Below the pieces are notes generated by a model. The model saw only the letters and a program-made list of their open reading frames with translations, was not told the DNA's origin and did no database searches. Of a DNA stretch of 64,000 nt, positions 1 to 64,000 are shown one piece after another; the stretch's first letter is position 1; every line of letters starts with the position of its first letter. Both the position numbers and the translations under genes were made by a program. The stretch is taken from NCBI GenBank assembly GCA_017621815.1, contig JAGASK010000013.1:62001-126000 (forward strand), in the 5' to 3' direction. The stretch is from Lachnospiraceae bacterium (GTDB lineage: Bacteria > Bacillota > Clostridia > Lachnospirales > Lachnospiraceae).

Positions 1-1302
1 AAGCTGTGCAGATTCGGATATATAGAAGCTTCCGCTCTTACTCCGGGTATATTGGGAGAGGCGGGAAGCAGTATAAAAGGGCATGAATTTCATTATTTTG
101 ACTGCTCCATAAACGGAGCTGCTTTCAGTGCCCAAAAGCCCCTTGCAGGTTCTTCTTATCCCTGTATGGTGCATACCGCCTCCATGGCAGCAGGCTTTCC
201 TCATTTTTACTATTACAGCAATCCGGATATGCTGTATCATTATCTGGAAAGCTGCCGGAGCTTTCGGGCAGGGAGGCTTGCCAAAAAGCACTGGGATGAT
301 ATAGCAAAACCCATTGACAGTCTGGGACTTTTGGAGGATATGACAGTAAAACTCTGCCGCATCAAGGGCGAAGAAACGCCTTATGATTTATCTAAAAAAG
401 CCCTGCTTGTTCTTTGCGCTGACCATGGTGTAGTGAAGGAGGGAGTTACCCAGACAGACAGCTCCGTGACGAAAATTGTCAGCGAGAATTTTGCAAAAGG
501 AATGTCTTCCGTGAATTATATGGCAAAAACTGTGGGAGTAGATGTTTATACGGTCGATATGGGAATAAACGGACCCTGTTATCCTGATAAGGAATTGAAA
601 ACAGGAGCCGTTATAGACAGAAAAGTTGCAAAGGGCAGCAGCAATCTTGCCGAAGGACCCGCTATGACCCCCACGCAATGCAGAGCGGCTGTTGAAACGG
701 GAATAGAGCTGGTCGGCGAATTAAAGAAGATGGGTTATACCATAGTGGCAACGGGAGAAATGGGAATCGGAAATACTACTCCTACCAGCGCCCTTGCAGC
801 AGTATTTTTAAACCTGCAGCCGGAAGCGGTTACAGGTAAGGGAGCCGGGCTTTCTAAAGAAGGAATCAGCAGAAAATGTCAGGTGGTTTTAAGGGCAGTA
901 AACAGGGTAAAGGAAAAAGGGCTGACAGACCCTATGGATATTCTTGCAGAAGTGGGAGGCCTTGAAATTGCTGCCATGGCAGGAGTTTTTCAGGGCGGAA
1001 TCAAGTACAGGATGCCCATAGTCATCGATGGCGCAATTTCCTGCGTGGCAGCACTTGCAGCCTTTAAAATAGACTGCCGTGCGGCGGATTTTATGCTGGC
1101 TTCCCATCAGTCCGAAGAGGTGACGGGAAAACTTGCCCTGAAAGCCCTTTCGCTGAAAGCCCCTGTTCATGCCGGAATGTGCCTGGGGGAAGGCAGCGGG
1201 GCAGTGGCCTTATTTCCCCTTCTTACTATGGGGATGGAGGTCTATAAGAATATGGGAAGCTTTTCGGAATATCAGATTGAAGCTTATACCAGATTTTGCT
1301 AG
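1..1302 (+). CDS. CbiA (C-terminal part)-CobT fusion, 5' truncated by window edge
   Basis: The reading frame is open from base 1, so the start lies outside the window. The first ~75 residues match the end of cobyrinate a,c-diamide synthase (CbiA/CobB): GHEFHYF with His28 and His31 is the glutamine amidotransferase His motif, followed by GFPHFYYYSNP. The rest is nicotinate-nucleotide:dimethylbenzimidazole phosphoribosyltransferase (CobT): a KPIDSLGLLE motif, CADHGV, GEMGIGNTT and a C-terminal LGEGSGA carrying the expected catalytic Glu. No stop or start separates the two parts, so one polypeptide should both amidate the ring and activate the lower ligand base. The gene heads the visible cobalamin operon, with cobU 27 bp downstream. 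The fusion is read directly; activity of both halves is inferred. Confidence 0.9.
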   Translation, partial: KLCRFGYIEASALTPGILGEAGSSIKGHEFHYFDCSINGAAFSAQKPLAGSSYPCMVHTASMAAGFPHFYYYSNPDMLYHYLESCRSFRAGRLAKKHWDDIAKPIDSLGLLEDMTVKLCRIKGEETPYDLSKKALLVLCADHGVVKEGVTQTDSSVTKIVSENFAKGMSSVNYMAKTVGVDVYTVDMGINGPCYPDKELKTGAVIDRKVAKGSSNLAEGPAMTPTQCRAAVETGIELVGELKKMGYTIVATGEMGIGNTTPTSALAAVFLNLQPEAVTGKGAGLSKEGISRKCQVVLRAVNRVKEKGLTDPMDILAEVGGLEIAAMAGVFQGGIKYRMPIVIDGAISCVAALAAFKIDCRAADFMLASHQSEEVTGKLALKALSLKAPVHAGMCLGEGSGAVALFPLLTMGMEVYKNMGSFSEYQIEAYTRFC

Positions 1303-1329
1303 ACTGGAACAGGAAAGGGAGACAATGCT

Positions 1330-1872
1330 ATGCTTGATTTGGTGACGGGAGGAAGCGGCAGCGGCAAATCGGAATATGCGGAAATGCTTGCAGTGGAGGC
1401 TCATGGAAAAAGCCCGAAGGGAAAGCTTTATTATATTGCCACCATGTATCCTTATGATGAGGAATGTATAAAGCGGATTGAAAAGCACAGAAATATGAGA
1501 AGTCAAAAGGGATTTACCACCATAGAATGCTATACTCATCTGGAGCAGGTACAGGTGACCGGGGAGGATGTGGTTTTGCTGGAATGTATGTCAAATCTTC
1601 TTGCCAATGAAATGTACCGGGAAGAGGGACGGATAAAGCCGGGAACGGAAACAGATGGTGTGGATGCCATTTTAGGGCCTTTATTTGTACTGGCAGATAA
1701 GGCAGCTCACGCAGTGGTGGTTTCCAACGAGGTTTTTTCTGATGGAGTGGAATATGAGGAGGAAACAAAGCAGTATGTAAGGCTGCTTGGTGAAATAAAC
1801 AGAAAAATCGGTAAAAAGGCGGATAAGGTAACTGAAGTTGTCTGCGGAATTCCGGTTTTTGTGAAAACCTGA
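1330..1872 (+). CDS. cobU: Adenosylcobinamide kinase / adenosylcobinamide-phosphate guanylyltransferase
   Basis: This bifunctional enzyme phosphorylates adenosylcobinamide and transfers GMP to it, giving AdoCbi-GDP for CobS. The 180-residue length fits the family. The N-terminus holds the P-loop GGSGSGKSEYAE. The segment around KHRNMR contains the His that is guanylylated in the family, and LLECMSNLLANEM is the Walker B-like stretch. VVSNEVFSDGV and the C-terminal KADKVTEVVCGIPV are also typical. A GGGAGA-like ribosome site precedes ATG1330. It lies between the cbiA-cobT fusion and cobS in the same operon. A shorter CobU-like paralogue occurs two genes downstream. Confidence 0.93.
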   Translation: MLDLVTGGSGSGKSEYAEMLAVEAHGKSPKGKLYYIATMYPYDEECIKRIEKHRNMRSQKGFTTIECYTHLEQVQVTGEDVVLLECMSNLLANEMYREEGRIKPGTETDGVDAILGPLFVLADKAAHAVVVSNEVFSDGVEYEEETKQYVRLLGEINRKIGKKADKVTEVVCGIPVFVKT

Positions 1873-1968
1873 AAGTAAGCTTCCGGGTACGCATTGCTGC
1901 CTGCAGGACAGGCCTTGCCGCCGCAGGGCGGATGCTGCCTGTGTGCAGAGAGGAAAGGATGAAAAATT

Positions 1969-2730
1969 GTGTTAAATTCTTTGGTGATTGCTTTTGCCAT
2001 GTATTCAAAAATTCCCATGCCAAAAGTGGAATGGAAAGAAAAAAATATGAGTTACAGCCTTTGCTTTTTCCCTCTTGTGGGAGTTGTGACAGGGCTTTTG
2101 GAACTTTTCTGCTTTCATGTGCTTAAGTATCTTTCGGCAGGAAAGGTTATGACAGCGGCTTTTATGACCGTTCTTCCTGTTTTGATTAACGGGGGAATTC
2201 ATATGGACGGCTTCCTGGACACGGTGGATGCAAAAAGCTCCTGGAAACCGGCGGAGGAAAGGCTTAAGATTTTAAAAGACCCTCATACGGGAGCTTTTGC
2301 TATTATTTACGGGATTGTTTATCTGCTTGCTGTTTTGGGGCTGTATACGGAGATAACGGAAAAAGGGCTGCAGCTTTTGGCTGTGGGCTTTGCATATGAA
2401 AGGGTTTTAAGCGGCTTGTCCGTAGTAACCTTAAAGAAAGCAAAAAAGGACGGAATGGCGGCGAAAAGTGCAGATGCCGCAAAGAAAAATGTAAAGTGGA
2501 TTATGGGCGCGGAACTGGCAGTCTGCGGGGCGGCATTTATTATATTACATCCTGTATATGGGGCGGTCTGCATGGTCACCGGGCTGCTTTGCTTTTTTTA
2601 TTACCGTCATATGGCCTACAAACTTTTCGGGGGAGTAACCGGGGATTTAGCAGGCTGGTTTTTGCAGGTTTGTGAGCTTTTGCTGATGCTGGCGCTGGTT
2701 TTTTCAGAGAAGCTGGCGGCGTTTTTGTAA
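1969..2730 (+). CDS. cobS: Adenosylcobinamide-GDP ribazoletransferase (cobalamin synthase)
   Basis: CobS is the integral membrane enzyme that joins AdoCbi-GDP to alpha-ribazole (phosphate), closing the nucleotide loop. The 253-residue protein has several hydrophobic segments and the signature GGIHMDGFLDTVDA near residue 75-90, whose acidic residues bind metal in the family, followed by LKDPHTGAFA. I place the start at GTG1969, preceded by AGGAAAGGA at the right distance; an ATG a few bases upstream is in another frame. About 95 bp separate it from cobU, and the short CobU-like gene follows after 24 bp. Confidence 0.92.
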   Translation: MLNSLVIAFAMYSKIPMPKVEWKEKNMSYSLCFFPLVGVVTGLLELFCFHVLKYLSAGKVMTAAFMTVLPVLINGGIHMDGFLDTVDAKSSWKPAEERLKILKDPHTGAFAIIYGIVYLLAVLGLYTEITEKGLQLLAVGFAYERVLSGLSVVTLKKAKKDGMAAKSADAAKKNVKWIMGAELAVCGAAFIILHPVYGAVCMVTGLLCFFYYRHMAYKLFGGVTGDLAGWFLQVCELLLMLALVFSEKLAAFL

Positions 2731-2754
2731 AACGGCAGGAAAGGAGAAGGCAGA

Positions 2755-3084
2755 ATGATATTAGTGATTGGCGGCGCCTTTCAGGGCAAAACGGAATATG
2801 TAAGGGAAAATTTCGGGGAAAGTAAAAGAGTAATCAATCATTATCATCTGAAGGTGAAGGAGGAGCTTAAAGAGGGTAAAGACCCGCTTAAGGAAGCGGA
2901 AGCTCTCCTTGCAGAAACAGAAGACTGTGTGATTATCAGTGATGAAATCGGTTACGGACTGGTTCCTGTGGATGCCTTTGAAAGACAGTACAGAGAAGCG
3001 GCAGGAAGAGTAAACTGCTTCCTGGCAAAAAGGGCGGAGCAGGTAATCAGAGTAGTGTGTGGAATCGGCACACGGATAGCATAA
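2755..3084 (+). CDS. Short CobU-like P-loop protein
   Basis: This is a 109-residue protein with a CobU-like P-loop near the start (VIGGAFQGKTEYV) and a CobU-like ending (RAEQVIRVVCGIGTRIA). It lacks the middle of CobU, including a clear KHR guanylylation motif. DCVIISDEIGYGLVPVD resembles the SNEV..GIVP stretch of CobU. I infer a kinase-only or regulatory paralogue acting on cobinamide or alpha-ribazole. The position between cobS and cobC supports a salvage or nucleotide-loop role. The exact reaction cannot be read from sequence. ATG2755 has a GGAGAAGG-type ribosome site. Confidence 0.75.
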   Translation: MILVIGGAFQGKTEYVRENFGESKRVINHYHLKVKEELKEGKDPLKEAEALLAETEDCVIISDEIGYGLVPVDAFERQYREAAGRVNCFLAKRAEQVIRVVCGIGTRIA

Positions 3085-3119
3085 GCAGATAATTGTGCAG
3101 GGCAGGAAGGAAGAGGCAG

Positions 3120-3734
3120 ATGAAAGTATATTTAATCAGGCACGGAAAAACCAGGGGAAATCAGGAGCACAGGTATGTGGGGGCAACTGATGAAGACTTG
3201 CTTCCTGAAGCAGAAAAGGCGCTGGGTTTGAGAAAGCAGGAGATAAAGGAAAAAGCAGGGGAGGGCTTTTTACAGGCAGAGACAGTGTATGTCAGTCCTT
3301 TAAAGCGCTGCAGGCAGACAGCTTCAGTTTTGTTCCCCGATAAAGAGCAGGTCGTAGCGGAAGGCTTACGGGAGTGTGATTTCGGGGAATATGAATATAA
3401 AAATTATCAGGAGCTTTGCGGCTATCCTGCCTATCAGGAATTTATTGATTCAAACGGGGAGAGCGGTTTTCCCGGAGGTGAAACTTTAAAAACCTTTCAG
3501 GACAGATGCGTAATGACGTTTGATGAAATCGTGGGGAAAAAGCTTCAGGAAGAGGATAGCGGACAGTCCATTGTACTGGTAGTGCACGGCGGCACCATTA
3601 TGGCAATTCTGGACAAATATGCCAGACCTCACAAGAGTTACTATGAGTGGCAGTCTGAGAACGGGGCATGCTTTGAAGCAGTTGTTGTACAGGAAGAAGA
3701 AGGTTTTTATCTGGGAGATGTAAGAAAAGTATGA
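3120..3734 (+). CDS. cobC: Alpha-ribazole phosphatase-like histidine phosphatase
   Basis: A histidine phosphatase superfamily member, expected to remove the 5'-phosphate from alpha-ribazole phosphate or cobalamin phosphate at the end of the nucleotide-loop pathway. The N-terminus MKVYLIRHGKTRGN carries the RHG phosphohistidine motif. VSPLKRCRQTA, LRECDFGEYE and the second catalytic His in VLVVHGGTIMAI follow in family order. I chose ATG3120 because the RHG motif sits six residues in and GGAAGGAAGAGG precedes it; an in-frame TTG 27 bp upstream is unlikely. The last codon overlaps cbiB (ATG inside its end), so the two are translationally coupled. The length of 204 residues is normal. Confidence 0.88.
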   Translation: MKVYLIRHGKTRGNQEHRYVGATDEDLLPEAEKALGLRKQEIKEKAGEGFLQAETVYVSPLKRCRQTASVLFPDKEQVVAEGLRECDFGEYEYKNYQELCGYPAYQEFIDSNGESGFPGGETLKTFQDRCVMTFDEIVGKKLQEEDSGQSIVLVVHGGTIMAILDKYARPHKSYYEWQSENGACFEAVVVQEEEGFYLGDVRKV

Positions 3735-4732
3735 TAAAGGAAGTGCTTTCTGAGAGAATTTTCATATTGTGCATCGCCTTTCTTCTTGATTTATTGTTGG
3801 GAGACCCGCATTTTTTGTGGCATCCGGTAAGAGGAATGGGAAGTGTGATTTCCAGAACGGAAAAGCTGCTTCGGAAGATGCTGAAATTAAAGGACGGAAA
3901 AGAAGAAGATAAAGGGAAAAAACTGACAGCGGGAGGAATATTGGTGCTTGTCACTTTAGTTTTGGCTGTAGGGGTTCCGGCAGCTCTGCTTTATCTGACA
4001 CAGTGCATTCATGCAGGGGTGCGGATTTGTCTGGAATGCATTATGTGCTATCAGATGCTTGCCATGAAATCTTTAAAGGCAGAAAGCATGAAGGTGTATG
4101 ATGCGTTCAGAAGGGAAGGACTCCCCGCAGCCAGGAAAGCGGTATCCATGATTGTGGGCAGAGATACGGAAAGGCTGGAGGAAGAAGGCGTTATTAAGGC
4201 AGCAGTGGAGACCGTGGCGGAAAACACCTCTGACGGTGTCATAGCTCCTCTTTTTTATATGCTGGTCTTCGGCACTTTGGGAGGATTTTTTTACAAGGCG
4301 GTAAATACCATGGATTCCATGATTGGCTATAAAAATGACGTATATTTTTATTTGGGCAGGGCAGCGGCAAAGCTGGATGATGTGATGAATTTTATTCCTG
4401 CAAGAATTGCAGCCCTTATGATGATTTTAGCTTCCTTTCTGCTTGGATTTGACGGAAAAAACGCATTTAAGATTTATAAAAGGGACAGGTATTGTCATGC
4501 CAGCCCAAATTCTGCGCAGACGGAAAGTGTCTGTGCGGGAGCGCTTAGAGTGCGTCTTGCGGGAGATGCCTGGTATTTTGGGAAGCTTTATCAAAAGCCC
4601 TTTATCGGAGATGAGAAACGGAAAGTGGAATGGGAGGATATTAGAAGAGCAAACAGGCTTTTGTACGGGACTTCCTTTCTTACACTTTTTTGGGGAATTG
4701 CAGTATTGCTGCTGATAGTTTACAGCTTATGA
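3731..4732 (+). CDS. cbiB: Adenosylcobinamide-phosphate synthase
   Basis: CbiB is the membrane enzyme that attaches (R)-1-amino-2-propanol phosphate to adenosylcobyric acid. The 333 residues begin with a hydrophobic segment followed by LLGDPHFLWHPVRGMG, the family hallmark. Later come VGRDTERL and the conserved VAENTSDGVIAPLFYMLVFG and NTMDSMIGYKND motifs. The C-terminal part has HASPNSAQTESVCAGAL, which matches the usual HxSPNAGxPEAAxAGAL pattern with a few substitutions. It overlaps cobC by 4 bp (ATGA). CobD, which makes its aminopropanol-phosphate substrate, is encoded 25 bp downstream. Confidence 0.93.
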   Translation: MIKEVLSERIFILCIAFLLDLLLGDPHFLWHPVRGMGSVISRTEKLLRKMLKLKDGKEEDKGKKLTAGGILVLVTLVLAVGVPAALLYLTQCIHAGVRICLECIMCYQMLAMKSLKAESMKVYDAFRREGLPAARKAVSMIVGRDTERLEEEGVIKAAVETVAENTSDGVIAPLFYMLVFGTLGGFFYKAVNTMDSMIGYKNDVYFYLGRAAAKLDDVMNFIPARIAALMMILASFLLGFDGKNAFKIYKRDRYCHASPNSAQTESVCAGALRVRLAGDAWYFGKLYQKPFIGDEKRKVEWEDIRRANRLLYGTSFLTLFWGIAVLLLIVYSL

Positions 4733-4757
4733 ATGGCATGGCGGGAGGCAGGGAAGA

Positions 4758-5804
4758 ATGTCTGATTTATATTATCCTCATGGAGGCGACTGCTACAGAA
4801 ATCAAATTGATTATGACTTTTCCATAAATATTAATCCTCTGGGAATGCCGGAGGAAAGCAAACGGGCAGCTTTTGAAGGAATCCTGCTGTCAGACAGATA
4901 TCCTGATTACAAAGGAGAGGCTCTTTGCCGGGCTCTTGCAAAAGCGGAGGGTGTTCCGGAAGAATCTGTCATTTTAGGAAACGGTGCGGCTGAATTGATT
5001 TACGGCTTATGCCATGGTCTGCAGCCCAAAAAGAGCCTGATACCGGTTCCTTCCTTTCAGGAATATGAGGCGGCTGTTTTAAGTGCCCGGGGCGAAATAA
5101 CGTATTATATAATGAAGGAAGAAGCGGATTTCAGGTTATCGGAGGAAATTTTATCTTTGATTACGGAGGATACGGATATTCTTTTTTTGAGTAATCCCAA
5201 TAATCCTACAGGCAGCCTTACAGATAAGGCGCTTCTTATGAAAATAGCAAGGCGCTGTGAAAAAACGGGTACATGGTTTTGTCTGGATGAGTGCTTTCTG
5301 CCTTTTCTTGACAGGGAAGGGGAATTGACCATGAAGCATGAGCTTTCGGGATTTCCCCATATGATTGTGCTGGGGGCATTTACCAAGGTTTACGGAATGC
5401 CGGGGCTTCGGCTGGGCTATGGACTGACAGCCGGTGAGGAACTTTGCCGCAGGCTGAAGGCGGCGCTGTCTGTCTGGAATACCTCCATTCCCGCCCAGAT
5501 GGCGGGAGAGGCGGCGCTTAAGGATAAGGAATACCTGGTAAAAGCCAGGGCACTGATTCAAAAGGAAAAAGGATTTCTGATGGAAGAGCTTTCGAGGGGG
5601 ATAGCCCATAAAATCTATGCTTCCGAAGCTAACTTCATTTTTTTCAGGAGCAGAGAGGATTTAAAGGAGCGTTTGCTGGAAAGAAAAATTTTAATCCGTT
5701 CCTGCCATAATTTTAAGGGACTTTCGGAAGGCTTTTTCCGAATCGGCGTGCGGACTCATGAGGAGAATCTTGCCTTTATCAGGGCATGTAATGATATTAT
5801 TTGA
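4758..5804 (+). CDS. cobD: L-threonine-O-3-phosphate decarboxylase
   Basis: A PLP-dependent class I/II aminotransferase-fold protein of 348 residues, next to its pathway partner cbiB. It should decarboxylate L-threonine phosphate to (R)-1-amino-2-propanol phosphate. Visible motifs are the N-terminal HGGDCYRNQIDYDFSININPLG, typical of CobD, then GNGAAELIY, FLSNPNNPTGS, the DECF Asp, and LGAFTKVYGMPGLRLGY with the Schiff-base Lys. The C-terminus GFFRIGVRTHEEN carries the carboxylate-binding Arg. HisC is the main alternative family, but the context and N-terminus favour CobD. GGCAGGGA precedes ATG4758. Confidence 0.9.
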   Translation: MSDLYYPHGGDCYRNQIDYDFSININPLGMPEESKRAAFEGILLSDRYPDYKGEALCRALAKAEGVPEESVILGNGAAELIYGLCHGLQPKKSLIPVPSFQEYEAAVLSARGEITYYIMKEEADFRLSEEILSLITEDTDILFLSNPNNPTGSLTDKALLMKIARRCEKTGTWFCLDECFLPFLDREGELTMKHELSGFPHMIVLGAFTKVYGMPGLRLGYGLTAGEELCRRLKAALSVWNTSIPAQMAGEAALKDKEYLVKARALIQKEKGFLMEELSRGIAHKIYASEANFIFFRSREDLKERLLERKILIRSCHNFKGLSEGFFRIGVRTHEENLAFIRACNDII

Positions 5805-5822
5805 CTGATATGGAGGATGAAA

Positions 5823-7403
5823 ATGGCAAAGTCAATTATGATACAGGGCACCATGTCAAATGCAGGGAAAAGCCTGATTGCGGCAGGCCTTTGCAGGATA
5901 TTTAAGCAGGACGGCTATAAAGTGGCGCCTTTTAAGTCCCAGAATATGGCGCTGAATTCTTTTGTTACCAGGGAAAATCTGGAAATGGGCAGGGCGCAGG
6001 TGGTGCAGGCTAAAGCGGCAGGGACGGAGCCTTCTGTTTTAATGAACCCCATTCTTTTAAAGCCTACCACGGATATGGGCTCTCAGGTTATCGTAATGGG
6101 AGAGGTTCAGGGCAATATGAGGGCCATGGATTACTTTAAAAAGAAAAAGGAATATATTCCGGTGATTAAGGCTGCTTATGAAAAACTGGCAGCGGAAAAT
6201 GATATTATTGTAATCGAGGGAGCGGGCAGTCCTGCGGAAATTAACTTAAAGCAGGATGATATTGTCAATATGGGAATGGCTGAAATTGCAGATGCTCCTG
6301 TTTTGCTTGTGGGTGATATTGACAGGGGAGGTGTCTTCGCACAGCTGATTGGTACGGTGATGCTCCTTGAGCAGGAGGAACAGGACAGAATTAAGGGGCT
6401 GATTATCAATAAATTTCGCGGTGATGTGAAGATTCTGGAGCCGGGGCTTTTGCAGATTTATGAAAAATGCGGCAAAGAGGTCTGGGGCGTGGTTCCTTAT
6501 GCGGATGTGGATATTGAGGATGAGGACTCCCTATCGGCAAGTCTTGAAAGGAAGGAAAAGGGAGAAAATGTGGATATTGCGGTTATCCGCCTGCCTAAAA
6601 TTTCCAACTTTACCGATTTTCAGGCTTTTTCTTTAGAGCCGGATGTAACGGTCAGATATGTATCAAAGGTTTCTGAGCTGGGAAGACCGGATGCGGTGAT
6701 TCTGCCCGGAACCAAAAATACCATAAAGGATATGCTTTTTCTTAGGGAAAGCGGACTGGAAGCCGCCATTTTGCGGCTTGCCGGGGCAGGAACCATTGTA
6801 TTCGGTATCTGCGGCGGCTATCAGATGCTTGGAGAAACCATTGTGGATGCAGATGGCGTGGAAGCGACGACCGACAGCGTGGATGATATGGGTGCTGCAG
6901 ACGGCGTGGAGGGTGCGGTCAGTGCAGCCAAAGTGGAAGCTGCAAAAGCTGCAGCCTGCATCCGGGGAATGGGGCTTCTGCCGATGAATACTTACTTTGA
7001 AACTGAAAAGGTGAGAACCAGAGCAGAGGGAAAATGCGGAGAGCTTACAGGCATCTTTAAGACGCTTTCAGGCAAAAAAGTCAGCGGTTACGAAATCCAT
7101 ATGGGAAGAACCGAGTGGACAGGCCGCGGAACTTATGGGTTTCTTGATTTGAAAGGGAAAAAAGACGGCGGCTGCCTGGATAATGTTTTAGGTACTTATC
7201 TGCACGGTATTTTTGATGAGGAAGAATTCCGCACAGCTTTTGTACAGCTTTTATGTGAAAGAAAGGGAATATCTTATCACAGCGGAGAGGAAGTGTCCTA
7301 TGAGGAATATCAGGAAAAACAGTTCGATAAGCTGGCGGCAGTGCTTCGTGAAAGTATTGATATGAAGAAGGTTTACGGGATGCTGGGGATTAGCGGGGAG
7401 TAA
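5823..7403 (+). CDS. cbiP: Cobyric acid synthase
   Basis: An ATP- and glutamine-dependent amidase that amidates adenosylcobyrinic acid a,c-diamide at four side chains. The N-terminal dethiobiotin-synthetase-like domain has GTMSNAGKS and [25 protein letters not shown] and [12 protein letters not shown] follow. The C-terminal class I glutaminase domain has the nucleophile Cys in [11 protein letters not shown] and the His in [12 protein letters not shown] use ATG5823: GGAGG ends at 5816, leaving normal spacing, while ATG5817 abuts it. Unusually, an Ala/Val/Asp-rich stretch of roughly 30 residues is inserted just after the Cys motif, before IRGMGLLP. Confidence 0.93.
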
Positions 7404-7517
7404 TACGACAGCAGTTTCTTTTTACGGCTGAACGCCGCTTTGTGTGAAGTTATGGGGATTCTATATTGCCAATGAGTTCCGTGAAAAACCATTTAATGAA
7501 TATTTTTAAACAGTGCA

Positions 7518-7546
7518 TTGTCTAAAGTATGTTCTTATCGTAAAAT
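7518..7546 (+). promoter_or_regulatory. Candidate promoter for the Rpn-family gene
   Basis: The 184-bp gap after cbiP holds TTGTCT (7518-7523) and TAAAAT (7541-7546) separated by 17 bp, about 40 bp before the next ATG. This suggests the nuclease gene has its own transcription start inside the cobalamin operon. No terminator hairpin is obvious in the gap. Confidence 0.5.
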
Positions 7547-7587
7547 GAATTTATAGGTAGATTCTCATATGGCTGGAAAGGAGCTAT

Positions 7588-8493
7588 ATGGAGAAAAAGT
7601 ATTCCAAGATGCAGCTGGAAGACAAGGCATTAAAAAGTGCAGCCATGTATTTCGGACAGGAACTGCTGCCGTATCTGAAGGTGGAGGGCAGAATCCTGCG
7701 ACTGCTGCCCACAGAGCAAATCCGTTTAGAAGCAGTAAAAGCAGATGAAGACATTCTCTTTGAAATGGAGGATGGAACATTAGCACACTTTGAATTTGAA
7801 AGTGTGGAAATCAGTAAGGAGGATTTATACAGGTTCAGAATGTATGATGCCTATACGGCTATGCAGTATAAAAAGCCGGTAATTACTTATGTAATCTGTT
7901 CCGGAAGGATAGGACGCATACATAGTAAATTGAAAGAAGGATTAAATCCGTATCAAATCATACCTCTTCGGATGAAGCAGGAAAATGCTGATGTATTGAT
8001 TCAGGAGTTGGAGGGCAGGGTAAAAAGGGGAGAAATACTGCCGAAAGAAGATTTGGTTCCGCTGCTTTTGACACCTCTCATGTCGGGAGAAAGCGCCATT
8101 AAAGACAGGCTTCTTATAACGGACAGACTTCTGAATTCGGACAGGGTGAAGCTTAAGAAGGAAGAAAAATATAAGATGGAAGGCGTGCTGTATGCATTTG
8201 CCTGCAAATTTCTTGCGAAAGGCGATTTGGATGAAATAAAGGAGACTTTGAGTATGACAGTATTAGGCGAAATGATTTGGAATGATGGTTTGGAGAAAGG
8301 CCTGGAGAAAGGAAAAAGTTTTAGTTTAATTAACCTGGTCTGCCGCAAGCTTCAGAAGGGGAAAACTTCTGAACAGATAGCGGAAGATTTGGATGAGGAC
8401 CTGTCTGTTGTGATGCCGATTTGTGAAGCGGCCAGACAGTGTGCGCCGGAATATGACAGTGAAAAAATTTATAATTTGTTAAAAGGAAATTAA
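7588..8493 (+). CDS. Rpn/transposase-like PD-(D/E)XK nuclease family protein
   Basis: A 301-residue protein resembling the Rpn (recombination-promoting nuclease) / PD-(D/E)XK transposase-like family. The region around residues 40-75 has ADEDILFEMEDGTLAHFEFES, giving the Asp followed by the E-x-E/Q-type motif of this nuclease fold. PVITYVICSGRI follows. The C-terminal half is helical and ends with repeated GLEKG units and a small helical tail, as in family members. It is unrelated to cobalamin synthesis yet lies between cbiP and cbiC, with its own promoter, and cbiC begins 5 bp after it. I infer a mobile or genome-plasticity insertion. The function in the cell is unknown. Confidence 0.72.
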   Translation: MEKKYSKMQLEDKALKSAAMYFGQELLPYLKVEGRILRLLPTEQIRLEAVKADEDILFEMEDGTLAHFEFESVEISKEDLYRFRMYDAYTAMQYKKPVITYVICSGRIGRIHSKLKEGLNPYQIIPLRMKQENADVLIQELEGRVKRGEILPKEDLVPLLLTPLMSGESAIKDRLLITDRLLNSDRVKLKKEEKYKMEGVLYAFACKFLAKGDLDEIKETLSMTVLGEMIWNDGLEKGLEKGKSFSLINLVCRKLQKGKTSEQIAEDLDEDLSVVMPICEAARQCAPEYDSEKIYNLLKGN

Positions 8494-8497
8494 AAGA

Positions 8498-9151
8498 ATG
8501 AAAGAAGAGCATAAAATTAAGCTGCAGCAGGTGCTTCCGGCAGAAATAGAAAAAAGAAGCTTTGAAATTATTTCAAAGGAGCTTTCGGGAGTGCAGCTGG
8601 ATGTTTTGCAGGAGCCGGTTATAAAAAGGGTTATTCATACGACTGCGGATTTTGACTATGTGGAAAACCTTTGCTTTTCTGAAGGGGCAGTGGAAAAATT
8701 TCATCGGGCGATATCAGGCGGAGCCTGTATTGTAACCGATACCCAGATGGCGAAGTCCGGCATTAATAAAAAGGAACTGGCAAAGTACGGCGGAGAAGTA
8801 TATTGTTTTATGAGTGATGAGGATGTAGCCGAAATTGCAAAGAAAAATCAGAGTACACGGGCAGTTGCCAGCATGGATAAGGCAGCCGCGCTTGATAAAA
8901 AGCTGATATTTGCCATTGGAAATGCGCCTACGGCTTTGGTCAGGCTTTATGAACTGATGCAGGACGGGATTCTTTGCCCGGAGGGGATTATCGGCGTTCC
9001 GGTGGGCTTTGTCAATGTGGTGGAAGCCAAAGAGCTGATTTTGCAGACCTCCGTTCCCTATATCGTGGCAAAGGGCAGAAAAGGCGGCAGCAATGTGGCG
9101 GCGGCAATCTGCAATGCGTTTTTGTATCAGCTCAGAGACAGCAGAGAATAG
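8498..9151 (+). CDS. cbiC: Cobalt-precorrin-8 methylmutase
   Basis: CbiC moves the C-11 methyl group to C-12, turning cobalt-precorrin-8 into cobyrinate. The 217 residues contain the active-site His in VIKRVIHTTADFDY, then the conserved GACIVTDTQMAKSGI, FAIGNAPTALVRLYEL and GVPVGFVNVVEAKE, with KGRKGGSNVAAAICNA at the end. ATG8498 follows the Rpn gene stop after 4 bp with only a modest ribosome site inside that gene. It is the last pathway gene seen, and the only ring-modifying enzyme in the window. Confidence 0.92.
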   Translation: MKEEHKIKLQQVLPAEIEKRSFEIISKELSGVQLDVLQEPVIKRVIHTTADFDYVENLCFSEGAVEKFHRAISGGACIVTDTQMAKSGINKKELAKYGGEVYCFMSDEDVAEIAKKNQSTRAVASMDKAAALDKKLIFAIGNAPTALVRLYELMQDGILCPEGIIGVPVGFVNVVEAKELILQTSVPYIVAKGRKGGSNVAAAICNAFLYQLRDSRE

Positions 9152-9171
9152 CACAGCAGGGAATAAAATAA

Positions 9172-9200
9172 TTGCAGATGCTTCTGTAATCCGATATAAT
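9172..9200 (+). promoter_or_regulatory. Sigma-A-type promoter for the GH105 gene
   Basis: TTGCAG (9172-9177) and TATAAT (9195-9200) are exactly 17 bp apart. The AGGGAATT ribosome site and ATG9236 follow about 30 bp downstream. This marks a new transcription unit after the cobalamin operon. Confidence 0.7.
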
Positions 9201-9235
9201 GATTATAAATCAAGCATACCGGAGGGAATTTTATA

Positions 9236-10375
9236 ATGAAGATGCCAATTTTTGAGAAGTATATTGATGAATTAATTGAAAAAAGCACATTGGACGTGCC
9301 TGCCTGGAATATTGAAAAAGCCCTGGAGGGCAAAGCGGCAGGCTGGAATTACATAGACGGATGTATGATACTGGCGCTTCTGGAAATTTATCAGGCAACA
9401 GGTGAGAAAAAATATTACGAATTTGCAGATGCTTTTATCGACCACAGGGTAAAAGAAGACGGAAGCATTAACGGCTACAGCGTGGAAGAATATAATATTG
9501 ATAATGTAAATGCGGGAAAAACCCTGTTTTCCCTGTATGAGCTTAACGGAAAAGAAAAATACCGGAAGGCAATTGATTTGATATACAGCCAGGTTAAAAC
9601 ACAGCCAAGGACAGAAGAAGGAAATTTCTGGCATAAAAAAATTTATCCAAATCAGGTCTGGCTTGACGGCATGTATATGGGTCAGCCTTTTTATATGGAA
9701 TATGAGACAAAATTTAATCAAAAGCAGAATTACAGCGATATTTTCAACCAGTTCAGGAATGTGGTGAAGCATGTAAAAGATGAAAAGACTGGATTGTATT
9801 ATCATGGATATGATGCATCCAAATCTATTTTCTGGTGTGATAAGGAAACAGGCTTGTCACAGAATTTCTGGCTTCGTGCCCTGGGTTGGTATTCCATGGC
9901 ACTGCTTGATACATTAAATAAATGTGAACCGGGGGAAGAGTATCAGGAGGACTATGAATTCTTACAAAATACCTTTGTGAATCTGATTGATTCCATGCTG
10001 AAGTTTCAGGATGAAAGCGGTCTGTGGTATCAGCTTCCCGCTCTTGGCGGCAGGGAACCTAATTATCTGGAAACCAGCGGAAGCGCCATAATGGCATATT
10101 CACTTTTAAAAGGTGTGCGCCTTGGATTTTTGGCTGAGAGTTACCGGGAATATGGATTGAAAGCATTTAACGGTATCTGTAATAAGTATTTAAAAGAAAA
10201 AGACGGGCATTTAAGCCTTGGAGGAATTTGCCTGGTAGCAGGACTGGGACCTGCGGATAATTTGAGAAGAGACGGCAGTTTTGAATATTATATGTCAGAG
10301 CCTGTAGTGGAAGATGATGCCAAGGGTGTAGGTCCCTTGCTTCTGGCTTATACGGAAATGAGGAGGCTGGGATAA
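9236..10375 (+). CDS. GH105 unsaturated uronyl hydrolase (YteR/YesR-like)
   Basis: A 379-residue (alpha/alpha)6-barrel glycosidase of family GH105. It should cleave the terminal unsaturated galacturonyl residue from oligosaccharides left by pectin or rhamnogalacturonan lyases. NIDNVNAGKTLFSLYE and the central YPNQVWLDGMYMGQPFYMEYE hold the Asp used for vinyl-ether hydration, and FWLRALGWYSMALLDTL and YLETSGSAIMAYSLLKG are family landmarks. There is no signal peptide, so it acts in the cytoplasm on imported oligomers. It has its own promoter and no visible transporter beside it. Confidence 0.88.
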   Translation: MKMPIFEKYIDELIEKSTLDVPAWNIEKALEGKAAGWNYIDGCMILALLEIYQATGEKKYYEFADAFIDHRVKEDGSINGYSVEEYNIDNVNAGKTLFSLYELNGKEKYRKAIDLIYSQVKTQPRTEEGNFWHKKIYPNQVWLDGMYMGQPFYMEYETKFNQKQNYSDIFNQFRNVVKHVKDEKTGLYYHGYDASKSIFWCDKETGLSQNFWLRALGWYSMALLDTLNKCEPGEEYQEDYEFLQNTFVNLIDSMLKFQDESGLWYQLPALGGREPNYLETSGSAIMAYSLLKGVRLGFLAESYREYGLKAFNGICNKYLKEKDGHLSLGGICLVAGLGPADNLRRDGSFEYYMSEPVVEDDAKGVGPLLLAYTEMRRLG

Positions 10376-10475
10376 AAATTATTGTTGGCAGTCAGGGGAT
10401 GGTTTGGTTTCAAATCATCCTTTATTCATGACAATAAAAATTTGCAGGCGGATAAAAAAATAAGAAAGGGACAAG

Positions 10476-11978
10476 ATGAAAGTACTCAAAAAATTATTAT
10501 ATATATTGCTTATTTTATTTGCCCTGCTTAGCGCATTTGTGCTGATTTGCGCATTTAATCCGGATATTACCGATAAAGTGGCGGATTTTCTGTATTCTGA
10601 GGAAAAAGAAAACTCTTCATCTGCGGCACAGCAGGAGGATAATATTACAGAAACCATTGCATGGCCTGCGGCAGAAAGCAAAGATAGTCAGGATAACACG
10701 CAGCGGTCTGAAATCGTAAATAATGAGAGTGGAATCGATTCCCGGCCTGAGGAAGAAAATGAGGAATATATTCAGCCAGGCCAGGGCGTGGTTCATGTGC
10801 CGGAAAGTGTGGCAGGCAGAAACGGGTATGAGCCTGTTAAGGAAGACAGGTATCAGATAGAAGATGAAGAAGCTAATGCGCTTTTGCAGCAGCTTGGCAT
10901 GGGAAATACGGGAGACAATCTGAATTTTGATTCGTTGTTTTATCCTTATTATGCCATGCTGGATGATAAAGGAAAGCATCTTTACCGTCAGATTTATGCA
11001 AATGCCAATGACTTGAACCAGGCCTTTTCGCCGGCAGAGGAAATTCAGGTGGATGAACTGACGGATATTTTTGCGGCAGTCTTTAATGACCATCCTGAGC
11101 TTTTCTTTATGGAAACGGCATACTACTGCAAATATAAAAGGAACGGGCAGTGTGCGGAAATCGACCTTGCTTTTAACAGGACGGCTCAGAATCTGGAAAA
11201 TGAGCGGGCGCTGTTTCATCAAAAGGCGGAAGAGATATTAAGCGGCGCAAGAAATCTTTCAAGTGATTACGAGAAAGAAAAATATGTCCATGATGCGATC
11301 GCAGACAGAGTTACCTATAATTTGTCGGGAGAAATGGGACAGAGCGCCTACAGTGCGCTTGTGAACGGGCAGAGCGTGTGTGCCGGTTATGCAAGGGCTT
11401 TCCAGTACCTGATGCAGCAGCTTTCCATTCCCTGTTATTACTGCACCGGATATGCAGGAGAAAATCATGCGTGGAACATTGTTGCGCTGGATGACGGATA
11501 TTACAATGCGGATGTTACATGGGATGATGCGGAGGAAAAAAGAAGCTACGATTACTTTAATAAATCGGATGAGGATTATGCCGATACCCATATCAGGCGG
11601 GAAATGTCGGTGTATCTGCCGCCCTGCAGCGGGCAGAAATACAGGAATCTTGAACAAAATCCCGGAGATGAAAGACGGAGCATAGAAGAACTTGGCATTG
11701 GGCCGGATGAGGTTCTGACCACTTTGGCAGCTTATCAAACCGACTGCTATAACAAAATTGCGGAAGCGGGAACCGGCAGCTATACATTTATGAACGTAAT
11801 AGAGGGCAATGACCTTCTTTATCAGTGGAGTGACAGCTATCAGTCAGGAGCATATAAAGAAGATTATCTTGAAGATGCCATGACGGCCGTAGGAGCGGTT
11901 TCCTGTCAGATTCGTCTTTCAGCGGAAGAACTTGCGGACAACAGATATCTGCTGATTCATGAGATTGTGTTGGAATAG
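10476..11978 (+). CDS. Membrane-anchored transglutaminase-like protein
   Basis: A 500-residue protein with an N-terminal hydrophobic segment (residues ~8-28), an acidic Ser/Glu-rich linker, and a transglutaminase/papain-like domain at about residues 265-360. The triad is visible: Cys in GQSVCAGYARAF, His in GENHAWNIV and Asp in NADVTWDD. The core motif EKYVHDAIADRVTY precedes it. It probably sits outside the membrane and cleaves or crosslinks wall or protein substrates; the substrate cannot be told. AAGAAAGG precedes ATG10476. A further C-terminal ~90-residue region follows the enzyme domain. Confidence 0.82.
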   Translation: MKVLKKLLYILLILFALLSAFVLICAFNPDITDKVADFLYSEEKENSSSAAQQEDNITETIAWPAAESKDSQDNTQRSEIVNNESGIDSRPEEENEEYIQPGQGVVHVPESVAGRNGYEPVKEDRYQIEDEEANALLQQLGMGNTGDNLNFDSLFYPYYAMLDDKGKHLYRQIYANANDLNQAFSPAEEIQVDELTDIFAAVFNDHPELFFMETAYYCKYKRNGQCAEIDLAFNRTAQNLENERALFHQKAEEILSGARNLSSDYEKEKYVHDAIADRVTYNLSGEMGQSAYSALVNGQSVCAGYARAFQYLMQQLSIPCYYCTGYAGENHAWNIVALDDGYYNADVTWDDAEEKRSYDYFNKSDEDYADTHIRREMSVYLPPCSGQKYRNLEQNPGDERRSIEELGIGPDEVLTTLAAYQTDCYNKIAEAGTGSYTFMNVIEGNDLLYQWSDSYQSGAYKEDYLEDAMTAVGAVSCQIRLSAEELADNRYLLIHEIVLE

Positions 11979-11990
11979 CTGTAAATAGCA

Positions 11991-12045
11991 TTGACTTTAA
12001 TACGTTAAACCTGTATAATCGGTAAGACGGTAATTTGTTTTACCG
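11991..12045 (+). promoter_or_regulatory. Promoter plus inverted repeat for the ABC transporter operon
   Basis: TTGACT (11991-11996) and TATAAT (12014-12019) have a 17-bp spacer, a near-consensus promoter. Immediately after it CGGTAA (12020-12025) is repeated inverted as TTACCG (12040-12045), with a further GGTAA between them. This is a possible operator or leader hairpin at the transcription start. Confidence 0.7.
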
Positions 12046-12070
12046 GAATATTATATGGGAGGAAACCATT

Positions 12071-13132
12071 ATGAAAAAACTTTTAGCATTACTTTTAACA
12101 GTTGCTATGGTTGGTTCTTTGACAGCATGCGGCGGCTCTTCAACAGAAACAGCAGCTGACAGCGCATCAGAAGCAACCGAGTCAACAGAAGCAGAAGCAC
12201 CTGCGGAAACAGAAGCTCCCGCAGAGTCAGAAACAGCAGAAGGAGCAGAGACGGCTGCATACACAATAGGAATCTGCCAGTTGGTACAGCATGAGGCGCT
12301 GGATGCAGCAACTCAGGGCTTTATGGACGCTTTAACTGAAGAATTAGGAGATAAAGTTACATTTGATGTTCAGAATGCGCAGGGTGATTCCAATACCTGT
12401 TCCACAATCATCAACAGCTTCGTTTCCAAGAATGTGGATTTAATCCTTGCAAATGCAACACCTGCACTTCAGGCAGCAGCGGCAGGAACCAATACAATTC
12501 CGATTCTGGGAACTTCCGTAACAGAATACGGTGTAGCACTTGATATCAGCGGTTTTACAGGTACAGTAGGAGGCAATATCTCCGGTACATCTGACCTTGC
12601 TCCCTTAGACGGACAGGCAGATATGCTTCAGGAGCTTTTCCCTGATGCAGAAAAAGTTGGTCTGTTATATTGTTCAGCAGAAGCTAACTCTCAGTATCAG
12701 GTTGATACCATTAAGGCTTTCCTTGAAGAAAAGGGTTATAGCTGCGAATATTATTCTTTCTCAGATTCCAATGACCTTTCTGCTATAGTAACAACAGCTG
12801 CCAATGAAGTTGATGTAATTTATGTTCCTACAGATAATACAGCAGCTTCCAATACAGAAATCATTAACAATATCTGTCTTCCCGCAGGAATTCCTGTAAT
12901 TGCCGGTGAAGAAGGTATCTGTGCAGGCTGCGGTGTTGCTACCTTATCCATCAGCTATTATGATTTAGGTGTGGGCACAGGTAAGATGGCTGCAAGAATT
13001 CTTCAGGGCGAAGACATTTCCACAATGCCCATTGAATATGCGCCTAACTTTACAAAGAAATACAATGCATCAATCTGCGAAACATTAGGCATTACCATTC
13101 CTGATGATTATGTGGCAATTGAAGCTGAATAA
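12071..13132 (+). CDS. ABC transporter substrate-binding lipoprotein (COG2984/TrpX type)
   Basis: A secreted lipoprotein of 353 residues. The signal peptide MKKLLALLLTVAMVGSLTACG ends in a clear lipobox, and an Ala/Glu/Thr-rich linker follows (residues ~25-65). The binding domain begins at YTIGICQLVQHEALDAATQGF and carries IPILGTSVTEYG and VGLLYCSAEANSQYQ, typical of the COG2984 family, some members of which bind aromatic amino acids. ATG12071 has GGGAGG upstream. Permease and ATPase genes follow. The substrate is not readable; tryptophan or tyrosine uptake is one possibility. Confidence 0.87.
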   Translation: MKKLLALLLTVAMVGSLTACGGSSTETAADSASEATESTEAEAPAETEAPAESETAEGAETAAYTIGICQLVQHEALDAATQGFMDALTEELGDKVTFDVQNAQGDSNTCSTIINSFVSKNVDLILANATPALQAAAAGTNTIPILGTSVTEYGVALDISGFTGTVGGNISGTSDLAPLDGQADMLQELFPDAEKVGLLYCSAEANSQYQVDTIKAFLEEKGYSCEYYSFSDSNDLSAIVTTAANEVDVIYVPTDNTAASNTEIINNICLPAGIPVIAGEEGICAGCGVATLSISYYDLGVGTGKMAARILQGEDISTMPIEYAPNFTKKYNASICETLGITIPDDYVAIEAE

Positions 13133-13167
13133 TTGATACGGAAAATCTGATGTAATAAAGATTACAT

Positions 13168-13195
13168 GGCAGTGGGAGAAAAGTCTCCCGCTGCC
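13168..13195 (+). promoter_or_regulatory. Intercistronic hairpin between binding protein and permease
   Basis: GGCAGTGGGAGA (13168-13179) pairs with TCTCCCGCTGCC (13184-13195) through a 4-nt loop, a 12-bp stem with one G-T pair. No U-tract follows directly. Such hairpins commonly stabilise the upstream message or lower downstream expression, giving excess binding protein over membrane parts. Confidence 0.75.
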
Positions 13196-13233
13196 TTATC
13201 CAGTTAAAGCTGTTACTTTTTTGGAGGAAACCC

Positions 13234-14163
13234 ATGAATATTTTAGATTTAATAAATGCCATGCCGGGTGTGTTTGCTCAGGGACTGATATGGGGAATCA
13301 CCGCTATCGGTATCTATATTACTTATCGCATTCTTGATTTTGCGGATCTGACAGTGGACGGCTCTTTGTGTACGGGCGGTGCAGTCTGTATTATGATGAT
13401 GCTTTCAGGATATAATGTTTTCATTTCCATGCTGGCAGCTACGGGAGCCGGTATGCTGACCGGTCTGGCTACCGGACTTTTTCATACCTTTATGGGAATA
13501 GACCCTATTTTATCGGGTATTCTGTCACAGCTTGCCCTGTGGTCGGTTAACTTAATGATTATGGGCAAAGCAAATCAGGCAATTAGTGTTGATAAATACA
13601 GTCTTTTAGTTTCTTTAAGATACATAAAAGACGTTCCTGTTTATAAAAATACTATTTTAGTAGTAGCTGTTTGTGTTGTTTTACTTGTGCTTATTTTATA
13701 TTGGTTTTTCGGAACGGAATTCGGATGTGCCATCCGGGCTACCGGATGCAACGGAGACATGGCAAGAGCACAGGGAATTAATACGAATTTCACCAAGGTG
13801 GTTGCTCTGATGATTTCCAATGGCCTTGTGGGATTATCAGGAGCGCTGCTCGCCCAGTATCAGGGCTTTTCGGATGTCAATATGGGGCGCGGCGCCATTG
13901 TAATCGGTCTGGCTGCGGTTATTATCGGTGAAGCGGTTTTTGGAAAAATCTTCCGAAACTTCGGATTAAAGCTGATAGGCGTTGCACTTGGTTCCATAAT
14001 TTATTATATAGTTATTCAGATCGTAATCTGGCTGGGGGCACCCACCAATTCATTAAAATTATTTACAGCTGTAATTGTTGCAATTTTCCTTGCAATTCCT
14101 TATTGGAAGGAAAAGTACTTTACAAAACCGGCAGTAAAGAAGGGAGGCGGAGGTCATGCTTGA
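13234..14163 (+). CDS. ABC transporter permease (COG4120 type)
   Basis: A 309-residue polytopic membrane protein and the channel partner of the upstream binding protein. It has around eight hydrophobic segments. The conserved start FAQGLIWGITAIGIYITYRILDF and DLTVDGSL match the COG4120 family, and GCAIRATGCNGDMARAQGIN is the cytoplasmic loop that contacts the ATPase. TTTGGAGGAAA precedes ATG13234. The stop overlaps the ATPase start by 8 bp, so translation is coupled. Confidence 0.87.
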   Translation: MNILDLINAMPGVFAQGLIWGITAIGIYITYRILDFADLTVDGSLCTGGAVCIMMMLSGYNVFISMLAATGAGMLTGLATGLFHTFMGIDPILSGILSQLALWSVNLMIMGKANQAISVDKYSLLVSLRYIKDVPVYKNTILVVAVCVVLLVLILYWFFGTEFGCAIRATGCNGDMARAQGINTNFTKVVALMISNGLVGLSGALLAQYQGFSDVNMGRGAIVIGLAAVIIGEAVFGKIFRNFGLKLIGVALGSIIYYIVIQIVIWLGAPTNSLKLFTAVIVAIFLAIPYWKEKYFTKPAVKKGGGGHA

Positions 14164-14950
14164 AATCAGAAATGTAACTAAGATTTTCAATCCCGGGACA
14201 GTAAATGAAAAGCTGGCACTGGATAACTTTTCCCTGACACTTGAAGCAGGAGATTTTGTTACTGTTATCGGCGGGAACGGAGCCGGAAAATCCACCATGA
14301 TGAATGCCATAGCCGGTGTATGGTCTGTGGATGCAGGACAGATTATTATTGATGGAGAAGATGTAACGAAGCTTTCCGAGCATAAACGTGCAAAATACCT
14401 GGGACGTGTATTTCAGGACCCCATGACCGGCACTGCGGCTGACATGGGCATTGAAGAGAATCTGGCACTTGCAAAGCGCCGGGGACGAGGGCGGTTCCTC
14501 CGTTCCGGCATTACCCAAAAGGAGAGGGAAGAATACAGGGAACTTTTAAAAATTCTCGGTCTTGGGCTGGAGGAACGTCTTACTTCCAAGGTAGGTCTTT
14601 TGTCCGGCGGTCAAAGACAGGCGCTGACGCTGCTTATGGCAACGCTGCAAAAACCCAAGCTCCTACTGCTGGATGAGCATACCGCAGCCTTAGACCCCAA
14701 AACTGCGGCAAAGGTTCTGGAAACCACAGAATATATTGTCAACAAGGATAATTTAACAACTCTGATGATTACCCATAATATGAAGGATGCCATTGCTCAC
14801 GGCAATCGTCTGATTATGCTGATGGACGGAAAAATTATTCTGGATATCAGGGGAGAAGAAAAGAAACGCCTTACAGTGGAAGACCTGCTTCATAAGTTTG
14901 AGGCGGCAAGCGGCGAAGAATTTGCCAATGATAAGGCGATTCTTGGATAA
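14156..14950 (+). CDS. ABC transporter ATP-binding protein (COG1101 type)
   Basis: The 264-residue nucleotide-binding subunit of the transporter. Walker A is GGNGAGKST (residues ~42-50), a Q-loop lies in GRVFQDPMTG, the signature is LSGGQRQALTLL, Walker B is LLLLDEHTAALDP and the switch His is in LMITHNMKDA. It couples ATP hydrolysis to uptake by the permease, with which it overlaps. The operon ends at a strong terminator 16 bp after the stop. Confidence 0.92.
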   Translation: MLEIRNVTKIFNPGTVNEKLALDNFSLTLEAGDFVTVIGGNGAGKSTMMNAIAGVWSVDAGQIIIDGEDVTKLSEHKRAKYLGRVFQDPMTGTAADMGIEENLALAKRRGRGRFLRSGITQKEREEYRELLKILGLGLEERLTSKVGLLSGGQRQALTLLMATLQKPKLLLLDEHTAALDPKTAAKVLETTEYIVNKDNLTTLMITHNMKDAIAHGNRLIMLMDGKIILDIRGEEKKRLTVEDLLHKFEAASGEEFANDKAILG

Positions 14951-14965
14951 TATCTTAAGAGGCTG

Positions 14966-15010
14966 AAGCGTATTTCCAAAGGATTTGAATCCAATGGAAA
15001 TACGCTTTTT
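14966..15010 (+). terminator. Rho-independent terminator of the ABC operon
   Basis: AAGCGTATTTCC (14966-14977) pairs with GGAAATACGCTT (14996-15007), followed by a run of T to 15010. The stem is 12 bp, and the loop of about 18 nt can form a further short helix (GGATT/AATCC). Confidence 0.9.
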
Positions 15011-15081
15011 AAGTCTGATTTGCTTTTCTGAAAAATGGGCAGGGGATTTGCGGAAAAGCATTACAATCCCGGGTTCATTTT

Positions 15082-15144
15082 ATGATAATTCATCCGATAT
15101 ACATTATAGAAGTTTATCATAAGCATTTGAAACGGATTTCAAAT
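15082..15144. promoter_or_regulatory. Two nested palindromes upstream of the DUF6033 gene
   Basis: ATGATAA (15082-15088) recurs inverted as TTATCAT (15114-15120). Next to it ATTTGAAA (15125-15132) and TTTCAAAT (15137-15144) form a perfect 8-bp inverted repeat with a 4-nt centre. Both lie just before the ribosome site AAGGAGG of the next gene and could be operators or a leader structure. Confidence 0.5.
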
Positions 15145-15167
15145 TATTATCTCAAGGAGGAAAAAGG

Positions 15168-15908
15168 ATGAGTACAGTATCACAGCTGGAAAACAGCGCA
15201 CAGTCAGGAAGTGTTTATGAAACCCAGGAATCTCAGAAAACACACAAAAAGGCTGAAAATTACGGAAGAACCATAGGACAGCCTAAGCTCAGCGATGAGG
15301 CAAAGGAATATTATGAAGAATTAAAAAAGAAATATTCCAATATGGACTTCATTTTAGTCAGCAAGGATATGAAGGATGTGGCAAAGTCGCAGGCGGGAAG
15401 CTATGCCAATCCCAATAAGCTGGTGGTTTTAATTGATGAAGAAAAAATCGAAAGAATGGCAACGGATGAAAATTTCAGAAAGCAGTATGAAGCCATTATA
15501 AGCAATGCGGCAGCAGGATTGTCACAGTTCAAGGCACAGCTTGGCAGCAAAGCATCTGTTGTAAAATCTTACGGCATGCAGGTCAATGACGGCGGCAATG
15601 CTTCCTTTTTTGCAGTGGTAGATAAATCGCTGGCAGCCCAGAGAGAAAGAATTGCAAAACAAAAGGTCAAGAAGTCAGCCGAAAAGAAAGCGGCAGAGAA
15701 AAAGGCTGACAGGAAGGCGGCGGAAGAGAAGCGGGCGGAGAAAAATGCCGGAAAAGTGAAAGAGGATGAGGACACAGTTACGGTAACAGCCTCATCCGTG
15801 GAGGAGCTGCTGCAGAAGATTAATGATATTATCTATGAAGAAATGAGCAATTCCGTAGAAACGGAAGAAGAAAAACTGCTGGGACAATATATTGATTTTA
15901 AAGGTTAA
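15168..15908 (+). CDS. DUF6033 family protein
   Basis: A 246-residue soluble protein whose segment PKLSDEAKEYYEELKKKYSNMDFILVSKDMK is characteristic of the DUF6033 family of Firmicutes; function unknown. There is no signal peptide. Residues ~165-195 form a highly charged Lys/Ala/Glu coiled-coil stretch built of KKAAEKKA-like units, and the C-terminus is acidic. AAGGAGGAAAAAGG precedes ATG15168. The LytTR regulator starts only 5 bp after its stop, so this protein is co-transcribed with a two-component system. Confidence 0.7.
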   Translation: MSTVSQLENSAQSGSVYETQESQKTHKKAENYGRTIGQPKLSDEAKEYYEELKKKYSNMDFILVSKDMKDVAKSQAGSYANPNKLVVLIDEEKIERMATDENFRKQYEAIISNAAAGLSQFKAQLGSKASVVKSYGMQVNDGGNASFFAVVDKSLAAQRERIAKQKVKKSAEKKAAEKKADRKAAEEKRAEKNAGKVKEDEDTVTVTASSVEELLQKINDIIYEEMSNSVETEEEKLLGQYIDFKG

Positions 15909-15913
15909 GTTAT

Positions 15914-16624
15914 ATGAGGATTGCGGTTTGTGATGACGAAGAATTTTACAGGGATAAAATCAGGGCACTGGTTAAAGAATACCTGACGGTTCATAATCTG
16001 GATTGTGAGATTGACCTCTATCTGTCGGGGAAAAGTTTCCTTGACCGGAAGGAAAACATGGTCAGATATGATGTGGTATTTATGGACATCAATATGGAAG
16101 AAACAGATGGAATTCAGACAGCCATGCAGATAAGAAAATTCCAGTCGGAAACCGCAATCGTATTTGTTACCGCATTTATCAATTATGTGCTGGAAGGATA
16201 TAAAGTGAATGCAATCCGTTACATAATGAAGGATACACTGGAAACCGCAATCCCCGAATGTATGGATGCAGTGCTTGGTAAGATGCAGCTTCGGCAGGTA
16301 ACATTTTCTTTTACAGAAGGAGATAAGAAGCTTTATACAGATAATATTGTTTATGTGGAAAGCAGAAAGCACAGGGCCGTTTTTTATTGTATGGAAACAG
16401 AGCCTGTAAAGTATCATATCTACGAGAAATTAGATGATATTGAAAAAGTGCTTTCTGCTTATGGTTTTCTGCGCATTCACAAAAGCTATCTGGTGAATAT
16501 GAAGCATATTTCCAAAATAAATAATTATATTGCAATGCTTGATACGGGGGAAGAACTGCCCATTCCCAGGCTCAGGTTCCGGGAAGCAAAAGAAGCGTTT
16601 GTTGCATATAAAGGAGCAGTTTAA
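15914..16624 (+). CDS. LytTR-family response regulator (AgrA-like)
   Basis: A 236-residue cytoplasmic regulator. The receiver domain starts MRIAVCDDEEFYRDKI (acidic pocket DDE) with the phospho-acceptor Asp in VVFMDINMEETDG and the conserved Lys in IRYIMKD. The C-terminal LytTR DNA-binding domain (residues ~135-236) has IVYVESRKHRAVFYC and FLRIHKSYLVNMKHI. Its last codon overlaps the start of the kinase gene by 1 bp (TAATG), so it forms a pair with it. Target promoters are unknown. Confidence 0.9.
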   Translation: MRIAVCDDEEFYRDKIRALVKEYLTVHNLDCEIDLYLSGKSFLDRKENMVRYDVVFMDINMEETDGIQTAMQIRKFQSETAIVFVTAFINYVLEGYKVNAIRYIMKDTLETAIPECMDAVLGKMQLRQVTFSFTEGDKKLYTDNIVYVESRKHRAVFYCMETEPVKYHIYEKLDDIEKVLSAYGFLRIHKSYLVNMKHISKINNYIAMLDTGEELPIPRLRFREAKEAFVAYKGAV

Positions 16625-17895
16625 TGGAAATAATTGTAAAATCTCTCATTCTGTCCGTGATGCTGGGAATCAGCTGTAAAGAATATTTCGGAATTTTTCT
16701 GCAGGAAAGATGGAAAGTGCGGTGGATAAACTATACGATTAACCTGGCATTTATGGCAGGCTTTTTACTGATTTCCTTTTCACCCATACCGCCTTATTTC
16801 TGGCAGCCTGTCCGTCTGATCGTTATTATATGGGCAGTGGCGCAGATTTATTTTAAGGTAAAGCCCCATATAAATATTCTGCTGACACTTTTTCTGAGCG
16901 GGCTTATATGGATTTTATCAGCAGTGACGAATGGGCTTCTTATGCTGTTGTCGGCTTCTTCCGGGTTCATTATGTATATGGGAGATACCATCTGGTGCAG
17001 CATCCTGCTATGTATTATTTTACTGTTTGCTTACCGTTATAAGGGAAAATTCAATATGAACTCCGGCATTAAGTGTTTGTATTTCGCAGCTTTTCCCATA
17101 CTCAGCATGGGCGTGTCCATGGCGTTCAGTGTAATAAGCTGGAGCGGAAGGGAAGCCGGTGAAGGTATGGCAGGCATGATTATTGTGGGAACCGGTATCA
17201 TAAATATTCTGGCGTTTTACTTAATTGCGGATATGATGCTGAAGGAAGCCCGGGGGCAGGAGGTACAGCTTCAATATGAGCGCACCTGGAACCAGATGAA
17301 ACTTTATCAGGATATGGAGCAGAATTATCAGCGTCAGAAAAGATTTATGCATGATTATAAGAATCAGCTGAATACGGTGCAGGGACTGCTTGTAAAAAAT
17401 CAGGCAGGAGAGGCCCTTAAATATATTGAAAAGCTGACCGGAGAGATAAAGAAGAATTCTGATTATGTTGACACGAATCATGCAGTTGTTAATGTGGTGC
17501 TGAATCAGAAGTATCAATATGCTCTCAGTAAAGGGATTACAATTATAATGGCGGTGAATGATTTATCGGGGCTGACCATAAGTGAAGAAGAGACAGTCAC
17601 CCTTCTGGTAAATCTGCTTGATAATGCCATTGAAGCCTGTGAAAACGCAAAGGACTGCCGGATTATCAGGTTCAAGATGCTGATAGAAGAAAGTGAGCTG
17701 CTTTTGTCTGTGGGTAATCCGGTAAAGGAACCTGTTGAAATAAAAGGAAACAGGGTTTTAAGCACGAAAAAGGATGACGGGAATCATGGAATAGGACTGT
17801 TAAATGTGGATTCCGTAATAAAGAAAAACAGAGGAACCAGTGTAATAAAGTGTTCTGACGGATGGTTCTGGTTTTCCGCAATGATACCTCTTTAA
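16624..17895 (+). CDS. AgrC-like GHKL sensor histidine kinase
   Basis: A 423-residue membrane kinase with about six hydrophobic segments in residues 1-210 and a cytoplasmic catalytic part. The phospho-acceptor His is in KRFMHDYKNQLNTVQGLL. The GHKL ATPase N-box is LLVNLLDNAIEACENA and the G-box region KDDGNHGIGLLNVDSVI. This layout is typical of peptide-sensing AgrC kinases. No AgrB or AgrD gene is adjacent, so the ligand source is unknown. It pairs with the LytTR regulator immediately upstream and ends at a terminator. Confidence 0.9.
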   Translation: MEIIVKSLILSVMLGISCKEYFGIFLQERWKVRWINYTINLAFMAGFLLISFSPIPPYFWQPVRLIVIIWAVAQIYFKVKPHINILLTLFLSGLIWILSAVTNGLLMLLSASSGFIMYMGDTIWCSILLCIILLFAYRYKGKFNMNSGIKCLYFAAFPILSMGVSMAFSVISWSGREAGEGMAGMIIVGTGIINILAFYLIADMMLKEARGQEVQLQYERTWNQMKLYQDMEQNYQRQKRFMHDYKNQLNTVQGLLVKNQAGEALKYIEKLTGEIKKNSDYVDTNHAVVNVVLNQKYQYALSKGITIIMAVNDLSGLTISEEETVTLLVNLLDNAIEACENAKDCRIIRFKMLIEESELLLSVGNPVKEPVEIKGNRVLSTKKDDGNHGIGLLNVDSVIKKNRGTSVIKCSDGWFWFSAMIPL

Positions 17896-17920
17896 ATACT
17901 GCATTTAAATATTGCTTTTT

Positions 17921-17950
17921 AATACTGCGTTGTAAGCGCAGTATTTTTTT
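17921..17950 (+). terminator. Rho-independent terminator after the kinase
   Basis: AATACTGCG (17921-17929) pairs with CGCAGTATT (17937-17945) across a 7-nt loop, and the T run continues to 17950. Confidence 0.9.
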
Positions 17951-18038
17951 GCGTTCTTACCGTCTGTTTGTGCGCTGCCCGTTGAATAAATATCCCATGT
18001 TAAATACAATGGTAAAAAACTTAAAGGAGGAAAACATT

Positions 18039-18836
18039 ATGAAATTAACACGGTTATTTATTTCTGCGGGGTATTTGACTTTCGCGGTGCTGTTGACTTT
18101 ACTTGCAGCAGTTTTTTGTCTGACATCATGCGGCAGTAAAAAGAGTGGAGCTGATTTGACAACACCGGAAAAAACAATGGAAGCGGCTATGTCAGCACTT
18201 AAGGAAATGGATTTGAAAACCTTTAATGAGTGCACGGATAATTATGTGGAGACCTATACCAACTGGCTGGGTATTCCTGTGGAGCGGGAATATAAGGTGT
18301 TTAATGAGTTACTGCAGCCGGGAATCAGGAAAGGTAAAAGGTTTAAGGTCAATAAAGAACTTGCGGAAAAAATTGTGGAAAATCTGTCCTGGGAAATTAT
18401 TGAAGTGGAGGAAGAGGAAAAAAGCGCGGAAATTACATTGTCCGTAACCAACAAAAATCTGACGGAGGCAGAAGGAAATTATGCTGTCCAACTGCTGGAG
18501 GATATGATAGAAAGCGATGGAAGCGGAATAGGAGAGCTTTTAGGGAATTTTTGGGATTTGGCAAGGCTGGATATGAGCGGGTTAATTTCTGCTATAGAGG
18601 CTACGGATGAAATGTGTACTTCAAAGGTGAAGGTTCAATTATCAAAAGAGGATAACGGTAACTGGATAGTGGAACTGAATAATGATTTCGTTAATGCTTT
18701 TATGGGAGATACGGACAGTGAATTTTATTCAGAAGATATAGAAAGGCGCATTGAAAGCCTGGAAGATGAGTATGAAGATAAGGCTGAAAAATGGGCGGAG
18801 GAAATAGAGAATAAGGTGGAAAAGTGGTTTCAGTAA
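18039..18836 (+). CDS. Putative lipoprotein with acidic C-terminus
   Basis: A 265-residue exported protein. The N-terminus has a hydrophobic signal with lipobox LTSCG near residue 29, so it should be lipid-anchored outside the membrane. A conserved-looking segment TPEKTMEAAMSALKEMDLKTFNECTDNY suggests an NTF2-like or DUF4878/DUF5105-type fold common in Gram-positive lipoproteins. The final ~35 residues are a charged coiled-coil stretch rich in Glu and Lys. AAAGGAGG precedes ATG18039. It stands alone between a terminator and a new promoter. No function can be assigned. Confidence 0.75.
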   Translation: MKLTRLFISAGYLTFAVLLTLLAAVFCLTSCGSKKSGADLTTPEKTMEAAMSALKEMDLKTFNECTDNYVETYTNWLGIPVEREYKVFNELLQPGIRKGKRFKVNKELAEKIVENLSWEIIEVEEEEKSAEITLSVTNKNLTEAEGNYAVQLLEDMIESDGSGIGELLGNFWDLARLDMSGLISAIEATDEMCTSKVKVQLSKEDNGNWIVELNNDFVNAFMGDTDSEFYSEDIERRIESLEDEYEDKAEKWAEEIENKVEKWFQ

Positions 18837-18859
18837 TTTGCAAAAATCAGTAAGTTAAC

Positions 18860-18888
18860 TTGCAAAGCAGTTAGTCAGGTGATATAAT
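18860..18888 (+). promoter_or_regulatory. Candidate promoter upstream of the 133-residue protein
   Basis: TTGCAA (18860-18865) and TATAAT (18883-18888) are 17 bp apart. Transcription would start near 18895, within the extended open frame of the next gene, so translation probably begins at TTG18932 or ATG18941. Confidence 0.6.
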
Positions 18889-18931
18889 CAATCAATTATT
18901 TGCCCTGCAAAGGCAGCTGCTTCCTGATGAT

Positions 18932-19333
18932 TTGGAGAATATGGCAGATGAGGAACTGCTGCAGCTGTTCCGGCAGAAAGCATCGTTGCAGATGCTTGCC
19001 GGATTTCAGGATTCTTTTCCGGTTCTTCAAATGATAGTGCTGCATGGAAATCCCGAATATTATGCCCGAAAAAAAGCAGAGTATCTTGAATTCAGCATTT
19101 CCTATGCGGTTCGATACTATGATGAGCTTTACAGGCGCGGCCTGATAAAGAAGAAATATGATATAAATGAAATTAAAATGCTCAGTCAGGCGGAATTTCT
19201 TGCTTTGTGTACTTTTCTGGAAAATACGGAGCGCCAGGGCAGTATGGATGAGGACAGTGTGCAGGCATTTGAAACGCTGCTCCGCATCATTCAAATCGGA
19301 ATACAGGTTGACAGCGGAATGGATTTAAAGTAG
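18932..19333 (+). CDS. Conserved-looking hypothetical protein, start uncertain
   Basis: A small soluble helical protein of ~130 residues that I do not recognise. It contains PEYYARKKAEYLEFSISYAVRYYDELYRRGLIKKKYDINEIKMLSQAEF. The open frame continues upstream to about 18884 with plausible protein-like sequence (LQRQLLPDDLEN) but no ATG, GTG or TTG. A TTG at 18932 and an ATG at 18941 are the first standard starts, and neither has an ideal ribosome site. The stop is followed by AGGAGG of the methyltransferase gene 12 bp away, so the two are probably co-transcribed from the promoter at 18860-18888. Confidence 0.65.
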   Translation: MENMADEELLQLFRQKASLQMLAGFQDSFPVLQMIVLHGNPEYYARKKAEYLEFSISYAVRYYDELYRRGLIKKKYDINEIKMLSQAEFLALCTFLENTERQGSMDEDSVQAFETLLRIIQIGIQVDSGMDLK

Positions 19334-19345
19334 GAGGAAAATGCT

Positions 19346-20170
19346 GTGGAAAAATATAAAATACAAAAAGATTCTGTTCAGGAAACTCTGATTATTCCCT
19401 TATATGGGAGGAAGCTTGCAATGGATATGTATCCTGAGAATTTTTCGGATCATGACTGTCAGCAGTTGATTGAGCAGATTGATTATGATTTCCCGAGACA
19501 AAGTAAAGTAATGGAAAAGATTGGGGCGATTATGGGTGCAACGAGACAATACGATCTTGCAGCTGTGTGTAAAGAGTATTTATCAGAGCATCCTAATGCG
19601 TGTGTTGTAAATCTGGGCTGCGGACTTGACACCACCTTCCGTCAGGTGGATAACGGCACGGCAAAGGGATATAATATTGATTTTCCTGATGTAATCGCAG
19701 TAAGAAATCAGCTGCTGCCCGAATCGGAGCGTGAAAAAAATATTGCAGGTGATTTAAAGGATACTTCCTGGTTTTCACAGATTGATTACAAACCGGAGGA
19801 GGGAGCAGTCTTTTTTGCATCCGGCGTATTTTATTATTTTAAGAGGGAAGATGTTAAGAAGCTGTTTTGCAGTATGGCGGAGCATTTTCCGGGCGGAAAA
19901 CTTGCTTTTGATGCCACCAATGCAAGAGGATTAAAGAATATGCTGAAGACCTGGCTGAAGCCTTCTGAGATGGGAAATGTAGGCGTATATTTCAGCCTTG
20001 AGGATGAAAAAGAATTGCTGGATTGGAGTAATGCTTTTTCCGGCGCTGTCAGAAAAGGATATCTGGCAGGTTATCGGCCCCTGGATAAGAGATATGGTGT
20101 GATTGTGAATCTGGTGTTCCGGTATCTGGACAAGCATAAAATGTGCCAGATTATTGAGCTTTCGTTTTAA
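19346..20170 (+). CDS. LCM-family SAM-dependent methyltransferase
   Basis: A 274-residue class I methyltransferase of the leucine carboxyl methyltransferase (LCM/PPM1-like) family. The SAM-binding motif VVNLGCGLDTTFRQVD is near residue 90, followed by YNIDFPDVIAVRNQLLP and FFASGVFYYFKREDV, matching the family's acidic and F/Y-rich motifs. Many bacterial members are O-methyltransferases of small molecules; the substrate here is unknown. The start is GTG19346, eight bases after AGGAGG; ATG19341 is out of frame. No stop hairpin is evident before the convergent gene. Confidence 0.83.
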   Translation: MEKYKIQKDSVQETLIIPLYGRKLAMDMYPENFSDHDCQQLIEQIDYDFPRQSKVMEKIGAIMGATRQYDLAAVCKEYLSEHPNACVVNLGCGLDTTFRQVDNGTAKGYNIDFPDVIAVRNQLLPESEREKNIAGDLKDTSWFSQIDYKPEEGAVFFASGVFYYFKREDVKKLFCSMAEHFPGGKLAFDATNARGLKNMLKTWLKPSEMGNVGVYFSLEDEKELLDWSNAFSGAVRKGYLAGYRPLDKRYGVIVNLVFRYLDKHKMCQIIELSF

Positions 20171-20353
20171 GCGCTATGAGGAGGAGAGTTGGAGGAAAAC
20201 GCTCCATTACCGATGAATGCGCAGGGAGGAATTTCCGGGCGGCGATTATTGCGATTTCCGTTACAGCAGGAAATAGAATATACTCTTAGTTTGGGTCAGG
20301 TATGCAGCCGAAACTGAAAATATCATAGCTTCATCGCGGAGCACACATATTTA

Positions 20354-20716
20354 TCACTGTTTCGCTGTTTTTTTATGCTGTATCATATGAACGATGATAC
20401 CCGGCACAAAAAGAACCGCCGAAAGCTTATGTATGATTTTCAGCGCTAAAATCCCATGCAGTGGATGGAGTAGTATTCCAGTCGAAAGCAGAAGCGCCAG
20501 CAGCGCAATCAGCGCCCAGTCAATTATTTGGACGGAATGTGCCCTGTATTTCAGTTTTACATTTTGTCTGCATAAATGCACTGTAGCTATAACGATTAGA
20601 AGTATGCCCAGAACAGCGTGCCAGATTCCGCCTGTCAGCCGCTGAAGAAACAGCAGTACGCACAGCAGCAATGTGATAGTAGAAAGAAATAATTTTGAAT
20701 ATTTTGATTTTGTCAT
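20354..20716 (-). CDS. Small four-helix membrane protein (DUF4405/cytochrome b-like)
   Basis: A 120-residue protein with about four hydrophobic helices: residues 8-25, 30-48, 62-82 and 90-110. His residues sit in the helices (GIWHAVLG, ATVHLC, HPLHG, KIIHKLSA, IIVHMIQH), which resembles DUF4405 or cytochrome b561-like haem-binding membrane proteins. A role in electron transfer or haem binding is inferred. It lies on the minus strand, convergent with the methyltransferase gene, and is preceded by a palindrome overlapping its promoter. Confidence 0.65.
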   Translation of the reverse strand: MTKSKYSKLFLSTITLLLCVLLFLQRLTGGIWHAVLGILLIVIATVHLCRQNVKLKYRAHSVQIIDWALIALLALLLSTGILLHPLHGILALKIIHKLSAVLFVPGIIVHMIQHKKTAKQ

Positions 20717-20792
20717 TTACCATTCTCCTATAAACATTTAATCATATTGTTCGGTTTTGCCGGATATTTTCAGTAAAGAATCTCGTTATTTA

Positions 20793-20815
20793 ATTATAAG
20801 TTAGTTATGACTAAC
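20793..20815 (-). promoter_or_regulatory. Operator-like palindrome beside the promoter of the small membrane protein
   Basis: On the minus strand GTTAGT-CATA-ACTAAC (20815-20800) is a perfect 6-4-6 inverted repeat. It is followed by a -10 box TATAAT (20798-20793) two bases further on, about 80 bp before the gene start. A repressor bound here would cover the -35 region. The shape recalls MarR- or DtxR-type sites; the factor is unknown. Confidence 0.6.
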
Positions 20816-20863
20816 ATAATAACAGATATTCAGGATCGGGTCAAGCTTTGTTATCCGGAGTTT

Positions 20864-21601
20864 TCATAATGTCCGTCCATTCAGCCAGTAATCAGCCCAT
20901 TCAGTTTTATACTCTTCATATTTTCCCCGGGGAATAGCAATTCTGCGTTCTCCGGCAATTATCAGGTCACGTCTTGTAATTTCCGTCACGTAGTTCATGT
21001 TCACTGCAAAGGAGGAACCCACAAGAAGAATCTCCCCATGCTCAAGCAGCGGGGCAACAGTATTTTGAAAAGTGCCGTTAAAGGTTGCACTGTTTATGAC
21101 AGTTCCGTCGCTGATATGATAGCAAATCCGGCGGCTGACACGCTCTGCATAACAGATGCTGTGGACAGGAACTATTCGGACAGAATTGGAGGTTCTGACA
21201 GTAATAACATTCTTTTGATTCCGGAAGAAACAGTCGGCCGCCTTGTCCAGACACTGAAAAAGCGAAATGGTATCTATGGGCTTTAACAGATAGTAAAAAG
21301 CCTCAACCGCATAAGAATCCACGGCAAACTCAGGTGAAGTGGTCAGATAGATAATCATCCCTTCGTCTCCGGACATACGCAGGGCAGATCCTAATTGTAT
21401 GCCGCTTATTTCCGGCATGATAACATCCAGTATATATAAATCAAATCTGCCGCATTCATCAATAGAATTTAAAAGTTCATCTGCAGATGAAAAGGCAGAC
21501 AAAGACAAAGATAAGTCCTGCTTTATCCGTTTATATTCCCAAAGCAGATTTATAATCTTCTCACGGCAAAGTTTATCATCATCACACACAGCAATCCGCA
21601 T
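20864..21601 (-). CDS. LytTR-family response regulator, orphan
   Basis: A 245-residue regulator on the minus strand. The receiver domain opens MRIAVCDDDKLCREKI, with the phospho-acceptor Asp in FDLYILDVIMPEISG and the conserved Lys in FYYLLKPIDT. The LytTR domain (residues ~140-245) includes SICYAERVSRRICYH and EILLVGSSFAVNMNYVTEI. No kinase is next to it on the same strand; the closest kinase is divergent at 21940. It may control the divergent operon or respond to the minus-strand kinase at 33-34 kb. The TATAAT at 21797 serves the divergent gene. Confidence 0.87.
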   Translation of the reverse strand: MRIAVCDDDKLCREKIINLLWEYKRIKQDLSLSLSAFSSADELLNSIDECGRFDLYILDVIMPEISGIQLGSALRMSGDEGMIIYLTTSPEFAVDSYAVEAFYYLLKPIDTISLFQCLDKAADCFFRNQKNVITVRTSNSVRIVPVHSICYAERVSRRICYHISDGTVINSATFNGTFQNTVAPLLEHGEILLVGSSFAVNMNYVTEITRRDLIIAGERRIAIPRGKYEEYKTEWADYWLNGRTL

Positions 21602-21744
21602 TTCTCAGGCCCTTTCTTTAGTGATTCTCGTATTACTTCCCTTTGACATAAATAATTTTGAAAATGGTCTAACAAAAATTATGCCAAAAGTATGCATATG
21701 CGTCAATAACGGGAAATGTCTTCTTTTTGTCCTTGCAGGCAAAG

Positions 21745-21802
21745 TGAGCCGAAAAAAGTGCGAAATGTGTCAATTAAAAGATATGTTTCTTTTTTCTGAT
21801 AT
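21745..21802 (+). promoter_or_regulatory. Shared element and -10 box upstream of the second kinase
   Basis: The 338-bp divergent gap (21602-21939) contains TGAGCCGAAAAAAGT plus GCGAAA at 21745-21765, which recurs almost exactly at 24094-24114. A TATAAT lies at 21797-21802. The repeated element is a candidate regulator site. The rest of the gap is AT-rich, and I see no gene in it. Confidence 0.55.
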
Positions 21803-21939
21803 AATCCATGACAATGGAAAATTTTAGTGCGGCAAATGCGGAACTGCATTATTGCAAAATTTACAAAAAATCTGCAAAATTTACAACCCGGATTAAAAAA
21901 ATTATTCCTTTTAGTAGAATACGATTAGGAGGAAAGTTT

Positions 21940-23256
21940 ATGTTAGGAGGTCCTGTATATATAGCGTTTATACGGTACGCAATCAGCCTTGCAGGAGTAA
22001 TTTTGTTGTTTACCCGGATGAGCGTATCACGGTTTAGCAGAAAAAAGACAATAGTCTGTTATGGGTGTTTTTGCGCAGTTGTGATTATCCCGGCATGTAT
22101 CTGGTATGTGGCGGACCGGGAAAGCTGTGTGAGAATAGTGGCTTTTGCAATGTATATTTGTTTTTCTCTCTTTGCCATTGCTATGAGCAGTGATTCCGTT
22201 TATCTGTCTGTCTATAAGCTGGCATTGACGTTTTATCTGCTGGCAGTATTTCTGATTGGCGGATTGGAAACTGCCATTATTTTCTTTGACAGAAATATAT
22301 GGGCAGACATTATTACCCGTGTGGTATTAATTTTGCTTATGACATTTTTTATAGAAAAAAGGCTGAAAAATTCAATTAAGGGTTTTAGTGATTATGTAGA
22401 GAATGAGGTTGATAAGTTCAGTGTTGCGGTTATGATTATCAGCCTTCTTTTCGGAATTGGATTTATCTTAAATCCGAATATTAAGGATGCAGCCCCATAC
22501 CGGCTTTATCAGATTATTACAAATTTTATGCTGACAGGAACTTTACAGTTTCTTATGTTCCGGTTCTATCTGCATATCGGTATAGAAAAGGAATATGAAA
22601 AGGAAAATCAGTTGATACAGATGAATCACAGACTTTTGGAACGCCAGCTTGAGCTTTTGGAAGAGTCTGTGGAATCAGGCAGGCGGCTCCGCCATGATGT
22701 AAGGCATCATAATGCAGTAATCGCAGAGTATGTGCGCCGGGAACAAAAGGAAGAACTGCTGCAGTATCTGAAAGAATATGATAAGGAAGCAGAGCAGGGG
22801 ATGGTAGAGATGATATGTGCTAATACCGCTGTTAATAATATTCTTTCGGCGTATACCAGAAAAGCAAGAAATGAGAATATCAGGGTTACGCTGGATGTCG
22901 GAATTGGAAGGAACCTGACAATACCGAATATTGATTTGGTGGCAATTCTTGCAAATGCTTATGAAAATGCTATTTATGCCTGCATGGAAGTCAAAAAACA
23001 GTCGGATGGACGTGATTGTTTCATTCATTTAATGATTAAAAGAAAGAATAATAAGCTGATAATCTTCTGCAGCAATACCTGCCGGGTGGAAACCGAATTG
23101 AAGAATGGACAGCCGAAAACGGAATTTACGGGTGGTGTCGGAGTTTCCAGCATTATTAAAACTGCAGAAAAATATGATGGGGAATACGATTTCAAAAATG
23201 ATAACGGGGTGTTTGTCTTTAGGCTGATTATGAACATTCCGTCGGCTTTGAGATAA
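21940..23256 (+). CDS. AgrC-like GHKL sensor histidine kinase
   Basis: A 438-residue membrane kinase. The N-terminal half has six or so hydrophobic segments. The phospho-acceptor His lies in SGRRLRHDVRHHNAVIAEYV, the N-box in VAILANAYENAIYACMEV, and the G-box in EFTGGVGVSSIIKTAEKYDG. I place the start at ATG21940 with AGGAGGAAAG just upstream; an in-frame ATG at 21808 lies too close to the -10 box. A LytTR regulator follows after 33 bp, forming a standard pair. The signal sensed is unknown. Confidence 0.88.
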   Translation: MLGGPVYIAFIRYAISLAGVILLFTRMSVSRFSRKKTIVCYGCFCAVVIIPACIWYVADRESCVRIVAFAMYICFSLFAIAMSSDSVYLSVYKLALTFYLLAVFLIGGLETAIIFFDRNIWADIITRVVLILLMTFFIEKRLKNSIKGFSDYVENEVDKFSVAVMIISLLFGIGFILNPNIKDAAPYRLYQIITNFMLTGTLQFLMFRFYLHIGIEKEYEKENQLIQMNHRLLERQLELLEESVESGRRLRHDVRHHNAVIAEYVRREQKEELLQYLKEYDKEAEQGMVEMICANTAVNNILSAYTRKARNENIRVTLDVGIGRNLTIPNIDLVAILANAYENAIYACMEVKKQSDGRDCFIHLMIKRKNNKLIIFCSNTCRVETELKNGQPKTEFTGGVGVSSIIKTAEKYDGEYDFKNDNGVFVFRLIMNIPSALR

Positions 23257-23289
23257 TACAGTGTTCCAGACAAAAGAGGAGGCAGGATT

Positions 23290-24039
23290 ATGTATCTGAT
23301 AGCGCTCTGTGATGATGAGAAGGCAGAATTAGGGAAAACAGAAAAAATGCTGAGTGATTATGAGAAAAAACGCTGCGGAATGGGTTTTATAATCCGGCAC
23401 TTTGAAAATGCGGATGATCTTCTTTATGCGGTTGCGGAAGAAAATTATATGCCGGATTTAATATTTATGGATATTTACCTGCCGGATAATAAAGGAAATT
23501 GGGTTTCGTTTGGAATCGAAGCTGCAAAGGAGCTGCGCAATATGGGCTACAAAGGAAAGCTGGTTTTTCTTACCACTTCTAAAGAGTATGCGTTGGAAGC
23601 ATTTGATGTTGATGCATTGCAGTATCTGATAAAGCCGGTATCGGAAAACAAATTGTTTTCAATGTTGGACAAATTTCTGGAAAATGCAGAGGAGGAGAGA
23701 AAGAAGTATATTCTGCTGAGAATTGACGGAAGGTTTGCGCGGGTGGCATTAAACGATGTTGTGTATTGTGAAGCACAGGGAAAAACACAATGTCTGTACC
23801 TTGTAAACGGCACGCAGTGCCTGCTGCGTATGACCATGGCGGAGATTTACGAATTGCTTTCACCCTATCAGGAGTTCGTAAGGCTTGGGGTTGCCTATAT
23901 AGTCAATCTCGGATATATAGACAGCCTGAATTCGCAGGAAGTGCATATGAATAACGGAAAGAAGATTTATTTGCCGCGAGGTGCTTATAAGAGATTAAGG
24001 GAACAGTATTTCAGCTATTACTGCAGAGAAACGGAATAG
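23290..24039 (+). CDS. LytTR-family response regulator
   Basis: A 249-residue partner of the upstream kinase. The receiver has LIALCDDEKAELGKTE, phospho-acceptor Asp in DLIFMDIYLPDN and Lys in LQYLIKPVSE. The LytTR domain has DVVYCEAQGKTQCLYLV and EFVRLGVAYIVNLGYIDSL. AAGAGGAGG precedes ATG23290. A copy of the element at 21745 lies 55 bp after its stop, before the GGDEF gene, so it may control that gene. Confidence 0.9.
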   Translation: MYLIALCDDEKAELGKTEKMLSDYEKKRCGMGFIIRHFENADDLLYAVAEENYMPDLIFMDIYLPDNKGNWVSFGIEAAKELRNMGYKGKLVFLTTSKEYALEAFDVDALQYLIKPVSENKLFSMLDKFLENAEEERKKYILLRIDGRFARVALNDVVYCEAQGKTQCLYLVNGTQCLLRMTMAEIYELLSPYQEFVRLGVAYIVNLGYIDSLNSQEVHMNNGKKIYLPRGAYKRLREQYFSYYCRETE

Positions 24040-24093
24040 TAAGGAAAGGATGCTGATATGGGAGGGATAGCTTTGGGTGAATAAATTGCAAAA

Positions 24094-24114
24094 TGAGCCG
24101 AAAAAAGTACGAAA
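24094..24114 (+). promoter_or_regulatory. Second copy of the shared 21-bp element
   Basis: TGAGCCGAAAAAAGT followed by ACGAAA matches the element at 21745-21765 with one difference. The flanking GCAAA is also shared. It sits about 75 bp before the GGDEF gene, where a transcription factor site would be expected. Confidence 0.5.
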
Positions 24115-24188
24115 CATACTAAACCGGGCATTATTGCCTGTGGATTTGATATTCTGATTAGGTAATTGCAGAAACGAGGAGTTATATT

Positions 24189-25522
24189 ATGAAAAAAATT
24201 TGGGAATTTTTTGAGAACCTGAATGAATTTGTTTATGTTTCGGATATGGACAGTCATGAATTGATTTACATGAACAGGAAGATGTTGGAAATATACGGTT
24301 TTCATTCTCAGGAGGAGATTGCCGGAAAGAAGTGTTATGAGGTGATTCAGAACAGTTCCGAACCCTGTGCAATCTGTACCAACCATGAACTGTCATCAGG
24401 AAGTTTTAAGGAGTGGGGGTGTTACAATCCCATTCTGGGAAAACATCTGGTGTTAAAGGATACTATGACTGAGGACTGCGGAAGACGCTGCCGGATAGAG
24501 ATTGCGCTTGATGCAGAGGCATCGGAGTGGCAAAACGGTATGCTTCACAGCTATCAGAATTTGGAAATGCTGGTAAATGAGGGGCTTCGAATTGCCCTGC
24601 AGGCAGCCACGCCGGACAAGACTATTGAGGTAATACTGGAATATCTCGGAAAAGCATTGAATGCTGAAAGAACCTATATTTTTGAAAAAAATGAAGAAGG
24701 CGGTGATGATAATTCCTATGAATGGGTAGCAAACGGGATAACACCGGAAAAGGAAAATCTGCAAAACCTGCCGCCCGAAATCTGTGCAAACTGGTATCAG
24801 AGTTTCAGCGAGAACAAGAAAATTGTAATTGAGGATTTGGAAAATATCCGTGAAGAGGACCCGCTGCAGTATGAGAACCTGAAACGTCAGAATATTCATT
24901 CGCTTGTGGTGGTTCCCTTATAAGTGACAAAAAAATAGTTGGTTTCTATGGTGTAGATAATCCTCCTGCAGGATTTTTGAATTATGCCTCAGATATGCTT
25001 CAGATTATGGGACATTTTATCACTTCATCCTTAAAAAGACGCAATCTTGTAAAAATGCTGAGTCATATGAGTTATACTGATCAGCTTACTAAAATCGGTA
25101 ACAGATATGCAATGGATGAACACATAGAGAAGATGCCGGATGGAGAAAGTGTGGGAGTTGTATTCTGTGATGTGACAGGATTAAAAAAGATAAATGACAC
25201 AGAGGGACATAAGGCAGGCGATAATCTGATACTCCGTGCCTGTGGAAGCTTAAAACGGGTTTTTGCCGGTTACATGCTGTTCCGCATCGGCGGAGATGAA
25301 TTTCTGGTCTTGTGTCCCGGGATAATGGAAGAGGAATTAAAGAAAAAAGTCTGGATGCTGAAAAAGGACATAAAGGAAAATAACGTTATTCTGGCAGTAG
25401 GCGCTGTTTGGCAGAAAGACGGCAAGAAAAATATTGACAGGCTTCTGTCGGAATCAGAAAGGATGATGTACGAGGATAAATCGGCCTACTATAAGGCAGC
25501 GGGAATCGACAGGAGAAGATAA
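24189..25522 (+). pseudogene. PAS-GAF-GGDEF diguanylate cyclase broken by a single-base frameshift
   Basis: The first frame (24189-24923, 244 residues) has a PAS-like domain (FVYVSDMDSHELIYMNRKMLEIYG) and most of a GAF domain ending in HSLVVVPL. It then meets TAA. Reading one base back at this point continues the same GAF domain (LISDKKIVGFYGVDNPP) into a GGDEF domain with SYTDQLTKIGNRYAMD and an intact FRIGGDEFLVLC, ending at 25522. One missing A near 24917-24921 explains the break. The intact protein would make c-di-GMP in response to a cytoplasmic signal. Sequencing error or recent inactivation are both possible. An AGGAG site precedes ATG24189. Confidence 0.85.
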
Positions 25523-25563
25523 TCGGAAAGGAATAAGAATTATAAAAAAGGTCCGGGGAAGGA

Positions 25564-28500
25564 ATGAGGTTAATGGGACGCTTTAAGAAAAGAGTTGTTC
25601 AGGAAATTGTAAACTTGAGAAAGAAGAATTTTGTCATACAAAAACTGGTAGCTGGAATCCTGATAGTGGCACTTCTGGCAGGGCAGGCAGGAACAATAGA
25701 CGTATTTGCCGATACCAATACTGATGCAGAAGCGGTAGATATAAGAAGGGTCATTACTTCCTTTGAGGAATTGCCGGAGGCAGTCAGGGAACAGAGCGTA
25801 CCTGTGGGAACAGAGCCTGAAGCACTTGTGCTGCCTGATACACTGGAGGTATCAGTACAGGCAGTAGCAGAAAATCCAGAGAAAGTGGAAAGCCCTGAAG
25901 TAACAGAAAGTCCCACTCCGACTCCGACGGAAAGCCCTGAAGCAACAGAAAGTCCGTCTGCAATTCCGGAAGAAAATCCTGAAGAAGCGGAAAACCCGTC
26001 TGCAATTCCGACGGAAAACCCTGAAGAGGCGGAAAGTCCGTCTGCAATTCTGGAGGAAAGCTCTGAAGCAGCAGAAAACCCGGCTTCAACAGAAAGTCCA
26101 GGAAATGCAGACAATCTGATTCCAACGGAAAATCCTGAAGAGACGGAAGAGCCGGAAAATGATACTCAGACAGAGGATACCGGAGAAATGGAAAAAGAAA
26201 CGGTTACGGTAGCCCTGAATGAAGTATATTCTTCTTTGTCAGAAGAATCGGTAATGGAAACACTGACAATCAGTAAAACTGTTACAATAGAAGGTGTTAC
26301 TTGGATAAGTATGCCTGAATATGAGGGTGAGGCAGCAGGGGAATATATTTTTACAGCTGTGCTGCCTCAGGGATATGTACTGGCAGAATGTGTCTGCCTG
26401 CCGCAGATTAAGGTAATAGTTGCTGATGGGGAACAGGCGGTTATGACGCAAATCAGCAGATGGCATTTTGACGAGGCAGATGTCTACCCCAAGGGAGATC
26501 TGCTTTGTGACGAAGGAAGCTATAGTCTTGTTCTGGCAGGAGGCAGTAGCGAAGTACAGATTCCTTTGGATGAAATCATATCCATTTTCCCCGAAAGCGT
26601 GACGGTGGAATATGCAGATTTGAATGCCGGAAATAATGTTATTGATGAGTGTGAAAACGCAGATACAGAAAAAATCTTAATGAATGAGGAAGTTCTGTCT
26701 ATTCGGGGATGGAACTGCCCGGAATATACAGAGGACGAGGAAGGAAACCTTCCCTGCAGCGGAAGCTTTTTCTTTCAGGCACTGCTTGGAGAAGAGGGAG
26801 ATGAAAAGGAGTATGTCTTTTCAGAGGGAATCGGACCGGTGGGCGTATGGGTAACATTCGATGCACCGATGCTGTTATCTGCTGTGACGGCAGTGCCCGG
26901 CACCATAACCTCGGATCAGGAGTGGGGAGAGCAGACACTGGCTGCCGGAACCTATACCATTGATCCCGATGTGACGGTGACTGTGTCTGGCAAGCTCACA
27001 GTCAGCGGAAAAGTTACGATTACAGGCGGCGGAAAGCTTGTGAGGGCTGACAGCTATGTAGGAACCAGCGATAGTAACGGCAGTTATAGTACGCTGATAT
27101 ATGTTTCCGGAGGCAGCCTGACTTTGGAGAATAGCACCATAGACGGTAACAAAGTGAATGCCTGTGGACCGGCTGTTTATATGGATTCCGGAACGGTAAC
27201 AATGAACAGTGGTGCGGTTATTCAGAATAATTATAATATGAATACCGGTACCGGTGGGGGAACCTATGCTGCAGGTGGTATTTATTGTGGTTCATACACA
27301 ACGCTGAACATAAACGGAGGAAAAGTTCAAAATTGTAAAACGCGGGGCGGCACGGGAAGTTCTTCTTATAATTTTGCCGGTGGAGGTATTTATTTGAAGG
27401 GAACCTGCAACATGACTTCCGGCAGTATTTTGAATAATTATGCTTCTAATGGGGGCGGAATTTTTCTTGCATCCACAGGTGCGACATTTAACATCAGCGG
27501 CGGTAATATTTCCGGGAATACGGTCAGCGGTGCGGGAAAAGGAATATATTATTCTACGCTTACTCAAACGGCATCCAAATTATATATTGGGGGCAATGCG
27601 GATATTGAGGATGACATATATCTGGATAACACGAAAGATGGAGGGCTTTATCCTTATATCACTTCTAAATTGAATTATAAGATAACCTTAAAATGCAGTT
27701 CCACAGATGACGGAAAAGTTCTGGGAGGAGGCAGCGGTTATACGCTTACCAGCGTGGATGCCAGCAAGATTTCCATGGCAGATACAGGGCTCTATTCTGT
27801 ATTAGATGCAGCGAATAATAAGATTATTTTAAGTACTACAGAGAAACAGGAGGCAGAATGGCAGGAGACAGACGGAGGAGAATGGAAGACCGGAAAATTC
27901 ATTACGGCATTAGAAAATGTGTATTCCGGCGGTACAATTAAGCTGCTGAAGGATATCATTCTTGCCGAAAAAGTGGAAATTACTAAAACAGTTACAATTA
28001 CCAGTAAAGATTCCTCAAAGCCATACACCATAACCAGAATGCCATCCGGAGAATATGGAAACATTACGTTGACAGGAAGCGGCAGCCTGACACTGACGAA
28101 TATTATTTATGATGGGAACCGGGATTATATCAGCAGTGATGCGGTGACACAGTCCCTGATTAAGATTGGAAGTACCAGTGATACAGATGCAAGCCTGACG
28201 CTGGGAAGCGGCTGCAGGATCCTTAACGGTTATAAATCCGGCGGCTCCGGCGTTATTGCAGTATACGGAACAATGACGATGTACTCCGCAGCGGTCATTG
28301 AAAATTGCGAAGTGACCGGTACCGGCGGCGCAGTCTGGGTTTCCTCATCCGGTACCTTTACCATGAATGGCGGTACAATTCAGAGTTGTAAGGCGGGAGC
28401 AGGCGGTTCTGCAGTTTCTGTGGATGGAATCTGTAATCTGAGCGGAGGCAGTATTACGGGGAATATAGACACTTCTTCCATGAACTGTGCGGTTTATCTG

Positions 28501-31500
28501 CGGTCAAACGGAAGCGGCAGTCTGACATTATTAAATGGTGTAACTATTTCAGGAAATACATACAGTGTCTATAATGACGGCAAGAGTGTCACTGTTGCGG
28601 GAAATTCTGATCTTTCAGGCAGTATTTATACAACAAAGGCAATTTCTGCAAGCGGAAGCGGCGTAAGCAGCCTGACGAAAACCTATACCATTTTGATGAG
28701 TTCTGTCACCAATGGAACCACGGTAGTTACGGGCAGTACGGATAACATTCATTATAAGCTTGGCAGTGCCGCATATGCGCTGATTCCTGCAAGCGGTGCA
28801 ACAAATCTGATAGCAGCCGGGAGTTATACGGTAACCTATAATAAAAACAGCGGCACCATTGCAAACGAAAGTAATTATACAAGCTATACCTATGGTACAG
28901 GTCTGACCCTTCCCATACCAGTAAGGACAGGCCATACTTTTGGCGGCTGGTATGAAGATGCAGATTTCACAGGTTCTGTTGTTACAAAGATTTCGAAAAC
29001 TGATACAGAAAACAAGAACTATTATGCAAAGTGGACAGCAGATAAGTACACTGTGACATTTGATTATCAGGGTGCAACCGGCGGCAATAATACGGCAAAT
29101 CAAGAGGTGGCTTATAACAGCACATATGGTAATTTGCCGATGCCTGTAAAATCAGGCTACACCTTTAAAGGATGGTATACACAGGCAGGCGGCGGTGGCA
29201 GTCAAATTATTGACACAACTGTTGTTAATACAACAGCTGAACATACGCTTTATGCTTACTGGAAGGATGAAACAGCACCAGATGAGCCAGTCCTTCAAAG
29301 CGCTGTGACACTGCCAGCAGGCTGGACGAACACGCAGAATACGATCCCCCTTACATTGAATGACGGAGTGGGAGTGACGGAGTTGTATGTCAGCATTGAC
29401 GGCAGTTCCTATACAAATGTGAGTGACTTTACAAGTGGCAGCAGGCAGTATTTTTATGCTGTCACAGAAGGAAATCACACTTATCAGTTTTACGCAAAGG
29501 ATGCAGCAGGAAATACATCAGAAGTAAGCTCTGAATTTACGATTAAGCTCGATACTGCAAAACCTGTTATTGGGCAACTGACTTACGAAAACAGGGCAGC
29601 GAACATTGGACAGTGGATTATCGGGAAAACGAGCCTGCTTATCCATGTACCGGTTACCGATGAAGGAAGCGGTGTAACGCAGATCATCTATACGATGACA
29701 CCGGTGGATGCGGATGGCAATCCTGACAGCAGTAAGCTGGAAAAAAAGACCACTTCTATTAACAGCAGTGGAAAAGCAACAATTACCTTTGATAAAGACT
29801 TTAAGGGAAACATCAACATTAGCTGCATTGATGCAGCAGGCAATCCCTCTGACAGTGTGACGATAAGCTCAGATGGCGGTGGTATTATTGCGGAGGACAA
29901 TGCGCCGAAGATCAGTTTTACTGTGGATGGTAATAAAATATCAGAGAGTTATTATGATACTGCTCCGGATATCCTGGTGAGTATAACTGATGATGAGGAT
30001 GACATGAGCAGCAGTATGATTACCGGTGGTATTAATTCTGTGACCTGTCAGATAGGCAGTGGTACATCAAAGGGAGATGATAATGATTATAGCACAAGCA
30101 TGGTAAAAAACAGCAGTTTCACCATTCTGGCAAGTGAAATTCCGATTGGAGAGACCAGGATTATCGTAACAGCAACAGATAATGCAGGAAATACGGCAAG
30201 TGAACATATTACTGTCAGGGTAAAAGACCTGGAGGCGACGCCGGATGCTGTAATCAGTTATATGGATGAAACCCTGACGGGTCTTGTGGCAAATACTGAA
30301 TATAAAATAAACAATTCAGTAAAGACAACAGATGAAAACGGAAGAATTATTATAGAGAGCAGCTGGTTTGGCACCACAATAGCCATTGTAAAAAAAGGCA
30401 GCAATACAACGACTCTTGACAGTACCGCACAGAGCCTGGACATACCGGAACGCCCGGAGGCTCCCATGCCGGAGCTTGCAAGCTGCACAGATACCCGGAT
30501 CACACTTCAGACGATTGCAAATGCGCAGTACCGCATGGAAAATGGTGTATGGCAGGACAGCACCACATTCAGCGGACTGACACCAAAAACGAAGTATACC
30601 TTTGAGGCATACTATCCGGCAACTACAAGCAGCTTTTGTTCTCTGGCAGGCAATGCTGTCATTGCGACCAGACCCATTGTACCCGGCAAAGACAGCGCAG
30701 CCGATTTGGTCATAATAGATTACGAGAAGGAAATCTTTTCAATCTCAGGTGGAGTGGAGATTTTTAAGGATGCGGCATGTACACAGCCGATTAACCTGAA
30801 TGAAGAGAATGATGTGACAGATTATATTGGAGACATAATTTATATACGCTATCCTGCAGATGGAGATTTCCCGGAAAGTGCAGTAACATCAATTCCTATT
30901 AAGAGCCGTCCGGCAGTTCCGGTTATTAGCTATACGGATGAAACCTATCCGGGTGCAGGTGACGGCGTCATTACAGGGCTGACAGAAGGGACTGTTTATG
31001 AGATTTCAGGCGATGGCGGAAGTACATGGATAGATGTTGTCTTAAGCGGCACGCAGATAAAAGGACTTAAGCCCGGTAATTACCAGGTGCGCATCAAGGC
31101 AGGAGAGGAAAACTTCCAAAGTGAAGCCTCAAGTACGGTTATCATAGGTTCAACTCCGTCCATAGAGGAAACAACACCACAGGCAGAAATAAGCTATGCA
31201 GATGAAGCCTTGACCGGACTGACACCGGGTGAGAAATATAAAGTAAGCTATATTACAACAGGTGGAACAGAGCTCACGCATGAATGTTTTGCGGATGAAA
31301 ACGGTAATATAAGGTTTGAGGAGAAATGGTATGGACAAACTCTTGAAATTGTAAAATCAGGAAATGACAAGGATAAGGCAGACAGTACTCCGCAGAGCCT
31401 GACTATACCGGCACGTCCGGTGGCTCCGAAGCCGAATGTCACAGGGGAAAGCAGTCCTGGAAAAAATAATGGCAGCATTTCCAATCTGACACCGGGAGAA

Positions 31501-32205
31501 ATATATGAGATTTCCTCAGACGGAGGCGCTACATGGCAGGATGTGACCGCCGGTGAGGATGGTCAGATTAAAAATCTGGAACCGGGTAGTTATGAGATAA
31601 GAGAAAAGGCAAAAGGCGGTTCCTTCAGTTCTGAAAGTGTTACGCTCAAGGTGGAAGCATATCCGGGTGGCAGCGGAGACAATGATTCCGGAGATAACCC
31701 CGAAGCCGGTGACAAACCTGCAACCGGAGATAACCCCGGAGCTGGTGACAACCCCGGAGCCGGTGATGAGCCTGCAGCTGGTGACAACTCCGGAACTGAT
31801 AATATTACCGGTAACATCTGGAAGGATATTGAAAAGGATGAAAAAGCTCCTGACACAGAATTTTCCATGGCAGAAGATGAATTGGCAATTGTTTTAACAG
31901 ATGTTGAAAAGCAGCCGGTAAAGGACAGTGAGCCGAAGACCGGCGACAATACGTCTCTGGAGCTGTATGCAACAGTGGGAATGATCGCAGGCCTGACTTA
32001 TCTGCTCCTGTATTTTGGAGCGGGTAAATGTGGTATGACGGAGGAAAAAAAGAGGGAGCTTACCGCAAAAATTATACGGTGGGCGCATCAGGGCGGAAGA
32101 ATCCGCAGAATTCTGGCACTTGCGGTTATTTTCCTGGTCCTGATGTATTATCACAGCATTGGGAAGAAAGTGACTGTGGAATGGAATAAAGTTTATGGAG
32201 AATAA
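25564..32205 (+). CDS. Giant sortase-anchored surface protein with beta-helix and Listeria-Bacteroides repeats
   Basis: A 2213-residue exported protein. A signal/membrane segment lies at residues ~30-50 (LVAGILIVALLAG). Residues ~105-210 are a Pro/Glu/Ser-rich stalk of degenerate repeats. Parallel beta-helix (pectate-lyase-like) stretches rich in GG, NN and SGG follow at ~460-720 and ~780-1080. Two InlB-type Listeria-Bacteroides repeats (HTFGGWYEDADF, YTFKGWYTQAGG) lie near 1090-1240, then Ig-like/bacterial adhesion domains and a GDNPGAGD repeat stalk. Near the C-terminus, EPKTGDNTS followed by a hydrophobic helix is a class B-type sorting signal. Unusually, ~60 more residues with a second hydrophobic helix follow. 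A sortase gene overlaps the end. It is probably an adhesin. Confidence 0.85.
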   Translation: MRLMGRFKKRVVQEIVNLRKKNFVIQKLVAGILIVALLAGQAGTIDVFADTNTDAEAVDIRRVITSFEELPEAVREQSVPVGTEPEALVLPDTLEVSVQAVAENPEKVESPEVTESPTPTPTESPEATESPSAIPEENPEEAENPSAIPTENPEEAESPSAILEESSEAAENPASTESPGNADNLIPTENPEETEEPENDTQTEDTGEMEKETVTVALNEVYSSLSEESVMETLTISKTVTIEGVTWISMPEYEGEAAGEYIFTAVLPQGYVLAECVCLPQIKVIVADGEQAVMTQISRWHFDEADVYPKGDLLCDEGSYSLVLAGGSSEVQIPLDEIISIFPESVTVEYADLNAGNNVIDECENADTEKILMNEEVLSIRGWNCPEYTEDEEGNLPCSGSFFFQALLGEEGDEKEYVFSEGIGPVGVWVTFDAPMLLSAVTAVPGTITSDQEWGEQTLAAGTYTIDPDVTVTVSGKLTVSGKVTITGGGKLVRADSYVGTSDSNGSYSTLIYVSGGSLTLENSTIDGNKVNACGPAVYMDSGTVTMNSGAVIQNNYNMNTGTGGGTYAAGGIYCGSYTTLNINGGKVQNCKTRGGTGSSSYNFAGGGIYLKGTCNMTSGSILNNYASNGGGIFLASTGATFNISGGNISGNTVSGAGKGIYYSTLTQTASKLYIGGNADIEDDIYLDNTKDGGLYPYITSKLNYKITLKCSSTDDGKVLGGGSGYTLTSVDASKISMADTGLYSVLDAANNKIILSTTEKQEAEWQETDGGEWKTGKFITALENVYSGGTIKLLKDIILAEKVEITKTVTITSKDSSKPYTITRMPSGEYGNITLTGSGSLTLTNIIYDGNRDYISSDAVTQSLIKIGSTSDTDASLTLGSGCRILNGYKSGGSGVIAVYGTMTMYSAAVIENCEVTGTGGAVWVSSSGTFTMNGGTIQSCKAGAGGSAVSVDGICNLSGGSITGNIDTSSMNCAVYLRSNGSGSLTLLNGVTISGNTYSVYNDGKSVTVAGNSDLSGSIYTTKAISASGSGVSSLTKTYTILMSSVTNGTTVVTGSTDNIHYKLGSAAYALIPASGATNLIAAGSYTVTYNKNSGTIANESNYTSYTYGTGLTLPIPVRTGHTFGGWYEDADFTGSVVTKISKTDTENKNYYAKWTADKYTVTFDYQGATGGNNTANQEVAYNSTYGNLPMPVKSGYTFKGWYTQAGGGGSQIIDTTVVNTTAEHTLYAYWKDETAPDEPVLQSAVTLPAGWTNTQNTIPLTLNDGVGVTELYVSIDGSSYTNVSDFTSGSRQYFYAVTEGNHTYQFYAKDAAGNTSEVSSEFTIKLDTAKPVIGQLTYENRAANIGQWIIGKTSLLIHVPVTDEGSGVTQIIYTMTPVDADGNPDSSKLEKKTTSINSSGKATITFDKDFKGNINISCIDAAGNPSDSVTISSDGGGIIAEDNAPKISFTVDGNKISESYYDTAPDILVSITDDEDDMSSSMITGGINSVTCQIGSGTSKGDDNDYSTSMVKNSSFTILASEIPIGETRIIVTATDNAGNTASEHITVRVKDLEATPDAVISYMDETLTGLVANTEYKINNSVKTTDENGRIIIESSWFGTTIAIVKKGSNTTTLDSTAQSLDIPERPEAPMPELASCTDTRITLQTIANAQYRMENGVWQDSTTFSGLTPKTKYTFEAYYPATTSSFCSLAGNAVIATRPIVPGKDSAADLVIIDYEKEIFSISGGVEIFKDAACTQPINLNEENDVTDYIGDIIYIRYPADGDFPESAVTSIPIKSRPAVPVISYTDETYPGAGDGVITGLTEGTVYEISGDGGSTWIDVVLSGTQIKGLKPGNYQVRIKAGEENFQSEASSTVIIGSTPSIEETTPQAEISYADEALTGLTPGEKYKVSYITTGGTELTHECFADENGNIRFEEKWYGQTLEIVKSGNDKDKADSTPQSLTIPARPVAPKPNVTGESSPGKNNGSISNLTPGEIYEISSDGGATWQDVTAGEDGQIKNLEPGSYEIREKAKGGSFSSESVTLKVEAYPGGSGDNDSGDNPEAGDKPATGDNPGAGDNPGAGDEPAAGDNSGTDNITGNIWKDIEKDEKAPDTEFSMAEDELAIVLTDVEKQPVKDSEPKTGDNTSLELYATVGMIAGLTYLLLYFGAGKCGMTEEKKRELTAKIIRWAHQGGRIRRILALAVIFLVLMYYHSIGKKVTVEWNKVYGE

Positions 32206-33061
32206 AAAGAAGAACAAACGTATAAGGATACTTATTCTCTTTATTGCAGTATGCCTGATCCCAATAGGTCAGGCATACTGCATATCTGTACAGCATAAGG
32301 TACAGCAGAAGGAAATGAAAGAATCGGTGAAAAAGCAGGAAGAAAATAGTGGACTGCCGGAAAAGACGAAAGAAGTGGCAGGGCAGGAGAAAACCGGGCA
32401 GCAGGATACAGAGGTATCCGGGGAGCCGGATAAGACAGGGCAGGAGGAAACAGAACAGAAGGAAACAGAACAAAAGGAACCTGTCATGCTGGCACAATAT
32501 GCAGATTTATATGAGAAAAACAGCCATATGGCCGGCTGGCTTTCTATTGAAGGAATGAACATTGATTATCCTGTTATGCAGTGTGAGAATGATGATTATT
32601 ACCTGCACCATGATTTTTATGGGAATGAAGATAAATACGGCTGCCTGTATGTAAGAAAAATAGCCGATGTTAATACACCGGGAACCAATTTTATTATATA
32701 CGGACACAATATGAAGGATGGTTCCATGTTTGGGGATTTGGATTTGTACAGGAATGCAGATTTTTACCTGGAGCATCCCCTGATTTCCTTTGATACGCTC
32801 TATGAAGAACGAACCTATGAGATTATGGCAGTGTTTCTGTCCCGGGTCTACTATTCGGATGAGGAAGTCTTTAAATATTACCAGTTTTATCAGGCGGACA
32901 CACAGGAAGAATTTGACAGGTTTTATGAGAATGTCAAAAAACTTTCTTTGTATGATACGGGGGTGACAGCAGAGTTTGGGGATACGTTTCTGACATTATC
33001 CACTTGTGCCTATCATGTGAAGGATGGCCGGCTTGCGGTAGTTGCAAAGAGGATAGAATAA
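32195..33061 (+). CDS. Class B sortase
   Basis: A 288-residue membrane transpeptidase. The N-terminal helix RIRILILFIAVCLIPIG anchors it, and a Gln/Glu/Lys-rich linker follows. The catalytic domain starts at YADLYEKNSHMAGWLSIEG and has WLSIEGMNIDYPVMQ, the catalytic His in FIIYGHNMKDGSMFGDL, the Cys in LTLSTCAYHV and Arg in RLAVVAKR. It overlaps the end of the giant surface protein gene by 11 bp, so I infer that this sortase anchors that protein via its PKTGD motif. No other substrate is encoded nearby. Confidence 0.9.
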   Translation: MENKKKNKRIRILILFIAVCLIPIGQAYCISVQHKVQQKEMKESVKKQEENSGLPEKTKEVAGQEKTGQQDTEVSGEPDKTGQEETEQKETEQKEPVMLAQYADLYEKNSHMAGWLSIEGMNIDYPVMQCENDDYYLHHDFYGNEDKYGCLYVRKIADVNTPGTNFIIYGHNMKDGSMFGDLDLYRNADFYLEHPLISFDTLYEERTYEIMAVFLSRVYYSDEEVFKYYQFYQADTQEEFDRFYENVKKLSLYDTGVTAEFGDTFLTLSTCAYHVKDGRLAVVAKRIE

Positions 33062-33080
33062 CGCCAGAAATGCCTGTGCT

Positions 33081-34367
33081 TTACAACACTATTTTCAATG
33101 TAAACCATCCGTTCTCAGCACGGAAAGAACAAAGAGCATTGTGTTTTTTACAGAAAGCAGCAATGGAGCGGCTTCCGATTCCATGACCGCTGCTGGCTGC
33201 TATGGGTAACTGATCTTCTGAAAAAAGCACCGTTCCGGCATATGGGTTTGATATTTCCAGCATAAGAGATGGCTTATGGATGCATTTTAGGATAATCCTG
33301 CGCTTCTCTTTGGGGAGATCTGAGCAGGCATGGATGGCATTCTCAAGGGCATTGGCAAATACAATTGAGAGTTCCGTGGCATCCACCGGAAGGTTGTCCG
33401 GAATAGAAAGATGGGTTTCAAACCGGATATGTTCTTGTTTTGCCTGCATCAGATAGGAGGACAGGACAGCATTCAGAACAGGATCGCTGCAATAACGTGT
33501 CCGGTCAGGCTCATGAAGCTGAGCCAGAGACGCGTAAGTATATTCCAGGGCAGTATGTGCATCGTTATTTTCAATAAGGGTGGCAATAGTCTGGAAGCGA
33601 TGGCGGGAGTCGTGGCGCTCAATACGGACAGTCTCTGCAGAAGATTCATTTTCGGAAAGTCTTTCCTTCAGATTGTTTACCTGCAATTCCAGAATCTCCA
33701 TGTCGTGTTCTGCAAGCTGAGAATGATACAGAATGGATAAATGCCGGAAAATTGTAAAATAAATGATGATGGTAGCTGCCGCAAGCAGGTAGTATGGCAC
33801 AACAGCGGATGGATTCTGTGCGAAATGAACCGGATAAAAAGCAATCGAAGTAGCAAGGGCAAGCAGGGAGCAGGGAATCAGGCAGAGACTTTCCCAACCG
33901 TATTTTACAATGGCAGCTATCTGTAAAAAGCGGCGGCGAAGGAACCGGAACTCGAACAGTATCATCAGGGGATAGATAATTAAAAGAAGGATGATATCAA
34001 TAAGCGGAGAATTCCACAGCAGGGTATTTATAAGCAAAATAGTTGTGCAGCAATACATGGAAAATAAAATCTGTGTTGTATAATTAAATATGGCTCTTAC
34101 AGGCTGATCCTTTGCCAGCCGGTAGACCAGCAGTATGCCGGGAAAAGATATGGTAAGCAGGGCTGTCCGGAGAAAGACCAGATATCCGAAAAAGTGTACC
34201 AGGATGCCGGTGGAGATTATGACATAGATGATATACAAAGAAAGGATGCGCATGACTTTTTTTGCACTGTATTTAAAGTCTGTTACAGTGCATGCCATGC
34301 CGAGTGTGCTTATTGTAAGTATAACAATCCGGAATGTAAAATATAGGCCGTTGTTTTCTATATACAT
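33081..34367 (-). CDS. AgrC-like GHKL sensor histidine kinase, orphan
   Basis: A 428-residue membrane kinase on the minus strand. About six hydrophobic segments fill residues 1-215. The phospho-acceptor His is in VRIERHDSRHRFQTIATLI, the N-box in IVFANALENAIHACSDL and the G-box in AASSGHGIGSRSIAAFCKKH. No response regulator is adjacent, so it may signal to one of the LytTR proteins upstream in the window. A nonsense-interrupted gene ends 2 bp before its start, on the same strand. It converges with the sortase gene. Confidence 0.87.
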   Translation of the reverse strand: MYIENNGLYFTFRIVILTISTLGMACTVTDFKYSAKKVMRILSLYIIYVIISTGILVHFFGYLVFLRTALLTISFPGILLVYRLAKDQPVRAIFNYTTQILFSMYCCTTILLINTLLWNSPLIDIILLLIIYPLMILFEFRFLRRRFLQIAAIVKYGWESLCLIPCSLLALATSIAFYPVHFAQNPSAVVPYYLLAAATIIIYFTIFRHLSILYHSQLAEHDMEILELQVNNLKERLSENESSAETVRIERHDSRHRFQTIATLIENNDAHTALEYTYASLAQLHEPDRTRYCSDPVLNAVLSSYLMQAKQEHIRFETHLSIPDNLPVDATELSIVFANALENAIHACSDLPKEKRRIILKCIHKPSLMLEISNPYAGTVLFSEDQLPIAASSGHGIGSRSIAAFCKKHNALCSFRAENGWFTLKIVL

Positions 34368-34369
34368 GA

Positions 34370-34762
34370 TTAGCCTCCATTCAGCCGGTAATCCGTCAGG
34401 TTCATCTCTTTAGATGGCTGCGGAAAACAGTCTGGTGAAATGACTTCTATTTCTACGGAATCCTCTATGATTGAACCATCAGGGGCTGCTGCGGTTGCAA
34501 CAACCTCAAAGATACCTGTTTCTTCAAAATAAATTTTGGCCTGCCATTCATTAGTATTTTTTTGTGTCATTTCTACAGTGTCGCCATTTTTTACGGAATC
34601 AAGATATGCATTGATAATGACGGAAGCGGTATCAAAATTCAGTGTTGCAGTTATATTAGTTTCAGCATATATTTTTATCCATCCGGTTTATGGCACTGAC
34701 AGCTTCTTTATTTTGATTTCCCCTTTTACGCATAAAATATCCTCTTTCTGTAAGGTGTTCAT
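34370..34762 (-). pseudogene. Ig-like small ORF interrupted by an in-frame stop
   Basis: Reading down from ATG at 34762, the frame gives MNTLQKEDILCVKGEIKIKK, then TAA at codon 25 (34690-34688), then continues in the same frame for about 105 codons to the stop at 34370. The downstream part (ITATLNFDTASVIINAYLDS and IYFEETGIFEVVATAAAPDG) looks like a beta-sandwich, Ig-like domain. Translation might restart at ATG34570, leaving 66 residues. It lies directly upstream of the kinase gene and was probably in its operon. The original function is unknown. Confidence 0.6.
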
Positions 34763-34832
34763 TTCATATTTTTGGTAATTTAAGTATATCAGATTAACAT
34801 ATAAATGTCGCTGTTAGATTTTTTTTAGCGGA

Positions 34833-34855
34833 TATGATGTTAAGATATCCCATGT
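34833..34855 (+). repeat. 23-bp sequence repeated at the left end of the conjugative element
   Basis: TATGAT followed by GTTAAGATATCCCATGT (17 bp) matches 39055-39077 with a single mismatch. The two copies are in direct orientation and 4.2 kb apart, bracketing the DUF6273 gene and the decayed element. It may be an attachment site or a leftover of an older insertion. The surrounding 34763-35066 gap has no gene I can support. Confidence 0.55.
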
Positions 34856-35066
34856 CCGGTAATGGTGCATCTCTTTGCAGCTTGTAACCAGGGCTGGTAT
34901 GCGGGATAAAATTATCAATAAACAGTAGATGAGAAAGGCAATATTTGATATAATTATCCTGCAAATAGATATTAAATATGTTTGCCAGGAAAAAGATGAA
35001 AAGGTATTGGTTTGCATTTATACAGCTGAGAATGTGTTTTCAGAATCAAAAAACGAGGATTATATA

Positions 35067-35813
35067 ATGTATTATAAGAAGTGTGGAAATGAGCTGCCGG
35101 GCAAGGCAAAGTCTTGTGGCAAATCGCTTTTTGCTGCAGCAAGAATAATAGGAATTGTTTTTGCAGTCGTGCTGGCAGGATATTTTGCAGTGAAAAACAA
35201 TAAGGGAAGAGAGGATATTGCAGCAGCGGTTTCTATTGAAGAAGCTCAAATCGGAAATATCGTAGAATTTGGCGATTATGAACAGGATAATGACCTGTCT
35301 GATGGAAATGAACCGATAGAATGGATCGTGTTAGATGAACAGGATGGCAGACTATTACTGCTCAGCAGATATATAATCGATGCGAAACCATATCATGAAG
35401 AATATGAGGATATTACTTGGGAACAAAGTGGGCTTCGGTTCTGGCTTAACGATATATTTTATGAAGAAGCATTTACCTGGGAAGAACGGGAACGGGTACA
35501 GGAAGTGCAGCTGTCAAATCCTGACAATCCTGAACATGGAACAGAAGGGGGAAATGATACCATAGATTCTGTGTTCCTGCTTTCCATTGATGAAGCAGAG
35601 CAGTACTTTTCATCAGAAAGTGCAAGAAAGGCGGAAGGAACAGCTTATGCCAATGAGCGGGGCTTTTGCCCTACCTGGTGGTGGCTGCGGTCGCCGGGCT
35701 GCGATGCCAGTCACGCTGCATTTGTACACTATTATGGGTATGTAGCTGCAGGCGGAGACCCTGTGGACTTTGCTACTGGTGTTCGTCCCGCTTTATGGTT
35801 GTATGCGAAGTAG
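35067..35813 (+). CDS. DUF6273 protein with zinc-ribbon-like start and membrane helix
   Basis: A 248-residue protein. It starts MYYKKCGNELPGKAKSCGKS, which resembles a zinc-ribbon with part of the Cys set lost, then has a hydrophobic helix (residues ~22-42). The C-terminal DUF6273 domain (residues ~60-248) carries EWIVLDEQDGRLLLLSRYIID, SGLRFWLNDIF, CPTWWWLRSPG and the closing GVRPALWLYAK, in the usual order. This fold is related to C-type-lectin-like/formylglycine-generating-type domains; its role is unknown. An in-frame ATG at 34929 would add 46 residues but is less likely because the ribbon motif starts at 35067. The element repeat begins 35 bp after the stop. Confidence 0.75.
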   Translation: MYYKKCGNELPGKAKSCGKSLFAAARIIGIVFAVVLAGYFAVKNNKGREDIAAAVSIEEAQIGNIVEFGDYEQDNDLSDGNEPIEWIVLDEQDGRLLLLSRYIIDAKPYHEEYEDITWEQSGLRFWLNDIFYEEAFTWEERERVQEVQLSNPDNPEHGTEGGNDTIDSVFLLSIDEAEQYFSSESARKAEGTAYANERGFCPTWWWLRSPGCDASHAAFVHYYGYVAAGGDPVDFATGVRPALWLYAK

Positions 35814-35847
35814 CAGCCAGAGGCGGCAGAATGGTCAGCGTTGAACT

Positions 35848-36111
35848 GAAAACCCCCGAACCTGCGCTTTTGCAGTCCCGGGGGCTTTCCTTAGGGGAGG
35901 ATAAGTATGCTGGATTGAAAGCTAAGAAACCCGATAAAAAGTGCAATTTGCACTGGCATTTGCGCGTCCTCTAATGGGTGTTGGCAACACTTGGCAACAG
36001 TTTTTTTGAATGCCGAATTGTGGTAAGGTTCCTATATGGGAAAGATGAAGACAACGGAATATTGTGCAAGATCATACCCGATTAAAATAACAATTCTCTG
36101 TAGGTATGACG
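35848..36111 (+). repeat. Left-end repeat of the conjugative element, copy 1 (264 bp)
   Basis: This stretch matches 38811-39061 with over 90% identity by eye, in direct orientation. It begins with a hairpin (CCCCG...CTGC/GCAG...CGGGG, 35853-35883) and contains two TTGGCAACA units 10 bp apart (from 35981) with a short palindrome. Copy 1 has about 13 extra bases forming AGTGCAA-T-TTGCACT that copy 2 lacks. Similarity starts abruptly at GAAAACCCCCG, so this is probably the element boundary. It fills the 35814-36400 gap with the pseudogene remnants that follow. Confidence 0.85.
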
Positions 36112-36346
36112 CTTAAAAGATGGCACTACCGATATCAGGTAAAGTATTTGAAAGCCATCTCTGAGTGAGCAAGGAGCAGGAACTGGAACTTGAGGTTATG
36201 TGGTTTTGGAATAAGATTGGGGTAAATGTGAACCAGATCGTGAAAAATAATAATTCCCATGTGTATAGGGAAAGTAATAAAATAAACTTAAATAAATATA
36301 TGGAAGAAATCACCGGGCTATTAAAAGAGTTGATTATGACGAAATA
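36112..36346 (+). pseudogene. Fused parM and mobC scraps of a decayed element
   Basis: Bases 36112-36167 match the 3' part of the intact parM-like gene (39898-39954). Bases from about 36170 to 36346 match the 3' half of mobC (from 42567), including the segment encoding GVNVNQIVKNNNSH. So two internal deletions joined the left end, a piece of parM and the end of mobC. A short open frame (36165-36347) reads the mobC C-terminus, but the DNA-binding start is missing. Confidence 0.85.
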
Positions 36347-36400
36347 GCTTTTAGAAGTGAAGAAAAATAGCATATGAATTTTGATTAGGAGGCAGACATC

Positions 36401-37147
36401 TTGGTATTATATTACACAGGAACAGGTAACAGTGAATATGTAGCAAAGAAAATAGGAGAGCAGATTGAAGATGAAGTCATCAATTTGTTCAATAAAATTA
36501 AAGGACATGACTATTCAGAAATACATTCGAGCAGGCCGTTTATAATCGTTTATCCCACTTATGCATGGCAGATACCAAGAATACTGAAAGACTTTATACA
36601 GAAGACTACATTTACAGGAAATAAATGCGTATATTTTGTGGCAACATGTGGAGACAGTATGGGAAATATGTCAAAGTATCTGACCGAGCTTTGTGAGCAG
36701 AAGGCATTCCAGTATATGGGGTGTGCAGAAGTAATTATGCCGGAAAATTATATTGCAATGTTCAATGCTCCCGAAAAAGCAGAAGCTGTTAAAATTGTTA
36801 AAAATGCTGATTTTGTTATAGGGAATATGGTTGATGTCATAAAGCATAATGGAACGATACCGAAGAAGAAAGTGGGGGCTGTTGCTAAGGTAAGCAGCGG
36901 AATAATAAATACCATATTTTATCCTTTGTTCGTAAGTGCAAAGAAATTTTATGCTACAGATGCCTGTATCGGATGTGGTAAATGTACCGAGGTCTGTCCC
37001 TTAAATAATATAAGTCTAAAGGCGGGAAAACCTGTGTGGGGCGATCAATGCACTCATTGCATGGCCTGCATTTGTAAATGCCCGAAAAAAGCCATTGAAT
37101 ATGGAAATAAGAGCCGGGGAAAACCAAGATATCAATGTCCATTGTAG
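36401..37147 (+). CDS. EFR1-family flavodoxin-ferredoxin fusion protein
   Basis: A 248-residue redox protein. The N-terminal flavodoxin-like domain has the FMN-loop YYTGTGNSEYVAKKIG, IVYPTYAWQIPRIL and FVATCGDSMGNM. The C-terminus has two [4Fe-4S] cluster motifs: CIGCGKCTEVCPLN and CTHCMACICKCPKKAI. It would move electrons between a reductase and an unknown acceptor in the cytoplasm. The start is TTG36401 with AGGAGG nine bases before. It is the first gene of the AT-rich cargo between the mobC scrap and the relaxase fragment. Confidence 0.88.
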   Translation: MVLYYTGTGNSEYVAKKIGEQIEDEVINLFNKIKGHDYSEIHSSRPFIIVYPTYAWQIPRILKDFIQKTTFTGNKCVYFVATCGDSMGNMSKYLTELCEQKAFQYMGCAEVIMPENYIAMFNAPEKAEAVKIVKNADFVIGNMVDVIKHNGTIPKKKVGAVAKVSSGIINTIFYPLFVSAKKFYATDACIGCGKCTEVCPLNNISLKAGKPVWGDQCTHCMACICKCPKKAIEYGNKSRGKPRYQCPL

Positions 37148-37208
37148 ATGAGAAATTATTGATGCAGGAAATATATTATTATATGAAAAAGTTGAGGAAA
37201 TAATTTAA

Positions 37209-37609
37209 ATGGTAAAATTGATTGAAAAGAATACTACAACTGCATATCTAAGGGCAATATCTGATAAGATCAAGGAAACAACTATATTCCATTTGAGAAT
37301 AAAGCAGCATATATTGCAGAATGCAAGGTATGGCATGGAAGTAAAAAATTTTTGGAAGCAATAGATCAGCTGTGTGGCTATACCACATGGCATGACACAA
37401 AAACATCATTGGTTATTTTCAATAAGGATAATAAGGATTTTGGAGCACTATTGGATAGCATAAATAAGACAGTAAAGGAAATGGACAGAGGAAAAGAAAT
37501 TATTCGTTTAGGTCAGAATGAGTGGCAAGGAAGATTTACCAAGGAAAAAGGTTCCAATGATATGCTTACCATTCATATAGCAGTATATGATTTATATATT
37601 AAAGAGTAG
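37209..37609 (+). pseudogene. Broken PD-(D/E)XK-like nuclease C-terminus
   Basis: An ATG at 37209 opens a frame that ends at 37361. From about 37290 another frame reads IPFENKAAYIAECKVWHGSKKFLEAIDQLCGYTTWHDTK and continues to 37609. The AECKVWHG segment gives the E-x-K of a PD-(D/E)XK nuclease, and QLCGYTTWHDTKTSLVIF is the usual continuation in a family of putative restriction-like nucleases. The upstream domain and the start are missing or out of frame, so I treat it as a fragment. An internal start at 37352 would make only 85 residues. Confidence 0.6.
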
Positions 37610-37627
37610 GATTGGGAGTTAATACAT

Positions 37628-38089
37628 ATGAAAACTTTTGAAGAATATAAAAAAGAATTAGATGAATATGGTAAAATCAGCAGTATTACTACGGAAAGCG
37701 GTATCTATAAGGTGCATATGCCACAAAATTTTGAGCTGGTCATAACGTCCGGGACAGATGCTATTAAAGTACATAGAGGTAAAAATTTATTATACCCAGT
37801 TCAAAAGCTGGAAGAGAAATGGGAGAGTATCCGGTTATTGGATAAGGAAGGTATATTATATGTTGGAAAAGCAAAAAATTTAAGGAGAAGGATTACAGAA
37901 TTTGTAAAATATGGATATGAAGATTGTAAGACACATCGTGGTGGACGGGCAATCTGGCAGCTTAAAAATAACAAAGAACTTTTGATAGAAATAATACCAT
38001 GTGGAAATCCAAGGGAAAAAGAAAGGCAATTACTTATAGAATATCATGACAAATATGGTGAATATCCTTTTGCAAATTGGCAGAAATAG
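37628..38089 (+). CDS. GIY-YIG-type nuclease domain protein
   Basis: A 153-residue protein. After an N-terminal segment with ESGIYKVHMP, the region from residue ~75 reads GILYVGKAKNLRRRITEFVKYG, a GIY-YIG core with the conserved Arg after the YVG motif. AIWQLKNNKELLIEIIPCGNPREKERQLLIEYHDKYGEYPFAN completes the fold with the catalytic-type Glu. The function might be DNA cleavage or repair. A weak GGGAG site precedes ATG37628. It lies in the AT-rich cargo next to the Smr gene. Confidence 0.72.
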   Translation: MKTFEEYKKELDEYGKISSITTESGIYKVHMPQNFELVITSGTDAIKVHRGKNLLYPVQKLEEKWESIRLLDKEGILYVGKAKNLRRRITEFVKYGYEDCKTHRGGRAIWQLKNNKELLIEIIPCGNPREKERQLLIEYHDKYGEYPFANWQK

Positions 38090-38119
38090 TAACCGATAAA
38101 GAAAGAAGAACTGTAAATT

Positions 38120-38371
38120 ATGATGTCAGGGATTATTGAGATTGACGTTCATGGAAAAAATGTTGAAGCAGCAATTGAAGAAATAAGGAAACATCTGAAT
38201 AATGTAAAGCCGAGTGTATATCGGATTCGGATCATACATGGTTATCATGGAGGTACAAGAATTCGGGATGGCATTCAGGATGAATTTGGTTATGAAAGAG
38301 AACCTAAAATAAAGCGCATCACAATGGGAGATAATCCGGGAATCACAGAATTGATACTACGGGAATTCTAA
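38120..38371 (+). CDS. Smr-domain protein
   Basis: An 83-residue stand-alone Smr domain. IDVHGKNVEAAIEEIRKHL has the Asp-x-His-Gly core, RIRIIHGYHGGTRIRDGI the second His-Gly motif, and KRITMGDNPGITELILREF the typical end of the Firmicutes members. Smr domains nick nucleic acids, mostly RNA on stalled ribosomes or recombination intermediates; which applies here is unknown. ATG38120 or 38123 is the start, with no strong ribosome site, so coupling to the GIY-YIG gene is likely. Confidence 0.82.
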   Translation: MMSGIIEIDVHGKNVEAAIEEIRKHLNNVKPSVYRIRIIHGYHGGTRIRDGIQDEFGYEREPKIKRITMGDNPGITELILREF

Positions 38372-38415
38372 ACAAAAGTGAGCTATGTGGAGACAGTAGG
38401 AGGACATGGTAAGCA

Positions 38416-38622
38416 ATGGTGAATGATTATTATGATGGATTGGCTTCCCATGAAATAAAATATCTGGAAAATATCCAGAAAATAGGTTCAGAAAAGGGTA
38501 ATTGTAAAGAACTGCAATCATTATGTAGAAAAGCTTACGAAGAGTATAGAAATGGAACAGTTTCTTCAGTGGCATATGGTAAGATATATGCTACGTGTAT
38601 GGATTATGCTTATCCAAGGTGA
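38416..38622 (+). CDS. Small hypothetical protein of cargo 1
   Basis: A 68-residue ORF, MVNDYYDGLASHEIKYLENI at the start and GTVSSVAYGKIYATCMDYAYPR at the end. I recognise no family. It follows the Smr gene by 44 bp with AGTAGGAGG a few bases before ATG38416, which supports translation. AT-rich codon use matches the rest of the cargo. The relaxase fragment begins 37 bp after its stop. Confidence 0.5.
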   Translation: MVNDYYDGLASHEIKYLENIQKIGSEKGNCKELQSLCRKAYEEYRNGTVSSVAYGKIYATCMDYAYPR

Positions 38623-38658
38623 AAAGCATGATTTAAAAATAAATGAAGGAGGCTTTAT

Positions 38659-38717
38659 ATCGCAATCACCAAACTATCCTGTATCCACCAGACAGGTACC
38701 CGTTACATAGCTATGTA
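38659..38717 (+). pseudogene. 5' fragment of a relaxase gene
   Basis: Bases 38659-38717 match 49407-49465 of the intact relaxase gene with only a few differences, encoding IAITKLSCIHQTGTRY. The match begins exactly at codon 2; the codon before it (TAT) is not a start. AAGGAGG lies just upstream. After about 20 codons similarity stops. The rest of that relaxase has been deleted. Confidence 0.88.
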
Positions 38718-38810
38718 TGAGCTGCGCCAGGAAAGTTTGATGCAGAAAACGCCTTAAATACTGGCGTTTAACGCAGTAAAGCAGATATCGTGTAAAAACA
38801 TGAATAAGTC

Positions 38811-39061
38811 GAAAACCCCCGGACCTGCGCCTTTGCAGTCCCGGGAGCTTTCCTTAGGGGAGGATAAGTATGCTGGATTGAAAGTTAAGAAACCCGATAA
38901 AATGGGCATTTGCGCGTCCTCTAATGGGTGTTGGCAACACTTGGCAACAGTTTTTTTGAATGCTGAATTGTGGTAAGGTTCCTATATGGGAAAGATGAAG
39001 ACAACTGAATATTGTGCAAGATCATACCCAATTAAACTAGCAATTCTCTGTAGGTATGACG
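38811..39061 (+). repeat. Left-end repeat of the conjugative element, copy 2 (251 bp)
   Basis: This is the direct repeat of 35848-36111. It opens with the hairpin CCCGGA...CTGC/GCAG...TCCCGGG (38817-38850) and includes the paired TTGGCAACA units (38931 and 38941). It marks the left end of the intact element. The 38623-39259 gap otherwise holds the relaxase fragment, the hairpins listed next and no gene I can support. Confidence 0.85.
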
Positions 39062-39105
39062 TTAAGATATCCCATGTGCTGATATTTGGCTCTTGGGATA
39101 TTTTT
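39055..39105 (+). terminator. Hairpin with T tail at the element left end, includes the 23-bp repeat
   Basis: ATATCCCA (39067-39074) pairs with TGGGATAT (39094-39101), extended by AAG/TTT, followed by T to 39105. The left arm is part of the sequence that recurs at 34833-34855. It may end transcription entering from the decayed copy and shield the parM promoter. The large 19-nt loop makes it moderate in strength. Confidence 0.5.
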
Positions 39106-39122
39106 ATTTACGCGGGCAACGA

Positions 39123-39154
39123 GCCGAACGAACATGCTTGCATGTTCACTCGGC
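39123..39154. repeat. Strong two-step hairpin upstream of parM-like gene
   Basis: GAACATGC-TT-GCATGTTC (39130-39147) is a perfect 8-bp palindrome. Outside it GCCGA (39123-39127) pairs with TCGGC (39150-39154) after a 2-nt internal loop. No U-tract follows, so it is more likely a protein or replication site, or an mRNA leader structure, than a terminator. A weaker pair AAACCAGC/GCTGGTTT lies at 39166-39206. Confidence 0.65.
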
Positions 39155-39259
39155 GGCTGTCGCGAAAACCAGCGAAATGAGCAAAGCGTGTTTCGGCTGG
39201 TTTATGACAATGGAAAGTTCGTAAAGCGTACTTTCTGTGTAAAGATAAGGAGTGGGACT

Positions 39260-40177
39260 ATGGAACAAATTTACAGAATAGGCATTGATCATGGTTATGG
39301 TAACATCAAAACAGCAAGTCACATCTTTGAGTCAGGTGTGATTGCGAAAGAAAGTGTATCTGAACTGGCAGGAATGATTGTGGAGTACGAAGGCAAGTTT
39401 TATGAGATCGGTTCCACACACAAGGAATACCAGATGGACAAGGTATGGGATGAGGATTATTACATATTGACGATGGCGGCTCTTGCAAAGGAACTGAAAG
39501 ACAGAGGTTTATGTCATGCTTCCGTTATTCTTGCAGTAGGTCTTCCTATCAAATGGATGGGAGAGCAGGGCGCAGCTTTCAGAAAATATCTTATGAAGAA
39601 TAAAGAAGTGACCTTCAAGTGCAATGATATCCGCTACCATGTAAAGATTGAGGATGTAGAAGTCTATGCACAGGGATTTGCGGCTATTGCTGAGAATTTA
39701 AAGGACTATAAGGGGTTTAACATCATTGCAGATATCGGAAACGGAACCATGAATGTTATCTTTGTGGTGGACGGTATTCCCGACTCTGCCCGCTATTATA
39801 CAGAGCGATTTGGCGTGGACTGCTGTGTAATCGAGATGCGCAGTGAACTGACCAACAAGGTACATACCGTAGTGGATGACCGGATTGTAAAGAAGGTCTT
39901 AAAGGATGGCACTGCCGATATCGGGGAAAAGTATCTGAAAGCCATTTCCGAGTGTGCTACAGACTATACGGAAAAGATCATGAGAAAGCTCCGGGAGTAT
40001 GGATATAATGAGGAACTTACGAAACTTCATTTTCTTGGAGGCGGTGCCATGCTGATGAAGCACTTTGCAAAGCTGGATAAAGACAAGGTGCATTTCATTG
40101 AGGATATTCACGCCAATGCGAAAGGGTATGAATACCTTTCCCATCAGCGTCAGTTAAGAAAGAAGAAACAGAATTAG
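39260..40177 (+). CDS. ParM/StbA-like actin-family protein
   Basis: A 305-residue actin-fold ATPase of the plasmid segregation type. The phosphate-1 loop is IGIDHGYGNIKTA, phosphate-2 is IIADIGNGTMNVIF, and the adenosine motif is KLHFLGGGAMLM. It probably forms filaments that position or segregate the excised circular element. ATG39260 is chosen because AAGGAG lies just before it and the actin fold starts at residue 4; an in-frame start 174 bp upstream would add an unrelated peptide. A fragment of a second copy lies at 36112. The small helix-rich gene follows 12 bp downstream. Confidence 0.87.
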   Translation: MEQIYRIGIDHGYGNIKTASHIFESGVIAKESVSELAGMIVEYEGKFYEIGSTHKEYQMDKVWDEDYYILTMAALAKELKDRGLCHASVILAVGLPIKWMGEQGAAFRKYLMKNKEVTFKCNDIRYHVKIEDVEVYAQGFAAIAENLKDYKGFNIIADIGNGTMNVIFVVDGIPDSARYYTERFGVDCCVIEMRSELTNKVHTVVDDRIVKKVLKDGTADIGEKYLKAISECATDYTEKIMRKLREYGYNEELTKLHFLGGGAMLMKHFAKLDKDKVHFIEDIHANAKGYEYLSHQRQLRKKKQN

Positions 40178-40189
40178 GAGGCGCATTTC

Positions 40190-40603
40190 ATGAGAAAGAA
40201 AAGGGAGACCATAAAAAATATCAAGCGAGTGTCCTGCCGGTTTGATATGGATGTGCCGGAGGAAAGAAGGGCATGGCAGATTTTGCAGAGCCTGTACCAG
40301 CAACCGCCGGAAGGAAAGAAACAGGACTATACCAGCATTATCGCAAAGGCAATGATAGGGCATTATGACAGGAAAGAGGAAGTGCACCTTACCCATGAGG
40401 AGCTTCTTGCAAGAGTGCAGGAGAGTATCCACAGAGAAATGGAAGAAATAAAGAAAAGGCTGGCAAATACATCAACTTATCCGATAGTATACCCTTATAT
40501 GCCGCAAATGCCGGGAATGACAGTACAGGCAGAGAAACAGACACCGCCAGATGGAGAATTAAATGAGGCTGCTTTGGATTTCATGGACAGCTTCATGGGA
40601 TAG
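40190..40603 (+). CDS. Possible ParR-like partner of the ParM-like protein
   Basis: A 137-residue basic protein directly after the actin gene, with AGGAGGCGC before ATG40190. The N-terminal half, KRVSCRFDMDVPEERRAWQILQSLYQQ followed by DYTSIIAKAMIGHYDR, looks like a ribbon-helix-helix DNA-binding segment. The C-terminal half is a helix and a Pro/Met-rich tail ending EAALDFMDSFMG, which could contact filaments. Family and role are inferred from gene order and size, as in parMRC operons. I do not recognise a named family. Confidence 0.55.
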   Translation: MRKKRETIKNIKRVSCRFDMDVPEERRAWQILQSLYQQPPEGKKQDYTSIIAKAMIGHYDRKEEVHLTHEELLARVQESIHREMEEIKKRLANTSTYPIVYPYMPQMPGMTVQAEKQTPPDGELNEAALDFMDSFMG

Positions 40604-40684
40604 TGACAGGATGCTCCGGCATCCTGTTTTTAAGTTCAAAAAAGATAAAAGGAATAAGCGGAGGGATTTCCAATCGAATACAGA

Positions 40685-41866
40685 GTGAATGACATGGATT
40701 TACAGGAATTCCTACATTCATTCGCAGATGGAGACGGAAAGCTGCCATCAGAATTTGAACAACTAAAAACAGAAGGCTATTACCTGATCCATGGGGATAC
40801 AGAAAGGACATTCTGCCTAAAGGAAAGGGAAGTATATCTTAAAGACACCATGGAAAACCTGCTGGCAAGGTCGCTCTGCTATTTTTCGGATATGCCGGTA
40901 TCCTATGCAGTCCATGTAAAGGCATCAGGCAGGGCTGATATAGCAGTACTTGATAACCGCAGGCTTGCCATGGAGATAAAAGAAAAACAGGTGAAGGGGA
41001 AATCCATTACTGTCAGATATCAGGACGGAACAGTTGATAAAGGACCATTGAAAACAGAGAAGTATATCCGGGGACCCTTCGGGGAAAAGGTAGATACCAT
41101 CCACTATACCTGTGTAGCAGACAGCCTTTTGCAGATGCGGAGGAAAGTTTATTCTGCTGCCTATGAAGCAGTGAATGAGCGTTCCCTGTCAGCAGCAGTG
41201 AGAGAAATCCACAGGAAAAGGGAACGTACCCTTCCACTAAAGCCATCAGCATTCTTGTGGGCAGCAATAGAGGATAGCAAATTGCTGGCGGTAATCCGGC
41301 AGACCGGATACCTCTACAGTGTTCCCGATGAAGTCCGCATTTCTAAGTTTAAGGAACTTATTAAAAGAGAAGGTTACATAAGAATATCGCCGAAACAGGC
41401 AGAACTGGCAAAAAAATTCAACCTTCCCTGCTTTACCCTTCAAAAGGGAGGTACTATTGGATATGCCCGTGATATACAGCCGGAAGAGAAAGCCGCTTTG
41501 CTTTTGATGAAAAAGGAATGGTTTAAAATGCTGGATATCCTTATAAATGAAAAGCCGGTGCATTGTTCCAGAGAACTGCTTACCAGCCTGAAAATGGAAG
41601 CAAGGGCAGCAGTTTCCAACGCAAAGAAGGAAGAAAATAAAGCTGCATTTGCTTCCATTGCTAATAAGTTGACATATTTTCTGGAAGCAATAGATGCGCA
41701 TAATCTGGAACACATTTTGAAAGGGCAGACAGGAGATTTTCTGCTTCCGGAATTTCTTTCAGTTGATGAGAAGAAAAAACTATCAAAGCCATACCCGTTT
41801 CCCGTGCAGAAAAATATGGTAGTAGCTGAACGGAAATCCCGTTACCCAGAAACAAAGACACGCTAG
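40685..41866 (+). CDS. Conserved element protein of unknown function
   Basis: A 393-residue soluble protein. Residues ~60-140 (MENLLARSLCYFSDMPVSYAV, GRADIAVLDNRRLAMEIKEK) include an acidic-x-Lys pattern that could be a nuclease-like core, but I cannot confirm a fold. KRERTLPLKPSAFLWAAIED and a helical C-terminus follow. It stands 82 bp after the ParR-like gene and ends just before the structured oriT region. Its codon use matches the element backbone, not the AT-rich cargo. A role in regulation or processing is possible. Confidence 0.6.
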   Translation: MNDMDLQEFLHSFADGDGKLPSEFEQLKTEGYYLIHGDTERTFCLKEREVYLKDTMENLLARSLCYFSDMPVSYAVHVKASGRADIAVLDNRRLAMEIKEKQVKGKSITVRYQDGTVDKGPLKTEKYIRGPFGEKVDTIHYTCVADSLLQMRRKVYSAAYEAVNERSLSAAVREIHRKRERTLPLKPSAFLWAAIEDSKLLAVIRQTGYLYSVPDEVRISKFKELIKREGYIRISPKQAELAKKFNLPCFTLQKGGTIGYARDIQPEEKAALLLMKKEWFKMLDILINEKPVHCSRELLTSLKMEARAAVSNAKKEENKAAFASIANKLTYFLEAIDAHNLEHILKGQTGDFLLPEFLSVDEKKKLSKPYPFPVQKNMVVAERKSRYPETKTR

Positions 41867-41935
41867 AAATCTTGAGAAGTGCGGCGAGCAGCCGACACCT
41901 CCGGATACTTCCGCTTGGCTACCCTCTATCGGGGA

Positions 41936-41996
41936 GGGCGGGCTGTGTCAAGGATTTTCGGCTAGGACTAAAATACTTGACACAGCCTGTCCGCCC
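41936..41996. repeat. Long inverted repeat upstream of oriT
   Basis: GGCTGTGTCAAG (41941-41952) and CTTGACACAGCC (41976-41987) form a perfect 12-bp stem with a 23-nt loop, extended outside by GGGCG/CGCCC (41936-41940 and 41992-41996) with a 4-nt bulge. It is not followed by T. It could be a single-stranded origin, a relaxosome site or an mRNA structure after the preceding gene. Confidence 0.75.
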
Positions 41997-42166
41997 AGAT
42001 ACGATCGCCGGAAGCGAAGTACCCGGAGAAAGTAAAAAAGAAGGTGCAGGCAAATAGTGGTACATAGAGCAGGAGATAAAAAGAATGGCGTCAAAAACAG
42101 GAGGTCTGACAGCAAAAACAAATAAACTGACAGCCAAGTGCTGTCACAGAAAAATTCGGGAATTTT

Positions 42167-42292
42167 ACTGGCGTAATTATATTGCAGTTTGGCGTCAGGA
42201 AAAAAATGATTGGCGCTAAAAACGAATGAATTGAAGTCACTAAACGAGGAACTGGCGTCAAATTTAGGATATTTGGCGCTGTTATTGAAAAC
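42167..42292 (+). repeat. Six 21-bp-period iteron-like repeats
   Basis: Units start at 42167, 42188, 42209, 42230, 42251 and 42272, each opening with a form of [A/T][C/T]TGGCG[T/C]. The fourth (ATTGAAGTCA) is degenerate but in phase, and a seventh weak unit follows near 42292. The 21-bp step is two helical turns, so bound protein would line one face. A related TGGCGTCA lies at 42086, and TGACAGC-CAAGT-GCTGTCA is a small palindrome at 42128-42146. Likely a binding array for MobC, the ParR-like protein or an initiator. With the hairpins beside it, it fills the 41867-42411 gap. Confidence 0.75.
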
Positions 42293-42309
42293 TTAGCGGT
42301 TTTCATGGG

Positions 42310-42385
42310 GTTCGGGGCTATTCCCCGACAAGATCTGCATTTCGTGCCCACGAAATGCGTATCTTGCGGCGTTCCATAGAACGCC
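42310..42385 (+). other. Candidate origin of transfer (oriT) with nic-like site
   Basis: GCATTTCGT (42337-42345) pairs perfectly with ACGAAATGC (42350-42358) across GCCC. Directly after comes GTATCTTGC (42359-42367), which resembles the P-type nic core YATCCTGY; cleavage would fall after the G at 42366. TCGGGG/CCCCGA lies before (42312-42328) and GGCGTTC-CATA-GAACGCC after (42368-42385). MobC starts 27 bp downstream and a MOBP-type relaxase gene is in the same operon. The layout matches known P-family origins; the nic position is inferred. Confidence 0.7.
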
Positions 42386-42411
42386 CTCTCCGAAAAAGAA
42401 AGGAGCAGTAA

Positions 42412-42750
42412 ATGCCAAGACCAAAAGGCGAAAACAATATCCGCAAACACTTCAAGCTGACAGAGGAAACAGTGAGAATACTTGAAGAACGATCTAAAGC
42501 GGAAAATATGAACGAGTCAGAGTACATCCGATACCTTCTCTTGAGCCAATCAGAGCATCCAAGAAGTAAAGAACTGGAACTTGAGGTCATGCGGCTTCGG
42601 AATGAGATTAATAAGATTGGGGTGAATGTGAACCAGATTGTGAAAAATAATAATTCCCATATGTATAGTGAAGGTGATAAAATAATATTAAAAAGATGTA
42701 TGAATGAAATAAGGGAATATTTACGGATTTTTTTGGAGAAGAAATTATAA
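42412..42750 (+). CDS. mobC: MobC-like relaxosome accessory protein
   Basis: A 112-residue DNA-binding protein. The N-terminal ribbon-helix-helix region is HFKLTEETVRILEERSKAENMNESEYIRYLL, and the MobC-type C-terminal half has LRNEINKIGVNVNQIVKNNNSHMYSE. It should bind oriT and open DNA for the relaxase. AGAAAGGAGC precedes ATG42412. Normally the relaxase gene would follow directly; here a 6.6-kb cargo separates them. A truncated copy lies at 36170-36346. Confidence 0.9.
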   Translation: MPRPKGENNIRKHFKLTEETVRILEERSKAENMNESEYIRYLLLSQSEHPRSKELELEVMRLRNEINKIGVNVNQIVKNNNSHMYSEGDKIILKRCMNEIREYLRIFLEKKL

Positions 42751-42776
42751 ATTAAGAGATACAAGGGGATGGAAAT

Positions 42777-45700
42777 ATGTGTCAGAATAGTGGAAATGAT
42801 GCTGTTAGATATTCAAGGACAGGAGATGTTTTTCATTATAGATGGGTTGCATTAAAATGTTTGGATATGATTAATCCGTTATCTAATATTGATAAAATTG
42901 TTGTGGAAAATTCACAGGAGAAGATGGCAGGAGAATATGTTATTGATGTGTCTGAATATTTGAATGAAGGTAATTTACATATTAATTATTATCAGATGAA
43001 ACATACTGTAAAAGAAAAAGAAATTCCAGCAACAATATCCTTTTTTAAAAAGACTTTGGAGGGTTTTGCAAAAAGGTATATTGATTTGCGTAAGGAAAAA
43101 AAGCATAAAAATGTTACATTTTATGTCATTACTAATAGGAAGATAGATATTGCGGTAAAGGATAATATTCAAAAAAAGGCACAAGGTGTTGAATGTTCAA
43201 AACACTTTGATAAATATATTAAACAGTATACTGCTTTAGATAAAATTAGGTTGAGGGATTTTTGCAATAGGTTGGTGTTAGTTGATGGTTGCGGAGATTA
43301 TGAGGATTTATGGTTTGATTTATATGTAAAGACAAATTATTTGTTGGTGGGACAGCCGGATGAAACAGCAGTTGATAAGTTAGAGAGTATGGTTAGGAAG
43401 AAAGCACTACCAAAATCGAATGGTAATATTACTAAAGAGGAAGTATTAAAATGCTTAGGCTATCCTTCAGAAGAGTTTCTATTTCCAGCTCCGCAAATGC
43501 TCGAAAATATAAAAGGCATTGTGGATAGGGAAGTATATAAAGATATTATGGAGAAAATTGCCAATAAGGATAAATCGATTGTGCATGCTTCTGGTGGTGT
43601 AGGTAAGAGTATTTTTTCGCAATATATAAAAAGAAAAGCACATGGTGAAGTGGTTATATATGATTGCTTTGGGTTAGGGACATATAGAAACAGAAGCAAG
43701 GCAAGGCATGGTTTTAAAGTTGCGCTTACGCAGATAATAAGTGAATTAGCATCGATGGGATTGTGCGACTTTATGCTTATTTCAGGTGGTGCTACACCTG
43801 ATGAAATTATGCGTATGTTTTTGCAGAGGGTCGCTCAAGCGTGTGAATGTATCAGAAAGAGAGATGGAGGACAGAAATTGTACTTGCTCATAGATGCTGC
43901 TGATAATGCTGAAATGGCTGCTGATGAGTATAAAGAACCGTGCTTTGTTCATGAATTGTTGAGGGAAAGCGTACCAGAAGGATGCTGTCTTGTCATGATG
44001 TGTAGGACAGAAAGAAAGTATATGCTGAAACCATCGAAAGAAATTGCAGATTTTGAATTGCTTCCATTTTCGGAAAGCGAAGTAAAAAGTTATTTGAAGA
44101 ATAGCAATATAGGAAAGTTTAGTAATCAGGAGAATTTTGAGATTTTTCGTTTGACAGGAGGGAACCCAAGAGTAATTGCGAATGCCGTATCTTTTGGAAA
44201 AAGCAAAAAGGGAATATTAGCATATTTAGGTCCTAAAGGAACAAACGTAAACCAGCAAATAGAGTTTCAGTTGAAGAGGGCTGTTGATAATATAAAAGAA
44301 ACATTGTCGGAAGAGTTTCAGCAACAGATAAACAGCATTTGTCTCGGGCTGTCTGTATTACCTCCTTTTATTCCGATTTCTGTATTAGCTCAAATAGCAA
44401 ATGTAGATGAAAGCTCAATCAAAAGTTTTGTTGCTGATATGGGAAGGGCATTTTGGTTGACAGATGATAACGTTATTCAATTCAGAGATGAGCCAGTGGA
44501 AACATGGTTTAAAGAAAATTATGCTCCTGAAAAAGAAATAGTAAAGGTTTTTGCAGATAGAATTAAGCGGCAGGCAAAAGAATCTGTATATGTTGCTGAA
44601 GTTCTTCCTATGTTGTATTTATATGCCGATTGCTTGGATGAATTAATAGCACTTGCATTTGATGAAGAAGGATATCCTGAAAAGGATAAATTTGATAGCC
44701 GGAATGTAAAGCTGTTACGGTATAAATATGCCTTTAGAGGAGCATTAAAAGCCAAGAAATATACAGATACTGTAAAGATTGCTTTTCTAACAGCAAAGGA
44801 AACAGCAGGAAATCAAAGGCTATATGAATTGTTGAAAAAGAATGTAGATTTAGTTGCACTGTTTTCAGAAAAAAATGTTGTGCAAGAGATAGCGTTTTCC
44901 AGGATATTAAGAAGTCGTTGGCAGGGATCAGAAAATGTGTATATATCCAGTTTGTTATCAGGTTTTCCAGAATGTAAGGGAGAAGTAACGACATACTTGC
45001 GTGCATCTGGAAATTGGATTGGGATATATTTGGATGAACAGAAAAAAGATAGTAATAGAAGTTTTGGAGTTAGATTGGAGAATGAAGATATAAGTGAACT
45101 GGGGTATGCGGCATATAATTATGGAGGAATCGAATGTGTAGTTCATTTTTTTGAACAATGGATACCTAAAAGGATTGTATTTGAAATTATCAGTCTTTTT
45201 ATTTCAAGATTAGTGGATCAAGGAAAGTTTTCTGAAATCAATGAGTTTGCTATACAAATTTCTGGAGATCCATATGGTATTATGGCGGTTTGCAATGAAT
45301 TAGATAAAGTCGGAAAATCAGTTCAAAAAGATGCCATTGTAAAATGTTGGAATAATGGCATTAATGAATTATGGGATGAGCGGCTTGAATATAATAGAGA
45401 TGACAGAAAAATATTGGAAGGATTGACTTCATTTATTGAACAATCCATAGATAATATTGAGGACAATTCTCCAGTAATAGATTTAGTAAAAAAAGTTGTG
45501 CCAGTAAAGGCTGGCTATGATTTTTTGCGTGAAAACTATTCTGAAACGAAATCTGTGTTTTTACGCGGGAGAGCTATTAAGAAATATCTTGGTTTTGACT
45601 TGGAGCAAGAAGACTGGTTGCCGGATAAGAAAGAGAAGGAAACTGCAAATAAAATTATGGAATTATTATTTCCACTATATGCTATTCGCTTAGATTTGCT

Positions 45701-48700
45701 TTTAGGCATAGAGAATATAGAAATTGTTTCCCAATGTTCAGGTGCAAGAAATAATGGATGGATGGAAATGCTTCTTGATCAGCATAATCTTTTGAACGAT
45801 GTTGCAGTTGCTCACACTAAAATTCTTTTAGCCGGACAGAGTTTAGAAGAGGGCATAGTAAGAGAACTATTAAAATGCATACAAAATATAAAATTATATG
45901 TGGAGGATGAAATTACATTTTTAAGAGGGATTGTAAGAAACGAAAAGCTGCATTCGATATGGGAGGAAGTAGAGCAGGGAATATCAGAAAGACTTCAAAA
46001 AATAGAACAAAGTGGAGAAAATGTGAATGAATTGCCTGAATGGTATCTCTTATTTTCAAGGGCATTATTGGCGGGTGATCCATCAGAAGCGCATGCATAT
46101 TTTAATTTAGGGATAGAAAGTATAAGTGGTTTGAGTGAAGAAATAGTATCTGCGTCAAAGCAAATGATAGAGATATGCGAAAAATCCGCAGAGAGTTATC
46201 ATAAGGAATCAATGCTGGCTAACCAGTTTGGCAAATATATGGAAAAAGTATATGATGCTCTGTATGGAGATTGGTCTGGCAAAAGAGCTATTCAAGCATG
46301 TATAAAATTGTCTCCGGCAGATGGTTTGGCAATAATAAGTAGGTTCAGGGATGTAGACGAAAGATGGGTGGATTGGCTGTTTGAGGAGGCGGTAGAAGAA
46401 TTCATTTCCACAGGTTATTTATCCCCATCAGAGGGATGGGCATTATCAGCATTTATGCCTGATAAAAGAATTAAGGATTTCTCACAAAAGTGTTCAGAAT
46501 ATGAGGTAAATCATGAGAGAGCAGTTTGGATAAAGGAAAGTGGTGAGAAATATTGTCAAATGATAATGCTGCCACAGGATAATAATGTTTTAGGAACATC
46601 TTATAGTGGTAAGAAATTGGATATCGACAATGAAAAAGTTGAAGAGGCATTTAAGGATATTAATTTGCTGTCACAAGATGGACTGAAAGAATTGTTAGTC
46701 AGAATTGATGGATATAAGAATTCTAAGATAGCAGAAGCGGCTTATGAAAAGATGTTCAGCAAAGTGACAAGGGACAAAAGACTAAACTTTTTAAATAATT
46801 TGATAGATGCGCAGGATATATCTTTTAATACTTTTTTAGAGGTTATCAAATATGTACCAAAAGCATGGACGCAACAGTTAAGTATACAGAGGGAAAGCAA
46901 TAGGTTTGTATACAAAATATGCAGCAGATGGTGTTGGGAATTACTAGGAAGGTATCGCAGGCAGCAATTTGTAGAAAATATGCCTTTTGATGTAAGAGAT
47001 AACCAACAGGCTTTTGAAGGATTTATGGATGGGCTTGCTTTAGTGGAGGATTTAAGTAGTCATAATCAATATATCGAATATATCAGCGTTGCCATGCATT
47101 ATTTAACATCTGGTGATGCAAAGGAAATATTGGAATTTGCGTTAAATATGATGTTGGAAAAAGATGAGAACAAGAATGGGAAAAATGAAGTACCTTATAG
47201 AGAAAGTGACTATCCGACAGGTGAGAAACAATTGGCAGGTTTCCTTTATGCAGCTTTAGGGTCGCCAGTTGCACAAACACGGTGGGAAGCTGTACATGCA
47301 GTTATAAGACTGGCAAAAATGAAATGTACGGAAGTTTTGCAGGAACTTGTCAATTATGATACAGATGTATCAGGAGTTTTTATAGGACAGGAGTATGTTC
47401 ATTATAAATTGCACTCTATTTTATATTTGCTAATAGCTCTTTACAGAATTGCAAAAGAGGATAGTGATATTGTTATTCCATTTAAAGAGAAATTGATTTT
47501 TTACGCATCAGAGTTTATGGAACATGCTTTGATACAGAGAATTGCTTTAGAGATAATAAAGCTTGTATATCAAAAAAGAAATTCCGTATTTGAAATGGAA
47601 GAATATGATAGATTGATGTCAATTGCAGTAAGCAATTATCCTGTAATTGACAAAGAAAAAAATGCTGGCAGCGGAGATAATGAGGATAAAGAAAGCTTTT
47701 ATTTCGGATATGATATGACAAGATATTGGTTTGGTGATTTAGGCAGGGTTTTTGGCGTATCAGGCAAATATGTTGCAGAACGAGTAGCAAAAGTGATAAC
47801 AGAACAATGGGAAATTAGTAGTTCAGGCACTTATAAAGAAGATCCCAGAAAAAATATGTGGGAAGATTCGGCTTATAGGGAACGAATATATCATTCACAT
47901 GGAAGTTATCCGTCTGTAGATACCTACAATTTCTATTTATCATATCACGGAATGATGGTAGTTGCCGCTCAGTTGCTGCAAGAAAAACCTACAGTAAAAG
48001 GACTTTATGATGAAAAGAATCCTTGGGAATACTGGATAAAAAGACATTTGCTTTCAAAAAATGATGGATATCTCTTATCTGATATGAGGGAAGAAATACC
48101 ACATGATATAGAAATGTGGTATGCAGTCGATAAAAATGAATTATGGATGCAAAATCCCGATGAGAAAGATTTTATGTCCCAAATAGTGCATGGAGATGAG
48201 ATGTGTATTAATGGATATTGGATGCAGAAAGACGGAAATTATCAAGAAGAGGTTCGTATTGCGTCTGCATTAGTTTTTGAAAAAAGCGCAGAAGCATTGG
48301 TATGTACATTAATGGGATATGAGGATTCCAATGATTATAAATTGCCAGAATATTTGGAGGATGAAGAAGAAAGCAATATTTCACCTTTTATATTAAAAGG
48401 ACTGGTAAAATCTGAGTATCATGATTCAAAATTAGATGGCTTTGATCCCTGGGCAGGAAATGTACAAAATTGCACAATTGAAATAGGTGAAGAATATAAA
48501 AAATTTCTCTGCGCTGAGCAACAAAGAATGCAATGCTGGAGTTTCCAAAATGAGAATGAAAATATGAATGGAGCAAGACTGCTTGTATCTCAAGATGGCT
48601 TGAAAGGCATTGTCAAAAATATGCAAATGCTTATTATATTGGAGGTGCAGATAACAAGAAATCATACATATCATTACAAGCGTGATGACTATACATATAG

Positions 48701-48761
48701 GTCCCCTGTACACAGAATATATTTATTTAATGGAGAAGATATAATTTATGGAGAAATTTGA
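42777..48761 (+). CDS. Avs-like STAND ATPase with N-terminal Cap4-type nuclease domain
   Basis: A 1994-residue protein. Residues ~12-200 look like a Cap4/DUF4297 PD-(D/E)XK nuclease: TGDVFHYRWVALKCL, Glu44, Asp57 and the Gln73-Met-Lys75 motif before HT. A STAND-type ATPase follows: Walker A SGGVGKS (Gly273-Ser278), Walker B LYLLIDAADNAE (Asp373, Asp376), and sensor-like MMCRTERKY (Arg410). Residues ~620-1994 are long helical repeats suited to sensing. This layout is that of Avs (AVAST) antiphage sensors, where target binding triggers DNA cutting. Codon use is clearly AT-rich compared with the element. GGGGATGG precedes ATG42777, and the 219-residue gene overlaps its end. The phage trigger is unknown. 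Confidence 0.72.
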   Translation: MCQNSGNDAVRYSRTGDVFHYRWVALKCLDMINPLSNIDKIVVENSQEKMAGEYVIDVSEYLNEGNLHINYYQMKHTVKEKEIPATISFFKKTLEGFAKRYIDLRKEKKHKNVTFYVITNRKIDIAVKDNIQKKAQGVECSKHFDKYIKQYTALDKIRLRDFCNRLVLVDGCGDYEDLWFDLYVKTNYLLVGQPDETAVDKLESMVRKKALPKSNGNITKEEVLKCLGYPSEEFLFPAPQMLENIKGIVDREVYKDIMEKIANKDKSIVHASGGVGKSIFSQYIKRKAHGEVVIYDCFGLGTYRNRSKARHGFKVALTQIISELASMGLCDFMLISGGATPDEIMRMFLQRVAQACECIRKRDGGQKLYLLIDAADNAEMAADEYKEPCFVHELLRESVPEGCCLVMMCRTERKYMLKPSKEIADFELLPFSESEVKSYLKNSNIGKFSNQENFEIFRLTGGNPRVIANAVSFGKSKKGILAYLGPKGTNVNQQIEFQLKRAVDNIKETLSEEFQQQINSICLGLSVLPPFIPISVLAQIANVDESSIKSFVADMGRAFWLTDDNVIQFRDEPVETWFKENYAPEKEIVKVFADRIKRQAKESVYVAEVLPMLYLYADCLDELIALAFDEEGYPEKDKFDSRNVKLLRYKYAFRGALKAKKYTDTVKIAFLTAKETAGNQRLYELLKKNVDLVALFSEKNVVQEIAFSRILRSRWQGSENVYISSLLSGFPECKGEVTTYLRASGNWIGIYLDEQKKDSNRSFGVRLENEDISELGYAAYNYGGIECVVHFFEQWIPKRIVFEIISLFISRLVDQGKFSEINEFAIQISGDPYGIMAVCNELDKVGKSVQKDAIVKCWNNGINELWDERLEYNRDDRKILEGLTSFIEQSIDNIEDNSPVIDLVKKVVPVKAGYDFLRENYSETKSVFLRGRAIKKYLGFDLEQEDWLPDKKEKETANKIMELLFPLYAIRLDLLLGIENIEIVSQCSGARNNGWMEMLLDQHNLLNDVAVAHTKILLAGQSLEEGIVRELLKCIQNIKLYVEDEITFLRGIVRNEKLHSIWEEVEQGISERLQKIEQSGENVNELPEWYLLFSRALLAGDPSEAHAYFNLGIESISGLSEEIVSASKQMIEICEKSAESYHKESMLANQFGKYMEKVYDALYGDWSGKRAIQACIKLSPADGLAIISRFRDVDERWVDWLFEEAVEEFISTGYLSPSEGWALSAFMPDKRIKDFSQKCSEYEVNHERAVWIKESGEKYCQMIMLPQDNNVLGTSYSGKKLDIDNEKVEEAFKDINLLSQDGLKELLVRIDGYKNSKIAEAAYEKMFSKVTRDKRLNFLNNLIDAQDISFNTFLEVIKYVPKAWTQQLSIQRESNRFVYKICSRWCWELLGRYRRQQFVENMPFDVRDNQQAFEGFMDGLALVEDLSSHNQYIEYISVAMHYLTSGDAKEILEFALNMMLEKDENKNGKNEVPYRESDYPTGEKQLAGFLYAALGSPVAQTRWEAVHAVIRLAKMKCTEVLQELVNYDTDVSGVFIGQEYVHYKLHSILYLLIALYRIAKEDSDIVIPFKEKLIFYASEFMEHALIQRIALEIIKLVYQKRNSVFEMEEYDRLMSIAVSNYPVIDKEKNAGSGDNEDKESFYFGYDMTRYWFGDLGRVFGVSGKYVAERVAKVITEQWEISSSGTYKEDPRKNMWEDSAYRERIYHSHGSYPSVDTYNFYLSYHGMMVVAAQLLQEKPTVKGLYDEKNPWEYWIKRHLLSKNDGYLLSDMREEIPHDIEMWYAVDKNELWMQNPDEKDFMSQIVHGDEMCINGYWMQKDGNYQEEVRIASALVFEKSAEALVCTLMGYEDSNDYKLPEYLEDEEESNISPFILKGLVKSEYHDSKLDGFDPWAGNVQNCTIEIGEEYKKFLCAEQQRMQCWSFQNENENMNGARLLVSQDGLKGIVKNMQMLIILEVQITRNHTYHYKRDDYTYRSPVHRIYLFNGEDIIYGEI

Positions 48762-49407
48762 TTATGCAGTATTAGGACAACTAATTATAAAACAGCTTGG
48801 CTTTGAAGATGAAAATGCAGATTTGACTTCTAAGTGGATGGCAAATTATGTAGCACAAAAAATGAAAGAGGCAGAAAGTGTAATTGGCAAGCAAAAAGAT
48901 GAGGCAGAAAAGGAATGTTATAGGGCAATAATTGAATTATGGAAGTATAGGAAAGCTTGGTTGGAAGATGGCAATCCGTATAAAGATTTGAAACCTGTTA
49001 TGGATACAATAAAAAAATTAGAACCAGAAAACCAAAGATATTTTTACTGGAACAATAATAAAGAACCTGATAATATCAAACCAGAAGTTCAGCAAATACT
49101 GGATATTATTAAGTGTGTTGATAAATCAGCGAGAGTGTGTTTGGAATATTTAATTAAATGTGCGTTAGAAGCAACAGTTGATGAAGAAATGCAAAAATGG
49201 ATAAAAGCTGCGGATAATTTCTCGAATGAAAATGCTGAAGATGTATTTTTACTTAGACGTTTTATAATGCATGACCAGTTAAATGATGATGCTTCTCTAA
49301 AAAAAGGTAAATTAAAAGAGCGTATTCAGATATTAGAAGAGTTTCAAGACAAAAGCAGAGAATTAATGCGGCTATATCAAAAGGAGTTAGAAGAGGAGGA
49401 TAACTGA
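48748..49407 (+). CDS. Unknown partner of the Avs-like protein
   Basis: A 219-residue, probably helical, soluble protein that I do not recognise. Landmarks are DLTSKWMANYVAQKMKEAES near the start, ECYRAIIELWKYRKAWLEDG in the middle and ERIQILEEFQDKSRELMRLY near the end. It starts 14 bp inside the end of the ATPase gene (GGAGAAG before ATG48748), so the two are translated together, and it shares the same AT-rich composition. Its stop codon overlaps the relaxase start region. I infer an accessory, regulatory or antitoxin-like subunit of the defence candidate. Confidence 0.65.
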   Translation: MEKFDYAVLGQLIIKQLGFEDENADLTSKWMANYVAQKMKEAESVIGKQKDEAEKECYRAIIELWKYRKAWLEDGNPYKDLKPVMDTIKKLEPENQRYFYWNNNKEPDNIKPEVQQILDIIKCVDKSARVCLEYLIKCALEATVDEEMQKWIKAADNFSNENAEDVFLLRRFIMHDQLNDDASLKKGKLKERIQILEEFQDKSRELMRLYQKELEEEDN

Positions 49408-50921
49408 TCGCAATCACCAAACTATCCTGTATCCACCAGACAGGCACACGTTACATGGCAATGCACCTTGCAAACGCCATTTCCTACATCACAGACGGAG
49501 AGAAAACGCAGGGAGGCATACTGGTGGGAAGCCATAACTGCAGCACTGACACTGCTTTACAGGAGATGCTTGCCACAAAAAGGAAATTTGGCAAATTAGA
49601 CAAGCGGCAGGGCTACCACTTTATCATATCCTTCAAAAACCAGGAGGTAAGGCCGGAGACCGCAATGGAACTTACACAGAAGTTTGTGGAACGTTTTTTA
49701 GGAGATGATTTCCAATGCCTATATGCCACCCACGACAACACCCGGCACGTACACAGCCACATCATTTTCAACAGCGTGTCATGGAGAAATGGCAGGAAAT
49801 ACCGTTATGAGAAGGGCGACTGGGCAAGGAAGATACAGCCCATCGTCAATGACCTCTGCAGAGAGTATGGTCTTTCCATACAGGATATTGAGATCGGGGC
49901 AGAGAAAGAACAGAAGAAATGGGATAAAACAAAACAGGGACCTTATAAGTGGAATCACCAGATCAGGCTTGATGTGGAGGATTCCATTTCTTTTGCCACG
50001 GATCATGAGAATTTCCTGAAATTAATGGAAGTTAAGGGCTATGAGATCAGGCAGAAGGACGGGGAAACTTACTTAAAGCCAATGGGAGAAAAGCGGTTCC
50101 TTGCGCTGACGGACATTTCAGAGCATTATACGGAAAAGATCATAGCAGAGAGGATAGAGAAGGGGATATTTGCGGAAAAGGAGCAGATGAAAAATAGATC
50201 GCCCCAAATGATCAGGTGCAGGAAAAATTACAGGAAATACATACCGCCATCCTTTTACCAGAAAGCGCTCCTTGCAAAAATGTACCGCACAGGGCAGTTA
50301 AAAAGACAGCCTTACAGCAGGATGTGGAAATACAGAAAGGAAACTGTAAGGTTTGAACATTTACAGGCGCAGTACCTTTACTTGTGCAGGCATGACATCC
50401 GAAGCGTGGAGGAATTAAAGGAGCGGAAGGAATATCTTACCCTGAAAGAAGATGCCCTGTCAGAAAAAAGGAAACAGGTCTATAAAAAGCGGTATCCTTA
50501 TAAAGCAGTGATCGCACTGCTCAAAACAATTGAAGAAAATGAAACACGTGCTTCCTACTATCAGGCAGGGAGCACTTTTTATGCTTCTTATGATGAAAAG
50601 TACAGGGAAGCCTTAAAGGGTTTAGAACAGGCAGGATATACAAGAAGGCAGGCAGAAGCCTTAAGGGAGTCCTTCCAGACAGAACTTGCCCAGATACAAA
50701 AGGCAAGGAAAGCCCTGAAAAAAGAAGACCTTCTGATAGAGGGTATCCTTACGGAAAGGAGAGCAAAGGTAATTACACAGGAAAGACAGGAACCACAAAC
50801 CAGTGAACCAGCCCATTTTAAAATAGATCATACCAGAACATACAAAGAAAAGAAGAAAGGAAGGAGCCATGCAGAAACCATTAGAGAGCATGACAAGGGA
50901 AGAGATGATATCCCACTTTAA
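49404..50921 (+). CDS. MOBP-type relaxase
   Basis: The enzyme that nicks oriT and pilots the strand during conjugation. The N-terminus reads IAITKLSCIHQTGTRYMAMH, then ISYITDGEKTQGG with the motif I Tyr. Motif III is HDNTRHVHSHIIFNSV, the metal-binding His set. The C-terminal half is basic and helical. The only early ATG (49455) would remove ~17 conserved residues. CTG49404, four bases after GGAGG and followed by the conserved frame, is a better start. Both element copies begin to match exactly at the next codon. It overlaps the next gene by 53 bp. Confidence 0.87.
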   Translation: MIAITKLSCIHQTGTRYMAMHLANAISYITDGEKTQGGILVGSHNCSTDTALQEMLATKRKFGKLDKRQGYHFIISFKNQEVRPETAMELTQKFVERFLGDDFQCLYATHDNTRHVHSHIIFNSVSWRNGRKYRYEKGDWARKIQPIVNDLCREYGLSIQDIEIGAEKEQKKWDKTKQGPYKWNHQIRLDVEDSISFATDHENFLKLMEVKGYEIRQKDGETYLKPMGEKRFLALTDISEHYTEKIIAERIEKGIFAEKEQMKNRSPQMIRCRKNYRKYIPPSFYQKALLAKMYRTGQLKRQPYSRMWKYRKETVRFEHLQAQYLYLCRHDIRSVEELKERKEYLTLKEDALSEKRKQVYKKRYPYKAVIALLKTIEENETRASYYQAGSTFYASYDEKYREALKGLEQAGYTRRQAEALRESFQTELAQIQKARKALKKEDLLIEGILTERRAKVITQERQEPQTSEPAHFKIDHTRTYKEKKKGRSHAETIREHDKGRDDIPL

Positions 50922-51927
50922 GAGCCGGGATTATAAAGGAAGCCAGCTTCAGGTCATCATTGACGGGATCAGATACGGACTAAGTCCTAAGTATCTGAAG
51001 CTGTTTGAGGACACCTCTTTAAGCAGTGAAAACATGGAAATTATGTTAGAAGCCATGAAGGAGGACTGCGGGGAGGAGGCGGTATGCTTCCTGTCCCGGA
51101 TGGATAATGAGGAAAAGGGATATCTCATCTTAAATGCCTTAAAACAGGGTGTATCGCTTAAGGAGATACAGGCAGTTTATGGAAAAGACCTGCTTCCGGC
51201 GCAGCTCCGGGAAAAGCTGCTTCCCCTGATGCAGAAGGAAAGGAGCATCCCCGAAGGGATATCAGAAAAAGTGGAGTTCCTTACGGAAATGTTAGGGGAG
51301 CTTAAGGAGGGCATGAGCAGGCAGAGCAGCTTTCTTGACACCATTAAGGAAGCCATGAAAGAAAATCCCCATCTGTTTAAAGCACAGGAGGAAAGCACAG
51401 ATATGCAGGAAACAGATTTCTATTATGAAGAACTGGAAAGGCAGTTCCGGGAAGCAAGGGAGGATGCAGAAAGACTTCTATCAGAGCAGGATGCGCTGCA
51501 TGAAAGAATTGCAAAACTGGAAGCGGAGAAGCAATCCCTTCTCAAGAAACTTCAGGAAAAGGAAGAAGAGGCAGAAAGAATTAAGCTCCTGCAAAGGGAA
51601 AATCCAGGCTGGAAAGAAATGCAGGGGCAAAGCCGGGGAAAAGAAGCGGAAGGGAGAAAGACATTGAAAAGAGAGCCCCCAAAGTGTATTTCTGGTTTTA
51701 TGAACCCGCAGAAGTTATTTCCGCTATTTCACAGAAAACCTGATCTGCTTCAGAAGCTTGCAGGAAGCCTTGACGCAGAGCAGATCAAAGAGGTCAGGCT
51801 TGGCATTGAAGACGGGCTTACCAGGGAGCAGCTTTTCCTTCTTGCAGATGCAAAGCTGGATGTGGAAAAGATCAGGGAGCTCCGCATGACCATGAAAATC
51901 TTAAATGAAAGGAAGGACTGTATATGA
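50869..51927 (+). CDS. Coiled-coil mobilisation-region protein
   Basis: A 352-residue protein of unknown function common after relaxases in this element type. The N-terminal ~130 residues are helical repeats (YKGSQLQVIIDGIRYGLSPKYLKLF, ILNALKQGVSLKEIQAVYG). A long coiled coil follows at ~185-245, rich in Glu, Lys and Leu, and a repeat-like C-terminus reads LDAEQIKEVRLGIEDGLTREQLFLLADAKLD. AAGGAAGGAGCC precedes ATG50869, inside the relaxase gene. It may help the relaxase reach the coupling protein. Confidence 0.7.
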   Translation: MQKPLESMTREEMISHFKSRDYKGSQLQVIIDGIRYGLSPKYLKLFEDTSLSSENMEIMLEAMKEDCGEEAVCFLSRMDNEEKGYLILNALKQGVSLKEIQAVYGKDLLPAQLREKLLPLMQKERSIPEGISEKVEFLTEMLGELKEGMSRQSSFLDTIKEAMKENPHLFKAQEESTDMQETDFYYEELERQFREAREDAERLLSEQDALHERIAKLEAEKQSLLKKLQEKEEEAERIKLLQRENPGWKEMQGQSRGKEAEGRKTLKREPPKCISGFMNPQKLFPLFHRKPDLLQKLAGSLDAEQIKEVRLGIEDGLTREQLFLLADAKLDVEKIRELRMTMKILNERKDCI

Positions 51928-52238
51928 ACCAGACGAAACAAAGATTTACCGAATTTTTAGAAGCATTTTCCTGCTGTCAGGGAAAACAGGAGGAACTGTT
52001 TAAGACCATAGAGGAAAACAGGACCCTTATGATACAGGGGGACAGTTGGGAACACCTTGACCGGACCCTTTCCAAGCTGTGCAGGCAGGCGTTGGAGGCA
52101 GAAAAAGCTAAGAAGGTGCTTGATGAAGCACTTCAAAAGCTGAAATCAGACCCGGTATTTTCCAAAGGGATAGAAAAGGATGCGGTAAAACCAAAGAGCC
52201 ATGAAGACAGGGAGCCGGTAAGGGGAGGAAGCCGATGA
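51924..52238 (+). CDS. Small helical element protein
   Basis: A 104-residue protein, overlapped by 4 bp (ATGA) at both ends with its neighbours, so it is clearly part of the transfer operon. It is predicted to be helical, for example FTEFLEAFSCCQGKQEELFKTI and LSKLCRQALEAEKAKKVLDEAL, with a charged tail. I recognise no family. A chaperone-like or relaxosome role is possible but not shown by the sequence. Confidence 0.65.
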   Translation: MNQTKQRFTEFLEAFSCCQGKQEELFKTIEENRTLMIQGDSWEHLDRTLSKLCRQALEAEKAKKVLDEALQKLKSDPVFSKGIEKDAVKPKSHEDREPVRGGSR

Positions 52239-53365
52239 GCAGTGAGATCACAGATGCGGCTCAGGTAGTCCATGTGCTTTTTGAAGGCACGGAGCTCTTT
52301 ATCCGCATCACCGGGATAGGATTAAAGCCCCTGCAGCAGCTGACCAAGCTTCTGTACGCCCTTATGACAAGGGAAAAGCTGAATGGTAAAACTTCCATGA
52401 AGGATCTGTTAAAGCGCGGCGGTGAGCTGCACGTCTTCCGGTTCCCACAGGAGCAGCTTAAGAAGGTGGAGACCATGGCAAAGAAATATGGCATTCTTTA
52501 CAGTCTTGTGCCTGATTTTAATAAAGACGGTATGAGGGAGCTGGTGTTCCATTCCGATTCCCTGTCCCTTATGAATGCCATGATAGAGAAACTAAAGGCA
52601 GGGCAGGTGGTGGATCTGGAAGATTACCTGAAAACCGCATCGGAAAAGGACATTGACCGGTTCTATGAAGAAATGAAAGACAGAAATGCGGAAGAGAGGA
52701 CAGGGGAAAAGAAAACGGAGGAAAGGAGCAGTGCAGATATGCAAAAAGCGCAGGCTGCAAAAGCAGCAGAAAAAACGCAGGGCAAAATGCCTGACCTGTC
52801 CTTTATGGAAACGGGGTATCTGAAACTGAAGGATATCGAAGCGATCCCTTTAGGGGAAAGGTTAAATATCCTGAACCACTATCAGTCCGGTGCATATGAT
52901 CCCATTACCATTACGAGGAAGCTGGTCATCCGGGAGGAAGGGGAGCATATGGTAGTGCGGCTGCCAAGGGAGCCAGATAAGTTTATCCATATCCCCAAGG
53001 CGGATTTCTGGCTGCCGCCGGAAGGAAAGACTGCTCTTGCCTTTCTGAAACGGAAGGAAGAGATGAAGGTTGTAAATTCAAAGGGCGGGGAATTAAGAAG
53101 CATGAAAGGTACGGAGCTTTTCCGTGAATATTTTGACAAAGTCAATGAAAATGTCTGGCTTGCCATGGAGCGTGACAGGGAAGACAGGAAAGCAGATAAA
53201 GAAAAAAGTGCCGGAAAGGAAAGAGGAACAGAAAAGCATACGGAAAAAGATAATGCCAAAGTCCCAAAGATGAAAGGAAAGGCAGATAAGGCAGCAGAAA
53301 ATAAAGAAATAAAGGCCATAGGAGAGAATGTAAAGGAGATAGTAAAGCCGGTAAAAGGCAGGTGA
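52235..53365 (+). CDS. PcfB-like DUF3801 protein
   Basis: A 376-residue protein. Residues ~10-140 form the DUF3801/PcfB domain: FIRITGIGLKPLQQLTKLLYAL, SMKDLLKRGGELHVFRFP and FHSDSLSLMNAMIEKL. In PcfB-type systems it links relaxase and coupling protein. A longer C-terminal part with PREPDKFIHIPKADFWLP and a highly charged Lys/Glu tail follows, so it is larger than classic PcfB. It starts inside the previous stop (ATGA), and VirD4 starts 4 bp after its own stop. Confidence 0.8.
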   Translation: MSSEITDAAQVVHVLFEGTELFIRITGIGLKPLQQLTKLLYALMTREKLNGKTSMKDLLKRGGELHVFRFPQEQLKKVETMAKKYGILYSLVPDFNKDGMRELVFHSDSLSLMNAMIEKLKAGQVVDLEDYLKTASEKDIDRFYEEMKDRNAEERTGEKKTEERSSADMQKAQAAKAAEKTQGKMPDLSFMETGYLKLKDIEAIPLGERLNILNHYQSGAYDPITITRKLVIREEGEHMVVRLPREPDKFIHIPKADFWLPPEGKTALAFLKRKEEMKVVNSKGGELRSMKGTELFREYFDKVNENVWLAMERDREDRKADKEKSAGKERGTEKHTEKDNAKVPKMKGKADKAAENKEIKAIGENVKEIVKPVKGR

Positions 53366-53369
53366 TCGT

Positions 53370-55214
53370 TTGAAAAGACCAAATGTGTCCACCTGTCTTT
53401 TTTATGTCCTTCTGCTGGCAGGGTGCCTGTATCTGGGGCTTTTCCTCGGAGGAGTTATAGAGCAGGATATGACCATATATACGCTTGTCCCGGCGCTTAA
53501 GGAAGCATACGCCCATCCCTTTGAATTAAATGTAACAGCCTATACTCCTTATACTATAGCAGCGGTGTCGGCTACTGCCATTATGTACCTGATGGTGCAG
53601 AAAACAAACCAAAGGAATTACCGCTTTGGGAAGGAGCATGGCTCTGCCAGATGGGAGGAAGCAAAGGCGGTCACTAAAAGACTGGGAGATAAAGACGGAT
53701 ACCACCGCATCCTTTCACAAAATGTACGGATATCCTTAAATACCAGAAAGACCATGCTCAACAACAACGTGTTCTGCATCGGCGGGAGCGGTGCCGGAAA
53801 GAGTCTGTTTCTTATCAAGTGTAACCTGATGGAGATGCAGGGCAGTTTTGCAGCCACTGACCCCAAAGGGGAGCTCCTTGGAAGTGCAGGCGGGTACCTA
53901 AAAGCAAACGGTTACCAGATCAGGGTGTTTAACCTGATCAATCCCGGGGAGAGCAATGGTTACAATCCCTTTGCCTACATCCGCAGTGAAACGGACGTGA
54001 TCAAGCTGATCACCAACCTGATGAAAAATACCACGCCCAAGGGGAGCAGCAGCAATGACCCTTTCTGGGAAAAGGCTGAAAACCTGTTTTTACAGGCACT
54101 CTTTTACTATGTGTGGATGGAGATGCCGCCGGGAAGGAAAAACTTCCTGTCCGTCCTTGAGCTCCTTGCAGAAGCAAAGGTGGAAAAAGAGGAGCCAAGT
54201 AAGCTGGATCGGCGTTTTGACCTGCTGGCAAGGACCCATCCGATGGGGGAAAGACACCCGGCAGTGCGCCAGTACAGGAAGGTCATGGACGGGGCAGCCA
54301 GTACCGTAAAGAGCATCATCATTAGCGTAAACGCAAGGCTTGCATTCCTGGAAAATGAAGAGGTAAAGCAGCTCCTTGAAACAGATGAACTCCATTTTGA
54401 AGAGCTTGGCACAGGCAGGAACGGGGATAAAAAGACAAAGACAGCATTGTTTATCGTTACGCCAGATTCGGACAAATCCTATGCCTTTCTTGTAGGGATG
54501 CTCTATGAGCAGCTGATGCAGGAGCTTTACTGTCAGGCAGATACAAAATACGGGGGCAGGCTTCCCATCCATGTGACCATGTATCTGGATGAGTTTTATA
54601 ACACGCCCCTTCCGAATTCCTACTTAAATTTTTTGAGCACCATGAGAAGCAGGGAGATATCCAACGTGATCGTGGTGCAGAACATTGCCCAGGTGAAGGA
54701 GCTTTTCAAGGACAGCTGGGAGACCATACCGGGCAATGCGGACACCCTTGTGTATCTTGGGGGCAATGAGCAGGGGAGCCATAAATATATCAGTGAGCTC
54801 CTTGGAAAAGCCACCATTGATAAACGGAGCAGCGGAGAGACCATAGGGAAGCATGGCAGCGCCAGCAGGAACTATGACGTGCTTGGACGTGAGCTTATGA
54901 CACCGGATGAGGTAAGGAAACTGGACAATAGGAAGTGCATCGTCCTGATCCGGGGCTGTGACCCGGTCATAGATTTTAAATTCAATACCTTTAAGCATCC
55001 CATGTTCCAAAAAAGCGGGGATGGGAAAGGCAAGTGGTATGTGCACAATCCGCAGAAGAAAAAGGGGATGGATATCATGGACAAAGAAACTGCAGACCGG
55101 ATGAAAAAGGAAGCAGGGGAGGATGGGAATGTCATCATCACCACCATAAGGGCGGAAGAACTGATAAGCCTTGGAAATACACCGCCGGAAAGGCAGGAGG
55201 TACAGACAATGTAA
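53370..55214 (+). CDS. VirD4/TraG-type coupling protein
   Basis: The hexameric ATPase that recruits the relaxase-DNA complex to the secretion channel. The 614 residues start with two membrane helices (residues ~8-27 and ~55-72), then NYRFGKEHGSARWEEAK, Walker A GGSGAGKS (138-145), FAATDPKGELL, the Walker B-like MYLDEFYNTPLPNSYLNFLSTMRSREIS and a C-terminal ILIRGCDP-type segment. The start is TTG53370; the next ATG would delete the first membrane helix. It is co-transcribed with the DUF3801 gene upstream. Confidence 0.92.
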   Translation: MKRPNVSTCLFYVLLLAGCLYLGLFLGGVIEQDMTIYTLVPALKEAYAHPFELNVTAYTPYTIAAVSATAIMYLMVQKTNQRNYRFGKEHGSARWEEAKAVTKRLGDKDGYHRILSQNVRISLNTRKTMLNNNVFCIGGSGAGKSLFLIKCNLMEMQGSFAATDPKGELLGSAGGYLKANGYQIRVFNLINPGESNGYNPFAYIRSETDVIKLITNLMKNTTPKGSSSNDPFWEKAENLFLQALFYYVWMEMPPGRKNFLSVLELLAEAKVEKEEPSKLDRRFDLLARTHPMGERHPAVRQYRKVMDGAASTVKSIIISVNARLAFLENEEVKQLLETDELHFEELGTGRNGDKKTKTALFIVTPDSDKSYAFLVGMLYEQLMQELYCQADTKYGGRLPIHVTMYLDEFYNTPLPNSYLNFLSTMRSREISNVIVVQNIAQVKELFKDSWETIPGNADTLVYLGGNEQGSHKYISELLGKATIDKRSSGETIGKHGSASRNYDVLGRELMTPDEVRKLDNRKCIVLIRGCDPVIDFKFNTFKHPMFQKSGDGKGKWYVHNPQKKKGMDIMDKETADRMKKEAGEDGNVIITTIRAEELISLGNTPPERQEVQTM

Positions 55215-55348
55215 AAAAGCAGTTATCAGATTTAAGACAATGAAACAGCCAGCCTGTAAAAAGAGCTGTAAGTAACATATAAAACCGGCCCATGAAACAA
55301 AGTGATCAATAAATTAAATTTTTCAGAAAAAGAAAGGATTCAGACATT

Positions 55349-55693
55349 ATGAAAAGAAAAAATATAACTGTAACCACATTCAGTAAAAAGGGCAGATTAA
55401 AAAAGCACATCGTGCCCATGGCGGCAGGCATTGCCACAGCCGCATCCATGCTTACCATGCCGGTCTATGCCTCCGGCGTGGAAGAGGTATTAAACCCCAT
55501 CAACAACTTAAAGACACTGGTGCTCGCCATTATCGGGGCAGTGGGCGTCATCATCCTCGCAAAGAATGTCATGGAGTTTGCACAGGCTTATCAGCAGCAG
55601 GATTCCTCTACCATGAACTCTGCCTTAAAGGGCATTGTGGCAGGTCTTATTATGGCAGGCATTTCCGCGGTCATGACCTTCCTTGGATTTTAG
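55349..55693 (+). CDS. Maff2-like small membrane protein (pilin-like)
   Basis: A 114-residue exported protein. A basic start and signal segment (HIVPMAAGIATAASMLTMPVYA) is followed by two hydrophobic helices, LKTLVLAIIGAVGVIILAKNVMEF and GIVAGLIMAGISAVMTFLG. This is the Maff2/VirB2-like pattern next to TrbL-type genes, so it probably forms the pilus or channel core. AGAAAGG precedes ATG55349. The 134-bp gap upstream shows no terminator. TrbL follows 9 bp downstream. Confidence 0.8.
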   Translation: MKRKNITVTTFSKKGRLKKHIVPMAAGIATAASMLTMPVYASGVEEVLNPINNLKTLVLAIIGAVGVIILAKNVMEFAQAYQQQDSSTMNSALKGIVAGLIMAGISAVMTFLGF

Positions 55694-55702
55694 GAGGCGC
55701 TT

Positions 55703-56545
55703 ATGGAGATATTTAAATTAGGAGATGACATCCTTGCCCTGCTTGAAATGGTGATGGGGTTCTGGAACAACCAGATAAACCTTGTGTTCTCCCTCCTTGG
55801 GCAGTCGCCGGTCTCTTTTAAGGGCGGCGGTCCATGGGGGATCATTGAAAGCCTGCAGCCCCTGTTTGTGGGCATTGGAAGCGGTCTTGTGGTGCTGTTC
55901 TTTGTGATCGGGTTTTGCGCAGAGAGTGTGGATATCAGGGAGGAATTCCGTCTGGAAGCCATGATGCGCATGCTGATACGCCTTGGCATTGCACAGTGGC
56001 TTGTGGCAAATAACCTGACCATCTTAAAAGCATTCTTCTCAAGCATTGGTGCGCTGGTAAACCACCTTGGGAGCACCACCATGGCACAGGCCAGGATCGG
56101 CTCCCATGAAGCAGAGGTCATAGAAAATTTAGGCTTTGCCACCAGCCTTGTGTTCCTGATCCTGTCCGTGGTGCTTTCCCTGATCATTCTGGTATGCGGA
56201 TTTTTCATCATCTACACCGTGTACTTCCGGTTCTTAAAGATCATGGTGGTCGTACCGCTGGCGGCAATCGCCTTTTCCAGCCTTGCAGGGAACCGGACAG
56301 TGAGCAGCACCTGCGTCAGATATTTTAAATACTTTTTATCGGTTGTCATGGAGGCAGTCACCATGGCACTTGCTATTCTGATCTGCAATGCCTTTATCAG
56401 TGCCGGTCTTCCTTCCTTTACGGGAGGCTATGCAGACTGGGCGCAGGTGCTCATTTATCTTTGCGAGATCACCTTTACCATTGCCCTGACAGTGGCAGCC
56501 TGCAAAGGAGCCCAGTCATTAACTGGAAGGGCGCTTGGATTGTAG
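55703..56545 (+). CDS. TrbL/VirB6-like channel protein
   Basis: A 280-residue polytopic membrane protein with about six hydrophobic helices, for example FVGIGSGLVVLFFVIGFC, ATSLVFLILSVVLSLIILVCGF and KIMVVVPLAAIAFSSLAGN. It ends IALTVAACKGAQSLTGRALGL. The segment GNRTVSSTCVRYFKYFLSVVMEA is typical of the Firmicutes TrbL/CD0411-like family. It should be the inner-membrane channel of the secretion system. GGAGGCGCTT precedes ATG55703. Confidence 0.83.
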   Translation: MEIFKLGDDILALLEMVMGFWNNQINLVFSLLGQSPVSFKGGGPWGIIESLQPLFVGIGSGLVVLFFVIGFCAESVDIREEFRLEAMMRMLIRLGIAQWLVANNLTILKAFFSSIGALVNHLGSTTMAQARIGSHEAEVIENLGFATSLVFLILSVVLSLIILVCGFFIIYTVYFRFLKIMVVVPLAAIAFSSLAGNRTVSSTCVRYFKYFLSVVMEAVTMALAILICNAFISAGLPSFTGGYADWAQVLIYLCEITFTIALTVAACKGAQSLTGRALGL

Positions 56546-56669
56546 CCGGGGCAAAAAGGATAGCAGGGATCATAACCTTTGTAAAAAATAAAAAAGGAAA
56601 GACCGGGAAGTGTGAAAGATGATATCAAAAATAAAAAATCCATCCACATCCCGGCAGAAAGGAGAAAAA

Positions 56670-57086
56670 TTGATCATTGAAATAAATAAAGACATTGAAA
56701 AATATCAGGAAAGCGTGTGTCTGGGGCTTAGTGCGAAGCAGCTTGTCTATTCCATCCTTGCTCTTGGCAGTGGATGTATCATTGTATTTCTTCTGTATGA
56801 AAGGATCGGGCTGACCTTCAGCTGCTATGTGGCAGTCCCGGTGGTGGCGCCTATTGCCCTATGTGGTTTTTATTCCTACAATGGCATGGGCTTTCAGGAA
56901 GTGTTTACCCGGTATATGAAGAGCGTCTTTTGCAACAGAACGCTTATCTTCCGGGCAGGCGGTTACCGGGAGATGATGGCAGAGCTTCGTGCCATGGAAA
57001 TGAAACAGAGGAAAGAAGCGGAACTGGAGAGAAAGAGAATGAGGAAAAAGAAAATAAAATTTAATCGAAAAAACATAAAAAGCTAA
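56670..57086 (+). CDS. PrgI-family protein
   Basis: A 138-residue membrane protein of the PrgI (VirB3-like) family. It begins IIEINKDIEKYQESVCLGLSAKQLVYS, a family hallmark, and has two hydrophobic helices (ILALGSGCIIVFLLYERIGL and YVAVPVVAPIALCGFYSY), then EVFTRYMKSVF and a basic Lys/Arg tail. I place the start at TTG56670, preceded by AAAGGAG; an in-frame ATG at 56619 would add 17 residues that do not look conserved. In related elements VirB4 follows directly; here a 1.2-kb toxin-antitoxin cassette intervenes. Confidence 0.85.
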   Translation: MIIEINKDIEKYQESVCLGLSAKQLVYSILALGSGCIIVFLLYERIGLTFSCYVAVPVVAPIALCGFYSYNGMGFQEVFTRYMKSVFCNRTLIFRAGGYREMMAELRAMEMKQRKEAELERKRMRKKKIKFNRKNIKS

Positions 57087-57106
57087 TAGTTGTAAGAGAG
57101 TTCCTG

Positions 57107-57115
57107 TGGTATACT
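57107..57115 (+). promoter_or_regulatory. Extended -10 promoter of the toxin-antitoxin cassette
   Basis: TG-G-TATACT (57107-57115) is an extended -10 box, with a weak -35 TAGTTG 17 bp upstream. It lies 45 bp before the first small gene and suggests that the cassette is expressed separately from the transfer operon. Confidence 0.55.
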
Positions 57116-57159
57116 TAAAGAAAGAATTCTGTGGGCAGAATGGATAAGGAGGTCTTCAA

Positions 57160-57333
57160 ATGCCGGTAAGAGCAGATCAAGCAGGGGATTATGACCCGGA
57201 TATAATAAAAGTGGAAGGAATAGAGCCTACGCCGGAAATGAAGGGACTTTTGGAGCAAGAAAAGCGCGGCGAGATTACCATGGAAGAAATAAGGGACATA
57301 TTTAACAGCAGAGGATATAAGATGAAGCCATAG
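57160..57333 (+). CDS. Small antitoxin-like protein
   Basis: A 57-residue protein that begins MPVRADQAGDYDPDIIKVEG, continues TPEMKGLLEQEKRGEITMEEI and ends NSRGYKMKP. The second segment resembles VbhA-type or helical antitoxin tails, but the match is weak. TAAGGAGG precedes ATG57160. It is followed 64 bp later by the PIN-domain gene. It could be a first antitoxin, or a remnant of one, for an adjacent toxin. Function unconfirmed. Confidence 0.6.
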   Translation: MPVRADQAGDYDPDIIKVEGIEPTPEMKGLLEQEKRGEITMEEIRDIFNSRGYKMKP

Positions 57334-57397
57334 GAACCGCTGGCTATATAGGAACGTATGCGGCAGGATTATTAAGACAGACGGAAGGAGATGTTAT

Positions 57398-57904
57398 ATG
57401 AACAGGATAAAAATATATCTGGACACTTCGGTGATCAGTTACCTTGACCAGCAGGATGCACCTGAAAGGATGAAGGAAACACAGGAGATATGGGAGCTTT
57501 TTAAAAAAGGACAGTATGAGATATACATTTCCGATGTGGTGGTGTATGAGATTAATAAATGCGGTATGGAGAAAAGGGAAATTCTGTTGGATTATCTGGA
57601 CCAGATAGAGTATACTATAATTGAGACAGATGAAGGCACAGTGGAGCTTGCGGAGAAATTCATTGACTTTGGATTTTTGAAGCGGAAAAGCTATGATGAC
57701 TGCCGGCATATAGCGGCGGCGATCCTTGCAGGATGTGATTTCATCATATCATGGAATTTTAAGCATATCGTTAATGTAAAGACGATCCGCGGCATAAAAG
57801 CAATCACCACATATGAAGGATATAAAGACCTGATGATATACCCGCCATCGGCATTATTGGAAGAGGAGGATGAGGATTATGGCAGTGATGATAAAAGAAC
57901 CTGA
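57398..57904 (+). CDS. PIN-domain ribonuclease toxin candidate
   Basis: A 168-residue PIN-domain protein. It opens IKIYLDTSVISYLDQQ with the first catalytic Asp. A conserved acidic residue follows in ISDVVVYEINK, and SYDDCRHIAAAILAGCDFIISWNFKHI holds the third and fourth acidic positions (DD and WNFKH). These usually cleave RNA and act as toxins when unpaired. GGAAGGAGATG precedes ATG57398. The next gene starts within its 3' end, giving coupled expression with the likely antitoxin. Confidence 0.82.
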   Translation: MNRIKIYLDTSVISYLDQQDAPERMKETQEIWELFKKGQYEIYISDVVVYEINKCGMEKREILLDYLDQIEYTIIETDEGTVELAEKFIDFGFLKRKSYDDCRHIAAAILAGCDFIISWNFKHIVNVKTIRGIKAITTYEGYKDLMIYPPSALLEEEDEDYGSDDKRT

Positions 57905-58064
57905 GATCAGTGAACGTTTTGATCTGGATGATATCAGGAAGATACGTGAATACAATGCAGCAAAATATGAGCATATGACACCGGCAGAGATTGTGGCAGA
58001 CACAAAAGCCGGGGCAGCAGACCTTCTGGAGATCATGAAGAAGCGGAAGCTTATGAAAGTATAA
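57879..58064 (+). CDS. Antitoxin candidate for the PIN protein
   Basis: A 61-residue helical protein, MAVMIKEPEISERFDLDDIRKIREYNAAKYE and then MTPAEIVADTKAGAADLLEIMKKRK. Small size, charged character and a 26-bp overlap with the PIN gene fit an antitoxin. In this PIN subfamily the partner gene usually lies beside the toxin as here. GGAGG lies just before ATG57870/57879, so the exact start is open. A terminator follows at 58154. Confidence 0.65.
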   Translation: MAVMIKEPEISERFDLDDIRKIREYNAAKYEHMTPAEIVADTKAGAADLLEIMKKRKLMKV

Positions 58065-58153
58065 GAATTTCCAGATATTTTGTGCACAGAAGAGCAATAC
58101 AAAAGATTTATTGTCGGCGGCAGTACAGCCAGTCAAAAAATATATAAGGATTT

Positions 58154-58189
58154 AAACACACTTAAATACAGCTTTAGGTGTGTTTTTTT
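58154..58189 (+). terminator. Terminator of the toxin-antitoxin cassette
   Basis: AAACACAC (58154-58161) pairs with GTGTGTTT (58178-58185), with the T run to 58189. An inner CTTAA/TTAGG pairing lengthens the stem. It closes the cassette before the VirB4 gene. Confidence 0.82.
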
Positions 58190-58247
58190 CATGCCTGAAA
58201 CCAGCCCCTATCATAAAAATTAAATAGTAACTGTTAGACCATATCAG

Positions 58248-58287
58248 ACCCGGAAGGGAGTGCAGAAGCTCCCGTCCGGGTTCTTTT
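58248..58287 (+). terminator. Second hairpin upstream of VirB4
   Basis: ACCCGG (58248-58253) and CCGGGT (58276-58281), with inner GGGAG/CTCCC (58256-58260 and 58269-58273), form a two-part stem followed by TTCTTTT. It resembles a terminator, yet it lies only 40 bp before the VirB4 start. It may be part of the original transfer operon and read through, or limit VirB4 expression. Confidence 0.7.
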
Positions 58288-58321
58288 GTCTTCCTTTCCG
58301 GGCAGAAAGGAAAGACAAAAA

Positions 58322-60727
58322 ATGAGATTATTTCAGGACAAATTTTCAATCTATAAAAAGGCAGATGAGCCTTTATACAAGACCCCGGGGAGCGTGCAGG
58401 AGTGCATTGAGCTTGTGCGCATCTCGGAAAGCGGCATTTTTGAGGTGTCAAAAAACCGCTACAGCAAAAGCTACCTGTTCACAGATGTGAACTATAACAC
58501 CACCAGCGAGGCAGAGCAGGTACAGATCTTTGAAAGCTACTGTAAGTTCTTGAATGCCATGGACGTGGAATTTAAAGTGACCATCAACAACAAGAATAAG
58601 AACATGAAGACCCTCCGTGAGAAGGTGCTGTTTTCCAAAAAGGGTGACGGGAATGACAAGGAGCGTGAATGCTACAACCGCATCATGGAGAAAAAGATCA
58701 TGGAAGGGAAGCAGGGCACCTGGCAGGAAAGGTATCTTACGGTCTCCCTGATCAGGAAAAATTACGAGGAAGCCAAGGCTGCCTTTGCAAACCTTGAGGC
58801 AGTTCTGCAGAAAGCCTTCGGGGAGCTTGGGAGCGGGCTTACCGTTTTAAACGGTGTGGAGCGGTTGCGCATCCTCCATGATTTCTACCGCATGGGAGAG
58901 GAGGAAGCGTTTGCCTTTGACTTTGAGGAGGCAGTAAGGGTAAGGCGGGATTATAAGGACGATATCTGCAACAGCCGCTTAAAATTTTACCCCACTTACA
59001 TGGAAGATGAAAAGAAGTTTGCAAAGGTGCTTTTTATCAAGAAATACCCAAGCTCCTTATCAGACCGCTTCCTTACGGAGCTTGCCACTGTGCCTGCCCA
59101 CACCATCATCAGCATTGACGTTGCCCCGATCCCCAAGGATGTGACCACCAGCACCCTGCAAAAGAAGTACATGGGCATTGAGAGCGACATCATCAGACAG
59201 CAGAGGGTGAGAAATAAGAACAATGACTTTTCTTCTGACATTTCCTACAACAAGCGGACAGAAAAGCAGCAGATCGAGGAGATCATGGATGATGTCAGGG
59301 AGAATGACCAGCGGCTTTTCTTTGTGGCGGTGACCATCATCATCAAGGCAGACACCAAAGAGGAACTGAAAGCCATAGAGGAAACATTAGTGGCCATCGG
59401 CAAAAGGAACTCCTGCCAGATCGAGCCCCATTACTTAAAGCAGAGGGAAGCCTTAAATACAGCCCTTCCGATCGGCGTCAGACAGGTGGAGACCATGCGT
59501 ACCCTTATGACACAGTCTCTGGCGGTACTCATGCCCTTTAACGTGCAGGAGCTTTACCTGCCGGGGAAGGGCGGCACCTACTATGGCGTGAACCAGGTCA
59601 GCAGAAATATCCTTTTCGGGAACAGGAAGCGGCTGGTCAACGGGAACGGTTTTATCTTCGGGGTGCCCGGCTCCGGCAAGTCCTTCCTTGCCAAGATGGA
59701 GATGGGGAACGTGTTTTTAAATACGCAGGATGATATCATCGTCATCGATCCCCAGCATGAATACTTCGGCATTGCAGAAAAATTCGGCGGCCAGGTGGTG
59801 GTGTTCTCCACCTATACCGGGAACCACATCAACCCCATGGCCCTGCCGGAAGACCTTACCGACCTGCAGGGAGCCATAGCGGAAAAAGGGGAGTTTTTGC
59901 TCGGCATCTGTGAGCAGTGCATGGGAGAGAGCCTGAATTCCAGACAGAAATCCATCATTGACAGGTGTGTGCGCCTGCTCTATCAGGAGATCAGGGAAGA
60001 GTGCATGAGGAACCGGGGAAGGAAAGAAGGGGAAAAGGAAACACGCCTCTTTCAGCAGAAGACCTTAAGGGATTATTACGACATCCTTGTAAGCCAGCCG
60101 GAAATGGAGGCAAAGGAGCTTGCCCTGTCACTGGAATTATTTATCGGCGGTTCCCTGAATATCTTTGCCCATGAGACAAACGTGGATATGGACAACCGTT
60201 TTCTGGTCTATGGCATCCGGGATATGGGGAAGGAGCTGTCCGCCATCTCCATGCTGGTGATGATGGAGAACATCGGGAACCGCATCATGGAGAATGCCAA
60301 AAAGGGAAAGGCCACATGGCTCATCATTGATGAATTCCATGTGCTCCTTGATAAGGAATACTCCGCAAAATACCTGTTCTCCCTGTGGAAAAAGGTAAGG
60401 AAGCTTGGAGGGCTGTGCACCGGCATCACCCAGAACGTCATCGACATGCTCCAGAACTATACCGCCACCACCATGCTTGCCAATTCGGAGTTTGTGGCAC
60501 TCCTGCGTCAGGCACCCACAGACCTTGATAAGCTGTCGGAAGTCATCAACATCAGTAAAGAGCAGCTTAAATTTGTCCGCAATGCCCCAAGCGGCACAGG
60601 CATCTTAAAGCATGGCAACATGATCGTGCCCATGGACATCACCGTGGATAAGGACAGCCCCATCTATCAGCTGTTCTCCACAAATCCTTTCGAGGAAAAG
60701 GAGGCTGCCCATGAGAAAGAAGATTGA
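58322..60727 (+). CDS. VirB4/TraE-type conjugation ATPase
   Basis: The 801-residue ATPase powering the secretion channel. The N-terminal domain begins LFQDKFSIYKKADEPLYKTP. Walker A is GVPGSGKS (residues ~447-454), followed by DDIIVIDPQHEYFGIAEKFGG, and Walker B is TWLIIDEFHVLLDKEYS. GLCTGITQNVIDML and FVALLRQAPTDLDKLSEV complete the RecA-like core. ATG58322 is preceded by AGAAAGGAAAG; an upstream in-frame ATG at 58286 lies in the hairpin tail. It overlaps the next gene by 17 bp. Confidence 0.93.
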   Translation: MRLFQDKFSIYKKADEPLYKTPGSVQECIELVRISESGIFEVSKNRYSKSYLFTDVNYNTTSEAEQVQIFESYCKFLNAMDVEFKVTINNKNKNMKTLREKVLFSKKGDGNDKERECYNRIMEKKIMEGKQGTWQERYLTVSLIRKNYEEAKAAFANLEAVLQKAFGELGSGLTVLNGVERLRILHDFYRMGEEEAFAFDFEEAVRVRRDYKDDICNSRLKFYPTYMEDEKKFAKVLFIKKYPSSLSDRFLTELATVPAHTIISIDVAPIPKDVTTSTLQKKYMGIESDIIRQQRVRNKNNDFSSDISYNKRTEKQQIEEIMDDVRENDQRLFFVAVTIIIKADTKEELKAIEETLVAIGKRNSCQIEPHYLKQREALNTALPIGVRQVETMRTLMTQSLAVLMPFNVQELYLPGKGGTYYGVNQVSRNILFGNRKRLVNGNGFIFGVPGSGKSFLAKMEMGNVFLNTQDDIIVIDPQHEYFGIAEKFGGQVVVFSTYTGNHINPMALPEDLTDLQGAIAEKGEFLLGICEQCMGESLNSRQKSIIDRCVRLLYQEIREECMRNRGRKEGEKETRLFQQKTLRDYYDILVSQPEMEAKELALSLELFIGGSLNIFAHETNVDMDNRFLVYGIRDMGKELSAISMLVMMENIGNRIMENAKKGKATWLIIDEFHVLLDKEYSAKYLFSLWKKVRKLGGLCTGITQNVIDMLQNYTATTMLANSEFVALLRQAPTDLDKLSEVINISKEQLKFVRNAPSGTGILKHGNMIVPMDITVDKDSPIYQLFSTNPFEEKEAAHEKED

Positions 60728-61358
60728 AGAAGCCCTTACGGAATTTTTAACAGATATAAAAATACAGGAGAAAGAGCAGAAAAAAGGCATTCCGCTTGTC
60801 ACCTTTGTTTACAGGGAAGGAGATAAGGCGGTACTTTTAAAGGCGCTTCCCCTGCCGGTGGCAGATGCCCGGACGGAGAAAAATGAGTTTATGGGAAAGG
60901 AGCTTTTATACCGTGTGGACTATTTCCGGGAAGGGGAGAGAAGGCTGGCGTTTGGCGTGCTGCCTAAGATAAAGGAAGCAGCCTCGTTTTTAAAGCTCCT
61001 TGAAAATGCCACTGTCAAAGGTGGCGGTAGAGAGAATGGCACCATAAAAAGCAGCAGTAAAATGTCAGGAGACAGTAGCCTTTGTGAGTACCTGAAATTC
61101 CATCTTGCCTTATGCAGTTTGGAAGCTGTTGCAAGGGATGAACTGTCACTTGCTGCATTTATGAAAAGGGAAGAAGAAAAATCCAGCAGCCTTTCTCTTT
61201 CTGCCAATACTGCTCATTACAGCGAAGTTCTTTCTTATGTGCGTACAGGGAGGGATATCCTGAACGCCTGCACCCCGGACACAGCCCTTCCGCCTTTCCC
61301 TGACCGCAGCGCATTCATGGCCAGGTGGTACCGGGAGAAGGGACAGGGCAGCCTATGA
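60711..61358 (+). CDS. Transfer-operon hypothetical protein
   Basis: A 215-residue soluble protein between VirB4 and the NlpC/P60 protein, a place often held by an unknown gene in this element type. It begins with a charged helix (IEEALTEFLTDIKIQEKEQKK), then VTFVYREGDKAVLLKALPLPVA, EFMGKELLYRVDYFREGERRLAFGVLP and a Ser-rich middle. The C-terminus has TALPPFPDRSAFMARWYREKGQ. It starts inside the VirB4 gene and its stop overlaps the next start. I cannot assign a function. Confidence 0.65.
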   Translation: MRKKIEEALTEFLTDIKIQEKEQKKGIPLVTFVYREGDKAVLLKALPLPVADARTEKNEFMGKELLYRVDYFREGERRLAFGVLPKIKEAASFLKLLENATVKGGGRENGTIKSSSKMSGDSSLCEYLKFHLALCSLEAVARDELSLAAFMKREEEKSSSLSLSANTAHYSEVLSYVRTGRDILNACTPDTALPPFPDRSAFMARWYREKGQGSL

Positions 61359-63436
61359 GGATCAAAAGGACAGATGGGAGTTTCACAGTCAGGCAGAAAG
61401 CAGACAGGAAGATCCATTATGCCGGGCAGGGGAAAAAGCATACAGGGAGCATGGCGAAATCCCGTACAGAAAAGCAGGATGCGCTCCGGCAGAAAAATAC
61501 CCACAGTAAGAAACCGGAGCCCTGCCTGCAGAGAGCATACAGTCCGGATAAAAATACCGGCGCATACTGCCTGACCGGTACAGGAAAACAATACCGTCAG
61601 GATCGCGAAATAAGAGAACCTGCTGTATCAGGAAACATTCACAGGAAGCAGCAGATGGAAAGACCTTCCGCTTACCGGGAGACCAGCTTAAAGATAAAAG
61701 AGCCAGCCCTTCACAGAAAAGCGGAGATACCATTCAATACCAGAAGGACGGAAGGCAGCAGCCCAAAAGCTGCACAGTCAAAAAAATCCCGGACTGCAAA
61801 GAAAGCAGAGAATGTTCCCACACAATATGCAGAAAAGAAACTTCCTTCCGATGGATATGCTTTATCTTTCACAGAGAAAAGAGCAGGGCAGATATCCTGC
61901 TATAAGAAGGAAAAGTATCTGGAAACCATAAAGCAGGAACACAGGGTGAAAGAGGCAGAAGAGGCAGCCCTAATGGGAAGCTGTCAGCCCGCAGTAAGCC
62001 CCGTCAGCTGCCCCGCCACACAGGAACACACCCCTGCCGGAGAAAACAGCCATATCCATAAAAGGGAGGCAGGGGACACTGCCAACCGGCGCAGCGGGGA
62101 AATACCGGGAAGAAAGCAGCAGGAAAGCAATGACAGCAGAACTGATAGAAGCGGAAAGAAAAGGAAAGGCGGAGATAAAAACAGCCAAAAAGACAGCATC
62201 TGTAAAGCCAAAGGAAAAAGCAGAAAAGACAGGACAGCCGCTTTCCGGCTGCTGTCCTATGCTTCCGATAAGCTGTCAGGGGAGGAGCAGAAGGACAGCC
62301 TGTTAAAAGTGACAAAAGACCTGCTCCTTGGAAAGGTAAAGGCAGCCGCAACAGGCGCAATCCTTTCCGCAGCATCAGCCCTCATCCCCATTCTTCTGCC
62401 TGCCTTTATCGTGGCGGTCATCATCACCCTGCTGTTTAATTCGCCCTTTTCCATCCTGCTTCCGAAGCTTACGGAAGAGCCGGGAGCGGTGGAAGTGCTT
62501 TCGGTATATACGGAGGAATTCAGGGAAAGGGTACAGGAGGAGCTTGAGGATACCGGAAGATGTGATGAAACGGAACTGATCTATGAAGACTATGAGGGAG
62601 ACGGGGAGCCGGACAACATGGCAGACATCCTTATGACCTACATGGTAAGGCATGGTTTTGGCGACACCGCAACGGTCATGACGGAAAAGAACAAAAAAGC
62701 CCTGAAGGACACCTTTGATGAGATGACTTCCCTGCGCATTACCTGCCGAAAAGAAACTGTGGAGGAATCCTATGAAGAAGAGGATATTTACGGGAATATC
62801 ACCATAAAGACGGAAGAAGTGGAGATAAAGATCAAGGAGGTGCGCATTACGCTCCTTACCAGTGAGGACATCATAGAGAAGGGCGGCTTTACGGAGGAAG
62901 AGGTACAGATACTCCGTTACCTTATGTCGCCGGAGATACTGGAATGCATCGAAGGGCTTCGTGGAGGCTATGGAAGGTCCGGCCCCACAGTCCTTACCCC
63001 GGAGCAGGAAAGGCAGCTTGCCCTTGGGAATGACACTGGCTCGCAGGCAGTAAAAAACGCCCTTGCAAGGCTTGGGATGCCTTACAGCCAGACTTACCGT
63101 GACAGCGGGGACTATTACGACTGCAGCTCCCTTACCTATTATGCCTATAAAGAGGCAGGCATCAGCTTAAGCTACAGGGGTTCCAATACCGCGGCAGCCC
63201 AGGCAGCGCTTCTTGCAGACAGGGACTGTGAAGTGGCTTATGAGGATATCAGGGAAGGAGACCTGATCTTCTACAGCTTTACTGCAAACGGAAGATATAA
63301 GGACATCTCCCATGTGGCTGTCTATGCCGGAAACGGTTATCTTATAGATGCTTCCTCCTCAAAGGGATATGTGGTGTTCCGTCCTGTCTATTCCGTGGGG
63401 AGCATTGTCATGTGCGGGCGCCCTTCCGATTTATAG
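61355..63436 (+). CDS. NlpC/P60 cell-wall hydrolase of the transfer system
   Basis: A 693-residue membrane-bound hydrolase. Residues 1-310 are very basic and low in complexity (Lys, Arg, Gln, Ser), which is unusual. A transmembrane helix follows at ~345-370 (LIPILLPAFIVAVIITLLF). The C-terminal NlpC/P60 domain (residues ~560-693) has the catalytic Cys in YYDCSSLTYYAYKEAG, His in DISHVAVYAGNGYLID and a polar third residue near ASSSKGYVVFRPV. It should open peptidoglycan for the channel. ATG61355 overlaps the preceding stop by 4 bp. Confidence 0.85.
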   Translation: MRIKRTDGSFTVRQKADRKIHYAGQGKKHTGSMAKSRTEKQDALRQKNTHSKKPEPCLQRAYSPDKNTGAYCLTGTGKQYRQDREIREPAVSGNIHRKQQMERPSAYRETSLKIKEPALHRKAEIPFNTRRTEGSSPKAAQSKKSRTAKKAENVPTQYAEKKLPSDGYALSFTEKRAGQISCYKKEKYLETIKQEHRVKEAEEAALMGSCQPAVSPVSCPATQEHTPAGENSHIHKREAGDTANRRSGEIPGRKQQESNDSRTDRSGKKRKGGDKNSQKDSICKAKGKSRKDRTAAFRLLSYASDKLSGEEQKDSLLKVTKDLLLGKVKAAATGAILSAASALIPILLPAFIVAVIITLLFNSPFSILLPKLTEEPGAVEVLSVYTEEFRERVQEELEDTGRCDETELIYEDYEGDGEPDNMADILMTYMVRHGFGDTATVMTEKNKKALKDTFDEMTSLRITCRKETVEESYEEEDIYGNITIKTEEVEIKIKEVRITLLTSEDIIEKGGFTEEEVQILRYLMSPEILECIEGLRGGYGRSGPTVLTPEQERQLALGNDTGSQAVKNALARLGMPYSQTYRDSGDYYDCSSLTYYAYKEAGISLSYRGSNTAAAQAALLADRDCEVAYEDIREGDLIFYSFTANGRYKDISHVAVYAGNGYLIDASSSKGYVVFRPVYSVGSIVMCGRPSDL

Positions 63437-63484
63437 CGGAAAAAGCTACACGGAGAGGGTCAGCATTTAAGCAGGAGGGACCAT

Positions 63485-64000
63485 ATGAAAGGGATCATTT
63501 ATACAAAGGACATCTACCGGGAGATCGTTCCGAAGATCATTCAGGATGAAGCTTCATGGAGCCGGTTCCTTGCCTTTTCTTCCAATCTCTACCACATGGG
63601 TTTTGAGAATGCCAGCCTGATCTACGCCCAGAGGCCGGATGCAAGGCTGGTGGAAACCTATACTGGCTGGCGGGATAAGGGCAGATATGTAAGAAGGGGA
63701 AGCAAAGGGATCGCCATCATAGACTCTGCCCACTATAAGCCCTATGTAGACCACGTCTTTGATGTGGCAGATACCAACGGAAGGGCATACACGGAGATAT
63801 GGAGGCTTGATAAGAGCAATGAAAAGGAGATTTTTGCCCTGCTCCATACAGAGGCAGAAAACAGGGAGGCATATGTGAAGGAGGCTGTGGAAAAAGAACT
63901 CTATGGAAGCGGGAAAAAGTACCTTGAGAATATCGGGGATTTATGCCGCTGTCATGACTCACAGAACCCGGAGCATATCTATGACATCACAAATGCACTG
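63485..64000 (+). CDS. Start of a large ICE protein (ArdC-like N-terminus), cut by window edge
   Basis: An open frame of 172 codons running off the right edge. ASWSRFLAFSSNLYHMGFENASLIYAQRPDARLVETYTGWRDKGRYVRRGSKGIAI is the ArdC-like N-terminal region that opens very large helicase/methylase proteins in these elements. FDVADTNGRAYTEIWRLDKSNEKE follows. AGGAGGG lies before ATG63485. The later domains, and so the activity, are not visible. The integrase should also lie beyond the right edge. Confidence 0.7.
   Translation, partial: MKGIIYTKDIYREIVPKIIQDEASWSRFLAFSSNLYHMGFENASLIYAQRPDARLVETYTGWRDKGRYVRRGSKGIAIIDSAHYKPYVDHVFDVADTNGRAYTEIWRLDKSNEKEIFALLHTEAENREAYVKEAVEKELYGSGKKYLENIGDLCRCHDSQNPEHIYDITNAL

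Follow-up and report, generated by a model that had tools for sequence, protein, structure and literature searches.

The 64,000-nucleotide stretch of Lachnospiraceae DNA analyzed here (the window) carries two open reading frames that overlap by 14 bases on the forward strand. The first, avs3a (42777–48761), has an ATG start and encodes a 1994-residue nuclease–STAND–sensor protein that matches the Avs3a profile over nearly its full length; the second, avs3b (48748–49407), also has an ATG start and encodes a 219-residue, predicted all-helical protein. The pair is bordered on the same strand by mobC (42412–42750), a gene for a MobC/NikA-like relaxosome accessory protein (PF21983, E = 2e-9; PF05713, E = 2e-6), and by a MobA/VirD2-type relaxase gene (49407–50921; PF03432, 1e-37) with a probable AUC start. 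GC content is 0.33–0.36 at 43–49 kb, against 0.43–0.50 in most adjacent conjugation genes. The two frames and their AT-rich DNA are as the original prediction for this locus described them, and its assignment of the large protein to the Avs-type nuclease–STAND proteins was borne out as well.

PADLOC identified the 1994-residue protein as Avs3a (E = 0), and SeAvs3 (8dgc; E = 4e-224) was its sole PDB sequence match at E ≤ 10. A six-frame search of the window DNA with the Avs3a model covered profile positions 1–1258 and 1345–2079 of 2083: Homology runs along the whole length of the protein, as in Avs3 (AVAST type 3). NCBIfam names Avs3a too, yet scores it below the curated equivalog cut-off (1255.9 of 2800 bits), and Avs3b also falls beneath its own (131.3 of 200 bits). 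These cut-offs are naming thresholds narrower than the Avs3a/Avs3b family, and we therefore file the pair as divergent Avs3 rather than as NCBI equivalogs. Pfam NACHT matched the large protein slightly below its curated cut-off (E = 1e-5).

Domain assignments rest on profiles and on an alignment of the window protein with 28 homologues (20–69% identical to it), 29 sequences in all. The Cap4-like PD-(D/E)xK nuclease region, about residues 1–240 (42777–43496), is matched by the LmuA profile over residues 8–242 (E = 6e-10); within it D57 (42945–42947) and K75 (42999–43001) are invariant in all 29 sequences, and Q73 (42993–42995) is conserved in at least 90% of them. The STAND NTPase motifs follow: Walker A, GGVGKS (residues 273–278; 43593–43610), with G274, G276, and K277 invariant and G273 conserved in at least 90%, and Walker B, DAAD (residues 373–376; 43893–43904), with D373 and D376 invariant. 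Such invariance argues that the nuclease and NTPase motifs, both of which had been predicted, are not chance matches. The C-terminal sensor region, about residues 640–1994 with an approximate border (44694–48758), is homologous to Avs3a over nearly all its length (profile positions 1345–2079, E = 6e-126). All of these features lie on the forward strand.

The closest proteins found are 67–69% identical to the window Avs3a; the next, a shortened protein, is 57% identical, and the rest are at 37% or less. Full-length homologues outside the 67–69% clade share about 34% identity with the window protein, which belongs to a divergent Lachnospiraceae clade. Against 18 more distant homologues, identity averages 0.38–0.46 up to residue 800, 0.18–0.24 over residues 801–1400, and 0.26–0.32 over residues 1401–1994. 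A Pantoea protein (locus L100) whose first 100 residues look by eye almost the same as those of SeAvs3 is ~31% identical to the window protein across 1838 aligned residues and 0.20–0.28 identical in bins of residues 801–1600. Given this low identity to a SeAvs3-like protein, notably in residues 801–1600, the trigger of the window Avs3a could differ from that of SeAvs3. Avs3 is an already known system, of which the window protein is, judged by sequence, a divergent new member.

The small protein had been thought to fit no family. That was mistaken: It is Avs3b (PADLOC, E = 7e-37), the name that NCBIfam also gives it below cut-off. The proposal of a two-gene antiphage system holds for the pair, now Avs3a plus Avs3b, but not as a new system, AVAST type 3 having already been described. 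A scan of a species-genome collection returned 326 Avs3a relatives, of which the best 80 loci, a non-random sample, were retained and scored for linkage with an iterated Avs3b profile. At 72 of these best 80 of 326 loci, avs3b lies directly downstream of avs3a on the same strand, as the original prediction had suggested might be checked; one of the 72 (L071) has a downstream ORF of only 138 aa. Six of the eight exceptions (L068, L096, L102, L103, L116, and L120) have an avs3a match at most 135 bases from a contig end, and the other two (L046 and L100) have avs3a ORFs that end early at the C-terminus (1634 and 1978 aa). Among the best 80 of 326, every full-length avs3a for which downstream sequence is available is accompanied by avs3b. 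Neither a missing Cap4 or STAND fold nor homologues occurring without the partner outside defence was found. Because avs3b is retained right beside avs3a across phyla, full-length Avs3a probably depends on Avs3b as an obligate partner. Its predicted structure consists entirely of helices (mean pLDDT 75); a PDB search found no solved structure matching it by sequence, and a fold search with the predicted model gave no significant match.

The surrounding genes point to an integrative and conjugative element: in addition to the relaxase, there are a VirB4-like ATPase downstream of it (PF19044, 8e-15) and a VirD4/TraG-type coupling protein (53370–55214, forward strand; PF02534, E = 5e-52). The pair had been predicted to lie on mobile DNA, and it does, between mobC and the relaxase gene; its place inside the relaxosome operon, in a variable slot, had gone unnoticed. 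Only 26 bases separate mobC from avs3a, and the avs3b stop shares bases with the probable start of the relaxase gene. On this spacing mobC, avs3a, avs3b, and the relaxase gene look like one operon, and the avs3 pair may be co-transcribed with the mobilization genes. Elsewhere in the window, positions 25564–32205 encode a 2213-aa protein with Listeria–Bacteroides repeats, perhaps a surface protein.

Upstream of mobC, multi-locus alignment delineated a putative oriT on the forward strand, consisting of an inverted repeat with 10-bp arms and a 2-bp loop (42337–42358) and a putative nic region, GTATCTTGCGG (42359–42369), which we take to resemble the RP4-type nic. Immediately past this site come mobC and then the pair. 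The inverted repeat and GTATCTTGCGG occur in nine of ten loci compared, the window included. The tenth, a Gabija locus (L036), is the sole one without the conserved oriT-like stretch upstream of its mobC, and the exact 28-mer TTTCGTGCCCACGAAATGCGTATCTTGC is absent from it. Among 37 genomes of the genus, 8 carry this 28-mer, at 14 places in total; in a family sample of 397 genomes, it is present in 1, at 2 places. Upstream of the oriT-like site, at about 42160–42290 of the window, TGGCGT-type motifs are repeated, a feature common to several related loci.

Related loci were collected by a relaxase-similarity search covering 36 genomes of the genus, among them that of the window, plus 24 from elsewhere in the order, with ten places fetched at length, and further loci were then added through the oriT-like pattern. 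In all 11 loci with both borders (the window, L033–L041, and L194), mobC and the relaxase gene are 1.3–6.9 kb apart; two other intervals of the element, from p40685 to mobC and from the 50869 gene to the coupling protein, span 340–548 bp and 1397–1474 bp, respectively (7 loci each). Slot GC content is 0.26–0.34 in eight of nine loci measured and 0.417 in the ninth (L037). By eye, the final mobC codons vary with the first cargo gene, and mobC ends alike within the two Avs3 loci and likewise within two loci with metallophosphatase cargo. This covariation of mobC ends and cargo fits a model in which homologous recombination within mobC and the relaxase gene exchanges the slot cargo.

The 11 two-border loci hold eight cargo types. 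Avs3 occupies the window and L040, and a 1798–1806-aa metallophosphatase–NACHT protein with a partial match to the PADLOC candidate PDC-S60 occupies L033 (465–5861) and L041 (5475–10895). L036 carries Gabija GajA/GajB and, right after them, an 828-aa protein (3294–5780) that neither Pfam nor PADLOC matches at E ≤ 0.01. Lamassu LmuA/LmuB (L038), PDC-S31/DUF2971 (L039), and DUF4297–HerA (L194) are found once each. DUF4238 with SEC-C is present in L034 and L035, of which L035 further carries a Smr-like ORF and a 477-aa ORF without a match. L037 carries flavodoxin, Smr, and cupin genes. We count 8 of 11 loci, the window included, as having defence or PADLOC candidate-defence cargo. Three loci stay outside this count: L034 and L035, because their matches (E = 2e-8 and 5e-10) come from the short SEC-C-motif region, and L037, whose best PADLOC E-value is 0.002. 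At E ≤ 0.001, PADLOC matched none of 10 sampled non-slot genes of the window, a figure per gene rather than per locus. Two one-border loci carry PDC-M62 and Rmr (L199) and SAVED-2TM and JAB, parts of CBASS (L175). The DUF4238–SEC-C protein has a 276–292-aa neighbor without a PADLOC match in both L034 (8882–11057) and L035 (7971–10065), a candidate two-gene module.

The window also contains a relic second slot (36168–38715, forward strand) with the same borders as the intact one. It comprises the 3′ part of a mobC (36168–36326; 59% identical), flavodoxin/Fe-S, GIY-YIG-like, and Smr-like genes—the GIY-YIG and Smr matches lying slightly under Pfam cut-offs—and a relaxase 5′ end (38659–38715; 57 bp at 93% identity).

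The oriT-like 28-mer is followed by mobC at 12 of its 16 places. At L198 it stands without mobC beside cargo with BrxP as second gene, and element backbone lies upstream (L205). At the three others, neither mobC nor a relaxase gene occurs in the stretch read: L195 holds type III restriction-modification, a methylase, and CARF; L197 holds MzaB, MzaE, a cytosine methylase, and Vsr; and L196/L203 holds genes that by eye are AbiE-like. The island at L195 is flanked by genes for a RumA-like methyltransferase and a serine recombinase (L201/L202), and a RumA-like gene lies upstream of L197 too (L204). PADLOC was run on the cargo of 13 of the 16 places, and 10 of these counted as defence or candidate defence (the window, L033, L038, L039, L041, L194, L195, L197, L198, and L199, but not L034, L035, and L037). 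L040 and L196 fell outside the scan, and L200 ends too early; by tblastn, L040 holds avs3a and avs3b and is the eleventh defence-bearing place.

At the right border of the slot, the relaxase frame appears to begin at an AUC codon (49407–49409) that overlaps the avs3b stop (TGATC) and precedes the ATG at 49455 in the upstream direction. At the DNA level, the relaxase gene is conserved from ATCGCAATNAC onward, 5–8 bases 3′ of GGAG(G). All 12 relaxase 5′ ends that were not fetched with an ATC pattern, the window's among them, have ATC as this codon. Just before it, the window and G008:C21 alone have CTG; the remaining 5′ ends have different codons there. In relatives at 31–45% identity with the end aligned, the same position holds TTG (23), ATG (4), or GTG (1), that is, a start codon in 28 of 28. 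These patterns are strong circumstantial evidence, not proof, that the relaxase initiates at AUC.

We conclude with high confidence that the pair constitutes an AVAST type 3 (Avs3a plus Avs3b) antiphage system, that it belongs to a divergent Lachnospiraceae clade, and that an integrated conjugative element carries it as cargo in its oriT–mobC–[cargo]–relaxase operon; the family, motifs, linkage, position, and variable slot are shown directly. In the original Avs papers, Avs3 in particular reportedly recognizes the terminase. Binding of a viral protein by the SeAvs3 sensor leads to tetramerization, pairs the nuclease domains, and switches on DNA cleavage (PMC11291478), and Avs1–Avs4 act as nuclease effectors whose triggers are terminase, portal, or Ksap1 (PMC12931631). 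By homology with SeAvs3, the sensor at the Avs3a C-terminus would bind a protein of the phage, with the large terminase subunit as the likeliest candidate; Avs3a with ATP bound would assemble into a tetramer, and its paired N-terminal Cap4-type nuclease domains would turn active and cleave double-stranded DNA. The infected cell would then be lost ahead of phage release. Avs3b would act with Avs3a as its likely obligate partner, perhaps as a subunit or a regulator.

The sensor of this clade might instead read a phage protein different from the large terminase (portal, a Ksap1-like protein, or other), as the drop in identity to 0.18–0.26 at residues 801–1600 against the 18 more distant homologues and the separation of the 67–69% clade from other full-length homologues (~34%) would allow. 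We consider this unlikely: The C-terminal part matches the Avs3a model strongly (E = 6e-126) and retains invariant positions from 1494 to 1890. That the locus is an inactive, decaying remnant appears improbable. Decay is frequent in mobile cargo, and the window itself carries the relic slot at 36168–38715, but both avs3 frames are open, the catalytic residues are retained, and the same slot of another genome in the window's genus (L040) holds an open-frame copy at 67% and 64% identity, with some ambiguous bases in its DNA. A reading of the pair as a Lamassu- or DUF4297–HerA-like nuclease system rather than Avs draws on the Cap4/DUF4297 kind of N-terminal domain (LmuA profile, E = 6e-10) and on the presence of both systems in the same slot of related loci. 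It is extremely improbable and close to refuted, the whole large protein being Avs3a-like and Avs3b being present, with no LmuB-type or HerA partner beside the large protein. Lamassu combines LmuA with a separate LmuB ATPase; here, only the N-terminal domain matches LmuA, and the partner is Avs3b.

The window pair shares with Salmonella SeAvs3 (PDB 8dgc) the Cap4-type nuclease, the STAND NTPase, the long sensor at the C-terminus, and an Avs3b encoded downstream; it differs in that its Avs3a is ~31% identical over aligned residues to the SeAvs3-like protein, in scoring under the NCBI equivalog cut-offs, and in being carried within a mobilization operon. Less related loci of the same family (L155–L174), which we take to be Tn1549-like MobC–relaxase modules, likewise have MobC and then a relaxase 37–42% identical to the window's. 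Unlike in the window, mobC and the relaxase gene are adjacent in 18 of 20 of them (gap of 35–73 bases to the relaxase match), the other two having one 117-aa ORF in between, and relaxases of such relatedness start mostly with TTG rather than ATC. Plasmid leading-region islands place anti-defence genes by oriT (PMC11541004); immunity-related genes adjoin oriT (putative here) in both cases, whereas the elements studied here have whole defence systems on the mobC–relaxase side, leading or not. The islands at L195 and L197 resemble iOriT elements and oriT mimicry (PMC11389934) in having a relaxase-less oriT-like sequence on an apparent chromosomal island; they differ in carrying restriction-modification, CARF, or Mza genes and in having their oriT-like sequence in common with a conjugative element that carries defence genes.

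The original prediction had not included the slot, the AUC start, or the islands with an oriT-like sequence but no conjugation backbone. We propose, as a reading evenly balanced between right and wrong, that the mobC–relaxase interval by oriT serves a Lachnospiraceae conjugative element family as a dedicated, exchangeable slot for defence, that whole cassettes are swapped there between the mobC 3′ end and the relaxase AUC, joining defence and transfer in one operon, and that backbone-free defence islands sharing the oriT ride the same machinery. For Avs3, the assignment of the 219-residue protein removes a supposed orphan and adds near-strict linkage data for a protein without a solved structure found. 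The AUC-started relaxase, if real, would be a rare instance of near-cognate initiation that can be tested; its start would escape gene callers limited to ATG, GTG, and TTG. The slot predicts where to seek unknown defence genes, and its unmatched cargo, the 828-aa protein of L036 and the DUF4238 modules of L034 and L035, supplies a list of candidates.
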